NCBI GenBank assembly: GCA_948144175.1
Contig: CANXME010001988.1
Coordinates: 1-64,000 of the forward strand
Source of the DNA: Closterium sp. NIES-65
Taxonomy: Eukaryota; Streptophyta; Zygnematophyceae; Desmidiales; Closteriaceae
Length of the DNA stretch: 64,000 bases
Direction of reading: 5' to 3'
Shown here in pieces: positions 1 to 64,000 of this stretch. The position numbers and the translations under genes are program-made. The notes beneath the pieces were generated by a model, which saw only the letters and a program-made list of their open reading frames with translations, did no database searches and was not told where the DNA came from. The first letter of the stretch is position 1. The number at the start of each line of letters is the position of its first letter.

Positions 1-1496
1 TGTGCGTTCTCATAGGGGCGGCAGAGTACTCCGCAGGCAGCCCGACCCTCTTGATAGCATCTGGGACGTGTGTCGCAAGGTGTACCTTGAGCAGGTTCCA
101 GCCATCGTGGCCCCCTTGGGAAGTTGACCTCCATGTGCTGTAACATTCCTCCAACAAGCATGGACAGCGCGCGCATGAGGGAGTGAGCCATTGCATGTGC
201 AATGGTGCGGCGGAGCGCATTTAAATACCCCACTGCATACAACACATATGTGGTGCCTACATTCCCATGTCGGAGGCCATTGTTGCCAACGAGTCCTTTG
301 CGTGTATGGGGCTCTGATGTGTGTGTGTGCCACTCGACGAAGCGCAGCAGTGTGAGGTGTTGCACAAGTGTCAGCATTCCTTGCAGCAGCAAGGGCGCCA
401 TCTGCGATAGGCAGCGCATGCGCGGGCGTGTGCTCGTGGGGTTTGGTTATGCCTGTCTCGTATGGGAACCGTGTGGGCAAGGGCGTGAAAGTATACGGGG
501 CTTGCATATGACAGGCTGTTTTTGGCCCGGCAACATGTACCATATCATGGCGGCGTGCTCGGACGCAGTGTGGTTGGCCCCGGACGCCCAGTACACCGCT
601 GAGGCTGGGACAATTACCCATGCAAGCTGCGCATCAGCGTGCGTTGTCTCGGTACGCCTGTAGGGCAGACGGATGCAGGGATGGGGCTTTGTGAAGTGTT
701 GCATACATGCGACTACATCTACTGGACCGTCAAGTGAGGAGAGCGCTGTCAGGGGATGTCCGCCGGCGTAAGTGGCAGTGCCACCTAAAACAAAGGAATG
801 CAGGAAAGCCAAGAGACAATTAATACATTCCTCCAGGATGTTCGCTCACTCATTGAGTATTGTCGCTTTGTCGTCGTTGCCTCTTATGAACTGGCGTACG
901 TATAGCCACAGGCCTATGTATATGAGGTGCAGCACATCAGGCAATCACCGCGCGGATACGTGTTTCCCCCACTCCTCGTCGCACCCCCAGGAATTGCCAT
1001 AGGAAAGACTGCAAGGCATGCGGAGAAACCAGGCCATCCTTAGGACTGACGTCTTCCAAATGCAAAACATGTACAGAAAACCTCGCTACGCGTTTGCCAC
1101 TAATTGCGGCTGAGCTTACCGCGATCGGGAATGTGCTGTAGGCAGCTGCCAGAGTGGCATTTGCTGCCAAGAATTTTTGTTGCTTCACTGTTCTGTAGTC
1201 GGGGCGCGCATGCACTCCATGTCCCGGAGCAGTGGACAGAGAACGTAGCACAAGGAACATGGCATTGGGGAGCTTAGTTGCTGCGTGCATGTTTTTTTTT
1301 TATGTCTCAGGGTAGTCCCTCACGACGGAGTACCCCAATGGCCACACCGTGTGCCGGGATCCCCTCGGGTCTGGAGTGCCACGCCCCTGAAACACCAGCG
1401 TATCTTAAGGGAAAATCACGGCAAGAGCATTTTAGATGCAGAGGGTGCGCTGTGGCATAATTGCATGTGGGGCACATGTACGGTACCTGTGCGAAG

Positions 1497-1785
1497 CCAG
1501 CGTGAAGTCTGCAAGCACGACAGCCATGGCGGCCTGGAAGAGAGCGACCTTCTGAGCGGGAGTAATTGTTTCTGTCGTAGTCTGGGAGAAGCGCTAACAG
1601 AATCCCCCCCCCCCCCCCCCCCCCCGTCCCGCCACCGCAGCCGTAGCGCAATGTTAGTGATGCAAGGTAGATGGCCCATACCCGCTGCTTGTCGTTGCCG
1701 CTCAGTATCGTTGCATCGCTAGCTATGACGAGGGGGGCGATGATTTGGCCTGGTCCATACCTCTTCTCCAGCCATTTCTGCGCGC
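1497..1785 (-). pseudogene. Transposase core blocks around the IASDAT motif
   Basis: On the minus strand, about 1785-1640 reads AGAQKWLEKRYGPGQ, then IIAPLVIASDATILSG, then NDKQRVWAIYLASLTLRY. About 1585-1497 reads TPAQKVALFQAAMAVVLADF. The acidic residue in the SDAT motif corresponds to a predicted catalytic Asp in the KDZ superfamily (established for the family, matched here by eye). Between the blocks lies a C18-type homopolymer (about 1607-1625) that breaks the frame. It could sit in a short intron, since CAG precedes the second block, or it could be decay. Confidence 0.5.
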
Positions 1786-2786
1786 CAGCAGTAAATTTAT
1801 TCGGCCTCAGAGTCTATGGTGGCGAGTACAAGCCGATATCTTGCGTGCGTTTGTCGCACTACAGCGCTGTCGGTTTAGCGGAGAGACCGTGCATCTTTGT
1901 TATTAGCGTGCACGTGCGATGTAGAGGGAATATTGAGTGTCATACGCTAGATTGGGGTGAACGTGCCCTAGCGGGTGAGAGGTGTAGGCCTTCTCGACCC
2001 ATCTATTGGCCCACGCTATTGCTTATGGGCTATGTGAGACCTGGTGTGGACACTGCATGGCCATGGTACACCCACACACCCTGCATGACCAGTGCTTGCT
2101 CGATCTGTTTTTCCTTCCTTCGCTTCGTGCCAGTAATCGGCCGTCTGTGGGGTGGTGTACATGTCCGTTCCATCGGGAGCTACTTCGCGTTCAGGTTGTA
2201 ATACGAATCCCGCTCTGTTGGCTGGATTGCTGAACAATTCGTCAAGGGCCTGCACATAGCATGGGGTGGAGGTAGATGCAGATTGTGCTTATATACACGG
2301 TGGCTACCTTCTACGACGGGCTATGGCATGGTATCTATATCGGCCTCGACGTGAAACGGGATAGTAGGTTGCGCACCTCAACGCCTCCCGTGTGTAGAAC
2401 CTTGAACGCTCTGTGCACACCGGGTATGCGCACGTCCGTCATTCTGTACTTGCTCGTTCCCATCAGAGTTTTCAGCCCATACTGCATCACCGCGCGTTTG
2501 GACTTCCAGGTCTGGATCTTGGCCAAGTCAAGACTTGCGGCGCGGAGCAGCCGAAAAAGCCGCGCAGTGTCCTTGAATGGTAGACCCTTGCCGTTGTTAC
2601 AGCTCATTACGAAACGGAACATCTCAAGTTGGGTATCGAAGAGAGTTTTGGGCGGGAGCTTTCCATCCAGTCGGAAGAATTGGACGAGTCACTCGTGCAA
2701 CCACTGTTGTGATTCCCCTCCGAGGCGACACTAGCGGCCTCATCTTCCGTGCTCTCTTGCGCAACACAACCGGCTGGTATTAGGTT

Positions 2787-3215
2787 CTATGTCCAGCTAA
2801 ACTTGAAAAGTATCGGAACGTAGAAGTTACCACCGCCTGGCAATATCCATGTTACGAGTGCCGATGCATCACGGACCTCGTCCTCCGAGGGGGCGTATTG
2901 GGGGGTATTATTGCTAGAAGAGGCGGCCTGACGTAGGTCTGGCGTTAAGAACACTACGGTGTCATGCCCACACTGTAGGAAGTCTCTCAGATGTGCTCTG
3001 CGGCATTTTTGCGTTCTACGTTTATGCGACAGCAGGTCGCCGCGTTGCTTGAAAGTCTTGCGGCATTGCTCGCAAACATAAACCATAAACGGTGTAGGTT
3101 CCTCGTCATCTTGTCTGCGCGCATACTGAGAGTTGTGTGAGATTGAGAGCATAGCACGTGTCAGAGTTATCGGACGAGTGTAGCTTGTTGTAGTTCCTAG
3201 CCAGAATGGGTCCAT
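2787..3215 (-). CDS. N-terminal zinc-finger exon of the KDZ/Plavaka-like transposase
   Basis: The open frame encodes about 142 residues. A single C2H2/C2HC-like finger is visible near residues 48-74: YVCEQCRKTF, then LLSHKRRTQKC, giving C-x2-C-x12-H and a terminal Cys or His. N-terminal fingers of this sort are common in KDZ/Plavaka transposases and probably bind transposon ends. The ATG at 3215 is the first methionine of the frame and nothing upstream decides it. The frame stops at 2787, so a splice donor must lie before that if the gene is intact. It could be an independent zinc-finger gene, but its place and orientation just upstream of the core blocks favour one gene. Confidence 0.45.
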   Translation of the reverse strand: MDPFWLGTTTSYTRPITLTRAMLSISHNSQYARRQDDEEPTPFMVYVCEQCRKTFKQRGDLLSHKRRTQKCRRAHLRDFLQCGHDTVVFLTPDLRQAASSSNNTPQYAPSEDEVRDASALVTWILPGGGNFYVPILFKFSWT

Positions 3216-4115
3216 GCATCCTCAGGTTGCCTTTTATCTCAACCTCCCTGGTCTCACTTACATGTCAGGGTCCATAAGGGAAGTCGGCGATGCTACGTGG
3301 CCACTTCAGGGTAAGACAGGCAGTCAGGCTGCACTCACGGCGACCGTCAGACTCTGCAGACCACCACAAGGGTTATCAGGGCACAGACTACTTTTGCATG
3401 TGCTGCAAGAGAGGATGCGGTTTTACCTTTACTGTCTAATGTGCATGAGCAACGAGTGACAAGGAAATCCTTTCCATATATCCCGTACTCGAAATTTAGT
3501 CGCTATTGCCGTGAACCATATCTGCTCACGAGTCAGCTCAGAAATGGCAGCGAACATACGCATCTTCTGGGCACTCTCTCACTCTTCACGTCACCGAGTA
3601 TGGCTGCGCGTGGGCATAAGCGATGCGGGAATCTAGTAAGACGGACATGAACCACGGACTAGTTAAGACAGCTATAGCGTTTTAGGCTGAAAAGGTGCGC
3701 TGATGATCAAGTTACGTTTTTGAAGAAACGTGAACCATTGTTTACCAACATTTATTCACGCAAACAGCGGTTGGATGGGATTCAGAGCCAGGAAATAGCA
3801 GCTCTTAACGAAACCGCTTCCCATTTGCGCGTGTACACGAGGGTTTCGTAGCACTTATATCGGGGATCGTGCAACATGACAGAGCTTAAGAGGGTGTGTC
3901 CTCGGTAATAGGGTTCAACCCAAATGCCAGAGTGTAACGGTATCCCAAACTCAATTGGCACGTGTCGTTACAAAATGGATCCATGGCACCGATGCATTCC
4001 CTCAGTGCAAGCGAACAGGTCCTCGCTTAAACTCTCTTTTTCTCCTCCCAATGATTCTTGAAAGCGCACTCGACTCGCATTTCCCGTTGCATACTCCTTC
4101 TTCCCGCCTTACGCC
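3216..4115. other. Intergenic region between divergent genes
   Basis: Moderately AT-rich sequence separates the minus-strand transposase start from the plus-strand gene at 4116. I see only short ORFs with no recognisable motif and no repeat. It may hold promoters for both directions, but I cannot point to a specific element. Confidence 0.4.
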
Positions 4116-5095
4116 ATGCCTTGCAATATGATTAACCCGGCCAAGGAGAAGTACTGCGACGAGTATTTTGCAATTAAGGGTAGGTGGCCTGTTAACCGAG
4201 GGCCCATATGGCCTAGCGATACTCCATCCGATAAGCGCCCACGAAATACTACAGAGGTGGTTAGGGACTACCCTAAGATTGCCAGCGTGTGGCTGCAGAG
4301 CCGAATACTTGCGTCAAAGGCGCATCGGCGGTTTCTTAACGCCGGTGATGCTTGAGGAGAGCCTCGGGTGCCTTGCATCACATAGACGCAGCCCGGCGCA
4401 CAGTGCACGGGAGGGAGTCATCAAGGCAGTATGCGAATTCAGGGAGTCAAACGACCTAAGCTCGTGGAACGATATAGACAAGCTTTGCGTTGTCGCATTG
4501 TACAACGACGAACGGGACTTCCTAATGCGAGACCATTATATTGACTGTTCTATGGAGCTCGTTCCCAACTTCCTTGACATCAACTACGGTGCTACAGGGA
4601 TCGCGTCCTTGAGGGCCCGCGAGCGCCCTGCGGAACACTACCGGAAATACCTTATGGACTTCGCGATGAGTGAGGGCTGGGTGGTACGCATCATGAACCT
4701 TTCGTGTTCTGTATGTAATGTAATGGACATATAATTCTTGATTGTTCCTTACCATTCATTTCTGTCCTTGTGTGCAGGTCGAGCGAGGCATGTACGACAG
4801 AGAGTATGAACGAGATGCCTGGGTGGATTTTGAGCATTGTCGTCTACCGTGCAACACTTTGAACGAAACACCACACCTTGAGCATATAGGGGCGGACGAG
4901 GGAATGTGGGTGGACATACTGTCTCACGCTCTGGGGATGCGTGCATGGTGGGAACGACCTGGAGAAAACACAAGGCACTTGCGCTATGTCGAAGGGTGCC
5001 ACGACCTGGTTTATCCCTGGTATCATCGCAAGGGGGACGATGGTCCCCCAATAGTTCATCGCCTTGTGCCGCAGATGTTTGGCAAGTACGCGTAG
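4116..5095 (+). CDS. Two-exon gene of unknown family
   Basis: I do not recognise the product. The start frame opens MPCNMINPAKEKYCDEYF and stays open to 4355. The convincing coding frame then continues in another frame from about 4350 to 4680 (EESLGCLASHRR, WNDIDKLCVVALYNDERDF, HYRKYLMDFAMSEGW). That requires a frameshift or an unseen small intron near 4330-4360. A GT...CAG intron (4681-4777) joins the second exon 4778-5095 in phase 0: SEGW then VERGMYDREYERDAW, ending MFGKYA and TAG. The phase match supports the intron. The protein is polar and rich in Arg, Asp, Glu and His, with no signal peptide or membrane segment. It could be a lineage-specific host gene or an accessory gene of the neighbouring transposon. 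Confidence 0.5.
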
Positions 5096-5365
5096 CGGAT
5101 GTGCGTCGAAACACAATGCCATGCCGGGCAAAGAGATAAGCCCTTTTTGTTTGTGAGAAGCATATGCCTTATTTATGCAAACATGGTTTTTGCCTCTCTT
5201 GATATGAGATCATCATTATGGAAGTCTTTAAAAGGATAATAGTAACTGCTTAAATCAGAACATGGTCGTACATGAAATCTCAATGTTCTGACGGGTATCT
5301 GAGGTTCGTGTGAATTAGGCACTGGACGCGAGACCCATCGTCGTGGTCCGCCTACAACCCCTTTC
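5096..5365. other. Intergenic sequence left of copia copy 1
   Basis: AT-rich sequence follows the stop codon at 5095 and ends with the CTTTC target duplication of the next element. No gene or repeat is visible. Confidence 0.4.
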
Positions 5366-5496
5366 TGTCAGAACATTATAGCTTATGCTTTTGTGTAGGC
5401 TGTAGTGGGGTAGCCCATATGGGGTACAACCAAATTAGGGTTAGTACTTGTACCCAACTCGTTCATAGTGCATTCATTCTCGTTTCAGTTTTCTCA
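5366..5496 (+). repeat. 5' LTR of copia A copy 1
   Basis: 131 bp, TGTCAG...TTCTCA. It shares the family core TAGTGGGGTA with a GGGTACAACC-like stretch. The 3' LTR differs at about five positions. Confidence 0.9.
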
Positions 5497-5774
5497 TGGA
5501 ATCGAGCAGGTTCCCTCGTGGGAACTGTTCCTAGGGCCCACCGATTCGATTTTTTTTTCCTGCCCGGAGCGCGCTCAGCCCTTGCCCGAGTCGCGCTCCC
5601 CCATTCTCACTGTGTCGCGCCGCCCTAGCGGCTGTGTCGCGCCGCCCTTGACGGCACCGATCCGCCGCCCTAGCGGCCCTGTCGCCTACCCCGCGGCCCT
5701 CGAGCCGCCCTTCCCAGCCCCGATTCGCCGCCCTTTCGGCCCCGTCGCCTACATCGCGGCCCTCGTGCCGCCCT

Positions 5775-5910
5775 TCCCGACCCGGCCCCGCCCTTGCTGG
5801 CCCTGTCGCCTACCTGCGGCCCCGACGCCTACCTGCGGCCCCGTCGCCTACCTGCGGCCCCGTCGCCTACCTGCGGCCCCGTCGCCTCCTTGCGGCCCCG
5901 GCGCAAAAAA
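5775..5910 (+). repeat. GC-rich tandem repeat in the copia leader
   Basis: Units of about 18 bp (CTGCGGCCCCGTCGCCTA) are repeated several times, ending in a run of about 15 A. This is the copy-1 version of the variable GC-rich leader seen in every family A copy. Confidence 0.75.
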
Positions 5911-6019
5911 AAAAAAAAAGGTCCCCTACTACCGCCTCTTCCCCTACCGCACTCCGTCCCTCCCCCCGCCACCGCTCTTCCTTGTACCAGGTCCCCCCCA
6001 GGTAGACCCCCTCCCCCCT

Positions 6020-8963
6020 CAGGGTCCTGCCCCTTCAGGTGTGTCCCAGTAGACGCAGTCGAGCCTGTCGAGGTTACTGGTAACTCTGGTGCTGCTGAGG
6101 GTGCTGAGCCTGGGGGTGCTGACTCTGGGGGTGCTGAGCGTGTGGGTGCTGCGCCTGGGGGTGCTGAGCCTGCGGGTGCTACTACTGGGGGTGTTGAGCC
6201 TGGGGGTGCTGCGACTGGGGGTGTTGAGCCTGGGGGTGCTGAGCCTGGGGGTGCTATGCCTGGGGGTCCTGAGCCTGGGGGTGCTACGCCTGGAGGTGCT
6301 ACGCCTGGAGGTGCTGAGCCTGGAGGTGCGGAGCCTGAGGTGCGGCCTACTCGTGTGGCGTCTGGCGGTGCTGGGCCTGGAGGTGCTTCGGGTGCTTCGT
6401 CTCAACGGGAGCCCCTCTCTCCACAGGAGCTGCATGAGTGGTTTGCTCGGCGCTGGAGGCGTGCTGCTGGAGCTGGAGGTTCTCCAACTGCTGAGGGTGC
6501 TGGTGCCGCGGGTCCCGGAAGTGCTCGTGCTGGGTGTACTGGAGCTGCTGGGCCTGCGGGTGCGACTAGAGCTGGAGCTGCAGAGGGTGTTGGCGCTGAG
6601 GCTCCTGCTGTCGGTTCTGGAGGCGGTCCTGCTGGGGGTACTACTGGTGCTGCTGGAGGTACTGGAGCTGGAGGTGCTCCTGGCGCTGGTGCTGCCGCTG
6701 GGGGTGCTGGTGCTGTCCCTGCTATTTCTGAAGTCGCCGCGCAGCCTCGGCCGTACTTCGTTCCGCTCTTTCAGCAGGTTCTTGGTCTCCCGTCTTCTAC
6801 TGGTCCTCCTCCTCCCTTAGAGTGTCCACAGCCTGTTCCGTCACAATTACAGTTACACCTGTCCTCCCCATGTCTGCTCCTTCTCCCTACACTGGTCCTA
6901 CTGGAGGTCTTGCTGAGTGTCGTGAGCGTGCGTCTCGCCCTGCGTCGCCTGCCCGTGCTGCTCGCACTAGTGCTCGTGGTTCGCGTCAGCGTCCTCCTCC
7001 TTTCCTTGGCACGCACCGGATGTCTCTACGTCCGTCCACTGCTCCTTTGCGTGCCCCTCTGCCTTCTCCTCCTGAGTCCTCTCTTCCTGCTCTTGCCGAC
7101 CCGGAGTCGGACTCCCTTCGTGCTGCCAGTCCTACTGTCACGCGTCTCCTTACTACTGTCGTCACTGACCCTTCCTTTGAGTCCTGTGCTGCGTCTGCCC
7201 TAGTTGCTGAGCTCGTCGACTTTGCTGCTCGCTGTCGTCTAGAATACGCTGCTAGTCTTGTCGCTGAGTCTGAGTCTGTCTGTCCTCCGTCCGTCGGGGG
7301 TGAGTGTGCCCTTGGCACGGACGTCCTTGAGGACAGGCAGGAGGAGTTCTAGTGTTTGGCTGCTGCTTCACCTCATCTCGTGTCCGTACTGCTTACCCCT
7401 GAGGGAGACCCGGATGCACTTGACATCCCGACTCCGCGCTCTTACGCGGAGGCCATAGTGGGTCCCTACTCCTCTTAGTGGCAGGCAGCTATGGACACAG
7501 AGATGGCTTCCTTGAAGTCCACAGGCACCTACGTTGACGAGGTTCCCCCGCCTGGGGCGAACATCGTCACTGGCATGTGGATTTTCAGGGTGAAGCGGCT
7601 GCCAGGTTCTCCGCCTGTCTTCAAGGCGCGTTACGTGGCTCGTGACTTCAGTCAGCGGGAGGGAGTTGACTACTTTCAGACCTTCTCTCCCACCCTGAAG
7701 ATGACCACTCTTTGGGTACTGCTGCACATAGCTGCTCACCGCGACTACGAGCTCCACTCTCTTGACTTCAGCACTGCTTTCTTGCAGGGCAGCTTGCACG
7801 AGGAGATCTGGCTGCGCCGCCCACCTGGCTTCACTGGGTCTTTTCCTCCTGGCACCCAGTGGAGCCTCCGGCGGCCAGTCTACGGTCTCCGCCAAGCACC
7901 GCGTGAGTGTCACGACACACTGAGGACTACACTTGCGGCTCTTGGGTTTGCTCCCTCTACTGCGGACCCGTCGCTGTTTCTGCGCACCGACACTTCTTTG
8001 CCGCCGTTCTACATCCTCGTGTACGTCGACGACTTGGTCTTTGCCACAGCTGACACTGCTGGACTCGCCCACGTGAAGTCCGAGCTGCAAAAGAGACACA
8101 CGTGCACAGAACTGGGTGAACTGCGCAGCTACCTTGGCTCTCAGATCACCCGGGACAGAGCACGCCGCACCATTACCCTGACTCAGTCACACATGGTACA
8201 ACAGTTCCTTCAGCGCTTCGGCTTCACGTACTCCTCGCCTCAGGCCACTCCTCTGCCTACTCGCCACTCGCTCTCAGCTCTGCGTTCGGATGAGTCCGTA
8301 GAGTCGAGCGGCCCGTACCCAGAGCTTGTTGGCTGCCTCATGTACCTGATGACCTGCACTCGACCTGACCTTGCATACCCTCTTAGCATTCTCGCACGCT
8401 ATGTTGCTCCTGGGAGACACAGACCAGAGCATATGGCTACAGCGAAGAGGGTGTTGCGCTACTTGTGCAGTACGTCGGGCATGGGGCTTGTGCTTGGAGG
8501 TCAGAGTCCAGTGGTCCTCACTGGGCACGCAGAGGCTTCTTGGGCTGACGACCAGGCTACGCAGCGGTCGTCACAAGGTTACACCTTCAGCCTTGGTTCC
8601 GGCTCTGTTTCGTGGCGGGCTACCCGCTCGTCTTCTGTTCTCGGCTCCAGTTGTGAGGCTGAGATCTACGCCGGGGCCATGGCTGCACAGGAGCTTCGCT
8701 GGCTCACCTACCTGCTGACTGACCTCGGAGAGCCGCCTCGTTCTCCTCCAGTGCTGTACGTAGACAACAAGGCCATGCTGGCCTTGTGTCGAGAGCAGAG
8801 ACCGGAGCACAGAACGAAGCACATTGCTCTCCGCTACTTCCTTGCTCGTGAGCTGCAGCAGCGTGGTCAGCTGCGTCTTGCGTACGTGGCCTCTGAGGCC
8901 AACACGGCTGATATCTTCACCAAGGCGCTTGCGCCTTGTGATCATCAGCGCTTCTGTACTTAG
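6020..8963 (+). pseudogene. Copia pol remnant: linker, reverse transcriptase and RNase H
   Basis: Compared with the intact polyprotein, this covers the Gly/Ala-rich decapeptide region (about 6080-6350), the serine/proline linker, RT with FSTAFLQGSLHEEIW and YVDDLVFA (about 8020) and RNase H with CEAEIYAGAMA and VDNKAMLAL. The longest open part is 7491-8963. It is broken by a one-base loss near 6050 and by TAG stops at 7350-7352, 7476-7478 and 8961-8963, each where the intact element has CAG. GHADASWADD in RNase H has become GHAEASWADD, so a conserved acidic position is conservatively changed. No active enzyme is expected. Confidence 0.85.
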
Positions 8964-9219
8964 CTGGGTCTTGTGCCTGCCTTGCCTCACTTGCTCACCT
9001 CTTGACCTTGCTTGTACTGTTACATATATATATACACCTGCTCTTGCTTGTCTAGCCTTTTATATATATATGTACTCCTGCATGTGAACTGGCCTTGTGG
9101 CCTTGACCTTGTGCTCGGAATGTGTGGTGACTTTGTGATCCACCCTGAGCTTGATTTGCTCTGCTTTGCTTGACTGGTCTTGTGACCCCTTGTACTCCCC
9201 CACTTCTCCTATGGGGGTG

Positions 9220-9350
9220 TGTTAGAACATTATAGATTATGCTTTTGTGTAGGCTGTAGTGGGGTAGCCCATATGGGGTACAACCCAAATAGGGTTAGTA
9301 CTTGTACCCAACTCTTTCATAGTGCATTCATTCTCGTTTCAGTTTTCTCA
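9220..9350 (+). repeat. 3' LTR of copia A copy 1
   Basis: 131 bp, TGTTAG...TTCTCA, followed directly by the target duplication CTTTC. Confidence 0.9.
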
Positions 9351-9818
9351 CTTTCTGCATTCTGCCCTGCCCGTCCAACGCGTCGATATTTCGATGGCAT
9401 TTAGGGAAGCGGTAGTGGCAACATTCCCGTCTCACCCGGTGCATTTGTGCTGATGTGCACCACCCTCTCAACTGCCAACGTTAAGAGCCCACACGCCATA
9501 TCTTTGTTTGCTGAGGAAAAAACCCCGTCACTATCAAGACGGACCGTGACCTTCTAGATTCTTCGAAAGGCTGGCAGAACTGTTGACAACACACAACAGG
9601 GAGGCACGTGATACGTTGTGTTGTCTATGTCTATGTGTTGTCTCGTACGGGTTCCCTAAATCTACATGATAACCACAAAAACGCGTAGACCCAGCAGGGA
9701 TACGGCGTGCTAGATAATGCAGCACTTAGGATATACCGATAGCCCATGACAACGAGGAAAAACTGACACGAAGACTGACACGAAGTTTCCGCACCGCAGA
9801 TTCCTCGCGTTTTTTTAG
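9351..9818. other. Sequence between copia copy 1 and the interrupted gene
   Basis: No convincing coding block. It ends in a TTTTTTAG pyrimidine-rich acceptor just before the first exon-like stretch at 9819. Earlier exons of the next gene could lie here or left of copia copy 1. Confidence 0.35.
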
Positions 9819-10804
9819 GTCGTCGAAGTGCCTTTCCGAAAGCCCTTTGACAACGAGGTGGAGCATGTGTTGGCATGCTGGAACAACAGGACATGGGTGG
9901 TCAACGTTAGCGACAATACACGCAATAGCAGTGAGCAGGAATCGGAAAAGGGGCATGGCAGCAGACTACATGGTGGTGCGCTTGAACAGTATACACAGGG
10001 TATGGTAAAGGGGCTAGATGCTCCGGTGCACCGCATCATCAAGAAAGCACAGACGGGTGGCGCTTCGCGGCATGCAATCTTGTTTCGCACCTTTTACCAT
10101 TGCCAGCCTCAAGCGCGCGTGATGGTGGCGAGTTTCAGTATATGTGGCACACATCGCGCGCAATAAAGTAACCTTCCAAGATAATACATGGACGAGATAC
10201 GATGTATAGGGCAAACTCGCCTATTCCCCCGCCGCTGCACACTTCTTTGCGCCTCTCTGGTCAGCGTAATAGGAATGATCCGACGTATGTGTACTACGAC
10301 CCGTCTTCCCGACGAAAATATTTTGGAAGGGATGAGATTCAGTCCGCCATCGGAGCGCAAAATGGACAAACACGACAAGCTGCATCAACTGACACGGGAT
10401 ACGCGACATGGGCGGCACGAGCAAAGGAAGAGGACGACACCAACGGTCTAGACGAAGACAGCAGGGGAGCAACGGATGCTGAAGGCGGCAGGCCCATTGA
10501 CGAAGAATACGAAGGTATGCTGCCAGTTCGAGAACCGTGTAACTAATCGTATATTTTCAGGTGCGAGGAGACGCTTATCCTTGTGGCAGACGGGGCTGAG
10601 CATAGAACTAACTTTGCTTCGTGGATGATGCTGCGCGGTGCAAAATCTCTCCGCCAACAACGTCCAGTGTCAGTAGTGACGAATTCGGCACCACGTGCCG
10701 CCTCTGTGGATCGAGATGGTAACCCTGCCAGCGCCCGTTCTGGAGGTCGCGGTCCAGCGATACCACCGACGCAAAACACCCGCGCGGGGTCGATGTACAA
10801 TAAT

Positions 10805-11563
10805 AATTTCGTTTGAGTCGCTACTCGCACGCCTGCGAGCACAAGATCTTGAGTTGCTGGACATGAGGAGCAGGCTGGCGTCGGTCACGAAGGAAAAGGA
10901 ACACGAAGACCACAACGGAAGCAGCCCTAAGTGGCCCAAGACGGCACACGCAAGGGGAGAACGTGAGGCACCCTCGACCGTGTCAGTAGATCTGCACTGT
11001 GGATGCCCGATTGATCCTGGAAAGGGTTACAGGCGCGTTCGCCTGGGGGGTTATGGGCGCACTGACCCGCTACTGAAATAAGCCCTTTTATCCCAATGGT
11101 CTAGTGGTTGGGATTCTGACATGGTATCAGAGCAGTCTCGGGTTCGTTTCCCGGTGTATGCACATGTAGGCCGTTGCCGCTGTGCTTAGTCCTGGGCCTC
11201 CCAGTGTGGGGGGGTGTCAGTAGATCTGCACTGTGGATGCCCGATTGATCCTAGAGAGGGTTACAGGCGCGTTCGCCTGGGGGGTTATGGGCGCACTGAC
11301 CCGCTACTGAAATAAGCCCTTTTATCCCAATGGTCTAGTGGTTGGGATTCTGACAGACCGTACCCAACGAATTCCTGTCTTACCCGGAGAATAACGACGT
11401 ATTCCCTTTTGCACACTTCTCCCCGTTCGTGCACGAGGCAATGCAGGTGCACTTCCAGGCACGCTACGCATGTCATATGCGGATGAACGATCGCATGAGT
11501 GGGTGGGCGAGGACGCTACGTGGTGCGGACCTTGCGCTCCCTCATGTTGACAAAGGGTGGCAG
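10805..11563 (+). pseudogene. Exon of the unknown gene split by a TRIM
   Basis: The left half ends ...GEREAPST and the right half resumes VPNEFLSYPENND. Removing 10981-11355 and one GACCG copy restores a continuous frame. The exon ends at a good donor, CAG/GTGAGT (11563/11564). The left half begins with a short Leu-rich coiled-coil stretch. With the element present the frame reads into it and meets a stop near 11081. Confidence 0.6.
10981..11355 (+). mobile_element. TRIM (miniature LTR retrotransposon), complete copy 1
   Basis: Two 141-bp terminal direct repeats (10981-11121 and 11215-11355), each TGTCAG...CTGACA, flank a 93-bp interior. The interior begins with TGGTATCAGAGC, the exact complement expected of the plant initiator tRNA-Met 3' end, and finishes with a run of seven G as polypurine tract. 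The 5-bp target duplication is GACCG (10976-10980 and 11356-11360). The two repeats differ at about two positions. There is no coding capacity. An A-box-like TGGTCTAGTGG near the end of the left repeat is followed by a B-box region in the interior, here damaged (GGTTCGTTTCC). Confidence 0.93.
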
Positions 11564-12090
11564 GTGAGTAAACATGCACTTGCTCATGCGTGTGCAATAT
11601 GGTCCCCATTTGTTTTAACGCTATAGCGCAGTGACGTGTCCGTATCGGCCACTTGCATAACTACCTAACCAAAGCGCGGTGACCCTTAAAGCGCGATGTT
11701 CCTTTTCTTCTATAATCACCCGTGTGTTATGGGAGAAGGTAGACATTAGTGTGGCACATATCCGTGACGACCTTCCGGACGCTGAGATGTTTTGGCTGGA
11801 CGACGCTCTAGTGGAACGCGCGATGGCTCACTCGATGGAGTTGACCGAGAAGGAAGACTTGTCGAGGCTACATCTGGTTCTAGAGCTCGACAAGAAGAGG
11901 AGCGGGTGCTTCACGTCTGCGATGCAGAAATTTTGCTCAGACATACTTCCGCATTCCCAACGGATCGAAGTATACGAAGCTCCCCACGACACGAATTGCA
12001 CTACCGGCGGCTCCAGATTCGACTGTGGTCAAACCAAAGGACAATGAGGAATTCACTGAGAAATATGCCGCCAGTGAGTAATGGTTGTAT

Positions 12091-13172
12091 TGTCGGAAAC
12101 CTCCTTGCCCTCTCCCGGCTAGCTCACTGCCCACCCTGCTACCCTTGTTCCTGCCCACACATCCTTCCCCTCATCCTCGTTCCACCTGCCCCATCTCTGC
12201 TCATATTGTCCCTTGACGCTCTCCCATCACCCTTGCCTTGTCTTCAACGACTCCCCCCCCCCTTTTCTCCTTTCTCTGTATGGTTCTGCTTCTGCTACCC
12301 CACTTTCTGCTTACCCTTATCTTTGTTCATTTCCTTTCTGCGACCGCGGTCGCGCCTGCGGCCCCTGCGCTCCCTCCGATCCAGTCGGCGCGTTGCCTCC
12401 GCCGCCTGCGCTTCCGGTCTGAGCACCTCCCCTGGGGCCGGTTGCTCCCTCACTGGGCCCAGTCTGGCCTTCTACATCTCCGCCTCCCGGCGGCAGATTA
12501 TTCTCCCGCTGATTCCCGTCTCCTCCCATCATCCTCTCGTCCTGTCCTTGCGTTGCTCTGACTACTTCTATCCACCTTCCTGACCGCAATCGCATTCGGA
12601 CTGCGTGATTGTACTGTATGCCCTTCCCCTAATCCATCAGACTGCAGATATGGCTTCGCTAAGAGACTGCTTATCTTGAGAAGAATTCACAGAAAATTGC
12701 GAAAACAATCACGCAGTGGCAGTCCCATGGCCCAGGAACCTCTAATATTGCACCCACCCTAGCCTAGCTAAGCATGGCTACCAACAGATGAGTGCTAGCA
12801 GCCGAGCTTCGCCACCCTTGCAGTTACCCTGCCTTCTTCCAGCTGGCGGGTGTGACTTCCAGCTCCCCCTGGACTCGGTGTCTGCACACAAGCAAAAACA
12901 AACAAACAAACACATGCATCCCATCAAACCCCATTCCCCCCTCCCGCCACGTAAGCTCGCCAACCCTTCTCCCAGTCAGCCACAGGTTCGTCCCAACCTT
13001 TACCCACTGCCTACCAATGCCGAGCTGCCCTCCACCTCCTGCTATCGCTTCTACACCCCGTTATCCACTTCCTCGACTATATACAAATGTACACATTGTT
13101 CCTCCTTGCCTCAATTACAGCCCCTCCCTTACTGTCAGCGTTCTTTTAGGATTTCCCTCAAGAACTCTGACA
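12091..13172 (-). repeat. Deleted tandem copy (segments B+A) of the gypsy element
   Basis: 12091-about 12334 repeats 13175-about 13417 (3' region) almost exactly, and about 12338-13172 repeats about 19550-20381 (5' region plus gag start). The deletion joint near 12335-12340 fuses gag codon 86 or so to the 3' untranslated region. If a canonical LTR exists it could be hidden here, since the unit begins TGTCGG and ends CTGACA as a TG...CA repeat would. Confidence 0.75.
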
Positions 13173-13373
13173 GCTGTCGGAAACCTCCTTGCCCTCTCCC
13201 GGCTAGCTCACTGCCCACCCTGCTACCCTTGTTCCTGCCCACACATCCTTCCCCTCATCCTCGTTCCACCTGCCCCATCTCTGCTCATATTGTCCCTTGA
13301 CGCTCTCCCATCACCCTTGCCTTGTCTTCAACGACTCCCCCCCCCCCTTTTCTCCTTTCTCTGTATCGTTCTG

Positions 13374-16300
13374 CTACCCCACTTTCTGCTTACCCTTATC
13401 TTTGTTCATTTCCTTCTCAGCCCCTTCCTGCCCCCTCCCGTGACGCATCGCCGCCGCCCTCGCACGCGTCATGGGACCAGAGGGGCTTCCCTTGCCCTTC
13501 TCCGAGCGAATCCTCGCCACATTGGTCACGTGATCGGACACCTGCTTGCCCTTGCCATCCTCCAGTATGATCACCCCCGATGGCTTGACTTCCTTGACTG
13601 CCCACCGTTGCTGTGATAGCCCCACATCCAGGGCGTGCTGCCGCTGCCGCCTCAGGTACACCTCCTCCCCTTCCTGCATCCCTGCTTCCTTCTTCCTACC
13701 CTTTATCTCTTGCCGCTGCTTGTACCTCTCAATGTCCCGCAGCTGAGCGACGTGCAGATTCTCCATGGCTGCGGGCAGCAGCCGCCGTAGGTACGCTGCT
13801 CGCGCATCGGCTACTGCGACCCATTTTTCTGCCGATCCTGTGGTCACCACGTCCAGGAGGAGCTTTGGTGCCCCCACGGGCATCACTGGCTCCTTGCCAA
13901 ACAGCAGGTAATACGGCGACACGTCCTTGAGTGCTGCTTGCTTGCTAAATCGGTATCCAGCCATAACCCAGCAGAGCCTTTTGTCCCAATCCCGCTTATG
14001 CTCCTCACCGTAAGCCCTTAACCCTCTTTTCACCGTCTGCACCAGCCGCTCGGTCAACCCATCGCTCTGTGGATGATAACGTGACGTGCAGCGATGCCTG
14101 ATCCCCGTTGCCCTGAGCAGCTCATCGAACGCTCCTTTGAACTCTGTGCCTTGGTCCGTCAGCACCTCCCCGCATGCCCCCAGACGCGTGATCACCATCT
14201 CCTCAAACGCTTCTGCCACCGCCTCTGCCGTTTTGTGCACTAAGGGTTTGGCTTCCGCCCATTTGCTCACGTGTTCCACCATCAGCAGTATGTAACGTCT
14301 TCCTTTCGTGCTGAGTGGAAGCTCCCCCGCGATGTCAAGCGACCACCTATAGCCCAAGCTCACCACCGGCAACGGTTGTAGCTCTGCCTTCTCCCGTTCC
14401 AGCACCGCCCTGTTCCGGCCGCATGCCTCGCATTTCCATACCCAGTCCTTAACCTGTTTGCGCAGGCCTGCCCACCACCATCCGGTTTGCACCAGCTGCT
14501 GCGTTCTTAGTGGCCCGTAATGCCCCAGCTTCTCGTGTACTTCTTTGATGATGCCTTCCCTCTCCTCTGGTGCGGGCACGTGCTTCCATCCTTCTCCTGT
14601 CCTCAACTGCACTTGCCCCTTGAACCAGCGGTAAAACTCCCCTCGCGCTCTTACTCTAGTTGTCACCGCTCCTGCCTCTGTTGTTGCCCCCTGAATCCAT
14701 GCTAGGGCTGCCTTATCTTCCCATATGTCTGCAGGTCCGCCTCGCCCTTCTCCCCACTGCCCCCCTTGGTCTGCTTCCTTCGCCAGCGCCATTAGGCACG
14801 CTGAGGGCTGCATCACCGGCGGGTTCCTCGAGAGCCCGTCAACGTGCTGCATGGTTTTCCCCGGCCTATGCCTAATCTCAAAGTCGTACTCTTGGAGCTT
14901 CATTGCCCACCGCGCGTTCCTGCCCGTCAAATCCGACGTCTGCATGAGCCACAGCAGGGGTTGGTGATCCGTCACCAGGGTAAACTTCCTCCCGTGTAGG
15001 TACACCCGAAAGTGCTTAACTGCCCACACTACCGCTAACCCCTCTCCCTCGTACAATGAGTAGTTGCTCTCCGCTGCATTGCAGCTGCGGCTTGCGAAGG
15101 CCACTACCTTCTCCACCTCCCCCTTCATCTGAGCCAGGACTGCACCCATGCCCACACTGCTCCAGTCAGTGTAGAGCACGTAAGGCAGATCAGCTCTGGG
15201 TAGCTCCAGCACTGCTCCATTCTTTACGGCGCCCATGAGGTCCTGCACGGCCCTCTCATGGTCTGGTCCCCACTCCCACTTGCAATCCTCCCTCAATAGT
15301 TGATTCAGCGCTTGCGCTCGGCTGCTGAAGTTTGGCACAAACTTCCTGTAATAGTTGAGGAAGCCCAGCAATGCGCGCAGGGCACTCCTGTCCTTCGGTG
15401 TTGACACGCGATCCAGCACTTCTACTTTCGCCTTCTGTATGCCGATCCTCCCCCCTGCCACTTCGAATCCTAGGTACGCCACCGTGCTTTGGCCAAATTT
15501 GCACTTCCCTGGGTGACAGGTCATCCCGGCGTTCTGTATCGCACTCAGGACCGCCTCGACATCCTTCACATGCGCGCTGCTGTCCCTGCTGAACACGATC
15601 ACGTCGTCGATATAGCAGGCGGCGTTCGGCACGTCGCGCAGAATCTGATCCATAATGCGCTGGAATTCCGGCGAGGCCGACTTCAACCCAAATGGCAGCG
15701 TGTTCCACTCGTATTGCCCATCCGGCCCGTGGAAGGCTGTCTTCTTCCGGTCAGCTTCTACGATGGGTATCTGGTTGAACCCCTGCCGCAGATCCAGGGT
15801 GGAGAAGACCACCGCTGCCGCTAACTTGTCGAACAGCTCATCCGGCGTGGGCGTTTGGTACCGTTTCATCACCGTCACCTTATTGAGCCCGCGGTAATCC
15901 CCGCACATTCGCTTCGACAGCACTTGCCCTGTGAGGTCTGTTCTAGCAGCTACTACCGTGGCTGCTGCGTATTCCAAGTTGGACTTCCGTATGAACCCGG
16001 CTTCCCTCAGCTCTTGGCATTTCTCTGTGCAGATCTGTAATTCTTCTGCTGTCATCCTCCGCCGCCGCTGGTACACTGGAATCTCAGTGGTTAACTCGAT
16101 GCTGACTTCCGCCATGTTGCACCTGCCCACTTCCTTCAGTGTGTATGCGAACGCCTGCCGATATTTTGCAAGCACCTTCCTTAGCTCTGCCGCGTCCACT
16201 TTGGTGACGCCATCTCCGATCTCCCACTGATGCTCTGCTGCTGCTGGTGCCGCTGGCTCCTTCTCCCTCGCCCCCTGCGCTGACCCTTCCGCCTTAGCTG

Positions 16301-18491
16301 GCTCCGTCGGTTGGCCCTGTGCCTTCTCCTGCGACCGCTCTCCCTGTGTCTTCGTCTCTGCTCCTACCTCCTTTGTTGCCGCCATCAGGGCGAATTCTCC
16401 TGATCCGAACTCACGCTCATAGCTCTCCCTTCTCCGCTGCCTCTCGATGGCCTCCTCCACCCAGTCCAAGTCCTCTCGCTTCTTGTTCACGGCTGCCTCT
16501 TCCCGAGCGGCTGGCAGCTCGATCTGGGTCGGTTCTGCATACACCGCTGGTACTTCGTCCTCCTCTTCCCACGGATACACCCACCTCTTCTCCAGCGGAT
16601 GCCCCAACTGGTGCTGGACCATATCATTCGCGTACATTTCTCCCAGCATGGCCCTAGCGAGGGCCTCTTTAGCAACCGAGCGCTCCGTGGGTGGCTGCAC
16701 TGCTGCCGCCTTGTCTCGTTTTCGCTCCCACCAAAGCTGTGAGTGATACATCCGGATAGTCGCCACCAGCCAGTGCATGACGTTCAGATCCATGGCTCTC
16801 CCCAGAGCACGCCTCCTCGCCGTTTCCGTCACCTCTGGATGTGCGGTCGCATCTTCCATGAAACCCATGGCCAATTCCCGCTCTAGCGCTGTCGGTTCCT
16901 GCCATTCTCCCGCTGTACAGTCGTACACCATTCCTGGCCCCGGGTCTTCCCCGTGCATCTCAAAGGCCGCTGCGCCCTCGTATGACACAAACGTGGGCCA
17001 AGCCCGCCGCGGCTTCCCTACCTCGTTGCACGCGAACTGCGTCGGATGATCCGGCTGTGTCACCGGTGCGGGCATCCTCCCTACTTCAAGGATGTCTTCC
17101 ACCAACAAGGGCACGGGGCGTTCCATCAGCGACAAGCGGTACTGCAGGGCTGCATTCGTTACTCCATTCGTCCAGTAGCGGCGCACCCTATGCGCCCGGC
17201 TGTCCGTCTGCGCCCCATCCACTACAATCCCCGGGCCCAGTACCCCCGTCACTTCCTCATGTGCCACTTGGATCTGCTCCCGCACATCCCCCTCCATGTC
17301 CACGTTCTCCACGATGTAGAGCACTTCCCCCTGCACCCGTTTGAGGATTCGCAGCACTCGCACTAACTCCCTGAAAAGGCTGCTCCTTTCGTCCCTCATG
17401 CCTCTGCCTGCCCCTGCCCGCGAATATCCTTGACACTCCCATCCCGCAATGACCACATCAATCTTCCCCCATCCCCTTATGGTCTGCTCCGTCACCATCC
17501 GTATGTCGCAGGCCTGAGTGTGCGTGCTTTGCTCCAACGCCAAGGCCGTCAGCTGGTGCGGGTATCTCTTTTGCAGCTGCTCCGCGTGATTCCATGCCAT
17601 CTTCACCGACTCCATGTCTGATTCCACCAGTATCCACTTCTCCACGTAGGCCCCAGCCTTCAGGAGTGCTGCTAAGCCCGTGCCGATGCCGCCAAAGAGC
17701 TCCAATACTACTGTGGGACCCAGTAGCTTCTTAGTGTCCGTGCATATCAGCCTTAGGTCTCCGTCGTCCCCGTCAATCCCCTCCGCTGGTGTACGCATCC
17801 CCGCAGTTTGCTGCCAGGAGGGGACTCCTAGCTCTTCCCGCAATTCTGCTTCGGTGCACTGGTAAGCTTCCCTCGGCTCTCTCCTCACGAAGCGCACTGG
17901 TAACGTGCCAATGGGGCCGTCCTCCTTCCAATAGTGCACGCGATACTGCATCTTCTCCTCCCACATGCAGATTGTCGAGCCGATGCCAAAGAGGTACTCC
18001 ACCCCTATGAGCAGATCGAAGTCCAACGAGTCCGACACTCCGCAGTGCACCCTCAACGTGCACTCCTCTGGTGTACCCGGATTCAGCACCAAGGCCATGG
18101 ACTGCCGAGTTTTTGGCATCCACTTCGCCTCTCCTCCATCCGCCGTCATTAGCAGGTAGCCCTCCGGTATCAGTCGCTCAGCCTTGTCCAGTTGCAGCTT
18201 CTCCGCCAATTGCTTGCCGATTAGTACATGTGCTGCTCCCGTGTCCACTATGGCTCTCTGGGCTCGTAGCCCCCCAATCGTGATTGCCCCGGGTTCGATC
18301 GTCAGCACCGTGGCCTGACAGATCATGCGATCGCGCGGATGCCGAAATGTCGCTCCTTCTCTGTCCTCGGTCGCGCTTGCCCGCCTCCTCGGGCCATCTT
18401 CCCGCCTTTCGTCCTCCCTGAAGAGCTGTCTGCGCGCGCCGCTCCTTAGGCCTAGCTCCTCTCGCTCCCGTGCGGGTTGCGCCATTAGCAT
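13374..18491 (-). CDS. pol: Gypsy Pol: protease, cytosine-5 methyltransferase, RT, RNase H, integrase
   Basis: A 1,705-residue open frame. Order of domains: aspartic protease (IVDTGAAHVL, residues 81-90; LLIGVEYLFG later); cytosine-5 DNA methyltransferase (about 261-580); RT (about 790-1000, FSTLDLRQGFNQIPI and YIDDVIVFS near 958); RNase H (LYTDWSSVGMGAVLAQ, about 1105; HVDGLSR); integrase (zinc site with GHYGPLRTQ and CEACGRNR, catalytic LDIAGE, LTDQGTEF, HPQSDGLTE, about 1324-1490). The tail is basic with no chromodomain that I can see. Domain order PR-RT-RH-IN is Ty3/gypsy. The methyltransferase between PR and RT is the oddity. No internal stop is present, so it may be functional. The first ATG is only a convention, because the frame is open back to the gag TAG. 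Confidence 0.93.
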   Translation of the reverse strand: MLMAQPAREREELGLRSGARRQLFREDERREDGPRRRASATEDREGATFRHPRDRMICQATVLTIEPGAITIGGLRAQRAIVDTGAAHVLIGKQLAEKLQLDKAERLIPEGYLLMTADGGEAKWMPKTRQSMALVLNPGTPEECTLRVHCGVSDSLDFDLLIGVEYLFGIGSTICMWEEKMQYRVHYWKEDGPIGTLPVRFVRREPREAYQCTEAELREELGVPSWQQTAGMRTPAEGIDGDDGDLRLICTDTKKLLGPTVVLELFGGIGTGLAALLKAGAYVEKWILVESDMESVKMAWNHAEQLQKRYPHQLTALALEQSTHTQACDIRMVTEQTIRGWGKIDVVIAGWECQGYSRAGAGRGMRDERSSLFRELVRVLRILKRVQGEVLYIVENVDMEGDVREQIQVAHEEVTGVLGPGIVVDGAQTDSRAHRVRRYWTNGVTNAALQYRLSLMERPVPLLVEDILEVGRMPAPVTQPDHPTQFACNEVGKPRRAWPTFVSYEGAAAFEMHGEDPGPGMVYDCTAGEWQEPTALERELAMGFMEDATAHPEVTETARRRALGRAMDLNVMHWLVATIRMYHSQLWWERKRDKAAAVQPPTERSVAKEALARAMLGEMYANDMVQHQLGHPLEKRWVYPWEEEDEVPAVYAEPTQIELPAAREEAAVNKKREDLDWVEEAIERQRRRESYEREFGSGEFALMAATKEVGAETKTQGERSQEKAQGQPTEPAKAEGSAQGAREKEPAAPAAAEHQWEIGDGVTKVDAAELRKVLAKYRQAFAYTLKEVGRCNMAEVSIELTTEIPVYQRRRRMTAEELQICTEKCQELREAGFIRKSNLEYAAATVVAARTDLTGQVLSKRMCGDYRGLNKVTVMKRYQTPTPDELFDKLAAAVVFSTLDLRQGFNQIPIVEADRKKTAFHGPDGQYEWNTLPFGLKSASPEFQRIMDQILRDVPNAACYIDDVIVFSRDSSAHVKDVEAVLSAIQNAGMTCHPGKCKFGQSTVAYLGFEVAGGRIGIQKAKVEVLDRVSTPKDRSALRALLGFLNYYRKFVPNFSSRAQALNQLLREDCKWEWGPDHERAVQDLMGAVKNGAVLELPRADLPYVLYTDWSSVGMGAVLAQMKGEVEKVVAFASRSCNAAESNYSLYEGEGLAVVWAVKHFRVYLHGRKFTLVTDHQPLLWLMQTSDLTGRNARWAMKLQEYDFEIRHRPGKTMQHVDGLSRNPPVMQPSACLMALAKEADQGGQWGEGRGGPADIWEDKAALAWIQGATTEAGAVTTRVRARGEFYRWFKGQVQLRTGEGWKHVPAPEEREGIIKEVHEKLGHYGPLRTQQLVQTGWWWAGLRKQVKDWVWKCEACGRNRAVLEREKAELQPLPVVSLGYRWSLDIAGELPLSTKGRRYILLMVEHVSKWAEAKPLVHKTAEAVAEAFEEMVITRLGACGEVLTDQGTEFKGAFDELLRATGIRHRCTSRYHPQSDGLTERLVQTVKRGLRAYGEEHKRDWDKRLCWVMAGYRFSKQAALKDVSPYYLLFGKEPVMPVGAPKLLLDVVTTGSAEKWVAVADARAAYLRRLLPAAMENLHVAQLRDIERYKQRQEIKGRKKEAGMQEGEEVYLRRQRQHALDVGLSQQRWAVKEVKPSGVIILEDGKGKQVSDHVTNVARIRSEKGKGSPSGPMTRARAAAMRHGRGQEGAEKEMNKDKGKQKVG
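16752..17711 (-). other. Cytosine-5 DNA methyltransferase domain inside gypsy Pol
   Basis: Residues about 261-580 of Pol. Motif I (SAM binding) is LELFGGIGTGLAALLKAG. Motif IV is GWECQGYSRAGAGRGMRDE, with the catalytic Cys at residue 353 but Glu replacing the usual Pro of the PC pair. Motif VI is IVENVDM. Motif VIII is VVDGAQTDSRAHRVRRYW. Motifs IX/X end in ERELAMGFMED and RRALGRAMDLNVMHWL. The FxGIGTGL and HRxRxxWxN forms are closer to DRM/DNMT3-type enzymes than to DNMT1 or CMT types (my judgement from motifs). It would methylate cytosine, possibly element or host DNA, with specificity unknown. Confidence 0.88.
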
Positions 18492-18521
18492 GAACTCTGG
18501 CTCTTCCGAGTCTTCCTCTTC

Positions 18522-19808
18522 CTATTCCACCATCGCCGGCTGCTTCTCCTCCACTACAACTAGTTCTGCTAATTGCGCCCGCAGCCGCGCCATGACGGCT
18601 TGCCGATCTTCACCTCCCTCCGCTCCTCGCCTGTCCCTGCGGTTTGCGTAGCAATCTGCTTCCCGATGCCCCTTCCTTCCACAGCGTGCGCACACTGGGG
18701 CCCCCGGACAGTCCCGTCGCAAATGCTCGCGACTCCCGCAGAGCGAACAGGCTACTGGGTTCCGGCAGTCCCTGCGCAGATGTCCCGGCTGCCCACAGTT
18801 ATGGCAACGTCGGGTCTCTTCCCTTCCCCTTTCCTCCACCTCCTGATACGCGGACGCGGCTGCCCATGCCGGCCGTCTCCTCTCGGATCCCCGATCCACC
18901 GTTCTCTCGACCTCGTAGAGCCTGCGTCCCATCTCCACTCGTTTGACGATTTCGTACGCCTCCTTCAGCGTCGCTTCCGCGCCCAGCTCGAACACCCGCA
19001 CTTCCACGTCCTGCCGCAGTGGTTGACTGAGGCCATGGACGAACTTCCCGATCAGTCGTCCCTGGTCTCCACAGTTCATGTCCTCCCCCAATTCCACCAG
19101 CCTCCCATAGTATGCCAGCAGCGACTCTCCCTCTCGCCTTCTGAACGACCTGAACTCGACCACTCGCTCCGCCGTTTGCGCCGGAAATTGCTCTCGCAAC
19201 ATTGCTAGGAACCTCGCCGTAGGATCCCTTTCGCCCGGGGCCCGCCCTACCGCCCACTCCAGCAGCTCCTTGCGAGATATGCGGTAATAGGTCTCAGCCT
19301 CCCCGGTCAGCGTATTCGCTAGCCCTCGGAAGAACTCCTCTGGGTCCAGCTGATCCTTCGCCCATCGCACTTGCAGATTTTCCAACTGCATGATGTAGTT
19401 CTTCAGGCTCGGACCTCGTCGAGCATCGCCGGAGAATCTTTCCGGCACTTCTATCTTCGGCAGCTGAGTGTACTTCCAGCGCTGCATCATCGTCTCGTCT
19501 TCCGTGCCTTGCCACGAGGCGCTACGCTGATATCCCACCGGTCCACCCATTTGCGACCGCGGTCGCGCCTGCGGCCCCTGCGCTCCCTCCGATCCAGTCG
19601 GCGCGTTGCCTCCGCTGCCTGTGCTTCCGGTCTGAGCACCTCCCCTGGGGCCGGTTGCTCCCTCACTGGGCCCAGTCTGGCCTTCTACATCTCCGCCTCC
19701 CGGCGGCAGATTATTCTCCCGCTGATTCCCATCTCCTCCCATCATCCTCTCGTCCTGTCCTTGCGTTGCTCTGACTACTTCTATCCACCTTCCTGACCGC
19801 AATCGCAT
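18522..19808 (-). CDS. gag: Gypsy Gag with three zinc knuckles
   Basis: A 428-residue Gag. The first about 90 residues are Gly/Pro/Gln-rich and low in complexity. The middle (about 130-300) is a Ty3-type capsid/retrotrans_gag region (PKIEVPERFSGDARRG, EEFFRGLANTLTGEAETYY, FRRREGESLLAYYGRLVEL). The C-terminal third has three CCHC knuckles: CHNCGQPGHLRRDC, CSLCGSREHLRRDC and CARCGRKGHREADC. It should assemble the particle and bind the RNA. It ends at an in-frame TAG (18522-18524) directly upstream of pol in the same frame, so it is either a readthrough type or a once-continuous gag-pol. The ATG lies shortly after the 5' segment and is shared with the deleted copy. Confidence 0.92.
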   Translation of the reverse strand: MRLRSGRWIEVVRATQGQDERMMGGDGNQRENNLPPGGGDVEGQTGPSEGATGPRGGAQTGSTGSGGNAPTGSEGAQGPQARPRSQMGGPVGYQRSASWQGTEDETMMQRWKYTQLPKIEVPERFSGDARRGPSLKNYIMQLENLQVRWAKDQLDPEEFFRGLANTLTGEAETYYRISRKELLEWAVGRAPGERDPTARFLAMLREQFPAQTAERVVEFRSFRRREGESLLAYYGRLVELGEDMNCGDQGRLIGKFVHGLSQPLRQDVEVRVFELGAEATLKEAYEIVKRVEMGRRLYEVERTVDRGSERRRPAWAAASAYQEVEERGREETRRCHNCGQPGHLRRDCRNPVACSLCGSREHLRRDCPGAPVCARCGRKGHREADCYANRRDRRGAEGGEDRQAVMARLRAQLAELVVVEEKQPAMVE

Positions 19809-20885
19809 TCGGACTGCGTGATTGTACTGTATGCCCTTCCCCTAATCCATCAGACTGCAGATATGGCTTCGCTAAGAGACTGCTTATCTTGAGAAGAATT
19901 CACAGTAAATTGCGAAAACAATCACGCAGTGGCAGTCCCATGGCCCAGGAACCTCTAATATTGCACCCACCCTAGCCTAGCTAAGCATGGCTACCAACAG
20001 ATGAGTGCTAGCAGCCGAGCTTCGCCACCCTTGCAGTTACCCTGCCTTCTTCCAGCTGGCGGGTGTGACTTCCAGCTCCCCCTGGACTCGGTGTCTGCAC
20101 ACAAGCAAAAACAAACAAACACATGCATCCCATCAAACCCCATTCCCCCCTCCCGCCACGTAAGCTCGCCAACCCTTCTCCCAGTCAGCCACAGGTTCGT
20201 CCCAACCTTTACCCACTGCCTACCAATGCCGAGCTGCCCTCCACCTCCTGCTATCGCTTCTACACCCCGTTATCCACTTCCTCGACTATATACAAATGTA
20301 CACATTGTTCCTCCTTGCCTCAATTACAGCCCCTCCCTTACTGTCAGCGTTCTTTTAGGATTTCCCTCAAGAACTCTGACAGTATAAGTCGATTGATATG
20401 CGATATTTTGCGTGTACACTTTATTACGCGTGTCGCATGTGCGCATGACCCTTTTCTTACGAACTGCTGACATGGCAATGCGCCGACGAAACGCCAGAAC
20501 TGCCTTTCTCTTCGGACGCCTTTGACCGCGGGACATATGCGGCGTACAAGTCATCCGCAACGCCCCCGCAAGTTGTGAAGTTGTACGCCATCGTGTTCTG
20601 GCTATTCGGGGTAAGAGTTCAATGTTATAATCGGTGCACGTAATTCAGAGTGTGAGAAGCCTATCACTTGCCTCTCGCATCTTTGTGTCACGGACGGAGC
20701 AACCTCTGATTAAGAAGACAGTGCTCAACCGGAGCGGCCCCTAGAACGGAACCACTGTTGAGTGGTATCATCAACGCCTGAAGGCTTGGGCGAAGCACGC
20801 CATCATCGAGCGCACGCCGGAGCACGGACCCTGGTGGAAAGCAAAACGCAAGGCGTGGGCGTTTAAGCGCCATGCCCTCGTCCTC

Positions 20886-22338
20886 TGTTAAGAGACTAGC
20901 TTGGTAGGCAGGTGAAATAATAGGACGGCCTAGGCTTAGTAGCCTAGGCCAACGAGTTCGAGAGGATCGTGCCAAGGGTAAGTTGAAAAGAGGGCTTCAC
21001 TATAGGTTTCGATGAACATATAGCATGAGAACAAGGAAGGTGCACCACCTAACAAAGTTTACAATAACTACACTAACTACAGCTACAGGCAGTTACAAAT
21101 ATAAATAATATAAAGTCTGACACTCCCCCATAACTGCCTGCAGCAGCAGTTTGTGCAGAACACAACCTGCAGGGGTACACAAGCAACACAACCAAGATGA
21201 TAAACAAGCAACAGCAGGTACTGCAGGCGGGTTGACACTAACTGGTCACCCCCTCCATCACCTCACCCTCCTCCTTCCCCTCCCCCCACACTGCTGCAGG
21301 AGCAGCAGAGGGCGGGGGGGAAGAGAGGAGGGGTGGAGGGACGGCTGCTGGTTGCCTCACACCCGCCACCCCGGTGCCACTCCCCCTTCTCCCCCACACC
21401 GTCACACCCTCCCCCCCAGCGGCAGCTGCAGCAGTGGGAACGAAAGGAGGAGGAGGGGAAGGGAAGGAAATGACCCAAAGCTCCAACACCCGCCACCCCC
21501 ATACCCTCCCCCCCACGGCTGCAGGGAGACAAAGGAGGAGGGGGTGGGCGGGTAGAAAGCCGCAGAGCGGCTACCATGTGTCGGGGCGGGTAGTTCAGGG
21601 GCGGCTGTAGTGAGAGCGGGTGCGGAAAGGCCCGACGCTTGCCACGGGGCGCACGATGGGTAAGTTGAAGGTAAGGGCACCGTCGTGTGCCTCGGGGCGC
21701 ACGACGAGCAGGGCACCGTCGCGTGCCAGAGGCGGGTCCGCGACGGCTCAGTGCACCGCCGCAGGCGCCTAAGGCGGGTCCGTGACGGCTAGGTGCAACG
21801 CCGCAGGCGCCAAAGGCGGATCCGCGACGGCTAAGGGCACCACCGCGGGCGCCAAAGGCGGGTCCGCGACGGCTAAGAGCGCCGTCGCAGGCGCCAGAGG
21901 CGGGTCCGCGACGGCTAAGGGCGCCGTCGCAGGCGCCAAAGGGGGGTCCGCGACGGCTCAGGGCGCCGTCGCGGGCGCCAGAAGTAGGTCCGCGACGGGT
22001 AGAAAAGAAAAACGTCACGCGCCCGAGGCGCGTGACCAGAAATACAGCAGCGGAAGCATTGGGCGGGCCCACAGGCCAGGACGAAACTCGCTCTGCTACC
22101 ATGTTAAGAGACTAGCTTGGTAGGCAGGTGAAATAATAGGACGGCCTAGGCTTAGTAGCCTAGGCCAACGAGTTCAAGAGGATCGTGACAAGGGTAAGTT
22201 GAAAAGAGGGCTTCACTATAGGTTTCGATGAACATATAGCATGAGAACAAGGAAGGTGCACCACCTAACAAAGTTTACAATAACTACACTAACTACAGCT
22301 ACAGGCAGTTACAAATATAAATAATATAAAGTCTGACA
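20886..22338 (-). mobile_element. Non-autonomous LTR element, 237-bp LTRs
   Basis: Direct repeats 20886-21122 and 22102-22338 (237 bp, TGTTAAGAG...GTCTGACA), differing at two or three positions, are flanked by TCCTC (20881-20885 and 22339-22343). Minus orientation is set by the primer site: reading leftward from the right LTR gives TGGTAGCAGAG, and a CTCCCCCAT purine tract complement lies at the other end. The 979-bp interior has no pol. It holds GC-rich low-complexity sequence, including a tandem array at about 21730-21995 built on GGCGCCAAAGGCGGGTCCGC-like units. It splits the last exon of the unknown gene. Confidence 0.92.
21730..21995. repeat. Tandem GC-rich repeat in the non-autonomous element
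   Basis: About seven units of 36-48 bp share GCAGGCGCC, a GGCGGGTCCGCGACGGCTAA-like core and small indels. No reading frame looks selected. Confidence 0.7.
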
Positions 22339-22343
22339 TCCTC

Positions 22344-22572
22344 ATCTCAGAGATGGCCTTTTCCTCGCACCGCTCATCGAAGCTGAGAGTCGTGAAAACG
22401 GAAGCACACATTTCTGTGTTTGAAATTCCTGTTACAAAGGAAGCCGGTATAGTCGGGTTGGCTGCTTATTGCAAACGGAAATAAAAAGGCCCATATTGGC
22501 AGTAGTAGTCTACGTACTATGTATACACCATGTATATATGAAATAAGGTGGACGAATAAAGTGGCACTCATC
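22344..22572 (+). other. Last exon end and 3' flank of the unknown gene
   Basis: 22344-22484 completes the last exon (ISEMAFSSHRSS ... AAYCKRK, TAA at 22482-22484). 22485-22572 is AT-rich with AATAAA-like strings near 22480 and 22555, which could serve polyadenylation. It ends at the TCATC target site of the next element. Confidence 0.5.
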
Positions 22573-22702
22573 TGTGAAGAAACGAGAATGAAGAAGAGAG
22601 CGTTGCACTAGCAGCAGTTGGCATACATATAGGAAACCCTAATTGGGTTGTACTCGCTATAGAGTACCCCACTGCAGGCTAGACAATTATAACATTCTGA
22701 CA
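22573..22702 (-). repeat. 3' LTR of the outer non-autonomous element
   Basis: 130 bp, followed on its right by CACCCCCATAG, the complement of the polypurine tract. Confidence 0.9.
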
Positions 22703-23354
22703 CACCCCCATAGCCAAAGTGGGGTGTAATCAGCACAATGAGCAAGCAGGCATAGAGCAGAAGTTCACAATAGCGAGCAAAGCTAGAGTTAATCACAGCA
22801 GGCAAGTGAGGAGGAGGAGGAACTGTGGAGGGAGAGAAGATGGGAGGCAACGACAGAAGCTGCAGAGGCACGGGCACAGAAGCGGCGGACTCAGTGGCTA
22901 CCGAAGAAAGGGCGACGGACTACTAGAGTAGTTGGCTCCGCAGCTATAGACGAGCGGCAGGAACAACGGACCCACTGGTGACTGGTGCAACAGGCTCACT
23001 GGCTACTGAAGCAAGGGCGACGGACTACAGGCGCTGCAGGCGACACGACAGCTACCTTCACACAACCTCCTCCAACTGCCCCACACCCCTCGACACACAC
23101 CCCCTGCTCAAACCCTAGTTCCACTCCCACAGTACCCCCCTTTCACACACCCCTTGCTGCACCCTAGGTTCACTCACACCCCACCCCCTAGCACCACTCC
23201 GTCGACTCCCACACACCCACCCCCCTCAGCGGCAGCTGCAGCAGTGGGAGACAGAGGAGGAGGAGGAGCAGGGGAGACCACACACCCACCACCCCCTACT
23301 CGCCACCCCCACACCCTAACACAGGGCAGGGCGGGATGGCGGGTAGGGAGGTTA

Positions 23355-23385
23355 CGAGGGGGGGGGGGGGGGGGGGGGGGGGAGG
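23355..23385 (+). repeat. Long homopolymeric G run
   Basis: More than 20 consecutive G lie in the interior of the outer element, next to its nested insertion site. The length in any assembly is uncertain. Confidence 0.8.
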
Positions 23386-23741
23386 GGGTTGCCGACGCTG
23401 AGAAAAGTAGAACGAGAATGAATTGACTAAGGAATGGAAGTGATACAAATATGCAACCCTAGAAATGTGTACCCCATATAGGCTACCCCACTATAGCCTA
23501 CACAATATTAAAATTTGACACACCCCCATAGGCAAAGTGGGGGAGAACAAGGGGTCACAAGACCAGTCAAGCAAAGCAGACAAAGCTCAGGGTGGATCAC
23601 AACGTCACCACACAGTCCGAGCACAAGGTCAAGGCCACAAGGCCAGTTCACATGCAGGAGTACACATATATATATAAGGCTAAACAAGCAAGAGCAGATA
23701 TATATATATATATATATATACATGAAAGGGTACAAGCAAGG

Positions 23742-26700
23742 TCAAGTGGTGAGCAGGTGAGGCAAGACAGGCACAAGACCCAGCTGAGTGCAGAAGCGCT
23801 GATGATCACAAGGCGGAAGTGCCTTGGTGAAAACATCAGCAGTGTTGGCCTCAGAGGCCACGTACGCAAGTCGCAACTGACCACGCTGCTGCAACTCACG
23901 AGCAAGAAAGTAGCGGAGAGCAATGTGCTTCGTTCTGTGCTCCAGGCACTGCTCCCGACACAAGGCCAGCATGGCCTTGTTGTCTACATACAGCACTGGA
24001 GGAGAACGAGGCGCCTCTCCTAGGTCAGTCAGCAAGTAGGTGAGCCAGCGAAGCTCCTGTGAAGCCATGGCCCCGGCGTAGATCTCAGCCTCACAACTGG
24101 AGCCAAGAACAGAAGACGAGCGAGTAGCCCGCCACGAAACAGAGCCGGAACCAAGACTGAAGGTGTAACCCTGTGACGACCGCTGCGTAGCCTGGTCGTC
24201 AGCCCAAGAAGCGTCCGCGTGCCCAGTGAGGACCACTGGACTCCGCCCTCCAAGCACTAGCCCCATGCCCGACGTACTGCACAAGTAGCGCAACACCCTC
24301 TTCGCTGCAGCCATGTGCTCTGGTCTGTGTCTCCCAGGAGCAACATAGCGTGCAAGAATGCTAAGAGGGAATGCGAGGTCAGGTCGTGTGCAGGTCATCA
24401 GGTACATGAGGCAGCCAACAAGCTCTGGGTACGGGCCACTCGACTCTACGGACTCATCCTAAGGCAGAGCTGAGAGCGAGTGGCGAGTAGACAGAGGAGT
24501 GGCCTGAGGCGAGGAGTACGTGAAGCCGAAGCGCTGAAGGACCTGCTGCACCATGTGTGACTGAGTCAAGGTAATGGTGCGGCGTGCTCTGTCCCGGGTG
24601 ATCTGCAAGCCAAGGTAGCTGCGCAGTTCACCCAGGTCTGTGCACGTGTGTCTCTTCTGCAGCTCGGACTTCACGTGGGCGAGTCCAGCAGTGTCAGCTG
24701 TGGCAAAGACCAAGTCGTCGACGTACACGAGGATGTAGAACGGCGGCAGAGAGGTGTCGGTGCGCAGAAACAACGACGGGTCAGCAGTAGAGGGAGCAAA
24801 CCCAAGAGCCGCAAGCGTAGTCCTCAGTGTGTCGTGCCACTCACGCGGTGCCTGGTGGAGACCGTAGACTGGTTGTCGGATGCTCCACTGGGTGCCAGGA
24901 GGGAAAGTCCCAGTGAAGCCAGGTGGACGGCGCAGCCAGATCTCCTCGTGCAGGCTACCCTGAAGGAATGTAGTGCTGAAGTCAAGGGAGTGAAGCTCGT
25001 AGTCACGCTGAGCGGCTATGTGCAGCAGCACCCGAAGAGTGGTCATCTTCGGGGTGGGAGAGAAGGTCTGAAAGTAGTCAACTCCCTGCCGCTAACTGAA
25101 GCCACGAGCCACGTACCGCGGCTTGAAGACAGGTGGAGAGCCCGGCGGCCGCTTCACCCTGAAGATCCACATGCCACTGACGATGTTCGCCCCAGGAGGA
25201 GGAACCGCGTCAACGTAGGTGTCTGTGGACTTCTAGGAAGCCATCTCTGCATCCATAGCTGCCTGCCACTGAGAGGAGTAGGGACCCTCTATCGCCTCCG
25301 CGTAAGCAGCAGCCAGACACTGGAACTCCTCCTGTCTGTCCTCAAGGACGTCCGTGCCAAGAGCACACTCACCCCCGACGGACGGAGGACAGACACACAC
25401 AGACTCAGCAACTCATCTAGCAGCGTAGTCTAGACGACAGCGAGCAGCAAAGTCGACGAGCTCAGCAACAAGAGCAGACGCAGCAGTGGACTCAAAAGAG
25501 GGGTCAGTGACGACAGTAGCAAGGAGACGCGTGACGGTAGGACTGGCAGCACGAAGAGAGTCCGACTCTGGGTCGGCAAGAGCAGGAAGAGAGGACTCAG
25601 GAGGAGAAGGCAAAGGGACACGCAGAGGAGCAGTGGACGGACGTAGAGACATCCGGTGCATGCCAGGGACAGGAGGAGGACGCTGACGCGAACCGCGACC
25701 ACAAGCGCAAGCAGCACGAATAGGCGACGCGGGACGAGACGCAGGCTCACGACACTCAGCAAGACCTCCAGTGGGACCAGTGTAGGGAGAAGGAGCAGGC
25801 AGTGGGGAGGCCGGCGGTAACTGTGACTGTGACTAGACAGGCGGTGGACACTCTAAGGGAGGAGGAAGACCAAGAACCTGCTGAAGGAGCGGAACAAAGT
25901 ACGGCTGAGGCCGCGCGGCGACTCCAGACACAGCAGGGACAGCACCAGCACCCCCAGTGGCAGCACCAACGCCAACAGCACCTCCAGCTCCAGTACCTCC
26001 AGCAGCACCAGCAGCACCCGCAGCAGGACCGCCGCTAGGACTGACAGCAGTAGCTCCAGCGCCAACACCCTCAGCAGCTCCGACTCCAGTCGCACTCGCA
26101 GGCCCAGCAGCTCCAGCACTCCCAGGGCGAACACCTCCGAGATCGGCTGCACCAGAACCCTCAGCAGCCGAAGAAGCACCTGCTCCAGCAGTACGCCTCC
26201 AGCGCCGGGCAAACCACTCGCGCAGCTCCTGTGGAGAGAGCGGCTCCCGCCGAGACGAAGCACCCGAAGAACCTCAAGGCCCAGCACCACCAGACGCCAC
26301 ACGGGTAGGTCCAGCGGCCGCTGGCTCCGCACCACCAAGCTCACTAGCTCCAGACGCAGCACCCCCAGGCTCAACACCCCCAGTCGTAGCACCCCCGGGC
26401 TCAGCACCCCCAGTCGCAGTACCCCCAGGCTCAGCACCCCCAGTCGTAGCACCCCTAGGCTCAGTACCCCCAGTCGCAGCACCCCCAGACTCAGCACCCC
26501 CAGGCTCAGCACCCACGCGCGCAGCACCCACAGAGTCAGCACCCCCAGGCTCAGCACCCGCAGCAGTACCAGAGTCACCAGCAACCTCGACCGGCTCGAC
26601 TGCGTCTACCTGGGACAAACCTGAAGAGGCAGGACCCAAAGGGGGGAGGGGGTCTACCGGGGGGGGACCTGGCACAAGGAAGTGCGGTGGTGGGGGGAGG

Positions 26701-28055
26701 GAAGGAGTGCGGTAGGGTAAGAGGCGGTAGTAGGCGACTGACTCGTCGAAGGTGACGTCCTGGGAGGACAGAACACGACGAAAGGTGGGGTGGTAGAACT
26801 GCCACCCAGGGGCGTCAGGGGGGAAGCCAAGGAAGACACAGGGAGCAGCACGAGAGGACAGCTTGTCCGTAGACAAGTCGCGGATAAACGCCCGAGATCC
26901 CCAGAAACGGAACGCAGACGCATCGCCGACCTTCCCGGTCCACAGCAAGGCTGGGGAGGTCTCCGGCCTGGAGACTCTGGGGTGAAGGTTGATCTGATGC
27001 GCCGCGTACCGAACCGCAAACGGCCACAGAAAATGGGGGGCAGCCGCATGCATCATGGACGTACGAGTGACGTCCATGACCATGCCAATGCGGCGCTCAG
27101 CAATCCCATTTTGCTGTGAAGAGTCCGGTAGCGTGAAGGTCTGTCGAATGCCTCGCGCATGTCAGTAGGCTCGCAGAAGGCCAGAGGAGAACTCTCCGCC
27201 TCGGTCAGAGTGCAGACAAAGAACAGGAAAGTCCGAGCCGAAGCTCCTCCTGAGCTGAAGACGAGCTGCGCGGATCCAGTCGATCAACACCTCAGCGACA
27301 TCACCCTTGCTGCGCAAGGGGAAAACTGAGGTGGAACGCGAGTAGTCGTCAACCACCAGCAGGAAGTAGCGCTCGTGACCCTGTCCACGGACGCGGGCTG
27401 GGCCCGACACGTCCATGTGAAGCGTCTGCAGCGGGGCCTCTGTCAGGGGAAATTGAGAGGAGTGAGGGGCAGCCCAGAGCCGCCCCTCGACATAGGGGAC
27501 ATAGGAAGGACCAGGCCCCGGAGGAAGGGGAGGGAGGGACCGGGAAAGACCAGAGACAAGGACACGGGAAGCCATGCCTCGGAGACGAGGCAGGGAGGGG
27601 TGACCAAGACGGTGGTGCCAGAGGAGAGTCTCGTGAGACAGGAGGCGACACGAGCAGGGGGCAGACTCTGGACCAGACCTGGACGCTGCAGCAAACACCT
27701 GACCCGACGCAGCTACCTGACCAGACGCAGTGACTGGAGGAGACGCAGTGGTCAGTGTGTACAGGCTCGACCCCGGCCGACGTGTAAACGTGGCCAGGTG
27801 TAGGCCTGTCCGAGCGTCCGTGGAGTGGGTCACCCGCTGACTCGCAGGAGTGAACTGGTGAACCCCCGTATCCTGCAGGTCAGCACCACTCACCAAGTTC
27901 GTAGAGAACGAGGGGAGGTAAAGACCCGACAAGGTGCCAGAGGGGGCAGCCGGACACGGGAGGACAATGGAGAAGTGAGAGAGGACAGGACCCCCAGAGG
28001 GGTCTGCTAGGGAGACTGCAAGTGGCCGACCAAGCGGCGTGAGTGTGGTGCGGTC
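23742..28055 (-). pseudogene. Integrase, RT and RNase H remnants of copia copy 2
   Basis: Blocks in order: GAG-pre-integrase and integrase (27162-27932, HHRLGHPSLPRL, VVDDYSRSTS, LHSDRGGEFSSG; then MVMDVTRTSMMHAAAPHF from 27083), linker (26274-26600), RT (24459-25046, FSTTFLQGSLHEEIW and YVDDLVFA) and RNase H (23742-24407, GHADASWADD and VDNKAMLAL). Stops lie where intact copies have coding triplets, for example 25092-25094 (CAG to TAG) and 25233-25235 (TGG to TAG), with a frameshift near 27155. Confidence 0.87.
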
Positions 28056-29609
28056 TCAAAAGAAGGAGCGAGAAGCCCCTGAGTCAAGTGTGAAGGTGAG
28101 GGAGGCCGAGGCCGACGTGGTACCTGAGAGCGCAGACTCACCAGCACCTGAGGGCGCGGACGCACTGGCACCTAGAGCAGCAGCCTCACCAGTACCTAGA
28201 GCAGCAGTACCAATGCCCGGGTCGGGCGGGAAACACCGGTAACAGTCACCCTCATCACTAGTAGTCACAGCATACATGGCAGCAAGGATAGCATCAAAGT
28301 CAAGATCAAAGATAGCTACGCCTGCCCTAGACAGCTCTCCCCAGCGGGGGATCTCACTAGCCTCCGGAAACTGCTGACGCCAAGCGTCCGTCAGGCGGCC
28401 AAAGCAGCGCTGGGTGGGGTGAGCACCCCTACACTGCTCACCCGCGCGGTCGCCGGAGCGAAGGACGTAGGTGCACGGGCCAAAATCCCCACCACGCTGA
28501 CGCTGCGTGTACCACTCACGGAGCAGCTGAGGAGGGGGGATGTCCCGAGAACGCTGCTGCTGCTGCTGCTGACGCTGACCACTCCCGGAGCCGCTCCGCT
28601 GCAAAGCACCACCCCGACCAGCTCCACCTCCTCCACCACCGCCGCCTCCACCTCCGCCACCACCGCCGCCTCCGCTCCCACCGCTACCGCCAACGCCGCC
28701 TCCGCCTCCGCCGCTGCCACCGCCACCTCCACCCCCGCCACCACTCCCACCGCCACCCCCACTCCCTCCGCCGCCTCCACCGCCACCTCCACCACCCCCG
28801 CTAGCCCCACCCGCGCCCTTGCCCCCCTTGCCCTTGCCAGAGCGGCGTCTCCCGCTAGGGGCAGACGCCGCACCGACCGACTCAAGACCAACGAGGTCGG
28901 CCGCAGCAGCAGAGGCGACAGAGGGCAACAGGGGGGAAGGGGAACACCCCTCAAAGATGGGGGTGCGAGGGTCACCACGAGAGGCTCCTACAGCGACTAT
29001 GCTCTTCTCCGCCGCTAGGAGGGCCTTCTCTAGGAGGTCAACAGTGAGAGTGGTGGGACAGACTGAGAGGAAGTGGTCCCTGACTACGCGAAGGGAGTCA
29101 GGGAGGCGGGTGACTAAATAATAGAGAGTGATGTATATGGGGGGGGGGTTGTTGGTGCAGAACTCAGCAGGAAGCGCGGCGCGGTAGCGAGTGTCACTAG
29201 TGCGGAGGTGCGTAATGAGGTCAGGGACTGTGGGAAAGGCAGCAAGGTCAAGAAAGAGGTACGGTAGCATGAGGCGGCTCAGTGCAGCAGTGGCAGGGGA
29301 AGAGTAGCGTGCAACTACAACGTCGTACAAGGTCTGAGCACTCTTGTACTGACTAAAGTGCGCGCGCTCAGTGGTAGGCAGGTGGTGACGCACAGCAAGA
29401 CGTGCAGCAGCATCGCGAGTGGCCCACTGGGAGCGAACAGTGGCGTCGGCATCGGCAGCAGGGGCACGGGAAGCACCAGAGGTGAGGTCAAAGAGGGAAA
29501 GACCGTCTGCCCTATCGCACTGTAGGAAAAGGTGCAGGTCATCCACCCAAACCTCAAAGTCAATGGCTCGACCCTCAGCGTCAAAAGCGAGAACACTGGG
29601 GGTAGCCAT
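28056..29609 (-). pseudogene. Gag and start of protease of copia copy 2
   Basis: The 517-residue frame starts MATPSVLAFDAEGRAIDFEV, as in all copies. It contains a capsid-like helical region, a Gly-rich tract of about 90 residues (about residues 270-345), a knuckle-like GEQCRGAHPTQRC segment, and stops just after DSGASRSFF. The intact element continues RDRTT there, so CGA has become TGA. It would yield a Gag without Pol. Confidence 0.88.
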
Positions 29610-29739
29610 GACAACAGTGGACTAGCAGTACAACTGTAGGACAGGGGCAGTGCAGTGACAGAAGCGCTGCTCTCACCAGGCAGGGCGGGTCTGGCAGCTC
29701 AGCGGTACAGCAGCACGGCATCACGGCTGCTCGGACGGC

Positions 29740-30600
29740 ACTGTAGCAACTGCGGCTCCGTGGCACCAGCGGCTCGGCTCCTCAGGCGGCTCAGGCGGCT
29801 CAGGCGGCTCGGGTGGCTCGGGCGGCTCGGGCGGCTCAGGAGAGTCAGGCGGCTCGGGCGGCTCGGGCAGCTCGGGCAGGTCGGGCGGCTCGGGAGGCTC
29901 GGGCGGTTCGGGCGGCTCGGGCGGCGCAGGCGGTGTAGGGTGGCAGGGCCGCTGGTGCGAGGGGCGGCTGGGCCGCTGAGAAGAAGGGCGGCGGGGCCGC
30001 TGAGTAGGGCGGCGGGGCCGCTGAGGAGAAGGGCGGCGGGGCCGCTGAGTAGGGCAGCGGGGCCGCTGAGGAGAAGGGCGGCGAGGCCGCTGAGTAGGGC
30101 GGCGGGGCCGCTGAGGAGAAGGGCGGCGGGGCCGCTGAGTAGGGCGGCGGGGCCGCTGAGGAGAAGGGCGGCGGGGCCGCTGAGTAGGGCGGCGGGGCCG
30201 CTGAGGAGAAGGGTGGCGGGGCCGCTGAGTAGGGCGGCGGGGCTGCTGAGGAGAAGGGCGGCGGGGCCGCTGAGTAGGGCGGCGGGGCCGCAGCGAGGGA
30301 GGTAGCGGGGCCGCAGCAAAGGGCGGCGGGGCCGCTGAGATGGGTGGCGGGGCCGCAATGTGGGGCGACGGGGCCGCCGAGAAAGGGCGGGGCCGCAGCG
30401 ACGGGCGGCGAGGCCGCGGAGACGGGCGGCGGGGCCGCGGAGACGGGCAGCGGGGCCGCAATGCGGGGCGAAGGGGCCGCTGTGACGGGCGGCGGGGCCG
30501 CACTAAAGGGCGGCGGGGCCGAAACGACGGGCGGCGGGGCCGCTAGGGGAAGGGGCCGCGAGGGCGATAGGGTGATAGGGCCACTAGGGCGTAGGGGTCG
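29740..30600 (-). repeat. GC-rich tandem arrays in the copy 2 leader
   Basis: A first array of GGCTCGGGC-like units (about 29770-29940) is followed by about ten 42-bp units alternating GCCGCTGAGTAGGGCGGCGG with GCTGAGGAGAAGGGCGGC (about 29960-30290), then looser GCGGGGCCGC units. Long ORFs appear on both strands only because the array lacks stops. Confidence 0.8.
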
Positions 30601-31587
30601 CTAGGGCGGCTCGGCGAGGTGAGAGCCCGGAGCGCGACTCGGGCGGAGCGCGCTTCGGGGAGGAGAGAGAAATAAAAAAAAATGAAACTCGATGTGGTGG
30701 GCCCTAGGCACAGTTCCCAAGGGGGAACCTGCTCGATACCATGAGAAAAGTAGAACGAGAATGAATTGACTAAGGAATGGAAGTGATACAAATATGCAAC
30801 CCTAGAAATGTGTACCCCATATAGGCTACCCCACTATAGCCTACACAATATTATAATTTGACAGACGCGCGGCCTCCCAGGGCGCCAAAACAGGCGGCAG
30901 AAGGGGCGACGCTCGCCCCCCCCGCCGCGCGGCCCCCCTCAGGTCGCCTCGACAGGCGACGGGAAAAGAGGGGGGGGGCGGTGCACGGGCCCCCGGTGCG
31001 CCGCGACAGGCGACGGAGCATGGCCGGGGCGGGGCCGGGGCAGGGTCGAGGCAGGGCCGAAAGGGGCGGCGACAGGGCCGCAAGTGGCGGCGACAGGGCC
31101 GCTGGAGGCGGCGACGGGGCCGATAGGGGCGGGGACGGGGCCGCTAGGGGCGGCAACGGGGCCGGTGGTGGCGGCGACGGGGCCGATAGGGGCGGCGACG
31201 GGGCCCCGAAGGGGCCGTGAGGGGCCTGGAAGGGCGGCGACGGGCCACTAGGGGCGGCGACGGGGCCGCGAAGGGGCCGCGAGGGGCCTGAAAGGGCGGC
31301 GACGGGGCCGCTAGGGGCGGCGACGGGGCCGCGAAAGGGCCGCGAGGGGCCTGGAAGGGCGGCAACGGGGCCGCTAGGGGCGGCGACGGGGCTGCGAAGT
31401 GGCCTCGAGGGGCCGAGAAGGGCGGCGACGGGGCCGCTAAGGGCGGAGCGAGGGGCCGTGAGAGGGGCCTCTAGGAGGGGAAGAGAAAAAAAAGTCCGTC
31501 GCACGCCACGGGGCGTGCAACACACAGAGTAGTAGCGGAAGCAAGTAGGTGGGCCCACAGGCCAGGAGCGTAGATGCTCTAATAGCA

Positions 31588-31717
31588 TGTGAAGAAACGA
31601 GAATGAAGAAGAAAGCGTTGCACTAGCAGAAGTTGGCATACATATAGGAAACCCTAATTGGGTTGTACTCGCTATAGAGTACCCCACTGCAGGCTAGACA
31701 ATTATAACATTCTGACA
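31588..31717 (-). repeat. 5' LTR of the outer non-autonomous element
   Basis: 130 bp, two differences from 22573-22702. The TCATC duplication follows. Confidence 0.9.
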
Positions 31718-31722
31718 TCATC

Positions 31723-32064
31723 ATGAGTGTCAGCGCTTGCATCTGCAGGTTAAAAAATGCAACCACATTATGTCGGTAAACAATAATAGGTGACAAATTT
31801 ATTATAACGAATTGAAGATTGTACGTACAAGCACGCAGAATCTATAACGGGTTTACAGTACAGTAAACAATAATAGGTGACAAATTTATTATAACGAATC
31901 GAAGTAAATTATGTATTATATACTCAAAGCATGGTGTGATTATACGACACGGAACTATAACAGGAGAATTAAGTATAATTATAATCTCTCGGACATATAC
32001 GCAATGGATCCATACTGTCGAGCTTGTAACGAGGCACATTATAGGCGGTGTGTTGAGCCAACAC
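31723..32064. other. AT-rich flank between two insertions
   Basis: This is the continuation of host sequence from 22572 after removing the outer element. Two similar stretches, AACAATAATAGGTGACAAAT at about 31781 and 31867, form a short direct repeat about 85 bp apart. No coding sequence is evident. Confidence 0.5.
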
Positions 32065-32440
32065 TGTCAGAATCCCAACCACTAGACCATTGGGATAAAA
32101 GGGCTTGTTTCAGTAGCGGGTCAGTGCGCCCATAACCCCCCAGGAAAACGAGCCTGTAACCCCCCTTAGGATTGATCGGGATCTCACAGTGTAGCTCTAC
32201 TGACACCCCCCCACACTGGGAGGCCCAGGACTGAGCACAGTGGCAATGGCCAACATGTGCATACACCGGGATTCGAACCCGAGACCGCTCTGATACCATG
32301 TCAGAATCCCAACCACTAGACCATTGGGATAAAAGGGCTTGTTTCAGTAGCGGGTCAGTGCGCCCATAACCCCCCAGGCAAACACGCCTGTAACCCCCCT
32401 TAGGATCGATCGGGGATCTCACAGTGTAGCTCTACTGACA
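32065..32440 (-). mobile_element. TRIM, complete copy 2, without target duplication
   Basis: Terminal repeats 32065-32205 and 32299-32440 (141 and 142 bp, about four differences) surround a 93-bp interior. In minus orientation the interior starts TGGTATCAGAGC (32287-32298) and carries an intact B box (GGTTCGAATCC). The flanks are AACAC on the left and CACAA on the right, so no 5-bp duplication is seen. The right flank is the 3' untranslated region of a copia copy whose LTR is missing. The element therefore sits at a rearrangement joint. Confidence 0.88.
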
Positions 32441-32622
32441 CACAAGACCAGTCAAGCAAAGCAAAGCAAGCTCAGGGTGGATCACAAAGTCACCACACAT
32501 TACGAGCACAAGTTCAAGGCCACAAGGCCAGTTCACATGCAGGATTACACATATATATATATAAGGCTAGACAAGCAAGTGCAGGAGTATATATATATAT
32601 ATATATAACAGTACAAGTAAGC

Positions 32623-34585
32623 TCAAGAGGTGAGCAAGTGAGGCAAGACAGGCACAAGACCCAACTGCGTGCAGCAACGCTGATGATCACAAGGCGCAAG
32701 TGCCTTGGTGAAGACATCAGCAGTGTTGGCCTCAGAGGCCACGTACGCAAGTCGCAACTGTCCACGCTGCTGTAGCTCAAGAGCAAGAAAGTAGCGGAGA
32801 GCAATGTGCTTCGTTCTGTGCTCCAGTCGCTGCTCTCGACACAAGGCCAGCATGGCCTTGTTGTCTACGTACAGCACTGGAGGAGAACGAGGCGGCTCTC
32901 CGAGGTCAGTTAGCAGGTAGGTGAGCCAGCGAAGCTCCTGTGCAGCCATGGCCCCAGCGTAGATCTCAGCCTCACAACTGGAGCCGAGAACAGAAGACGA
33001 GCGGGTAGCCCGCCACGAAACAGAGCCGGAACCAAGGCTGAAGGTGTAACCCTGTGACGACCGCTGCGTAGCCTGGTCGTCAGCCCAAGAAGCGTCTGCG
33101 TGCCCAGTAAGGACCACTGGACTCTGCCCTCCAAGCACAAGCCCCATGCCCGACGTACTGCACAAGTAGCGCAACACCCTCTTCGCTGCAGCCATGTGCT
33201 CCGGTCTGTGTCTCCTAGGAGCAACATAGCGTGCGAGAATGCTAGGAGGGTATGCAAGGTCAGGTCGAGTGCAGGTCATCAGGTACATGAGGCAGCCAAC
33301 AAGCTCTGGGTACGGGCCACTCGACTCTACGGACTCATCCGAAGGCAGAGCTGAGAGCGAGTGGCGAGTAGGCAGAGGAGTGGCCTGAGGCGAGGAGTAC
33401 GTGAAGCCGAAGCCCTGAAGGACCTGCTGCACCATGTGTGACTGAGTCAGGGTAATGGTGCGCTGTGCTCTGTCCCGGGTGATCTGCAAGCCAAGATAGC
33501 TGCGCAGTTCACCCAGGTCTGTGCACGTGTGTCTCTTCTGCAGCTCGGACTTCACGTGGGCAAGTCCAACAGTGTCAGCTATGGCAAAGACCAAGTCGTC
33601 GACGTACACGAGGATGTAGAACGGCGGCAAAGAAGTGTCGGTGCGCAAAAACAGCGACGGGTCGGCAGTAGAGGGAGCAAACCCAAGAGCCGCAAGTGTA
33701 GTCCTCAGTGTGTCGTGCCACTCACGGGGCGCCTGGCGGAGACCGTAGACTGGCCGCCGGAGGCTCCACTGGGTGCCAGGAGGAAAAGTCCCAGTGAAGC
33801 CAGGTGGGCGGCGCAGCCAGATCTCGTGCAGACTGCCCTTCAAGAGAGTGAAGCTCGTAGTCGCGCTGAGCGGCTATGTGCAGCAGCACCCGAAGAGTGG
33901 TCATCTTCGGTGTGGGAGAGAAGGTCTGAAAGTAGTCAACTCCCTGCCGATGACTGAAACCACGAGCCACGTACCGTGCCTTGAAGACAGGCGGGGAACC
34001 CGGCGGCCGCTTCACCCTGAAAATCCACATGCCACTGACGATGTTCACCCCAGGCGGGGGAACCTCGTCAACGTAGGTGCCTGTGGACTTCCAGGAAGCC
34101 ATCTCTGCGTCCATAGCTGCCTGCCACTGAGAGGAGTAGGGAACCTCTATCGCCTCCACGTAAGAGCGCGGAGTCGGGATGTCAAGTGCATCCGGGTCTC
34201 CCTCAGGGGTAAGCAGTACGGACACGAGATGAGGTGAAGCAGCAGCCAGACACTGGAACTCCTCCTGCCTGTCCTCAAAGACGTCCGTGCATAGGGCACA
34301 CTCACCCCCGACGGACGGAGGACAGACAGAATCAGACTCACCGACAAGACTAGCAGCGTAGTCTAGACGACAGCGAGCAGCAAAGTCGACGAGCTCAGCA
34401 ACTAGGGAAGACGCAGCAGTGGACTTAAAGGAAGGGTCAGCGATGACAGTAGCAAGGAGACGCGTGACAGTAGGACTAGCAGCACGAAGAGAGTCCGACT
34501 CCGGGTCGGGAAGGTCTGGAAGAGAAGACTCAGGAGGAGAAGGCAAAGGGGCACGCAAAGGAGCAGTGGATGGACGTAGAGACAT
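32623..34585 (-). pseudogene. RT and RNase H remnant of copia copy 3
   Basis: Two overlapping frames: 33722-34585 (ECALCTDVFEDRQEEFQCL to the start of RT) and 32623-33843 (EIWLRRPPGFTG, YVDDLVFA, GHADASWADD, CEAEIYAGAMA, ending LVPVLPHLL). The segment encoding DFSTAFLQ is deleted where they meet, so RT lacks the start of its palm. Confidence 0.87.
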
Positions 34586-34831
34586 CCGGTGCGTGCCAGG
34601 GACAGGAGGAGGACGCTGACGCGAACCGCGACCACTAGTGCGAGCAGTAAGGACAGGCGACGCAGGGCGAGATGCAGGCTCGCGACGCTCAGCGAGACCT
34701 CTAGTAGGACCAGTGTAGGGAGACGGAGCAGGCAGTGGGGAGGCCGGCTGTAACTGTAACTGCGACGGGACATGCTGTGGACACTCTAAGGGAGGAGGAG
34801 GATGAGTAGAAGACGGGAGACCAAGAACCTG

Positions 34832-37539
34832 CTAAAGGAGCGGAGCGAAGTAAGGCCGAGGCCGCGCGGCGACTCCAGACACAGCAGGGACAGCACAAGT
34901 AACCCCAGCGGCAGCACCAGCACCAGCAGCACCTCCAGCTCCAGGACCTCCAGCAGCACCAGTAGCACCCCCAGCAGGACCGCCTCCAGGACCGACAGCA
35001 GTAGCCTCCGCGCCAACACCCGCAGCAGCTTCAACTCCAGAAGTACCCGCAGGCCCAGCAGCTCCAGTACTCCCAGTACGAGCACCTCCGGGACCCGCGA
35101 CACCAGCTCCCTCAGCAGCTCCAGAACCTCCAGCACCCGCAGCACCTCCAGCTCCAGCAGCTCGCCTCCAGCGCCGGGCAAACCACTCACGTAGCTCGTG
35201 TGGAGAGAGTGGCTCCCAGCGAGATGAAGCACCCAGAGAACCGCCAAGCACAGCACCAGCAGACCCAGCGTCTTCAGGCTCCGCACCCCCAGGCTCTCTT
35301 CCAAGCGTAGCACCCCCAAGCTCAGCACCCCCAGGCTCAACACCCCCAGGCGTAGCACCCCCAGGCTCAGCACCCCGAGACTCATCACCCCCAGGCTCAG
35401 CACCCCCAATCGTAGTACCCTCAGGCTCAGTACCCCCAGGCGTAGCACCCACACGCTCAGCACCCCCAGAGTCAGCACCCCCAGGCTCAGCACCTTCAGC
35501 AGCACCAGAGTCACCAGCGACCACTACAGGCTCAACAGCGTCTACCTGGGACACACCTGAAGGGGCAGGACCCTGAGGGGGGGGGGGTCTACCGGGGGGG
35601 GACCTGGCACAAGGAAGAGCGGTGGCGGGGGTAGGCACGGAGTGCGGTAGGGGAAGAGACAGTAGTAGGGGACCGACTTGTCGAACATGACGTCCTAGGA
35701 GGACAGAACACGGCGAGAGGTGGGGTGGTAGAACTGCCAACCTGGCGCGTCAGGGGGGAAACCCAGGAAGACGCAGGGAGTAGCACGAGGGGATAGCTTG
35801 TCCGCAGACAAGTCGCGGACAAACGCCTGAGATCCCCAGATACGGAATGCAGACGCATCACCAACCTTCCCCGTCCACAGCAAAGCTGGGGAGGTCTTCG
35901 GCATGGAGACCCTGTGCTGAAGGTTGATCTGATGCGCCGCGTACCGGACTGCAAACGGCCACAGAAAATGGGGGGCAGCCGCATGCATCATGGACGTACG
36001 GGCGACGTCCATGACCATGCCAATGCAGCGCTCAGCAATCCCATTTTGCTGTGGAGAGTCCGGAAGCGTGAAGGTCTGGCGGATGCCTCGTGCACTACAG
36101 TAGGCTCGCAGAAGGCCAGAGGAGAACTCTCCGCCTCTGTCAGAGTGCACACGCAGAACAAGTAAGTCTGAGCCAAAGCTCCGCCTGAGCCGGAGACGAG
36201 CTGCGCGGATCCAGTCGATCAACACCTCAGTGACATCACCCTTGCTGCGCAAGGGGAAGACTGTGGTGTAACGCGAGTAGTCGTCAACCACCAGCAGGAA
36301 GTAGCGCTCGTGACCCTGTCCACGGACGCGGGCCGGGCCCCACACGTCCATGTGAAGCGTCTGCAGCGGGGCCTCTGTTCGAGGAAACTGAGAGGAGTGA
36401 GGGGCAGCCCGCTGCCGCCCCTCTACACAGGGGACGCAGGTAGGGCCAGGCCCCGGAGGAAGGGGAGGGAGGTACCGGGGAAGACCAGAGACAAGGACAC
36501 TGGAAGCCATGCTTCGGAGACGAAGCAGGGAGGGGTGACCAAGGCGGTGGTGCCAGAGGAGAGTCTCGCGAGACAGGAGACGACACGAACAGGGGGCAGA
36601 CTCAAGACCAGACCTGGACGCTGCAGCAAACACCTGACCCGACGCAGCTACCTGACCAGACGCAGTGGTCAGTGTGTACAGGCTCGACCCCGGACGACGT
36701 GTAAACGTGGCCAGGTGTCGGCCTGTCCTAGCGTCCGTGCAGTGGGTCACCCGCTGACTCGCAGGAGTGAACTGGTGAACCCCCCCATCCTGTAGGTCAG
36801 CACCACTCACCAGGTTCGTAGAGAACGAGGGGAGGTAAAGACCAGACAGGGTGCCAGAGGGGGCCGCCGGACACGGGAGGACAGTGGAGAAGTGAGCAAG
36901 GACAGGACCTCCAGAGGGGTCTGCCGGGGAGACTACAACTGGCCGACCAAGCGGCGTGAGTGTGGTGCGGTCTCGAAAGAAGGAGCGAGAAGCCCCCGAG
37001 TCTAGTCTGAAGGTGTGGGAGGCCGAAGCCGACGCTGTACCTGAGAGCGCAGACTCACCAGTACCAGAGGAAGCAGACGCACTAGCACCTAGAGCAGCAG
37101 CCTCGCTAGCACCAAGAGCAGCAGCCTCACCAGCACCTAGAGCAGCAATCGTAATGCCCGGGTCAGGCGGGAAACACCGGTAACAGTCACCCTCCTCACT
37201 AATAGACACAGTGTACATAGCAGCAAGAATAGCATCAAAGTCAAGGTCAAAGATAGCTACCCCTGCCCTAGACAGCTCGCCCCAACGAGGGATCTTAGTG
37301 GCCTCAGGGAACTGGTGACGCCAAGCGTCCGTCAGGCGGCCAAAGCAGCGCTGGGTGGGGTGCGCACCCCCATACTGCTCACCCGCACGGTCGCCGGTGC
37401 GCAGGACATAGCTGCACGGACCAGTACCCCCACCCTGCTGGCACGCTGTGTACCACTCACCGAGCTGCTGAGGGGACAGGGTCTCCCGAGTGCGATGCTG
37501 CTGCTGGCGCTGACCACCACCGGAGCCACTCCTCAGCAA
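34832..37539 (-). pseudogene. Gag end, protease, integrase and linker of copia copy 3
   Basis: The 614-residue frame 35695-37539 holds the knuckle-like segment, protease LDSGASRSFF RDRTT (intact here), the integrase zinc site HHRLGHPSLLRL and catalytic VVDDYSRYTT, VHSDRGGEFSSG and SPQQNGIAE. It ends at a TAG (35695-35697) where intact copies have CAG in SQDVTFD. The linker continues in 34832-35740, and another CAG to TAG lies at 34832-34834. Confidence 0.87.
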
Positions 37540-37630
37540 AGAGCCACGACCTCCTCCTCCTCCTCCTCCGCCACCGCCTCCTCCACCTCCGCCACCTCAA
37601 CTCCAACTGCCACCGCCGCCAACACCTCCA

Positions 37631-39194
37631 TGTGAAAGTTTAGAAGGAAGAAGAGAGGAGAGAGAGGGGGCTGCACTAGCAAGAATGGGGATACAAATAG
37701 GAAACCCTAGAAGGGTTGTACTCGCTATAGAGCACCCCACTACAGGCTAGAGCATAAGATAACATTCTGACACACCCCCATAGCCAAAGTGGGGTGTAAT
37801 CAGCAGAGCAAGCAAAGCAATACAAGCTCAGGGTGGATCACAATGTCACCACACATTCTGAGCACAAGTTCAAGAAGCAATAGTTTAAAGTTAACAATTA
37901 TGAGCAAAGCTAGTGGTAGTCACAACGGGCAAGTGAGGAGGAGGAGAGAGAGTGAGAGGAGAGGAGATAGGAGGCGACGGATGAAGCTGCAGACACACGG
38001 GCAACAGGAGGCACACTGGCACAGCGGCTACCGGAACAACGCTCCCGAATACTGGAATAACTGGCCCCGCGGCTAAAGTAGCGGCAGACGAGCAACGGAC
38101 CCACGGGCAGCTGGCACAGCTGGCTACGATTGGGCTACCGGACGAAGTCCCCGGAATGCAGGTGCTGCTTGCGATACAACGGCAACCTCCATTCAGCTTC
38201 CCAAACTATCCCACTCCCCCCTGGCACACACCCGCTGCTACCCGCTAGCTCCACTCCCACTCACCCCCCTAAAACCCTAAACCCCAGTCTCCCACTCATC
38301 CACCCCCCTCAGCGACAGCTGCAGCAGTGGGAGACAAAGGAGGAGGAGGAGAAGGGCTCGGCGCGCACAACGGACACCCCCACAACCTCCACCCCCACAC
38401 TCCTCACCCCCAAACCCTAAAACGGGTGGGATAGGGGCAGGAGCGCGGGGGACGGAGAGGGGGGGGGAAGGCGCGCGCCTCTAGGGCGCCAGAACGGACT
38501 GGTGGGGCGAGGGAAGGGGCGTGGCGCGCGCTGCTCCCCGGGGCGCCGCGACAAACGGGCGGGGGGGACGCGCGCGCGGCTCCTCAGGGCGCCGCGACGG
38601 CCTGGCGGGGCGCGCGCGGCCTCCCGAGGGCACCGCGACAAGCTGACGGGGCGCGCGCGGCCTCCATAGGATGTCGCGACGACCACGCAGGGCGCCCGCT
38701 GGCTCCCCAGTGCGTCGCGAGCGACGGGCGGGGCGCTCGCGGGCTCCCGAGGGCGTCGCGACGGACAGACGGGGGGCTCGCAAGCTCCCCAGCGCGCCGC
38801 GACGGGCAGGGTGGGGGGCCGCACGTGCTTCCCAGGGCTCCGCGACGGACGGGCGGGGCGCGCGCTGGCTCCCCCACAGCAGTAAACCGCCGCGCGCCTC
38901 GGGGCGCACGGCGGGCAGAAAACCGCCGCGCGCCCCGAGCGCGCGGCGGGATGAAAAAAAAGAGGCCGCGCACCACGGGGCGCGCGACACAGCGTAGGGC
39001 AACGGAAGCAGTAGGAGGGCCCACAGGCCAGGAGCGTTTCGCTCTTATTCCATGTGGAAGTTTAGAAGGAAGAAGAGAGGAGAGAGAGGGGGCTGCACTA
39101 GCAAGAATGGGGATACAAATAGGAAACCCTAGAAGGGTTGTACTCGCTATAGAGCACCCCACTACATGCTAAAGCATAAGATAACATTCTGACA
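37631..39194 (-). mobile_element. Non-autonomous LTR element, 142-bp LTRs
   Basis: LTRs at 37631-37772 and 39053-39194 (142 bp, TGTGRAAG...TTCTGACA, three differences) with target duplication CTCCA (37626-37630 and 39195-39199). The minus-strand primer site is TGGAATAAGAGC. The 1,280-bp interior is GC-rich without pol and resembles the interior of 22573-31717 at its 3' side (CACCCCCATAGCC, AAGTGGGGTGTAATCAGC). It is a separate subfamily from that element. Confidence 0.92.
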
Positions 39195-40072
39195 CTCCAC
39201 CCCCGCCACCACTCCCACCACCACCCCCACCCCCTCCACTGCCTCCACTGCCGCCTCCACCGCCCCCGCTAGCTCCTCCAGCGCCCCTGCCCCCCTTGCC
39301 CTTGCCAGAGCGACGCTTCCCACTAGGGGTAGACGCCGCACCGACCGACTCCAGACCAAGGAGGTCGGCCGCAGCAGCAGAGGCAACAGAGGGCAAAAGA
39401 GGGGAGGGGGAACACCCCTCAAAGATGGGGGTGCGCGGGTCACCACGAGCGGCCCCTACAGCGACTATGCTCTTCTCCGCTGCTAGGAGGGCCTTCTCGA
39501 GGAGGTCAACAGTGAGAGTGGTGGGACAGACTGAGAGGAAGTGGTCCCTGACTACGCGAAGGGAGTCAGGGAGGCGAGTGACTATGTAGTAGAGAGTGAT
39601 GTACATGGGGGGGGGTTCTTGGCGCACAACTCAGCAGGAAGCGCAGCGCGGTAGCGAGAGTCACTAGTGCGGAGGTGCGTAATGAGGTCAGCGACTGTGG
39701 GAAAGGCAGCAAGGTCAGGGAAGAGGTACAGTAGCATGAGGCGGCTCAGTGCAGCAGTGGCAGGGGAGGAGTAGCGTGCAACTACAGCGTCGTACAAGGT
39801 CTGAGCACTCTTGTACTGGCTAAAGTGCGCACGCTCAGAGGTAGGCAGGTGGCGACGCACAGCAAGACGTGTAGCAGCATCGCGTGTGGCCCACTGTTAG
39901 CGCACAGTGGCGTCAGCACCAGCAGCAGGGGCAGGAGAGGCACCAGAGGTGAGGTCAAAGAGAGAGAGTCCGTCTGCCCTATCGCACTGTAAGAAAAGCT
40001 GCAGGTCATCTATCCAGACGTCAAAGTCAATGGCCCTGCCCTCAGCGTCAAAAGCGAGGACACTAGGGGTAG
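39195..40072 (-). pseudogene. Gag N-terminal half of copia copy 3
   Basis: Reading from 40072: MATPSVLAFDAEGRAIDFDV, then a TAA at about 39900 where other copies read RSQWATRD. The frame resumes (MRRHLPTSERAHFSQYKSAQ), shifts near 39620, and continues to the Gly-rich tract where the inserted element begins. Confidence 0.85.
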
Positions 40073-40139
40073 CCATGACAGAAGTAGACTAGCAGCGCAA
40101 ACAGTAGGGTAAGGGCAGTGCGGAGAGAGAGGCGCTGCT

Positions 40140-40869
40140 CTTACCGGAGAGGGCGGCTCGAGCGACTCGACGGTGCGGGCGGCTCGGCTGCTGGGCGGCT
40201 CGGCTGCTGGGCGGCTCGGTTGCTGGGCGGCTCGGCTGCTGGGCGGCTCGCCTGCTGGGCGGCTCGCCTGCTGGTCGGCTCGGTTGCTGGGCGGCTCGGC
40301 TGCTGGGCGGCTCGGCTGCTGGGCGGCTCGGCTGCTGGGCGGCTGGGCTGCTGGGCGGCTCGGCTGCAGGGTGGTGCGGCGGTCGGCTGCTCGGCTGGGT
40401 ATGGTGGCTGGGGCAGCTCGGGTGGCGGGCGGCACTACAGCAGGCAACGTGGCCGCAGGTAAGGGCGGCGGGGCCGCAGGTAAGGTGGCGGGGCCACAGC
40501 GAAGGGCGGCGGGGCCGCAGGTAAGATGGCGGGGCTGCAGGTAAGGGCGGCGGGGCCGCAGCAGCAGACGACGGGGCCGCAGGTAAGGGCGGCGGGGCCG
40601 CAGGTAAGAAGGGCGGGGCCGCAGGTAAGGTGGCGGGGCCGCAGCAGCAGGCGACGGGGCCGCAGGTAAGGGCGGCGGGGCCGCAGGTAAGGGCGGCAGG
40701 GCCGCATCGAAGGGCGGCGGGGCCGCAGGTAAGGTGGCGGGGCCCCAGCGAAGGGCGGCAGGGCCGCAAGTAAGGGCGGCGGGGCCGTAGGTAAGGTGGC
40801 GGGGCCGCAGCGAAGGGCGGCGGGGCCGCAGGTAAGGGCGGCGGGGCCGCAGGTAAGGTGGCGACATCG
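40140..40869 (-). repeat. GC-rich arrays in the copy 3 leader
   Basis: About 40160-40370 is built from GGCGGCTCGGCTGCTG units (15 bp), and about 40450-40869 from GGGGCCGCAGGTAAGGGCGG units (about 20-42 bp). Each second-array unit contains GGTAAG, a consensus-like splice donor. Confidence 0.78.
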
Positions 40870-41807
40870 CAACACATTTTGTAGGTAAGTGGTAACATCG
40901 TGCGTTACCTTAACGAGCACCTCGAGGTTTGTCGTGTGTATGTTACTTCAAGGCGACTTGAAATTTAGTTAGAGGTAACAAAAGTGGCCCCAAATTTTTG
41001 AGACATAGCTCACAGCATGCAATGCACTGCTGCTGACTGCTGCCGCCACCACATGCCAGACTCTCCTAGTAGGCTAGTAACTTTCTCCCCCACCCCTCCG
41101 ATTTGACGTTTCGAGCGTCTTGAACAAAAATCAATTGTGATTGACGATAATTTTGCAAACCTCGAAACGCTGGTTTGTTGGGCAGGAAAGAAAAACACCA
41201 GGGTAGGGTTGTGTGGGATAGTGATATCGGAACACAGAGTTGCGATTTCCAATTTGCGTGGAGGTTGGCAGTCAATATGTATTTTTTTGTTTAAATAAAC
41301 ATTGATTCATTTCTTGATTTTTTTTTCCATATTCATACATTCAGCTTTATGCATTTTCACGCTTGACGCTTGGCGCTTTGAGCATCAGCTCTACCCCTGC
41401 ACGCAGCAGCACGTAAAGCGGCGAAACTTGTTGGCAGTAGCAACACTAGGATTACTTGCCCCATGCGTGACCCCTGCATGTGTCCCCCATGTGCAACCCC
41501 ATGCGCCCCCCCATGCGCCCCCCCATGTGCCCCCCCATGCCCGGCTTCCCTAATGCATTCCCGTGGCGTGCATCAGGAGGGGGCTGGCCAGTGTGGTGTG
41601 GTGGGGGGGAAGGTACAAAAGGACACAAACCACTGTTGCAGGGGCTGTTGCGGGGGACATGCATTTCCATGGGCTGCGCTGCGGCTGCACACCTGCTTGC
41701 TGCATGCATCCCCTGTGCCACCATGGCCCTGTGCCACCATTGCCCTGTGTGTTACAGGTTGGGATTTTCAATGCACGCAGGCATGGGAATACCCGAACAG
41801 TTGGAAT
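40870..41807. other. Intergenic sequence with a CATGCGCCCCCC repeat
   Basis: AT-rich non-coding sequence up to about 41450, then a short C-rich tandem repeat (CCCCCCATGCG units, about 41480-41550) and GC-rich sequence up to the TRIM. ORFs here look spurious. Confidence 0.45.
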
Positions 41808-42022
41808 TGTCAGTAGATCTGCACTGTGGATGCCCGATTGATCCTGGAGAGGGCTACAGGCGCGTTCGCCTGGGGGGTTATGGGCGCACTGACCCGCTAC
41901 TGAAACAAGCCCTTTTATCCCAATGGTCTAGTGGTTGGGATTCTGACATGGTATCAGAGCGGTCTCGGGTTCGAATCCCGGTGTATGCACATGTAGGCCG
42001 GTGCCGTTGTGCTTAGTCCTGG
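41808..42022 (+). mobile_element. TRIM, truncated copy (one terminal repeat plus interior)
   Basis: One 141-bp terminal repeat (41808-41948), primer site TGGTATCAGAGC (41949-41960), intact A box TGGTCTAGTGG (41924-41934) and B box GGTTCGAATCC (41968-41978), 33 bases apart. The interior stops after GTCCTGG at about 42022. The polypurine tract and the second repeat are missing. Confidence 0.88.
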
Positions 42023-42308
42023 CATAAATATTACTTTTGAGGATTTTGTTCTATGATCCTAGCATCATTTCTTTATTCTTGGAATCATTCTTCCTATCAT
42101 CTCTCCTATTTACTCTCTCATCTACATCTCTGAATCGCGACATCAATCTCCTAGCTCTCTCCTTCCGCCGCGACGACCCTTACTCTCTTTCTTAGCTACG
42201 GCGCCACTCCTCACTCGCAAGGCCGGCCAGGCCAGCCGCGCCGTGCGTCGCTGCGCCATAGCTCCTGTTTCACTGTGCCACTATCGTCCCATCTATCAAC
42301 CCTCTCCT
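42023..42308. other. CT-rich sequence left of copia B
   Basis: Pyrimidine-rich sequence with no ORF, ending CTCCT before the LTR. It is either host sequence or the lost continuation of a gene. I see nothing specific in it. Confidence 0.35.
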
Positions 42309-43638
42309 TGCGGAGATAACTGCTACAACGGGAGCTAGGCTACGAGCTAGGCACGTGTGATCGTGTGATCTCTGTGTTCCTTAGTCGTTTGCTTGTGTGT
42401 TCTCTACTTGCATATTCACGGGGAGATTTTGCAAGAGTTTCACTAGCAAAGATTGACAACAATGGTAGCGACAACATTGGCATCACAGACTACATCAGAG
42501 CTAGCTAGGCTGCTGGTCGACCTCCAGCGCAGCATGGTCGACCGCGCTCCAACGCAGCAGCGCTCGCACCGCTCCAGCGTTGCAGAGTAGCGGTTCGCCA
42601 ACGTTGCAAGTCCACGGTGTGCCAACGCTGCAGCAAGTCGGCTGCACAGCGTTGCACCCCCAGGACAACGGTGCACCTGCTTCGCAGATGCGTGCAGCTG
42701 GTTGGTGCGTCGCTCCTCATCACGTGCACAGCGCAGATGCCTTGCAGACTCCACGCCAGCAACCGCGCCCACCAGCCACGTCGACCTCGGGATACCACCC
42801 CCGAGGTCGGCCTTGCAGACTCCACCCCGGCGACATTCGCGCACGTCGCCCGGGTATCCTGGTCGACCGGGCAACTACGCCCGATCAACCAGCACAGTCC
42901 GTAGCCGGCCACCAATGCCCGGCGTCCCCAGTCCGGCGTCCAGGCGCCCAGGATGCCGTCTGAATCCCCAGGTCGGCGTCCAGATGCCCAGGACGCTGTG
43001 CAGACCTCCAGAGTAGCGTCCAACCTCCCAGGACGCTGATCAGACGCCCAGGTCGGCGTCCGGGCCCCCCAGGACGCCCAGGTTGGCGTCTGGGCCCCCA
43101 AGACGCCCAGGGCGGCGTCCCAGGTTTCTAGGACGCCGTGCAGACGCCTAGGTCGGCGTATGGCCTTCCAGGACGCCGTGCAGGCGCCCACGACGCCGAC
43201 CAGGCGCCCGGGTAGTCGTGCCGACGCCCAGGTCGGCATCCAACTTCCCAGGACGGCGTCCTCCTGCTCGGCGCCCTCCAGCCAGGCGCCCTTCAGCTCG
43301 GCGCCCTTGCAGTGGCCCCCGTGCCCACTGCTGCAGGTCGGCTGCAACCCCCGCACATCCAACCACGAGGTCGGCTCCGCCCAAGCGAGGACGGGGCCAG
43401 ACAACACTCCCGTTGACACTCCCCTGCCGCGTTCATGCTTGGGCCCCCAGCCCACATGGCAGTACTGCTCGGAGAAAAGCTCAGCGGCGTGCACACAACA
43501 CACAGCACGCTGGTCACCGCACCAGCCATGCAAGAGGGCATGGCACCTACTGCTGCACGTCATCGTCGCCGTCGCCCACATCGGCCAAGCACACCTGGCC
43601 TATTGCAACGAAGCACCGGTTGAAGGCCGGATAGTGCA
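42309..43638 (-). repeat. Enlarged 3' LTR of copia B
   Basis: Two blocks homologous to the 5' LTR flank about 980 bp (42546-43525) of GC-rich sequence made of CAGGACGCC / AGGTCGGCGTCC units. Either the left copy gained the array or the right one lost it. Confidence 0.65.
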
Positions 43639-43639
43639 G

Positions 43640-44175
43640 CGCCTTCGTTAGGAAGTCGGCCGGCTGCTCAGCGGTCGGGATGTACTGCAGCGAGAACTTC
43701 CCGCGCTTCATCATGTGCTGCAGCTAGGCCTGTCGCCGCTCCATGTGCTTGAGGTTGCCCATCAACCCCATGCCCTTGGCGAGTGTGATGGCCGACTTGT
43801 TGTCCACTCGCAGGACAGTCGGCTTCCCGGCGTCCAGCTGCCGGAATTCTGCAAGGAGGAAACGAAGTCGGCGTCCCTCCTTCCCGACTTCGGTGGTCGC
43901 CACGTACTCCGACTCGGTCGACGACAACGTCGCGCACTTGATGCGCTGGCTCGACCAGGAGACTGTGGCCCCTCCGTAGATGAACACGTAGCCGCCCGTG
44001 CTCGTCCTGTTCTGCTTGTCACCGGCGTCGTCGGCGTCCACATAGCCGACCAGCTCCAGCGACTCAGGTCCACCGCCGAACTCCAGGGTGGTGTCACGCG
44101 TGTTGGTAAGGTAGGCGAGGCAACGGTCGACCTCGCGCCAGTGCCGGTCGCTCCTCACCGTGAGGCCGCTCCCCA
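43640..44175 (-). pseudogene. Copia B RNase H and C-terminus
   Basis: Reads RHWREVDRCLAYLTNTRD, VGYVDADDAGDKQNRTST, CATLSSTESEYVATTEVG, VLRVDNKSAITLAKGMG, HMERRQA and, after a stop near 43724, MKRGKFSLQYIPTAEQPADF then TKALHYPAF running into the LTR. These are the D-E-D and terminal KxADxLTK-type motifs of copia RNase H. The upstream end is cut by the GCTTG target site of copia A. Confidence 0.85.
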
Positions 44176-44180
44176 GCTTG

Positions 44181-44316
44181 TGTCAGAACATATCTATAGC
44201 TTATACTGCTGTGTAGGCTGTAGTGGGGTATCCCATAGGGGGTACAACCCAGTTAGGGTTTCATATTTGTACTGCTTTCATTCATAGTTCATTCATTCCT
44301 GCTTACTCATTTCACA
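44181..44316 (+). repeat. 5' LTR of the intact copia A
   Basis: 136 bp, TGTCAGAACATATC...ATTTCACA. Promoter and polyadenylation signals should be here, but I see no clear TATA box. Confidence 0.95.
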
Positions 44317-44327
44317 TGGTATAGAGC
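44317..44327 (+). promoter_or_regulatory. Primer-binding site of the intact copia A
   Basis: TGGTATAGAGC directly after the LTR is a one-base-shorter variant of the TGGTATCAGAGC complement of initiator tRNA-Met found in the TRIMs. Confidence 0.75.
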
Positions 44328-44399
44328 GGGTTCCCTGTGGAACTCTGCCTAGGGCCCACCGAAGCGCGCCCCGAGGCGCGCTCAACTTTTTTTTCCGCT

Positions 44400-45110
44400 A
44401 TCGAGCGACCCTCCGTGTCGCCTCCCTCCCACACGCGGCCCAGCCGCCCGCTAAGTCGCGGCCCCAGCCGCCCGCTACGATCGCGGCCCCAGCCGCCTGC
44501 TCGACACGGCCCCCAGCCGCCTACTCGACGCGGCCCTGCCGCCCGCTACGCCGCGGCTGCCGCCTGCTACGACCGCGGCCCCGGCCGCCTGCTACGACCG
44601 CGGCCCCAGCCGCCTGTTCGACCGCGGCCCCGCCGCCCGCTCCTGTCGCGGCCCCCAGCCGCCTGCTCGACGCAGCCCCCGGCCGCCTGCTCGACGCGGC
44701 CCTGCCGCCCGCTACACCGCGGCCGCCGCCCACTACGATCGCGGCCCCGGCCGCCTGCTACGACCGCGGCCCCAGCCGCCAGTTCGACCGCGGCCCCGCC
44801 GCCCGCTCCTGTCGCGGCCCCGGCTGCCTGCTCGCACGCCCTCGCCGCCCGCTACTACCGCGGCCCCGGCCGCCTGCTCGACCGCGGCCCCCCCCCCCCC
44901 CCCCCCCCTACTACCGGGAGCCGAGCCGCCCTGCAGCCGAGCCGCCCGGGAGCCGAGCCGCCCTGCACCCGAGCCGCCCTGTCGCCGAGCCGCCCAGGAG
45001 CCGAGCCGCCCTGCCCCCGAGCTGCCCTACCGCCGAGCCGCCCGGGAGCCGAGCCGCCCTGCGCCCGAGCCGCCCAGCACCCGAGCCGCCAGGTCGCTGA
45101 GCCGCCTTTC
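44400..45110 (+). repeat. GC-rich tandem arrays in the intact copia leader
   Basis: About 44450-44890 is built of CGCGGCCCCGGCCGCCTGCT units, then a C run of about 19 (about 44888-44908), then GGGAGCCGAGCCGCCCTGC units to about 45105. The arrays lie between the primer site and gag. Confidence 0.8.
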
Positions 45111-45205
45111 TGCATACCTACTCGACCTGCCCTGCCTAGTGAGCACAGTCCCACTGCCACTGCGAGCTCTTTCCCTACTGCTTGCACTGCGTCGCTGTCG
45201 TCGCC

Positions 45206-48200
45206 ATGGCTACCCCTAGTGTCCTAGCTTTTGACGCTGAGGGTCGCGCCATTGATTTTGAGGTCTGGTTAGACGACCTGCAGCTGTTCTTACAGTGCGA
45301 CAGGGCTGACGACCTTTCTCTCTTTGACCTCACCTCTGGCGCCTCTCCTGCTCCTGCTGCTGATGCTGATCCCGCTGTCCGCTCTAAGTGGGCCACCCGC
45401 GATGCTGCTGCACGTCTTGCTGTGCGTCGCCACCTCCCTACCTCTGAGCGTGCGCACTTTAGTCAGTACAAGAGTGCTCAGACCTTGTACGACGCTGTAG
45501 TTGCGCGCTACTCCTCCCCTGCCACTGCTGCACTGAGCCGTCTCATGCTTCCCTACCTCTTTCCTGACCTCTCTGCCTTTCCCACTGTCGCTGACCTCAT
45601 TACGCACCTCCGCACTAGTGACACTCGCTACCGCGCCGCCCTTCCTGCTGAGTTCTGCGCTAAGAACCCCCCCCCCATGTACATCGCTCTCTACTACGTA
45701 GTCGCACGCCTCCCTGACTCCCTTCGCGTCGTCAGGGACCACTTTCTCGCAGTCTGTCCCACCACTCTCACCGTCGACCTCCTCGAGAAGGCCCTCCTTG
45801 CAGCGGAGAAGAGCATAGTCGCTGTAGGTGCTTCTCGTGGTGACCCTCGCACCCCCATCTTTGAGGGGTGCTCTCCTTCCCCCTTGCTGCCCTCTGTTGC
45901 CTCTGCTGCTGCTGCCGACTTGCTTGGTCTTGAGTCGGTCGGCGCGGCGTCTGCCCCTAGTGGGAGACGTCGCTCCAGCAAGGGCAAGGGGGGCAAGGGC
46001 GCGGGTGGAGCTGGAGGGGGCGGTGGCGGTGGCGGCGGTGGCGGCGGAGGGAGTGGGGGTGGCGGCGGGGCTAGTGGCGGGGGTGGTGGTGGTGGTGGCG
46101 GCAGCAGCGGCGGAGACGGTGGTGGTGGTGCCAGCGGTGGTGGTGGAGGCAGCGGCGGAGGTGGAGGCGGCGGAGGTGGAGGCAGTGGAGGCGGCAGCGG
46201 AGGAGGCAGTAGTGGTGGAGGAGGTGGAGCTGGTCGGGGTGGTACCCAGCAGCGTAGCGGCGGTGGTGGTGGCCAGCGCTCGCACCGGCAGCAGCAGCAG
46301 CAGCGCTCGCGGGACATCCCTTCGCCTCAGCAGCTTCGTGAGTGGTACGCTGGGCGTCAGAGGGGTGGGGGTACTGGTCCCTGCACCTACGTTCTTCGTT
46401 CCGGCGACCGCGCGGGTGAGCAGTGTGGGGGTGCCCACGCCACCCAGCGCTGCTTTGGCCGCCTGACGGACGCTTGGCGTCAGCAGTTCCCTGGGGCTAG
46501 TGAGATCCCTCGCTGGGATGAGCTTCTCAGGGCTGGTGTAGCGATCTTTGATCTTGATTTTGATGCTATCCTTACTGCTATGTATGTTGTGGATTATAGT
46601 GAGGAGAATGAGGGTTACCGGTGTTTCCAGCCCGACCCGGGCATTGGTACTGCTGCGCTAGGTGCTTGTGAGGCTGCTGCTCTAGGTGCCAGTGCGTCTG
46701 CGCTCTCAGGTACTGGTGAGACTGCGCTCTCAGGTACTGAGTCGTCCTCGTCCTCCCTCACTTTCACACTTGACTCCGGAGCTTCTCGCTCCTTCTTTCG
46801 AGACCGCACTACCCTTTCGCCGCTCGCCAGGCCGGTTGCGGTCTCCCTTGCTGACCCCTCTGGGGGTCCTGTCCTGTCTCACTTCTCCACTGTCCTCCCG
46901 TGTCCGGCTGCCCCTTCGGGCACCCTGTCGGGTCTGTACCTTCCCTCGTTCTCTACGAACTTGGTGAGTGGAGCGGACCTGCAGGATGGGGGTGTTCACC
47001 AGTTCACTCCTGCGCGTCAGAGGGTGACCCACTGCACGGAGGCTCGCACAGGCCGACACCTGGCCACGTTCTCACGTCGGCCGGGGTCGAGTCTCTACAC
47101 CCTGACCGTTGAGTCTCCTCCTGTCCCTGCGTCTGGTCAGGTGGCTGCGTTGGGTCAGGTACTTGCTGCTTCGTCCCGGTCAGGTCCTGAGTCTGCCCCC
47201 TGTTCTTGTCGCCTCCTGTCTCACGAGACTCTCCTGTGGCACCACCGTCTTGGCCACCCCTCCTTGCCCCGTCTTCGGAGCATGGCTTCCCGTGTCCTTG
47301 TCTCTGGTCTTCCCCAGTCTCTCCCTCCTCTCCCCTCCGGGCCAGGACCTTCCTGTGTCCCCTGTGTCGAGGGTCGCCTCCGGGCTACTCCTCACTCCTC
47401 CCACTTCCCCCCGACAGAGGCTCCCCTGCAGACGCTTCACATGGATGTGTGGGGCCCAGCCCCCGTCCGTGGGCAGGGTTACGAGCGCTACTTCCTGTTG
47501 GTGGTTGACGACTACTCGCGTTACACCACAGTCCTCCCCTTGCGCAGCAAGGGTGCGGTCACTGAGGTGCTGATCGACTGGATCTGCGAGGCTCGTCTCC
47601 AGCTCAGGAAGAGCTTCGGCTCGGACTTTCCTGTTCTGCGTCTGCACTCTGACAGAGGCGGAGAGTTCTCTTCTCGCCTTCTGCGAGACTACTGTCGTGC
47701 ACGGGGGATCCGCCAGACCTTCACGCTTCCGGACTCACCACAGCAAAATGGGATTGCTGAGCGCCGCATTGGCATGGTAATGGATGTCGCTCGTACGTCC
47801 ATGATGCATGCGGCTGCCCCCCATTTTCTGTGGCCGTTTGCGGTGAGGTACGCGGCGCATCAGCTCAACCTTCACCCCCGGGTCTCTCGGCCAGCGATGT
47901 CCCCAGCCTTGCTGTGGACGGGGAAGGTTGGCGATGCGTCTGTGTTCCGTGTCTGGGGATCTCGGGCGTTTGTCCGCGACTTGTCTGCGGACAAGCTGTC
48001 CCCTCGTGCTGCTCCCTGTGTCTTCCTTGGCTTCCCCACTGACGCCCCAGGTTGGCAGTTTTACCACCCCTCCTCTCGTCGTGTTCTGTCCTCCCAGGAC
48101 GTCACGTTCGACGAGTCAGTCCCCTTCTACCGTCTCTTCCCCTACCGCACTCCTTCCCTCCCCCCTCCCCCGGACTTCCTTGTGCCGGTTCCCCCCCCGG

Positions 48201-51115
48201 TAGACCCCCTCCCCCCTCAGGTTCCTGCCCCCTCAGGTGTGTCCCAGGTAGACGCCGTTGACCCGGTCGAGGTTACTGGTGACTCTGGTGCTGCTGCGGG
48301 TGCTGAGCCTGGGGGTGCTGACTCTGGGGGTGCTGTGCGCGGGGGTGCTGAGCCTGGGGGTGCTACTGCTGGGGGTGCTGGGCCTGAGGGTGCTACTGCG
48401 GAGGGTGCGGAGCCTGGGGGTGCTGAGCCGGGGGGTGCTGTGCCTGGAGGTGCTGGGTCTGGGGGTGCTGGGTCGGGAGCTGCTGAGCCTGGGGGTGCTG
48501 AGCTGGGAGCTGCTGAGCCTGGGGGTGCTGCGTCTGGAGCTGCTGAGCCTGGGGTTTCTCCTGCTGCTGCGTCTCGCCGGGAGCCCCTCTCTCCACAGGA
48601 GCTGCGCGAGTGGTTCGCTCGCCGCTGGAGGCGTGCTGCTGAGTCTGGAGGTGCTGCTGGAGCTGGAGCTGGAGCTTCTTTGACCGTCGAGGGTGCGGGT
48701 GCAGCCGGTCCCGGAGCTGCTGGACCTGCAGGTCCTCCTGGAGCTGGAGGTGCTGAGGGCGTTGGTGCTGAGCCTAGTGCTGTTGGTCCTGCCGCTGGAG
48801 GTGTGGGTGGCGCTGGTGCTGTCGCTGAGGGTGCTGGTGCTGTCCCTGCTGAGTCTGGAGCTGCCGCGCGGCCTCGGCCGTACTTCGTTCCGCTCCTTCA
48901 GCAGGTTCTTGGTCTTTCTCCTCCAGTAGAGGGTCCACCGCCTGTCCAGTCGCAGCCCCTACTGGAGCCTTCCTCTCCGCTGCCTGCTCCCTCTCCTTAC
49001 ACTGGTCCTACTGGAGGTCTTGCTGAGCGTCGTGAGCCTGCGTCTCGTCCCGCGTCGCCTGTTCGTGCTGCTTGCGCTAGTGGTCGCAGTTCGCGTCAGC
49101 GTCCTCCTCCTGTCCCTGGCACGCACCGGATGTCTTTACGTCCGTCCACTGCTCCTCTGCGTGCCCCTTTGCCTTCTCCTCCTGAGTCCTCTCTTCCTGC
49201 GCTTGCGGACCCTGAGTCGGACTCTCTTCGTGCTGCCAGTCCCACTGTCACGCGTCTGCTTGCTACTGTCGTCACTGACCCCTCTTTTGAGTCCACTGCT
49301 GCGTCTGCTCTAGTCACTGAGCTCGTCGACTTTGCTGCTCGCTGTCGTCTCGACTACGCTGCTAGTCTTGTTGCTGAGTCTGCGTCTGTCTGTCCTCCGT
49401 CCGTCGGGGGTGAGTGTGCTCTTGGCACAGACGTCCTAGAGGACAGGCAGGAGGAGTTACAGTGTCTAGCGGCTGCTTCACCTCATCTCGCGTCTGTACT
49501 GCTTGCCCCTGAGGGAGACCCGGATGCACTAGACATCCCGACTCCGCGTTCTTACGCGGAGGCCGTAGAGGGTCCCTACTCCTCTCAGTGGCAGGCAGCT
49601 ATGGATGCAGAGATGGCTTCCTGGAAGTCCACAGGCACCTACGTTGACGCGGTTCCCCCTCCTGGGGCGAACATCGTCAGTGGCATGTGGATCTTCAGGG
49701 TGAAGCGGCCGCCGGGCTCTCCACCTGTCTTCAAGGCACGGTACGTTGCTCGTGGCTTCAGTCAGCGGCAGGGAGTTGACTACTTTCAGACCTTCTCTCC
49801 CACCCCGAAGATGACTACTCTTCGGGTGCTGCTGCACATAGCCGCTCAGCGCGACTACGAGCTTCACTCTCTCGACTTCAGCACTGCGTTCTTGCAGGGT
49901 AGCCTGCACGAGGAGATCTGGCTTCGCCGTCCACCTGGCTTCACTGGGACTTTCCCTCCTGGCACCCAGTGGAGCCTCCGACGGCCAGTCTACGGTCTCC
50001 GCCAGGCACCGCGTGAGTGGCACGACACACTGAGGACTACGCTTGCGGCTCTTGGGTTTGCTCCTTCTACTGCTGACCCGTCGCTGTTTCTTCGCACCGA
50101 CACTTCCCTGCCGCCGTTCTACATCCTCGTGTACGTCGACGACCTGGTCTTTGCCACAGCGGACACTGCTGGACTCGCCTACGTGAAGTCCGAGCTGTTG
50201 AAGAGACACACGTGCACAGACCTGGGTGAACTGCGCAGCTACCTTGGCTTGCAGATCACTCGGGACAGAGCACGCCGCACCATTACCTTGACTCAGTCAC
50301 ACATGGTGCAGCAGGTCCTTCAGCGCTTCGGCTTCACGTACTCCTCGCCTCAGGCCACTCCTCTGCCTACTCGCCACTCACTCTCAGCTCTGCCTTCGGA
50401 TGAGTCCGTAGAGTCGAGTGGTCCGTATGCGGAGCTTGTTGGCTGCCTCATGTACCTGATGACCTGCACACGACCTGACCTTGCATACCCTCTGAGCATT
50501 CTTGCACGCTATGTTGCTCCTGGGAGACACAGACCGGAGCACATGGCTGCAGCGAAGAGGGTATTGCGCTACCTGTGCAGTACGTCAGGCATGGGGCTAG
50601 TGCTTGGAGGGCGGAGTCCAGTGGTCCTTACCGGCCACGCGGACGCTTCTTGGGCTGACGACCAGGCTACGCAGCGGTCGTCACAGGGTTACACCTTCAG
50701 CCTTGGTTCCGGCTCTGTCTCGTGGCGGTCTACTTGCTCGTCTTCGGTTCTCGGCTCCAGTTGTGAGGCTGAGATCTACGCCGGGGCCATGGCTGCACAG
50801 GAGCTTCGCTGGCTCACCTACCTGTTGACTGACCTTGGAGAGCCGCCTCGTTCTCCTCCAGTGCTGTACGTAGACAACAAGGCTATGCTGGCCTTGTGTC
50901 GAGAGCAGCGCTTGGAGCACAGAACGAAGCACATTGCTCTCCGCTACTTCCTTGCTCGTGAGCTGCAGCAGCGTGGTCAGTTGCGACTTGCGTACGTGGC
51001 CTCTGAGGCCAACACTGCTGATGTGTTCACCAAGGCACTTGCGCCTTGTGACCATCAGCGCTTCTGCACCCAGCTGGGTCTTGTGCCTGTCTTGCCTCAC
51101 TTGCTCTCCTCTTGA
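45206..51115 (+). CDS. gag-pol: Copia Gag-Pol polyprotein, intact
   Basis: About 1,969 residues from the conserved MATPSVLAF start (an in-frame ATG at 45182 is also possible, but the other copies share the 45206 start). Order: Gag capsid-like region (residues 1-250), Gly-rich tract (about 265-345), a knuckle-like GEQCGGAHATQRC (about 400), protease LDSGASRSFF (about 523), integrase zinc site HHRLGHPSLPRL with CVPCVEG and catalytic MDVWGP, LHSDRGGEFSS, SPQQNGIAERR (about 670-850), a GGAEPGGA decapeptide-repeat linker (about 1025-1118), RT with DFSTAFLQGSLHEEIW and YVDDLVFA (about 1470-1700) and RNase H with TGHADASWADD, CEAEIYAGAMA, VDNKAMLAL (about 1810-1940). Protease-integrase-RT-RNase H is the copia order. 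All catalytic motifs are present, so it should be able to mobilise itself and perhaps the deleted relatives. Confidence 0.96.
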   Translation: MATPSVLAFDAEGRAIDFEVWLDDLQLFLQCDRADDLSLFDLTSGASPAPAADADPAVRSKWATRDAAARLAVRRHLPTSERAHFSQYKSAQTLYDAVVARYSSPATAALSRLMLPYLFPDLSAFPTVADLITHLRTSDTRYRAALPAEFCAKNPPPMYIALYYVVARLPDSLRVVRDHFLAVCPTTLTVDLLEKALLAAEKSIVAVGASRGDPRTPIFEGCSPSPLLPSVASAAAADLLGLESVGAASAPSGRRRSSKGKGGKGAGGAGGGGGGGGGGGGGSGGGGGASGGGGGGGGGSSGGDGGGGASGGGGGSGGGGGGGGGGSGGGSGGGSSGGGGGAGRGGTQQRSGGGGGQRSHRQQQQQRSRDIPSPQQLREWYAGRQRGGGTGPCTYVLRSGDRAGEQCGGAHATQRCFGRLTDAWRQQFPGASEIPRWDELLRAGVAIFDLDFDAILTAMYVVDYSEENEGYRCFQPDPGIGTAALGACEAAALGASASALSGTGETALSGTESSSSSLTFTLDSGASRSFFRDRTTLSPLARPVAVSLADPSGGPVLSHFSTVLPCPAAPSGTLSGLYLPSFSTNLVSGADLQDGGVHQFTPARQRVTHCTEARTGRHLATFSRRPGSSLYTLTVESPPVPASGQVAALGQVLAASSRSGPESAPCSCRLLSHETLLWHHRLGHPSLPRLRSMASRVLVSGLPQSLPPLPSGPGPSCVPCVEGRLRATPHSSHFPPTEAPLQTLHMDVWGPAPVRGQGYERYFLLVVDDYSRYTTVLPLRSKGAVTEVLIDWICEARLQLRKSFGSDFPVLRLHSDRGGEFSSRLLRDYCRARGIRQTFTLPDSPQQNGIAERRIGMVMDVARTSMMHAAAPHFLWPFAVRYAAHQLNLHPRVSRPAMSPALLWTGKVGDASVFRVWGSRAFVRDLSADKLSPRAAPCVFLGFPTDAPGWQFYHPSSRRVLSSQDVTFDESVPFYRLFPYRTPSLPPPPDFLVPVPPPVDPLPPQVPAPSGVSQVDAVDPVEVTGDSGAAAGAEPGGADSGGAVRGGAEPGGATAGGAGPEGATAEGAEPGGAEPGGAVPGGAGSGGAGSGAAEPGGAELGAAEPGGAASGAAEPGVSPAAASRREPLSPQELREWFARRWRRAAESGGAAGAGAGASLTVEGAGAAGPGAAGPAGPPGAGGAEGVGAEPSAVGPAAGGVGGAGAVAEGAGAVPAESGAAARPRPYFVPLLQQVLGLSPPVEGPPPVQSQPLLEPSSPLPAPSPYTGPTGGLAERREPASRPASPVRAACASGRSSRQRPPPVPGTHRMSLRPSTAPLRAPLPSPPESSLPALADPESDSLRAASPTVTRLLATVVTDPSFESTAASALVTELVDFAARCRLDYAASLVAESASVCPPSVGGECALGTDVLEDRQEELQCLAAASPHLASVLLAPEGDPDALDIPTPRSYAEAVEGPYSSQWQAAMDAEMASWKSTGTYVDAVPPPGANIVSGMWIFRVKRPPGSPPVFKARYVARGFSQRQGVDYFQTFSPTPKMTTLRVLLHIAAQRDYELHSLDFSTAFLQGSLHEEIWLRRPPGFTGTFPPGTQWSLRRPVYGLRQAPREWHDTLRTTLAALGFAPSTADPSLFLRTDTSLPPFYILVYVDDLVFATADTAGLAYVKSELLKRHTCTDLGELRSYLGLQITRDRARRTITLTQSHMVQQVLQRFGFTYSSPQATPLPTRHSLSALPSDESVESSGPYAELVGCLMYLMTCTRPDLAYPLSILARYVAPGRHRPEHMAAAKRVLRYLCSTSGMGLVLGGRSPVVLTGHADASWADDQATQRSSQGYTFSLGSGSVSWRSTCSSSVLGSSCEAEIYAGAMAAQELRWLTYLLTDLGEPPRSPPVLYVDNKAMLALCREQRLEHRTKHIALRYFLARELQQRGQLRLAYVASEANTADVFTKALAPCDHQRFCTQLGLVPVLPHLLSS
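46000..46240 (+). repeat. Poly-glycine coding tract in Gag
   Basis: GGN-rich imperfect repeats encode about 80 residues of Gly with scattered Ser and Ala, between the capsid-like domain and the knuckle. The tract varies in length among copies and is the insertion site of 37631-39194 in copy 3. Confidence 0.85.
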
Positions 51116-51322
51116 CTTCACTTGTACTGTGACATATATATATACCTGCTCTTGCTTGTCTAGCTTTATATATATGTCTGTACTCTTGCTTGTGAACTGG
51201 CCTTTGGCCTTGCTCTTGTGCTCGGACTGTGTGGTGACTTTGAGATCCACCCTGAGCTTTGCTTTGTCTTGCTTGACTGGTCTTGTGACCCCTTGTTCTC
51301 CCCCACTTTGCCTATGGGGGTG

Positions 51323-51458
51323 TGTCAGAACATATCTATAGCTTATACTGCTGTGTAGGCTGTAGTGGGGTATCCCATAGGGGGTACAACCCAGTTAGGG
51401 TTTCATATTTGTACTGCTTTCATTCATAGTTCATTCATTCCTGCTTACTCATTTCACA
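51323..51458 (+). repeat. 3' LTR of the intact copia A
   Basis: 136 bp, apparently identical to the 5' LTR, followed by GCTTG. Confidence 0.95.
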
Positions 51459-51558
51459 GCTTGCTGCAGGCAAAGGCGAGGTCCGGCCTCGTCGTCGTCA
51501 CTGCGAACTGCAGTGAGCCGAACTTCTGCCGGTACTCCTCAACCTGGCGTTCCTGCAC

Positions 51559-53530
51559 CTACACGTCATCGAAGGTGAGCTCGGTGTAGGCGTCGACCGA
51601 GACCGACGTCTTAGGGGTGCGCACGGTCTGCTCCTTGTCGATGAAGCACCTACGCAGCTTGTTGGCGTAGCCCTGCTGGTGCAGCCACAGCTTCCCCGCC
51701 GACCTGTCGCGTACGATCTCCAGGCCGAGGTACTTCTGCACCGGCGAAATTTCGCGCAGTTCGAAGGCGGCTTCGAGCAGCGCCTTCAGCTCCTGCAACA
51801 TCGCGGCGCTACTGCTAGCGGCGAGCAGGTCGTCGACGTAGACCAGCACCCAGCAGGCCACTCCATCGTTGCCGACCTTGAAGTAAAGAGCCTCGTTGAC
51901 CTGGCTCTTCTTCCACCCGGCGCCGACCAGCACATCGTTGAGCGACAAGTACCACAACAGCGGCGACTGCTTCAGGCCGTACAGGCTCTTCAGCAGCTTG
52001 CATACCCGTCCGGTTCCGTCGTTGAAGTAGTCTGGTTGGGACATGTAGAGCACCCGCTCGAGCTTGCTCTGCAGGAAGGCGTTCTTCATGTCGAGCTGCA
52101 TCAGGTTGAGGTTGAGGACGGCGACGATGCTGAGGAAGATCCTCAGCGTGACGTAGATGCCCACCGGCGCGAACGTCTCGTCGTAGTCGGCGCCGTACAC
52201 CTGCGTGAAGCCCTTCACAACCAACCTCGCCTTCTCTCGCTCGACGGTGTTGTCGATGTGGTACTTCGTCGTCAACACCCACCGGTTCTTCATGATGTTC
52301 AGTCCTGGCGGGCGTTCGACCAGCTCCCACGTGCCCATGTTGATGAGGCTGCGGATCTCCTCTTCCATGGCGGCCTTCACCGCCGGGCCCTTCCAGCTCG
52401 CCAACGCCTCCTTCACCGTCATCGTTGAGATGTCCCAACGGTGCTCTGCGTCGGCCAGCATGTCGGGGTCGAGCTCCGGAAACTCCTCATCCTCCTCAGC
52501 ATCGTCGTACAGCAGGTCGTCAGCATCACCGTCCACGTCGTACACCGTGGTGAAGGCAGCGGGGACGAAGAAGTCAGGCGGCCTCCGAAGTCGGCCTGAA
52601 CGCCGTGGTCCCGGCTGGACCTTTTCAGCGTCCCCTCCATCGTTGCCGTCGTCGCTGTCCTCGACGTCCTGCTGCACCTCAGCCGGCGGCTCCCCTGTGG
52701 TCGGCTCCCCTCCCGACTGCCCGGTCGCCGAGTGTTCCTTGGTCGGCGTCGCTGGTACCTGCTCCACGCCCGGTGGCCAGCGTCGAGGTACTCCCGGCAC
52801 CACTTCAAGGCGATCTGCACGCCCGGCGAGCAGCACCGCGAGATGACAGTGAAGGTCAACAACACCATGGCGCGAAACTCCGCACGCAGGTTGGGGTGGT
52901 GCTCCCCCGGCGTCGCCACGGTCCCTCGGGCGAAGCCGATCAGCCCGGCCATCTCCAGCTGGGGCTCGATGGCTTCCTTCCAGGTGAGGATGTCTTGTCA
53001 ACCAACGAGCAGCGGGGTGACCGAGATCCTGTCCGGCGTAAACTTGAAGTAGCCGTAGCTCGGTGCAATCCCGCCCGCCGTCACCTGGGTCGCCGACATC
53101 GGCGACAACCCGCTTCGACGCCCACCGGCCTCGCCCTGCGAGGAGCCTGCAGCCGTCGACGACTGCATCCCTTGCGCCTGAACGCCGCCGGCTTCACCGG
53201 CTTGTATCACACATCGCTGCCTCGACGTGCCTCCCGCACCGCTGCCAACTTGGCCTCCACCGGCGCTGACGCCCATGTCGACGCCACCATCGTTGTTCAC
53301 CGGTCGAGGAGAAGCAGGCCGAGAAGGGGGGTGCTCTGCCGCCCACATGGAGCGGAGTCCTGCCTCAACGACTGCCCAGGGTATCGCCCCGTACTCCTGG
53401 GCCTCATGGCATCTCCTCGCATCCTCCAGCTGTGCCTCCAGGGTGTCCATCACCTCGGCGTCACCTACGCGCATGCTAGTGACTGCACGGCTGCCGGTCT
53501 ACGAACACGATCGATAAGTGCAAAGTCGGC
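51559..53530 (-). pseudogene. Copia B Gag-RT fusion lacking protease and integrase
   Basis: The N-terminal part has GYFKFTPDRISVTPLLVG, then an in-frame TGA (52998-53000), then QDILTWKEAIEPQLEMAGLI and LLTFTVISRCC, a copia Gag (UBN2-like). Near 52750 the frame jumps to the post-integrase linker (PRRSGRLRRPPDFFVPAAF) and RT (GTWELVERPPGLNIMKNRWV, MDVKNAFL-like LDMKNAFLQSKLERVLYMSQ, YVDDLLAAS). RT ends in DAYTELTFDDV, followed by a stop near 51559 and then the insertion. Direct joining of Gag to RT implies one large internal deletion of protease and integrase. Confidence 0.8.
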
Positions 53531-53551
53531 TAGTCTGAACTACGTCGCGGT

Positions 53552-53575
53552 GTTCGATCCACGCTCACCGCACCA
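53552..53575 (-). promoter_or_regulatory. Primer-binding site, tRNA-Phe type
   Basis: The plus strand ends ...CACGCTCACCGCACCA right before the LTR and includes the GTTCGATCC T-loop, so the complement to a tRNA 3' end runs 24 bases. The match to plant tRNA-Phe(GAA) is from memory. Confidence 0.65.
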
Positions 53576-53938
53576 TGCGGAGATAACTGCTGCAACGGGA
53601 GCTAGGCTACGGGCTAGGCACGGGTGCTCGTGTGATCTCTGCGTTCCTTAGTCGTTTGCTTGTGTGTTCTCTACTTGCACATTCACGGGGAGATTTTGCA
53701 AGAGTTTCACTAGCAAAGATTGACAACAATGGTAGCAACAACATTGGCATCACAGACTACATCAGAGCTAGCTAGGCTGCTGGTCGACCTCCAGCGTAGC
53801 ATGGTCGACCTGGACGCCACACCTGCCATGCAAGAGGGCATGGCACCTACTGATGCACGTCAACGTTGCCGTCGCCCACATCGGCCAAGCACACCTGGCC
53901 GATTGCGACGGAGCACTGGTTGAAGGCCGGATAGTGCA
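53576..53938 (-). repeat. 5' LTR of copia B
   Basis: 363 bp, TGCGGAG...TAGTGCA on the plus strand. It matches 42309-42545 and 43526-43638 in two blocks. On the minus strand the second block still encodes the C-terminus of Pol (HYPAFNRCFVAIGQVCLADV-like). Confidence 0.75.
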
Positions 53939-56900
53939 GCCAACTACAGCGGCGCTTTGCCAACTACATCCTCCGCACCCAGTTTTCCCACCCCTGGGCG
54001 CACGCCATTGGCTATGCTGCCTTTGTCAACGGCTCCAACAGGTGCGGCCCCCAACCCCACCCCCAACCCCACTCCCGCCCTCTCCCCCGCCCCTGCCCCT
54101 GCCCCCTCTGCTGCCTGCCACTCCTCCTCACTCTCTCGTCCTCGCCCTTCCTTCACCTTCTCCCCACGCCCCGCCCCACCCACCCCACCCATCCCACCTC
54201 ACCTCCACCCTCCCCCTCCCCTCCCCCTTCACGTCTCTCGCAAGGTATGTGTGTGTATGTTTGTGTGTGTATGAATGTGCCGTAAGTTGAAATATACGCA
54301 CACCACGTACTGTGGCCAGGTTAAGCCACATGGATAGTACGAACAGGAGGCTTGGATTGATAAGCTGAGCTGAGTGGTGAAAAGGCCGGCTTGTGGCTTG
54401 TACATCTATGCTCGCTGCCCGAGACAGGTCGAGCCTGTGGGGCACATCTTCATCGGCCACGGCCGCACGGATTTGGCATCTCATCCCCAACGTTCACACA
54501 AATGATGTTGCATTTCGACAGCTAGATTGCACAGATGGCAGGAGCCACCCGTCGTACGGGCCGTAGGCAACCCGCATGAAGGATACGGGCGATAAGATTC
54601 TCACCCCGCCTTATGTGCTCAACAATGGCCATCCATGCATGGGTGAGTGGACGGGCAGGGGCATGGGGAGTGGGCTCATGTCAAGCATGTTCACAGTGGA
54701 ACGTGTCTTACCCTTGTGCTCTCTCCTCCCTCATTCCTGCCCCTCCCTCTTATTATCGACTAAAAAATTGTTCGACTTTTGAGTCGACTAAGAATCAACT
54801 CCATGTCATCTATTCTCGACCCGCTTTCTTGTTGCAATCCAGCCATGACATTCCCGGTCTTCAAAGGCAAGGTGACGACAGAGTCGCTGCTGCGAGAGAG
54901 GCAGGTGATGTTCATGGGCGTGATCGCGGCGTGTGTGGACTTCAACCGTCTCGCCGAGCTCATCATTCTCGAAGTGCTCCATCAAGGTGCGCTTTACCAT
55001 CTCGCCATCTCACCATCTCGCCATCTCGCCATCTCGCCATCTGACCGTCTCACCATCTGACCATGAAAAATCTTATTGGCCTCGTTAAGAAAGCTGTACA
55101 GTCATAAATAACAACACCAACATGACCACGTGTCACGCGCACCTTGATGGTGAGATAGTAAAGCGCACCTTGATGATGAGATGGTCAAGAGCACCTTCAT
55201 GGTGAGATGGTCAAGAGCACTTTGATGGAGAGAGCTGTACAGTCATGCAGGTGATAGGCCTGTCACTCGAATTTTTCAGTACGGTTGGGGGGGATTGCTA
55301 GTGTTCCAGCAACTTGATTGTGCTCAGCAAGGTAATCTGCTGGGCACACAAAGCTTCACTGATGAGATTCAAAGCCGCTACCTTCCTTGCTTGTGTTCTT
55401 CTTGTGCATTCGTCTCCACCTTTCCACGGTCTTCCGGAAAGTTGAAGCCTGCGTGAAAGTTCCTGCATGCAACGCAAGGTGCTTGCATGCTGATCCACTT
55501 GCACGCTTGGTGCGCTGCGCTATCCAAACGAAGTGTTCCCCTCATGCTGCTGCAGGCGCGGAGTATTCTCTCGAGGTCTATGATGTCACCCCCACGGATC
55601 CCCTCCCTGGCTCCTCCACCCAGCTTGGTCCGCGCTTGTTGTACGGGGTGGGTGACTTGCCTCAAGGCGACCCCATGCAAGTGGCCAAGCTCATTCCACC
55701 TTCCAACGAATCCATGTTGCAGCCGCATTGTCACAAGTCCGTGCAGCAGATCAACCTGACTGACTCCTTACGCACCTACCAGCTGTGGTGCCGGTGAGTT
55801 GCCTCTACTTCTCTCACCTCACAGCAATTCCTCCTCCCCCATCACAACCTCCCTCTCACTAATTCATCACCAACCTACCACCTCTGATACCAGTGAGTCG
55901 CGTCTAGGGATGCCCTGCTCGTCCTTCATAACCGCTCCCCTTCCTCTTCCACGTTTTTGTTCGAGGGGTGCACTTCGGCTGAAGAGTCTTAGCTTGGGGT
56001 GCATGGCGATTGTGACTGCCATTTCTGCATCCATCAACCGCTTTGTGGTTTTAGGGTACTGCACTTCTCTGCCGGCAGCATCACGAGTCTCCTGAACACG
56101 TTGACCTTGCTATAGTCTCTTTCAAGCCACGAGCTGAACTTTAAATAACTCAAGGTATTGCCTGAGGATTTAGGGAATCTAACGTCCCTGAAGTTGCGAT
56201 GGCTGAATTGTTTGTCTCTGTCAACGCTACGGCTACCTGATTCGATCGACGACCTTTCTTCTCTGGTGGCCTTGAAGATTTGGGGGTGCGGGATTGCTCT
56301 CTCACGCGCATCACTTTGGCCCATTTGCAGGCGCTTGAGACCCTATCGTTGTGTGAGGTGACAGGATTGTGATGTCTTCTTGAAGCACTTGGCCAGATGC
56401 AGCGCCTCATGGTCATCACCATGAAACAGCGCATTGATATTACGTTGCTGGACGATGTGACGTTGTCAGCGCTTCGGCTTCAACCTGAGTGGGATGAATT
56501 TCAAACGGCTTCGTGGATGCGTCGCTCTCGTCACCAAGCTTCAGGAGCTTTCCCTCGACAGCCTCTAGAAACCTGCAGCAGATGTCTGATGCCCTAGCCC
56601 ACCTGTCTTTGCTCGATGACTTGGAAGTTCACACATGTCCGAGACTCACTTATCTGTCAAAGGGCATGGGAAACGGGCTGCACAATCTACGCAGCCTGCA
56701 TCTGCTGTACTGCCGCGCCCTCACCATCTCACTCCATCATTCCCCCGTGCTCACATGTCTCCGTATTTTGGGAGCAAAAAATTTAGAGGCTCTCTGCCAT
56801 ACGTTTTCGGTTGCTTGAATGGCCTCAGAAAACTTTCTGTCGAGAGCTTGTCGCATCTATCTTCGCTTCTTGCATCCATCTCTCACCTTCTGGCATTCAT

Positions 56901-59900
56901 GAGCTTGGAGTTGGAAAACTGCTTGCAGATAACGGACCGGCCGGAGGGGATTAGGCGTCTGGGGGCTCTTAAGGAGGTCATGATCATATGGATGGACGGC
57001 CTTGTATGTCTCTCTCCATCCTAATCTCGGCTCACGTCTCTGCAGTCTCTCAAAATTTGCGAGGCCGTCCATCCATGTGATTATGACCTCCTTGAGTGCC
57101 CTCAGGTGCCCAATCCCCTCCGGGAGGTCCGTTATCTGCGGGCAACTTTCCAATTCAAGGCTCGTGAGTGCGAGAAAGTGAGGGACAGAGGCAGAAAACA
57201 AAAACAGTTGCGACAAGCTCACGAGAGAAAGTTCCCTGAGGCCATTCAAACAGCCGAACGCTTGGCAGAGAACCCTATGTGCCTAAAATTCAGATAGACT
57301 TGAGTTGGGAGAATGATGGGTTGAGATGGGTGAGGGCGTGGCAGTACAGCAGATGCAGGCTGCGCAGATTGTGCGGGCCGTTCCCCATGCTGCTGGCAGA
57401 TCAGTGAGCCTCGGACATGTGTGGACCTCCAAGTTCTCGAGCAAACACAAGTGGGCCAAGGCATCAGGCAGCTACTGCAGGTTCGGGAGGCTGTCGAGGG
57501 AAAGCTCCTGAAGCTTAGTGGCGAGAGCGACGCAATTAGGAAGCCGCGTGAAATTCATCCCATTCAGCTTGAAGCTCCGATGCCCTGACAACGTCACATC
57601 GTTGGGTAGTGTGATATTAAGGCACTGTTTCGTTGATGGCCTTGAGGCGCTGCATCTGGCCAAGAGCTTCAAGAGGACATTTCAATCCCATCTCCTCACA
57701 GGGCGAAAGGGTCTCCAGCACATGCAGACGTCCCAAAGTGACACGCTGTGGGAGAGCAATCAGGCACCCCAAATCTTCAGGTCTACCAGAGAAGAAAGAC
57801 CGTCGATTGAAAACAGTTCAGCCATTGCGGCCAGGGACGTCAGATTCCCCAAATCCCCAGGCAAGGTCTTGAGTCTTTTGAAATTCAGCACGAGGCTCGA
57901 AGAGACTATAGCGAGGTCAACATATTGGGGAGACTCGTGACGTTGCTGGCAGAGAGGTGCAGGATGCTGAAAGACGCGAGGCGGTTGATGGATGCAGGAA
58001 TGGCAGTCACACTCGTCGTGCACCCCAAGGTAAGACTATCCAACCGAATGCACCCCTTGAACAAAAAAAACCGCTCCCAAGGTTAGGCTCTTCCTTCATA
58101 ACCACTCCCCTTTCCCTTCCCCTTAATAACCACTCCTTTTACTGAAGGTCCCTCATTTTAATTAAAGTTCAATTAACTTTTAGGCATCTTAAAGCCAGAC
58201 CCTGTCAATGTTGCGCCCTATGCTATCAGCCTCCATTCCATTCCATCAGCTCCCTTTTGCCCCTAATGTTACCAGCCTCCACTCCATCCCATCGGCTCCT
58301 TGTGCCCCCAACGTGCCTCCCCCTATTCCCAGATTTCAGGGCTCGGACAAGGCCCGCAACATGACAGCTGTGTTCCTGGGGGTGATCATCCTCGTGGTGG
58401 CGGCACTGCTGGCTGCTATCGGCGTGAGCGTGACCATCAACACGCGGAGGCTGCGAGAGAAGACGACCGCATTGGAGATGCTCAAGGGAAGGGCGGAGGT
58501 GGCGGAGCGTAACAAGGGTGTGTTAATTGCCAACACGGCACATGAGCTGCGCACCCCGATCTATGGCATGGAAGGTTCATGGCAATGAGGTGCATGAGAT
58601 GCATGTGGGGAAGTCTCAAAACTTTGAGAGATTCTTTTGTTTGTTTGTTTTGTTTGTTTTTTCTCGTTCCGATTGTGGCCAATTCCTGGGGCACTAATCA
58701 GGTTGGGTTGAAACCACTTTAGGAGGTGACGAGATCACAGTTACCGTGCTGTTTTCAAGTTATTCTAACCTATAGGTATTCACATCCTAATCCCTGCGAA
58801 TCACCACTTGCTGTGCCGACCACCTGACAGGCATGCTGAAGCAGCTGGACGAGGGGGGCCTGGACTCAGGGCAGAGGGAGGACGTGGGGGCAGCAGGGGA
58901 GGAGGCGGAGCGGATCCTGAGGCTCGTCAACGCCGTGCTGGACGTGTGCAAGGCAGAGGCACGCTGCCTGCACCTGGAGAGCGTGCCCTTTGCCCTCCGC
59001 CCCTGGCTTCGTGACGTGCTGCACCCTCATGTGCAGGCCGCTCAGGAGCGAGGCCTCGAACGTATTCACTCTCACCCATGTATCACCCGATTCTGCTTGG
59101 TTTCCTTTCCTCTTCATGCATTTGACTAATTCTTGCTTTTTTTGTTTTTAACCAAAGGTGTCTGGTTTTTCTACTTGTGACCGTGGGTGCGTGTCTAGTG
59201 ACATGGTGTATGGACGGCGATGTGCCCAGTGTGCTGGTGGGGGACTGCTTTCGCCTGCAGTAAGTGGTGGACAGAATAGTCGGTGAGTAGAAGAGTTGAA
59301 TTCAATGACTGGCACTAGATGTGGGAGAGGTTGGATGGGTTTGGTCACGCATAAGGACCAGACGAGTTGGGTCACGCTGGCCTCAAGTCGAGTGGAGTTG
59401 AGTTAAGTCGAACGTGACGCTCGCCCTTGGTGAGTCGGCATTCTGTCTACGTCAAGGCTATCTCGAGACAGTTTTTTTTTCATGCCAAGCACCCTCAACG
59501 TGGTGGTGGGTGGAACCGGGGCGAAACAACCCACTAGAATTGACTTATGTCGGCTGACTGATGTGAGGCCGGTGATGCACTTGTACTAAATTTACAACGA
59601 TAAGAAGAGAAGAGAGTAGGCGACTCTCCCAATCGGTTGACGTCGTAACACCCAGTCAGCAGCAGTGTGCTCACACGCTGCTGTTAATTCACAATACTCT
59701 CAGTTTAAGGTCAGTCATACACTAGAGATGTGCACAGGTCCGAGCCAAGCCTTCTTGTTTTGAGGCTCGAGGCACGACAAGGCAGCCTGCTGACGAGCCG
59801 AGTTAGCAACTGACCCGGTTCGTGTCTCGTGTGCTGAAGGTGAGCCGGCTGAGCAAGGACGAGCAAGTTGTCTATATTATGGGGAAAGTGAGCTGAATGG

Positions 59901-62900
59901 ATCGCATGGGATTGTTTTGGAAATTGATTTGGAGGACATATTCCTTGAGAGCTGCAATGTTCTATCTATCCGCCTTCGTGTGCATTTCCTCCTCCCTTTG
60001 GTCTGAACGGGTTCTTGCATTTCAAACATGGGTTGAACAGTAGGACTTCTCACGTGCTTGTGCTATTGCTCCTCATATTCCTTTGACATTCCCCATTGCC
60101 TTGCTGCTCCCCCCAGACAACACCATCAAGTTTACGGCCAGCGGAGGCGTGTGTGTGCGGCTGCAGTGCCTTCCCCCCGACACCCACATCCCCACCCACC
60201 TGCTCTCCCTCGGCTGCCTCCTCGCTCAACCCACACCTGGCTGCTCCTCGTCTGCCGCTGCTGCTGCTGCTACTGGTGCTGCCACTGCTGGTGCTGCCAC
60301 TGCTAGTGCGGCCACTGCTGATGATGCCAGAGCGGCTGTGCATCAGAACGGAGTGGGAGAGCGGCTGTTTAGGATGGCGTTTTGGGAGCAGATGGGGCAG
60401 CGAGGGCTGGCGAGGGCGGTGACGGGCGCATGCAATAAACGGGTGTTCCAGAGAAGCTTGTCTGCGCAGTGCCTTCGGTGCTACTGGCGCATGCCCCTTG
60501 TGCAGGAGGGGGGGTCGGAGCAGGAGGAGAGCGAGGAGAGGGGGGAGAGCAAGGAGAGGGAGGAGGGGAAGGAGAGGGAAAGTGTTCAGGAACAGAGTGA
60601 TGTGTATTAGGAAGGCAGGGAAGATGGGGAAGGTGAGAGGGCAGTGTCAGATGCTAAAGGTGGAGGAGTAGAGGTGGACGACGTGGGGTGTCGTCGAGTC
60701 AGAGGGGCACCGGTGATCCCTCTCCAGCACGGGGTGGAGAATGGTGGAGAGCATTTGTCGGTGGTAGGAGGCAGAAGCAGCGAGAGGGTGTGCAGTGAGT
60801 TGAGTGAAGGAAGGGGTGGTGCTGCATCATTGAGTCTTGAAGATGAGTGTGGGCGTAGGGGAAAGGGGCCATGTGAACATGGAGCAGGAGTGCGTGGGGG
60901 GGACGTTGTGAGTGAAGCAAGGAGGACAGCACCAGGGGGGGGTGGTATGGGTTGGTGGAGGGGAGAAGTGGGGTGGTGGTGGCATGGTCAGGGAAGAGAG
61001 GAGGGAAGGGAGGCGGAGGGTGGAGTTGGCAAGCGGTGTATGGTGCTGGTGGCATGTGAGGACACGGGGTGTGGCATCGCAGAGGAGGAGCAGCACGACG
61101 TGTTTCAGGCGTTCATGCAGGTGAGCCCTGCCCCTCATGCAGGTGAGCTCTGAGTATGTGCGTAGAGGCACTAAGGCGTTCATGCAGGTGAGCTGTGCCC
61201 CTCATGCAGGTGAGTCCTGCCCCTCATGCAGGTGAGTCCTGCCTCTCATGCAACTCGCCTCAAGCCACACACCTGATGCAACTCGAATCGAGGACTCGAT
61301 GGAGAGGCGACATTTACCGCTCAAGCAGACGCACTAAAGAGGCACACAGTCGTCCATTTGCACTCTAGTTTCCCAACACTCTGAGTCGCCCGTTCTCTTG
61401 CTTCTCACTCCACCCAACCCATCAGACCCGTGCGCATGGAGGCAACGGCATGAGCCTGCACTTGTGCCGACTGCTGGTGAGTCATTTTTAACAATTGCCA
61501 TGTCTTGTCAACAGTCACCATGTCTTATTAATAGTTGCCATGTCTTATGAACAGTTGCCATGTCTTATTAATAGGTGCCATTTCTTTTACCAATTGTCAA
61601 GCCTTATTAACAGTTACCATGTCTCATTAATAGTTGCCATGTCTTATGAACAGTTGCCATGTCTTATTAATAGTTGCCATTTCTTTTACCAATTGTCAGG
61701 CCTTAATAACAATTGCCATGTCTTATTAACAGTTGCCATGTCTTATTAATAGTTGCCATGTCCTACTAACAGTTGCCATGTCTTATTAACAGCTGCCATG
61801 TCTTATTAACAGTTGCCATGCCTTATTAACAGTTGCCATGTCTTCTTAACAGTTGCCACGTCTTATTAACAGTTGCCATGTCCTATTAACAGTTGCCACG
61901 TCTTATTAACAGTTGCCATGTCTTATTAATAGTTGCCATGTCTTCTGAATAGTTGCCATGTCTTATTAACTGTTGCCATGTCCTATTAACGGTTGCCACG
62001 TCTTATTAACAGTTGCCAGTTCTTATTAACAGTTGCCATGTCAACAGTTGCCATGTCCTATTAACAGTTGCCATGTCTTATTAACAGTTGCCATGTCTTA
62101 TTAATAGTTACCATGTCTTATTAATAGTTGCCATTTCTTTTACTAATTGTCAGGCCTTATTAACAGTTGCCATGTCTTATTAACAGCTGCCATGTCCTAT
62201 TAACAGTTGCCATATCTTATTAACAGTTGCCATGTCTTATTAACAGTTGCCATGTATTATTAATGATTGCGATGTCGTTCTAACAATTGCCATGTCTTAT
62301 TAACAGATGCCATGTCCTATTAACAGTTGCCATGTCTTATAAACAATTGTCGTGTCTTATTAACAGTTGCCATGTCCTATTAACGGTTGCCATGTCTTAT
62401 TAACAGTTGCCATGTCCTATTAACAGTGGCCATGTCTTGTTAATAGTTGCCATGTCTTATTAGCAATTGCCATGTCTTATTTGCAGTTGCCATGTCCAAT
62501 TAACATTGGCCATGTCTTATGAACAGTTGCCATGTCTTATTAACATTTGCCATGCATTATTAACAGTTGCCATGTCATATTAACAGTTGCCATGCCTTAT
62601 TAACAGTTGCCATGTCTTTTTAACAGTTGCCATGCCTTACTAGCAGTTGCAATGTCTTGTTAACAGTATGTCAGAGGTCCACTGGTGATCCCCGATCGAT
62701 CCTAGGGAAGGGTTACAGGCACATTTGCCTGGGGGCTTATGGGCGCACTGACCCGCTACTGAAACAAGCCCTTTTATCCCAATGGTCTAGTGGTTGGGAT
62801 TCTGACATGGTATCCAGAGCGAAGGTCTCGGGTTCGAATCCCGGTGTATGCACTTCGGGCATCCCAGTGCGGGGGGGTGTCAGAGGTCCACTGGTGATCC

Positions 62901-64000
62901 CCGATCGATCCTAGGGAAGGGTTACAGGCACATTTGCCTGGGGGGTTATGGGCGCACTGACCCGCTACTGAAACAAGCCCTTTTATCCCAATGGTCTAGT
63001 GGTTGGGATTCTGACACAGTAGCCATGTCTAATTAACAATTGCCATGTCTTATTAACAGTTGCCATGTCTTATTAACAGTCGCCATGTCTTATTAATAGT
63101 TGCCATGTCTTATTAACAATTGCCATGTTTTATTAACAGTTGCCATGTCTTGTTAACAGTTGCCATGTATTACTAACAGTTCTAGCAGGGTGGCCAGGTC
63201 TTTATAGGCAATTCAACGGGGTAATTTCTGAGACCATTAGAACTCTCTTATCGCCCTTTCATGCACGTTCTGCAAATGTTAACTCTTAACAACATATTTG
63301 CTTCCAGCTCTCCATGATCTGACCACGCTGCACAGTCACACTCATTTACACTCATCCACATGGAGATGCCGGATGTGACTTCATCCCCACACCTCCTCCC
63401 CGTACCTCCTCCTCTCCCCTCCCTCCCACCCCCCGTGGCAGGTGTCGCTGATGGGGGGCAGCATAGGGCTAATCAGCACAGAGGGTCACGGCACCACGCT
63501 GCACGTCGCTCTGGCCATGCCTGTTGCTGCAGCCACTGCTGCTGTTGCTGTGTATGGCAACTCTACTTCAGCCCGCACGAATGTTCCTGGGCCGGCGACG
63601 ACTTGTGCTACTTCTTCCTCTACTGCTGCAGCCGATGACACAGCTGTGCCAAGGGTTGTGAAGATGAATAGTGTGAGGGATTGTTTGAAGGAGCTGCTGC
63701 AGGGCAAGGCGATTTTGGTGAGATGAAGGACAAAGTCTTTTAAGCCGACCGACTCTAGACCTGAAGAATTATCGTGTTTTTGTAGGGGTTGCTGCAGGAT
63801 GTTGATTATGCAGGCTAGCCGCAAAATGCTCCTGTGTCTCCTTGTCTGTTTTTACTCACCGCACTCCCCACAACTCGCCCTGCCTTCTCCTCACCACCCT
63901 CCCACAACCCACCCCGCCCTCTCCTTGTCCCGTGGGTGGACAGCAATGTGCTCAACCTGCTCATACCTCCCACGAAGCTTCCTTTACCTTCCTTCCCTCA
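53939..64000 (+). CDS. CHASE-domain hybrid histidine kinase (cytokinin-receptor-like), 5' truncated
   Basis: Exons supported by motif and phase: about 53944-54041 (FANYILRTQFSHPW, GYAAFVNGSNR; CHASE start), 54567-54642 (GDKILTPPYVLNNG), 54843-54986 (RQVMFMGVIAACVDFNRLAE), 55556-55793 (YSLEVYDVTPTDPLPG, CHASE end), 58333-58574 (transmembrane VFLGVIILVVAALLAAIGV, H-box NTAHELRTPIYG), 58831-about 59061 (HisKA), about 59160-59259 (PSVLVGDCFRL), 60117-61120 (DNTIKFTASGG, EDTGCGI, FQAFMQ), 61426-61476 (GGNGMSLHL), 63442-63717 (GSIGLISTEGHGTTLHVAL, linker, GKAIL), then a receiver start near 63945 (VDSNVLNLL). Plant cytokinin receptors have this order, bind hormone through CHASE and phosphorylate a receiver Asp. 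Missing or odd: the N-terminus upstream of CHASE, a weak G2 box, an in-frame TAG at 60608-60610, and one small unseen piece. It is possibly a pseudogene. Confidence 0.75.
53944..54041 (+). other. First surviving CHASE exon
   Basis: QRRFANYILRTQFSHPW and AIGYAAFVNGSNR resemble the FAEYTARTxFERPL...GVAYAxRV start of plant CHASE domains. A CAG/GTGCGG donor ends it. Its 5' side is cut by the copia B LTR five or six bases upstream, so no acceptor or start is visible. The following sequence to 54250 is Pro-rich and may be intron. Confidence 0.6.
54996..55065 (+). repeat. CCATCTCG microsatellite after a splice donor
   Basis: Units CCATCTCGCC / CCATCTCACC are repeated about seven times immediately downstream of the donor at 54987. 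Confidence 0.8.
55139..55228 (-). repeat. Inverted copies of the exon-intron junction
   Basis: Three to four units of GCACCTTGATGGTGAGATGG type. They are the reverse complement of CATCAAGGTGCGCTTTACC at 54980-54998, which spans the donor site. Confidence 0.75.
56158..57024 (+). pseudogene. Leucine-rich-repeat gene fragment (left arm)
   Basis: Fragments in more than one frame: LPEDLGNLTSLKL, LPDSIDDLSSLVALKIWGCG, LTYLSKGMGNGLHNLRSLHL, LSHLSSLLASISHLLAFMSL and ITDRPEGIRRLGALKEVMI. These are plant-type LRRs like those of TMV-resistance (NBS-LRR) proteins. No NB-ARC or kinase part is seen. Stops and shifts make it non-coding now. Confidence 0.75.
57040..58023 (-). pseudogene. Leucine-rich-repeat gene fragment (right arm, inverted)
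   Basis: On the minus strand: LPGDLGNLTSLAAMAELFSI, DGLSSLVDLKIWG, LPNCVALATKLQELSLDSL, MNGLRELSLVSLSQLFLF and ITDLPEGIGHLRALKEVII. It is homologous to the left arm block by block, in the opposite orientation. Confidence 0.75.
58333..58574 (+). other. Transmembrane and phospho-acceptor His exon
   Basis: Joined in phase to 55793, it encodes one hydrophobic helix, a charged linker (REKTTALEMLKGRAEVAERN) and the H-box with its His. The donor G/GTTCAT is weak, but the next exon (58831) continues GMLKQLDEGGLDSGQREDV in phase. Confidence 0.75.
60117..61120 (+). other. HATPase exon with in-frame TAG
   Basis: One frame runs from the N-box-like DNTIKFT to the G1 and F boxes (EDTGCGI, FQAFMQ), broken only by TAG at 60608-60610 in an acidic low-complexity stretch. 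The approximately 300-residue spacer between these boxes is far longer than the about 70 residues usual in plant receptors, so an unrecognised intron could remove both the stop and the spacer. Confidence 0.6.
61115..61245 (+). repeat. Five tandem copies of a splice-donor junction
   Basis: CATGCAG/GTGAG occurs at the exon end (61120/61121) and four more times at about 61138, 61184, 61206 and 61228, with CCCTGCCCCT between. The third copy also repeats the exon letters GCGTTCATGCAG. Confidence 0.85.
61486..63185 (+). repeat. 20-bp minisatellite in a kinase intron
   Basis: About 60 units of AACAGTTGCCATGTCTTATT with point variants run to 62668, and about eight more follow at 63022-63185. The TRIM at 62669-63016 interrupts the array. 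The array lies wholly in the intron between 61476 and 63442. Confidence 0.95.
62669..63016 (+). mobile_element. TRIM, complete copy 3, in the minisatellite
   Basis: Terminal repeats 62669-62807 and 62878-63016 (139 bp, one difference), target duplication CAGTA (62664-62668 and 63017-63021), and a 70-bp interior with primer site TGGTATCCAGAGC (one extra C), B box GGTTCGAATCC and a run of seven G. The A box TGGTCTAGTGG is intact. It is a distinct subtype (GAGGTCCACTGGTGATCCCC in the repeat) from the other copies. Confidence 0.93.
63718..64000 (+). other. Intron and possible receiver start at the window edge
   Basis: After GKAIL and the donor GTGAGA, VDSNVLNLLIPPTKLPLPSF at about 63940-63999 resembles the start of a response-regulator receiver (ILVVDDNxxN), with one of the acidic pair replaced by Ser. 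No AG acceptor lies just before it in phase, so either the acceptor is non-canonical or the frame is coincidental. Confidence 0.4.

Follow-up and report, generated by a model that had tools for sequence, protein, structure and literature searches.

Cytosine methylation is a main weapon against transposons, and a transposon with its own methylating enzyme reverses the usual picture. The closest described system is KnitGypsy-Dnmt3 from Klebsormidium nitens, reported in 2018, in which gypsy elements carry a Dnmt3-type methyltransferase (MTase) and DIRS-like repeats (PMC5890265). In the portion of that paper accessible to us, the KnitGypsy-Dnmt3 MTase is described as being under purifying selection (Ka/Ks < 0.2), and the K. 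nitens case is interpreted as an independent acquisition. The enzyme showed no activity in yeast, which the authors considered inconclusive, human DNMT3B being inactive too. The same portion describes retrotransposon-borne cytosine MTases from Symbiodinium, SymbioDIRS-Dnmt3 and SymbioLINE-Dnmt; the SymbioDIRS-Dnmt3 enzymes carried out de novo CG methylation in yeast, and the authors proposed that each element's enzyme acts on the cDNA of that element itself. Retrotransposon DNMT3s in streptophytes and dinoflagellates are mentioned, with citation of the 2018 paper, in the accessible part of PMC12344493, and the accessible parts of PMC11244446 and PMC6453930 held nothing further on gypsy copies. 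In a literature search that covered mainly non-subscription sources, the 2018 paper was the only one found on DNMT-encoding retrotransposons, and among the matches listed no other title joined Closterium, Marchantia or volvocines with MTase-bearing gypsy elements. The sequence-only reading that preceded the present analysis had pointed to captures of this kind in a charophyte alga and in dinoflagellates, in agreement with the accessible text of PMC5890265.

Here, we analyzed a 64,000-nucleotide stretch of DNA from Closterium sp. NIES-65 (contig CANXME010001988.1, positions 1 to 64,000), referred to below as the window. It contains a young retroelement insertion of 8,291 bp on the minus strand, with the following features in order along the element:

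20382..20385, no strand: target-site duplication ATAC on the element's 5' side, identical 4-mer on each side
12091..20381, minus strand: whole retroelement, 8,291 bp, 5'-TG...CA-3', both ends located
19552..20381, minus strand: repeat A1 (5' terminal), 99.0% identical to A2
18522..19808, minus strand: gag ORF, 428 aa, with zinc knuckles, ending in TAG, in the same frame as pol (ORF and Pfam)
13374..18491, minus strand: pol ORF, 1705 aa, last 14 codons including the stop inside B1 (ORF list)
18174..18284, minus strand: aspartic protease stretch, DTGA at residue 83 (Asp_protease_2, E = 2.2e-5)
16746..17723, minus strand: putative cytosine-5 MTase domain, residues 257–582 (Pfam, family profile, motif alignment)
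15459..15914, minus strand: reverse transcriptase (RT), YIDD at 960 (RVT_1, E = 3.8e-28)
14886..15272, minus strand: RNase H (Pfam)
14409..14570, minus strand: integrase H2C2 zinc-binding domain (Pfam)
14070..14351, minus strand: integrase core rve, with D1386 and D1446 inside (E = 1.6e-11)
13175..13415, minus strand: repeat B1, 97.2% identical to B2
13169..13178, no strand: palindrome GACAGCTGTC at the B1/A2 junction, where both ends of the element meet; the 12-mer around it is identical in the related contig L022
12339..13172, minus strand: repeat A2, 99.0% identical to A1
12091..12336, minus strand: repeat B2 (3' terminal), 97.2% identical to B1
12087..12090, no strand: target-site duplication ATAC on the element's 3' side, identical 4-mer on each side

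The outer ends of the element read TGTCAG... and ...CCGACA and are flanked on both sides by ATAC. The target duplication was assigned a length of 4 bp, because 3, 5, 6 and 7 bp fail to match. TG...CA ends and a short target-site duplication are Ty3/gypsy traits; another such trait, two identical LTRs around the coding part, was absent. Instead, two blocks, A (835 bp, at 20381–19552 and 13172–12339) and B (≈245 bp, at 13415–13175 and 12336–12091), are arranged on the element strand as split direct repeats in the order A1-coding-B1-A2-B2, with the start of gag inside A1 and the end of pol inside B1. The element is therefore gypsy by protein, not by repeat layout. The two A copies differ by four substitutions and one 4-bp gap, and B1 joins A2 as GACA-GC-TGTC, placing the element ends back to back. 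An ordinary LTR element was rejected, since there is no B part after A1, and B1 is present and near-identical to B2. A tblastn search of the window found no second copy of pol, and the sole additional gag match was the part inside A2. No tRNA genes were found within the window, and an Rfam scan of 12000–20600 gave no match.

DIRS/PAT-type elements have a layout of split direct repeats, and DIRS elements are not known to produce a target-site duplication. The A1-coding-B1-A2-B2 order of the window element is that of the DIRS/PAT type, also described in the accessible text of PMC5890265, and is shared with SymbioDIRS. Unlike DIRS/PAT elements, however, the window element has a DDE (rve) integrase and the 4-bp ATAC duplication. 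A tyrosine-recombinase element was rejected, as the Pfam scan of pol (cut-off 0.1) gave no such domain. The Symbiodinium elements also differ in this respect, being, according to the same text, either DIRS elements with a tyrosine recombinase or LINEs, with no gypsy DDE integrase. With KnitGypsy-Dnmt3, as far as its published description was accessible, the window element shares an unrearranged Dnmt3-type MTase inside the gypsy Pol ORF and the DIRS-type repeat arrangement; KnitGypsy-Dnmt3 itself has no introns, a further likeness. It differs in its host, and the accessible part of PMC5890265 gives no exact ends, no target duplication and no wider clade of green plants. MTase-bearing gypsy elements have already been reported in another alga, and the window copy joins them; of most interest for further work are how broad the family is and how split repeats combine with integrase-type ends. 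The sequence-only reading had recognized the MTase capture and had overlooked the split arrangement of the direct repeats, the duplicated target site and the extent of the family.

That reading had placed a single open frame at 13374..18491 without giving a strand; the coordinates were correct, and the frame lies on the minus strand, the plus strand containing 40 stops over the same interval. The 1705-aa ORF is not due to chance, because, when the element was shuffled 100 times under a first-order Markov model, the longest stop-free frame averaged 261 codons and reached at most 468. The Pfam matches (Asp_protease_2 at residues 70–106, RVT_1 at 860–1011, RNase H at 1074–1202, H2C2 at 1308–1361 and rve at 1381–1474) follow the Ty3/gypsy order of protease, RT, RNase H and integrase. 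The DDE core is present as D1386, D1446 and E1481, the last of which falls just past the rve match, and the top PDB match of pol was Ty3 Gag-Pol (8.5e-83). One TAG and ten sense codons lie between gag and the pol ATG, in the frame common to both, and this TAG may leave the window copy unable to make Gag-Pol. In the related protein P0001, gag and pol are fused in a single ORF.

Between protease and RT, where a cytosine-5 MTase had been claimed from the letters, both Pfam and the motif alignment place such a domain. The profile search was significant for a methyltransferase: DNA_methylase (PF00145) matched with E = 1.1e-8 and 35.4 bits, against a curated cut-off of 22, over pol residues 315–398 (profile positions 43–112 of 324, part of the model only). 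A profile of nine family members, the window copy included, covers residues 257–582. In an alignment with 28 homologues, what we take to be motifs I (ELFGGIGTGL), IV (AGWECQ), VI (ENVD), VIII (AHRVRRYW), IX and X (GRAMD) occur in canonical order, in agreement with the earlier claim, and the catalytic residues C353 (motif IV), E395 (motif VI) and R435/R437 (motif VIII) are present. By its motifs and profile matches, then, pol carries a DNMT3-like cytosine-5 MTase with the main catalytic motifs in place. The NCBIfam dcm profile (TIGR00675) matched at 6.3e-11 with 42.5 bits, under its curated cut-off of 100.65, and was set aside as the family.

The nearest solved enzyme in the PDB by the window sequence alone was DNMT3A (4.9e-11). 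The family profile likewise matched DNMT3 best (3.3e-20), followed by HhaI (6.8e-11), 4onj (4e-10; a chain named only 'DNA methyltransferase', which we take to be a plant DRM), DRM2 (2.9e-8), the DNMT2 type (1e-7) and DNMT1 (0.75). The MTase resembles animal DNMT3A/B in the linear order of its motifs and differs from them in an added stretch before motif IV and in having EC rather than PC there. It also differs in that Pfam matched neither PWWP nor ADD in the pol ORF; nor did it match a PHD finger. The domain is 31–56% identical to eight others. Four DNMT3-like phage enzymes scored 58–88 bits on the family profile, compared to 72 for DNMT3A pieces, and one of the four had DNMT3 as its own best PDB match, with HhaI nearly equal. 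PHROG 116 matched the window domain at 6.1e-19, and 250 records of the phage collection matched it, none of them over 80% of its length among the best 30 of the 250. Since the phage enzymes are about as close as DNMT3A, "DNMT3-like" is supported, but not "taken from host DNMT3", and host origin as a settled fact was set aside.

Motif IV of the window copy reads E352-C353, where a Pro usually precedes the catalytic Cys, and the sequence-only reading had considered that this pair might be special to the copy. Among 110 rows with an MTase match (the window and L022 included), 80 have the column, and the position just before the Cys holds E in 57 rows, P in 18, S in three and C in two. EC is therefore widespread in the family rather than peculiar to this copy, although the 80 rows are not independent events, because fragments and near-copies are among them. 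The catalytic Cys is kept in 77/80 rows and lost in three, and 68/80 retain the Cys together with the Glu of motif VI and the second Arg of motif VIII, gaps being allowed. Both P0096 of Marchantia and L022 have Pro before the Cys, and P and E are each found in both of the architectures described below. EC as a sign of a dead copy was set aside, being common to most of the family.

Two protein searches, one with the MTase region and one with the MTase alignment, scored the 8,000 and 7,999 candidates, respectively, that shared most words, and yielded 28 proteins (15 named Closterium) and 37 proteins (29 Closterium and one K. nitens). Both select for proteins having the domain. A search with RT-RNase H, scoring 7,994 such candidates, gave 292 proteins at E ≤ 1e-60; the best 120 of these include sequences from Marchantia polymorpha, Haematococcus lacustris, Pleodorina starrii and Tetrabaena socialis. 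The nearest named proteins include P0066 from Closterium Yama58-4, 86% identical in RT-RNase H (best 120 of 292), and P0051 from Closterium Naga37s-1 (88% over 284 aa). Closterium itself belongs to the Zygnematophyceae. The suspicion that other copies might consistently lack the domain was not borne out by the proteins seen, bearing in mind that the MTase-based searches select for it. Nor is the position of the domain special to this copy, as had been thought possible, the order MTase before RT being common to many relatives.

An RT tree was built from 119 of 169 proteins, the window included; the remainder lacked RT or RNase H or fell outside 300–450 aa. (The RT and MTase trees were quick searches with SH-aLRT support only, and the program warned of long branches.) All 59 placed MTase carriers fell inside one 82-row clade, separate from the other sampled gypsy RTs (SH-aLRT 99%). 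The clade comprises two architectures: type I, with the MTase before RT (21 carriers, including the window, Closterium and Marchantia), and type II, with the MTase after RNase H (38 carriers, including Haematococcus and volvocines). The type II carriers lie within a 40-row group (98%) that has two rows without the domain. The other 23 rows of the clade are 19 short proteins, which start no more than 192 residues ahead of RT and so could not show an MTase upstream, and four without an MTase match (P0071, P0088, P0107 and P0115). P0107 has no MTase in the 449 residues that separate its protease from RT, P0071 has none in the 722 residues before RT, and among the short proteins P0112 and P0113 also lack one between RNase H and integrase. 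Thus, loss or absence of the domain occurs in the clade; the sample was drawn with the window RT and MTase, so the proportion of carriers in it should not be taken as a census. The window copy looks like a member of an old, widespread green-plant family of MTase elements. The relatives in Closterium, Marchantia, Haematococcus, Pleodorina and Tetrabaena and among environmental sequences suggest a long-lived family rather than an acquisition in a single lineage, which would make retention of the enzyme testable by comparing carriers with non-carriers.

Several members depart from the window copy. By eye, the Marchantia copy is decayed, with motif I missing and an altered RT motif. A C-terminal PHD finger is present in several type II relatives and in ORF2 of L022; the type I relatives P0009, P0010 and P0014 gave no match. 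P0049, the only K. nitens protein found, is 36% identical and lacks the motif IV stretch; it joins the element MTases against the four phage enzymes, as a partial protein on a long branch.

Locus searches with the alignment (labeled A1, distinct from repeat A1) gave 55 loci in genome contigs and 17 in viral contigs. In the viral contigs, the window MTase found no related loci (three pattern-matching stretches, none confirmed), and neither did P0079 (two stretches, none confirmed) or P0147. The search pattern admitted either E or P before the Cys; the best 30 locus ORFs listed all carry P, so that E was not seen there outside element proteins. On the family profile, L022 stood out among these 30 with 377 bits, the next scoring 64, under the 72 of the DNMT3A pieces. 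L022 is a contig of 9,285 bp assigned to a cyanobacterial metagenome-assembled genome and carries a whole family MTase (41% identity); it is presumably eukaryotic contamination. Its ORF1 encodes gag (by eye), protease and MTase, and its ORF2 RT, RNase H, integrase and PHD finger, the latter ORF being 93% identical to P0079. This arrangement suggests that many short clade proteins are ORF2 products, with the MTase in a separate ORF1. The contig ends overlap by 127 identical bases, as for a repeated element assembled into a circle, and the contig shows one unit only, in which its repeat layout is not visible.

The palindrome GACAGCTGTC occurs once in the window (at least once in 12/100 shuffles) and once in L022, after ORF2 (a match in 1/200 L022 shuffles). 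The window and L022 share 12 bases at the junction, with a BLAST E of 0.07 that is not significant alone; an unrelated short match between them scores better (E = 0.006), and BLAST found no continuous similarity around the junction. The weight of the shared 12-mer rests on its position: in both, the same palindrome occupies the corresponding place, downstream of the coding part and ahead of gag.

The MTase tree contained 72 proteins with ≥230 profile positions (pieces longer than ≈420 aa dropped) plus the four phage enzymes. Type II domains formed a single group (99%). In the free tree, five type I domains (P0014, P0073, P0084, P0089 and P0096) fell with type II (95%), as did the non-gypsy-like proteins P0028, P0040, P0043 and P0053. 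When type I was constrained to stay together, the tree was not rejected (p-AU 0.74) and was in fact better. RT and MTase distances were compared by a Mantel test of 44 elements with ≥280 positions, giving r = 0.58 overall (n = 44, 0/2000 permutations), r = 0.91 in type I (n = 14, 0/2000) and r = 0.17 in type II (n = 30, 96/2000). These comparisons firmly suggest common inheritance of RT and MTase within the sampled type I elements, and make it plausible across both types; a single old acquisition is plausible, though short of proof.

Tentatively, and with chances somewhat short of even, we propose that a DNMT3-like MTase was acquired once before the streptophyte–chlorophyte split (or spread later) and was kept in two domain orders, in elements with a DDE integrase, target duplication, DIRS-like split repeats and a conserved palindromic junction. 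If true, these elements would use a mode of reverse transcription foreign to ordinary LTR elements. Repeated capture, separately in two kinds of gypsy element and from DNMT3-like or phage-like genes, is possible, with a probability below even. It would account for the two positions of the domain, the weak RT–MTase correlation within type II, and the grouping of the five type I domains and the non-gypsy-like proteins with type II, and would fit the accessible part of PMC5890265, where the K. nitens MTase is taken to have been acquired independently. However, the RTs of both types share one clade (SH-aLRT 99%), holding type I together gave the better tree, and E before the Cys is present in both types.

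Our best reading as a whole, to which we give an even chance, is that of a recently inserted Ty3/gypsy-type retrotransposon, of the apparent KnitGypsy-Dnmt3 lineage, whose open pol includes a DNMT3-like MTase acting on CGs in newly made DNA of the element. The split repeats together with integrase-type ends pose a second testable puzzle, namely the way in which such elements are copied. Its RNA would start in A1 and end in A2 or B2, leaving the outer parts of A and B missing, and the internal B1-A2 block would template these parts during reverse transcription. The DDE integrase would then insert the product whose two ends abut at the B1/A2 junction, reading GACA-GC-TGTC there. Being made as part of Pol, the MTase would be expected beside RT in the particle and could methylate the CGs of the new DNA there or just after insertion. 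A copy methylated in this way would resemble host DNA, or be quickly tolerated and maintained.

CG methylation of the element's own new DNA is the likeliest role for the MTase, and is proposed because of its place in Pol, the activity of SymbioDIRS-Dnmt3 in yeast and the proposal made in the accessible part of PMC5890265. Speaking against it are the inactivity of KnitGypsy-Dnmt3 in yeast (inconclusive, according to the same text), the E in motif IV and the three of 80 rows without the Cys. The same inactivity, together with the E beside the catalytic Cys in 57/80 rows, could also mean that the domain no longer methylates DNA and that the motif IV change marks a shift to methylating RNA, to binding nucleic acids or to serving a structural purpose in Gag-Pol. 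We regard this as unlikely: in 68/80 rows the Cys is retained along with the Glu of motif VI and the second Arg of motif VIII, and since E and P rows occur in both architectures with the motifs kept, the change looks tolerated rather than disabling.

PHD fingers are a kind of domain that often binds chromatin. Their presence in several type II relatives and in ORF2 of L022 would suit an enzyme acting in trans, on host chromatin or competing elements rather than on its own new DNA, as would the layout of L022, in which the MTase shares ORF1 with gag and protease while RT is encoded in ORF2, so that the enzyme might be made in larger amount. In the window copy, however, the MTase shares its ORF with RT and integrase, favoring action inside the particle, and neither this copy nor the type I relatives P0009, P0010 and P0014 gave a PHD match; action in trans is accordingly a quite improbable role here. 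As one DNA copy is visible from this genome, the domain might even be a passenger, fused once in this copy and without a role. With dozens of related proteins carrying the domain with conserved motifs, such a one-off fusion is very hard to credit.

The sequence-only reading had suggested that the enzyme could silence competitors, mark the element's own copies or recruit host maintenance methylation; the one sign of methylation in the sequence is a weak one, in CpG transitions. The repeat copies differ by five substitutions in 1,070 aligned positions, three of which are CpG transitions, and CpG positions make up 9% of the aligned repeat (naive p = 0.007, ignoring the general excess of transitions). 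These transitions fit weakly with deamination of methylated CpG in this insertion, five changes being few. Host methylation would equally give rise to CpG transitions. The observed/expected CpG ratio of the element is 0.81, not below the 0.76 of the window.

In the methyltransferase-bearing gypsy element of the window, gag is separated from pol by an in-frame TAG (18522-18524), whereas in the protein P0001 gag and pol form a single ORF. The TAG may be either a readthrough signal or a defect.

The liverwort relative P0096 (Marchantia polymorpha Mp_2g26090) has a methyltransferase, with PC in motif IV, and an RT of the window element's family, both of which are decayed. It shows that the lineage of methyltransferase-bearing gypsy elements occurs in a land plant. 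L022 (locus 15-6635), a 9.3-kb contig catalogued as an uncultured Synechococcales cyanobacterium MAG, bears another gypsy element, whose ORF1 has the order gag-protease-methyltransferase and whose ORF2 has the order RT-RNase H-integrase-PHD. Its presence in a cyanobacterial MAG probably reflects eukaryotic contamination.

Further domains were noted in other proteins. The type II protein P0026, which carries a C5-methyltransferase and a PHD finger, also has a weak match to D12 class N6-adenine methyltransferases at its C-terminus (residues 1958-2000; E = 0.0037, below the curated cut-off). P0028 combines a PHD finger, PCIF1_WW and a PPCQ-type C5-methyltransferase, and by eye its tail is possibly RNase H-like. 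Its methyltransferase is related to those of P0040, P0043, P0053 and P0054; this group is environmental, and its methyltransferases were placed near those of the elements.

The window also contains other retroelement ORFs:

Copia-type ORFs in the window
7491-8963, plus strand, RVT_2 and/or integrase
35695-37539, minus strand, RVT_2 and/or integrase
45182-51115, plus strand, 1977 aa, with gag_pre-integrs, rve, SH3_retrovirus and RVT_2
51559-53001, minus strand, RVT_2 and/or integrase

The methyltransferase-bearing element lies between the arms of an inverted repeat (8747-9222 and 23518-24000; three pieces, 87-95% complementarity), which are 14.3-14.7 kb apart. Copies of a dispersed repeat, whose unit is 142 bp long, lie in both orientations at 10980-11355, 32064-32441, 41808-42022 and 62669-63016, and a tandem repeat of about 59 copies of a 20-bp unit spans 61488-62667.
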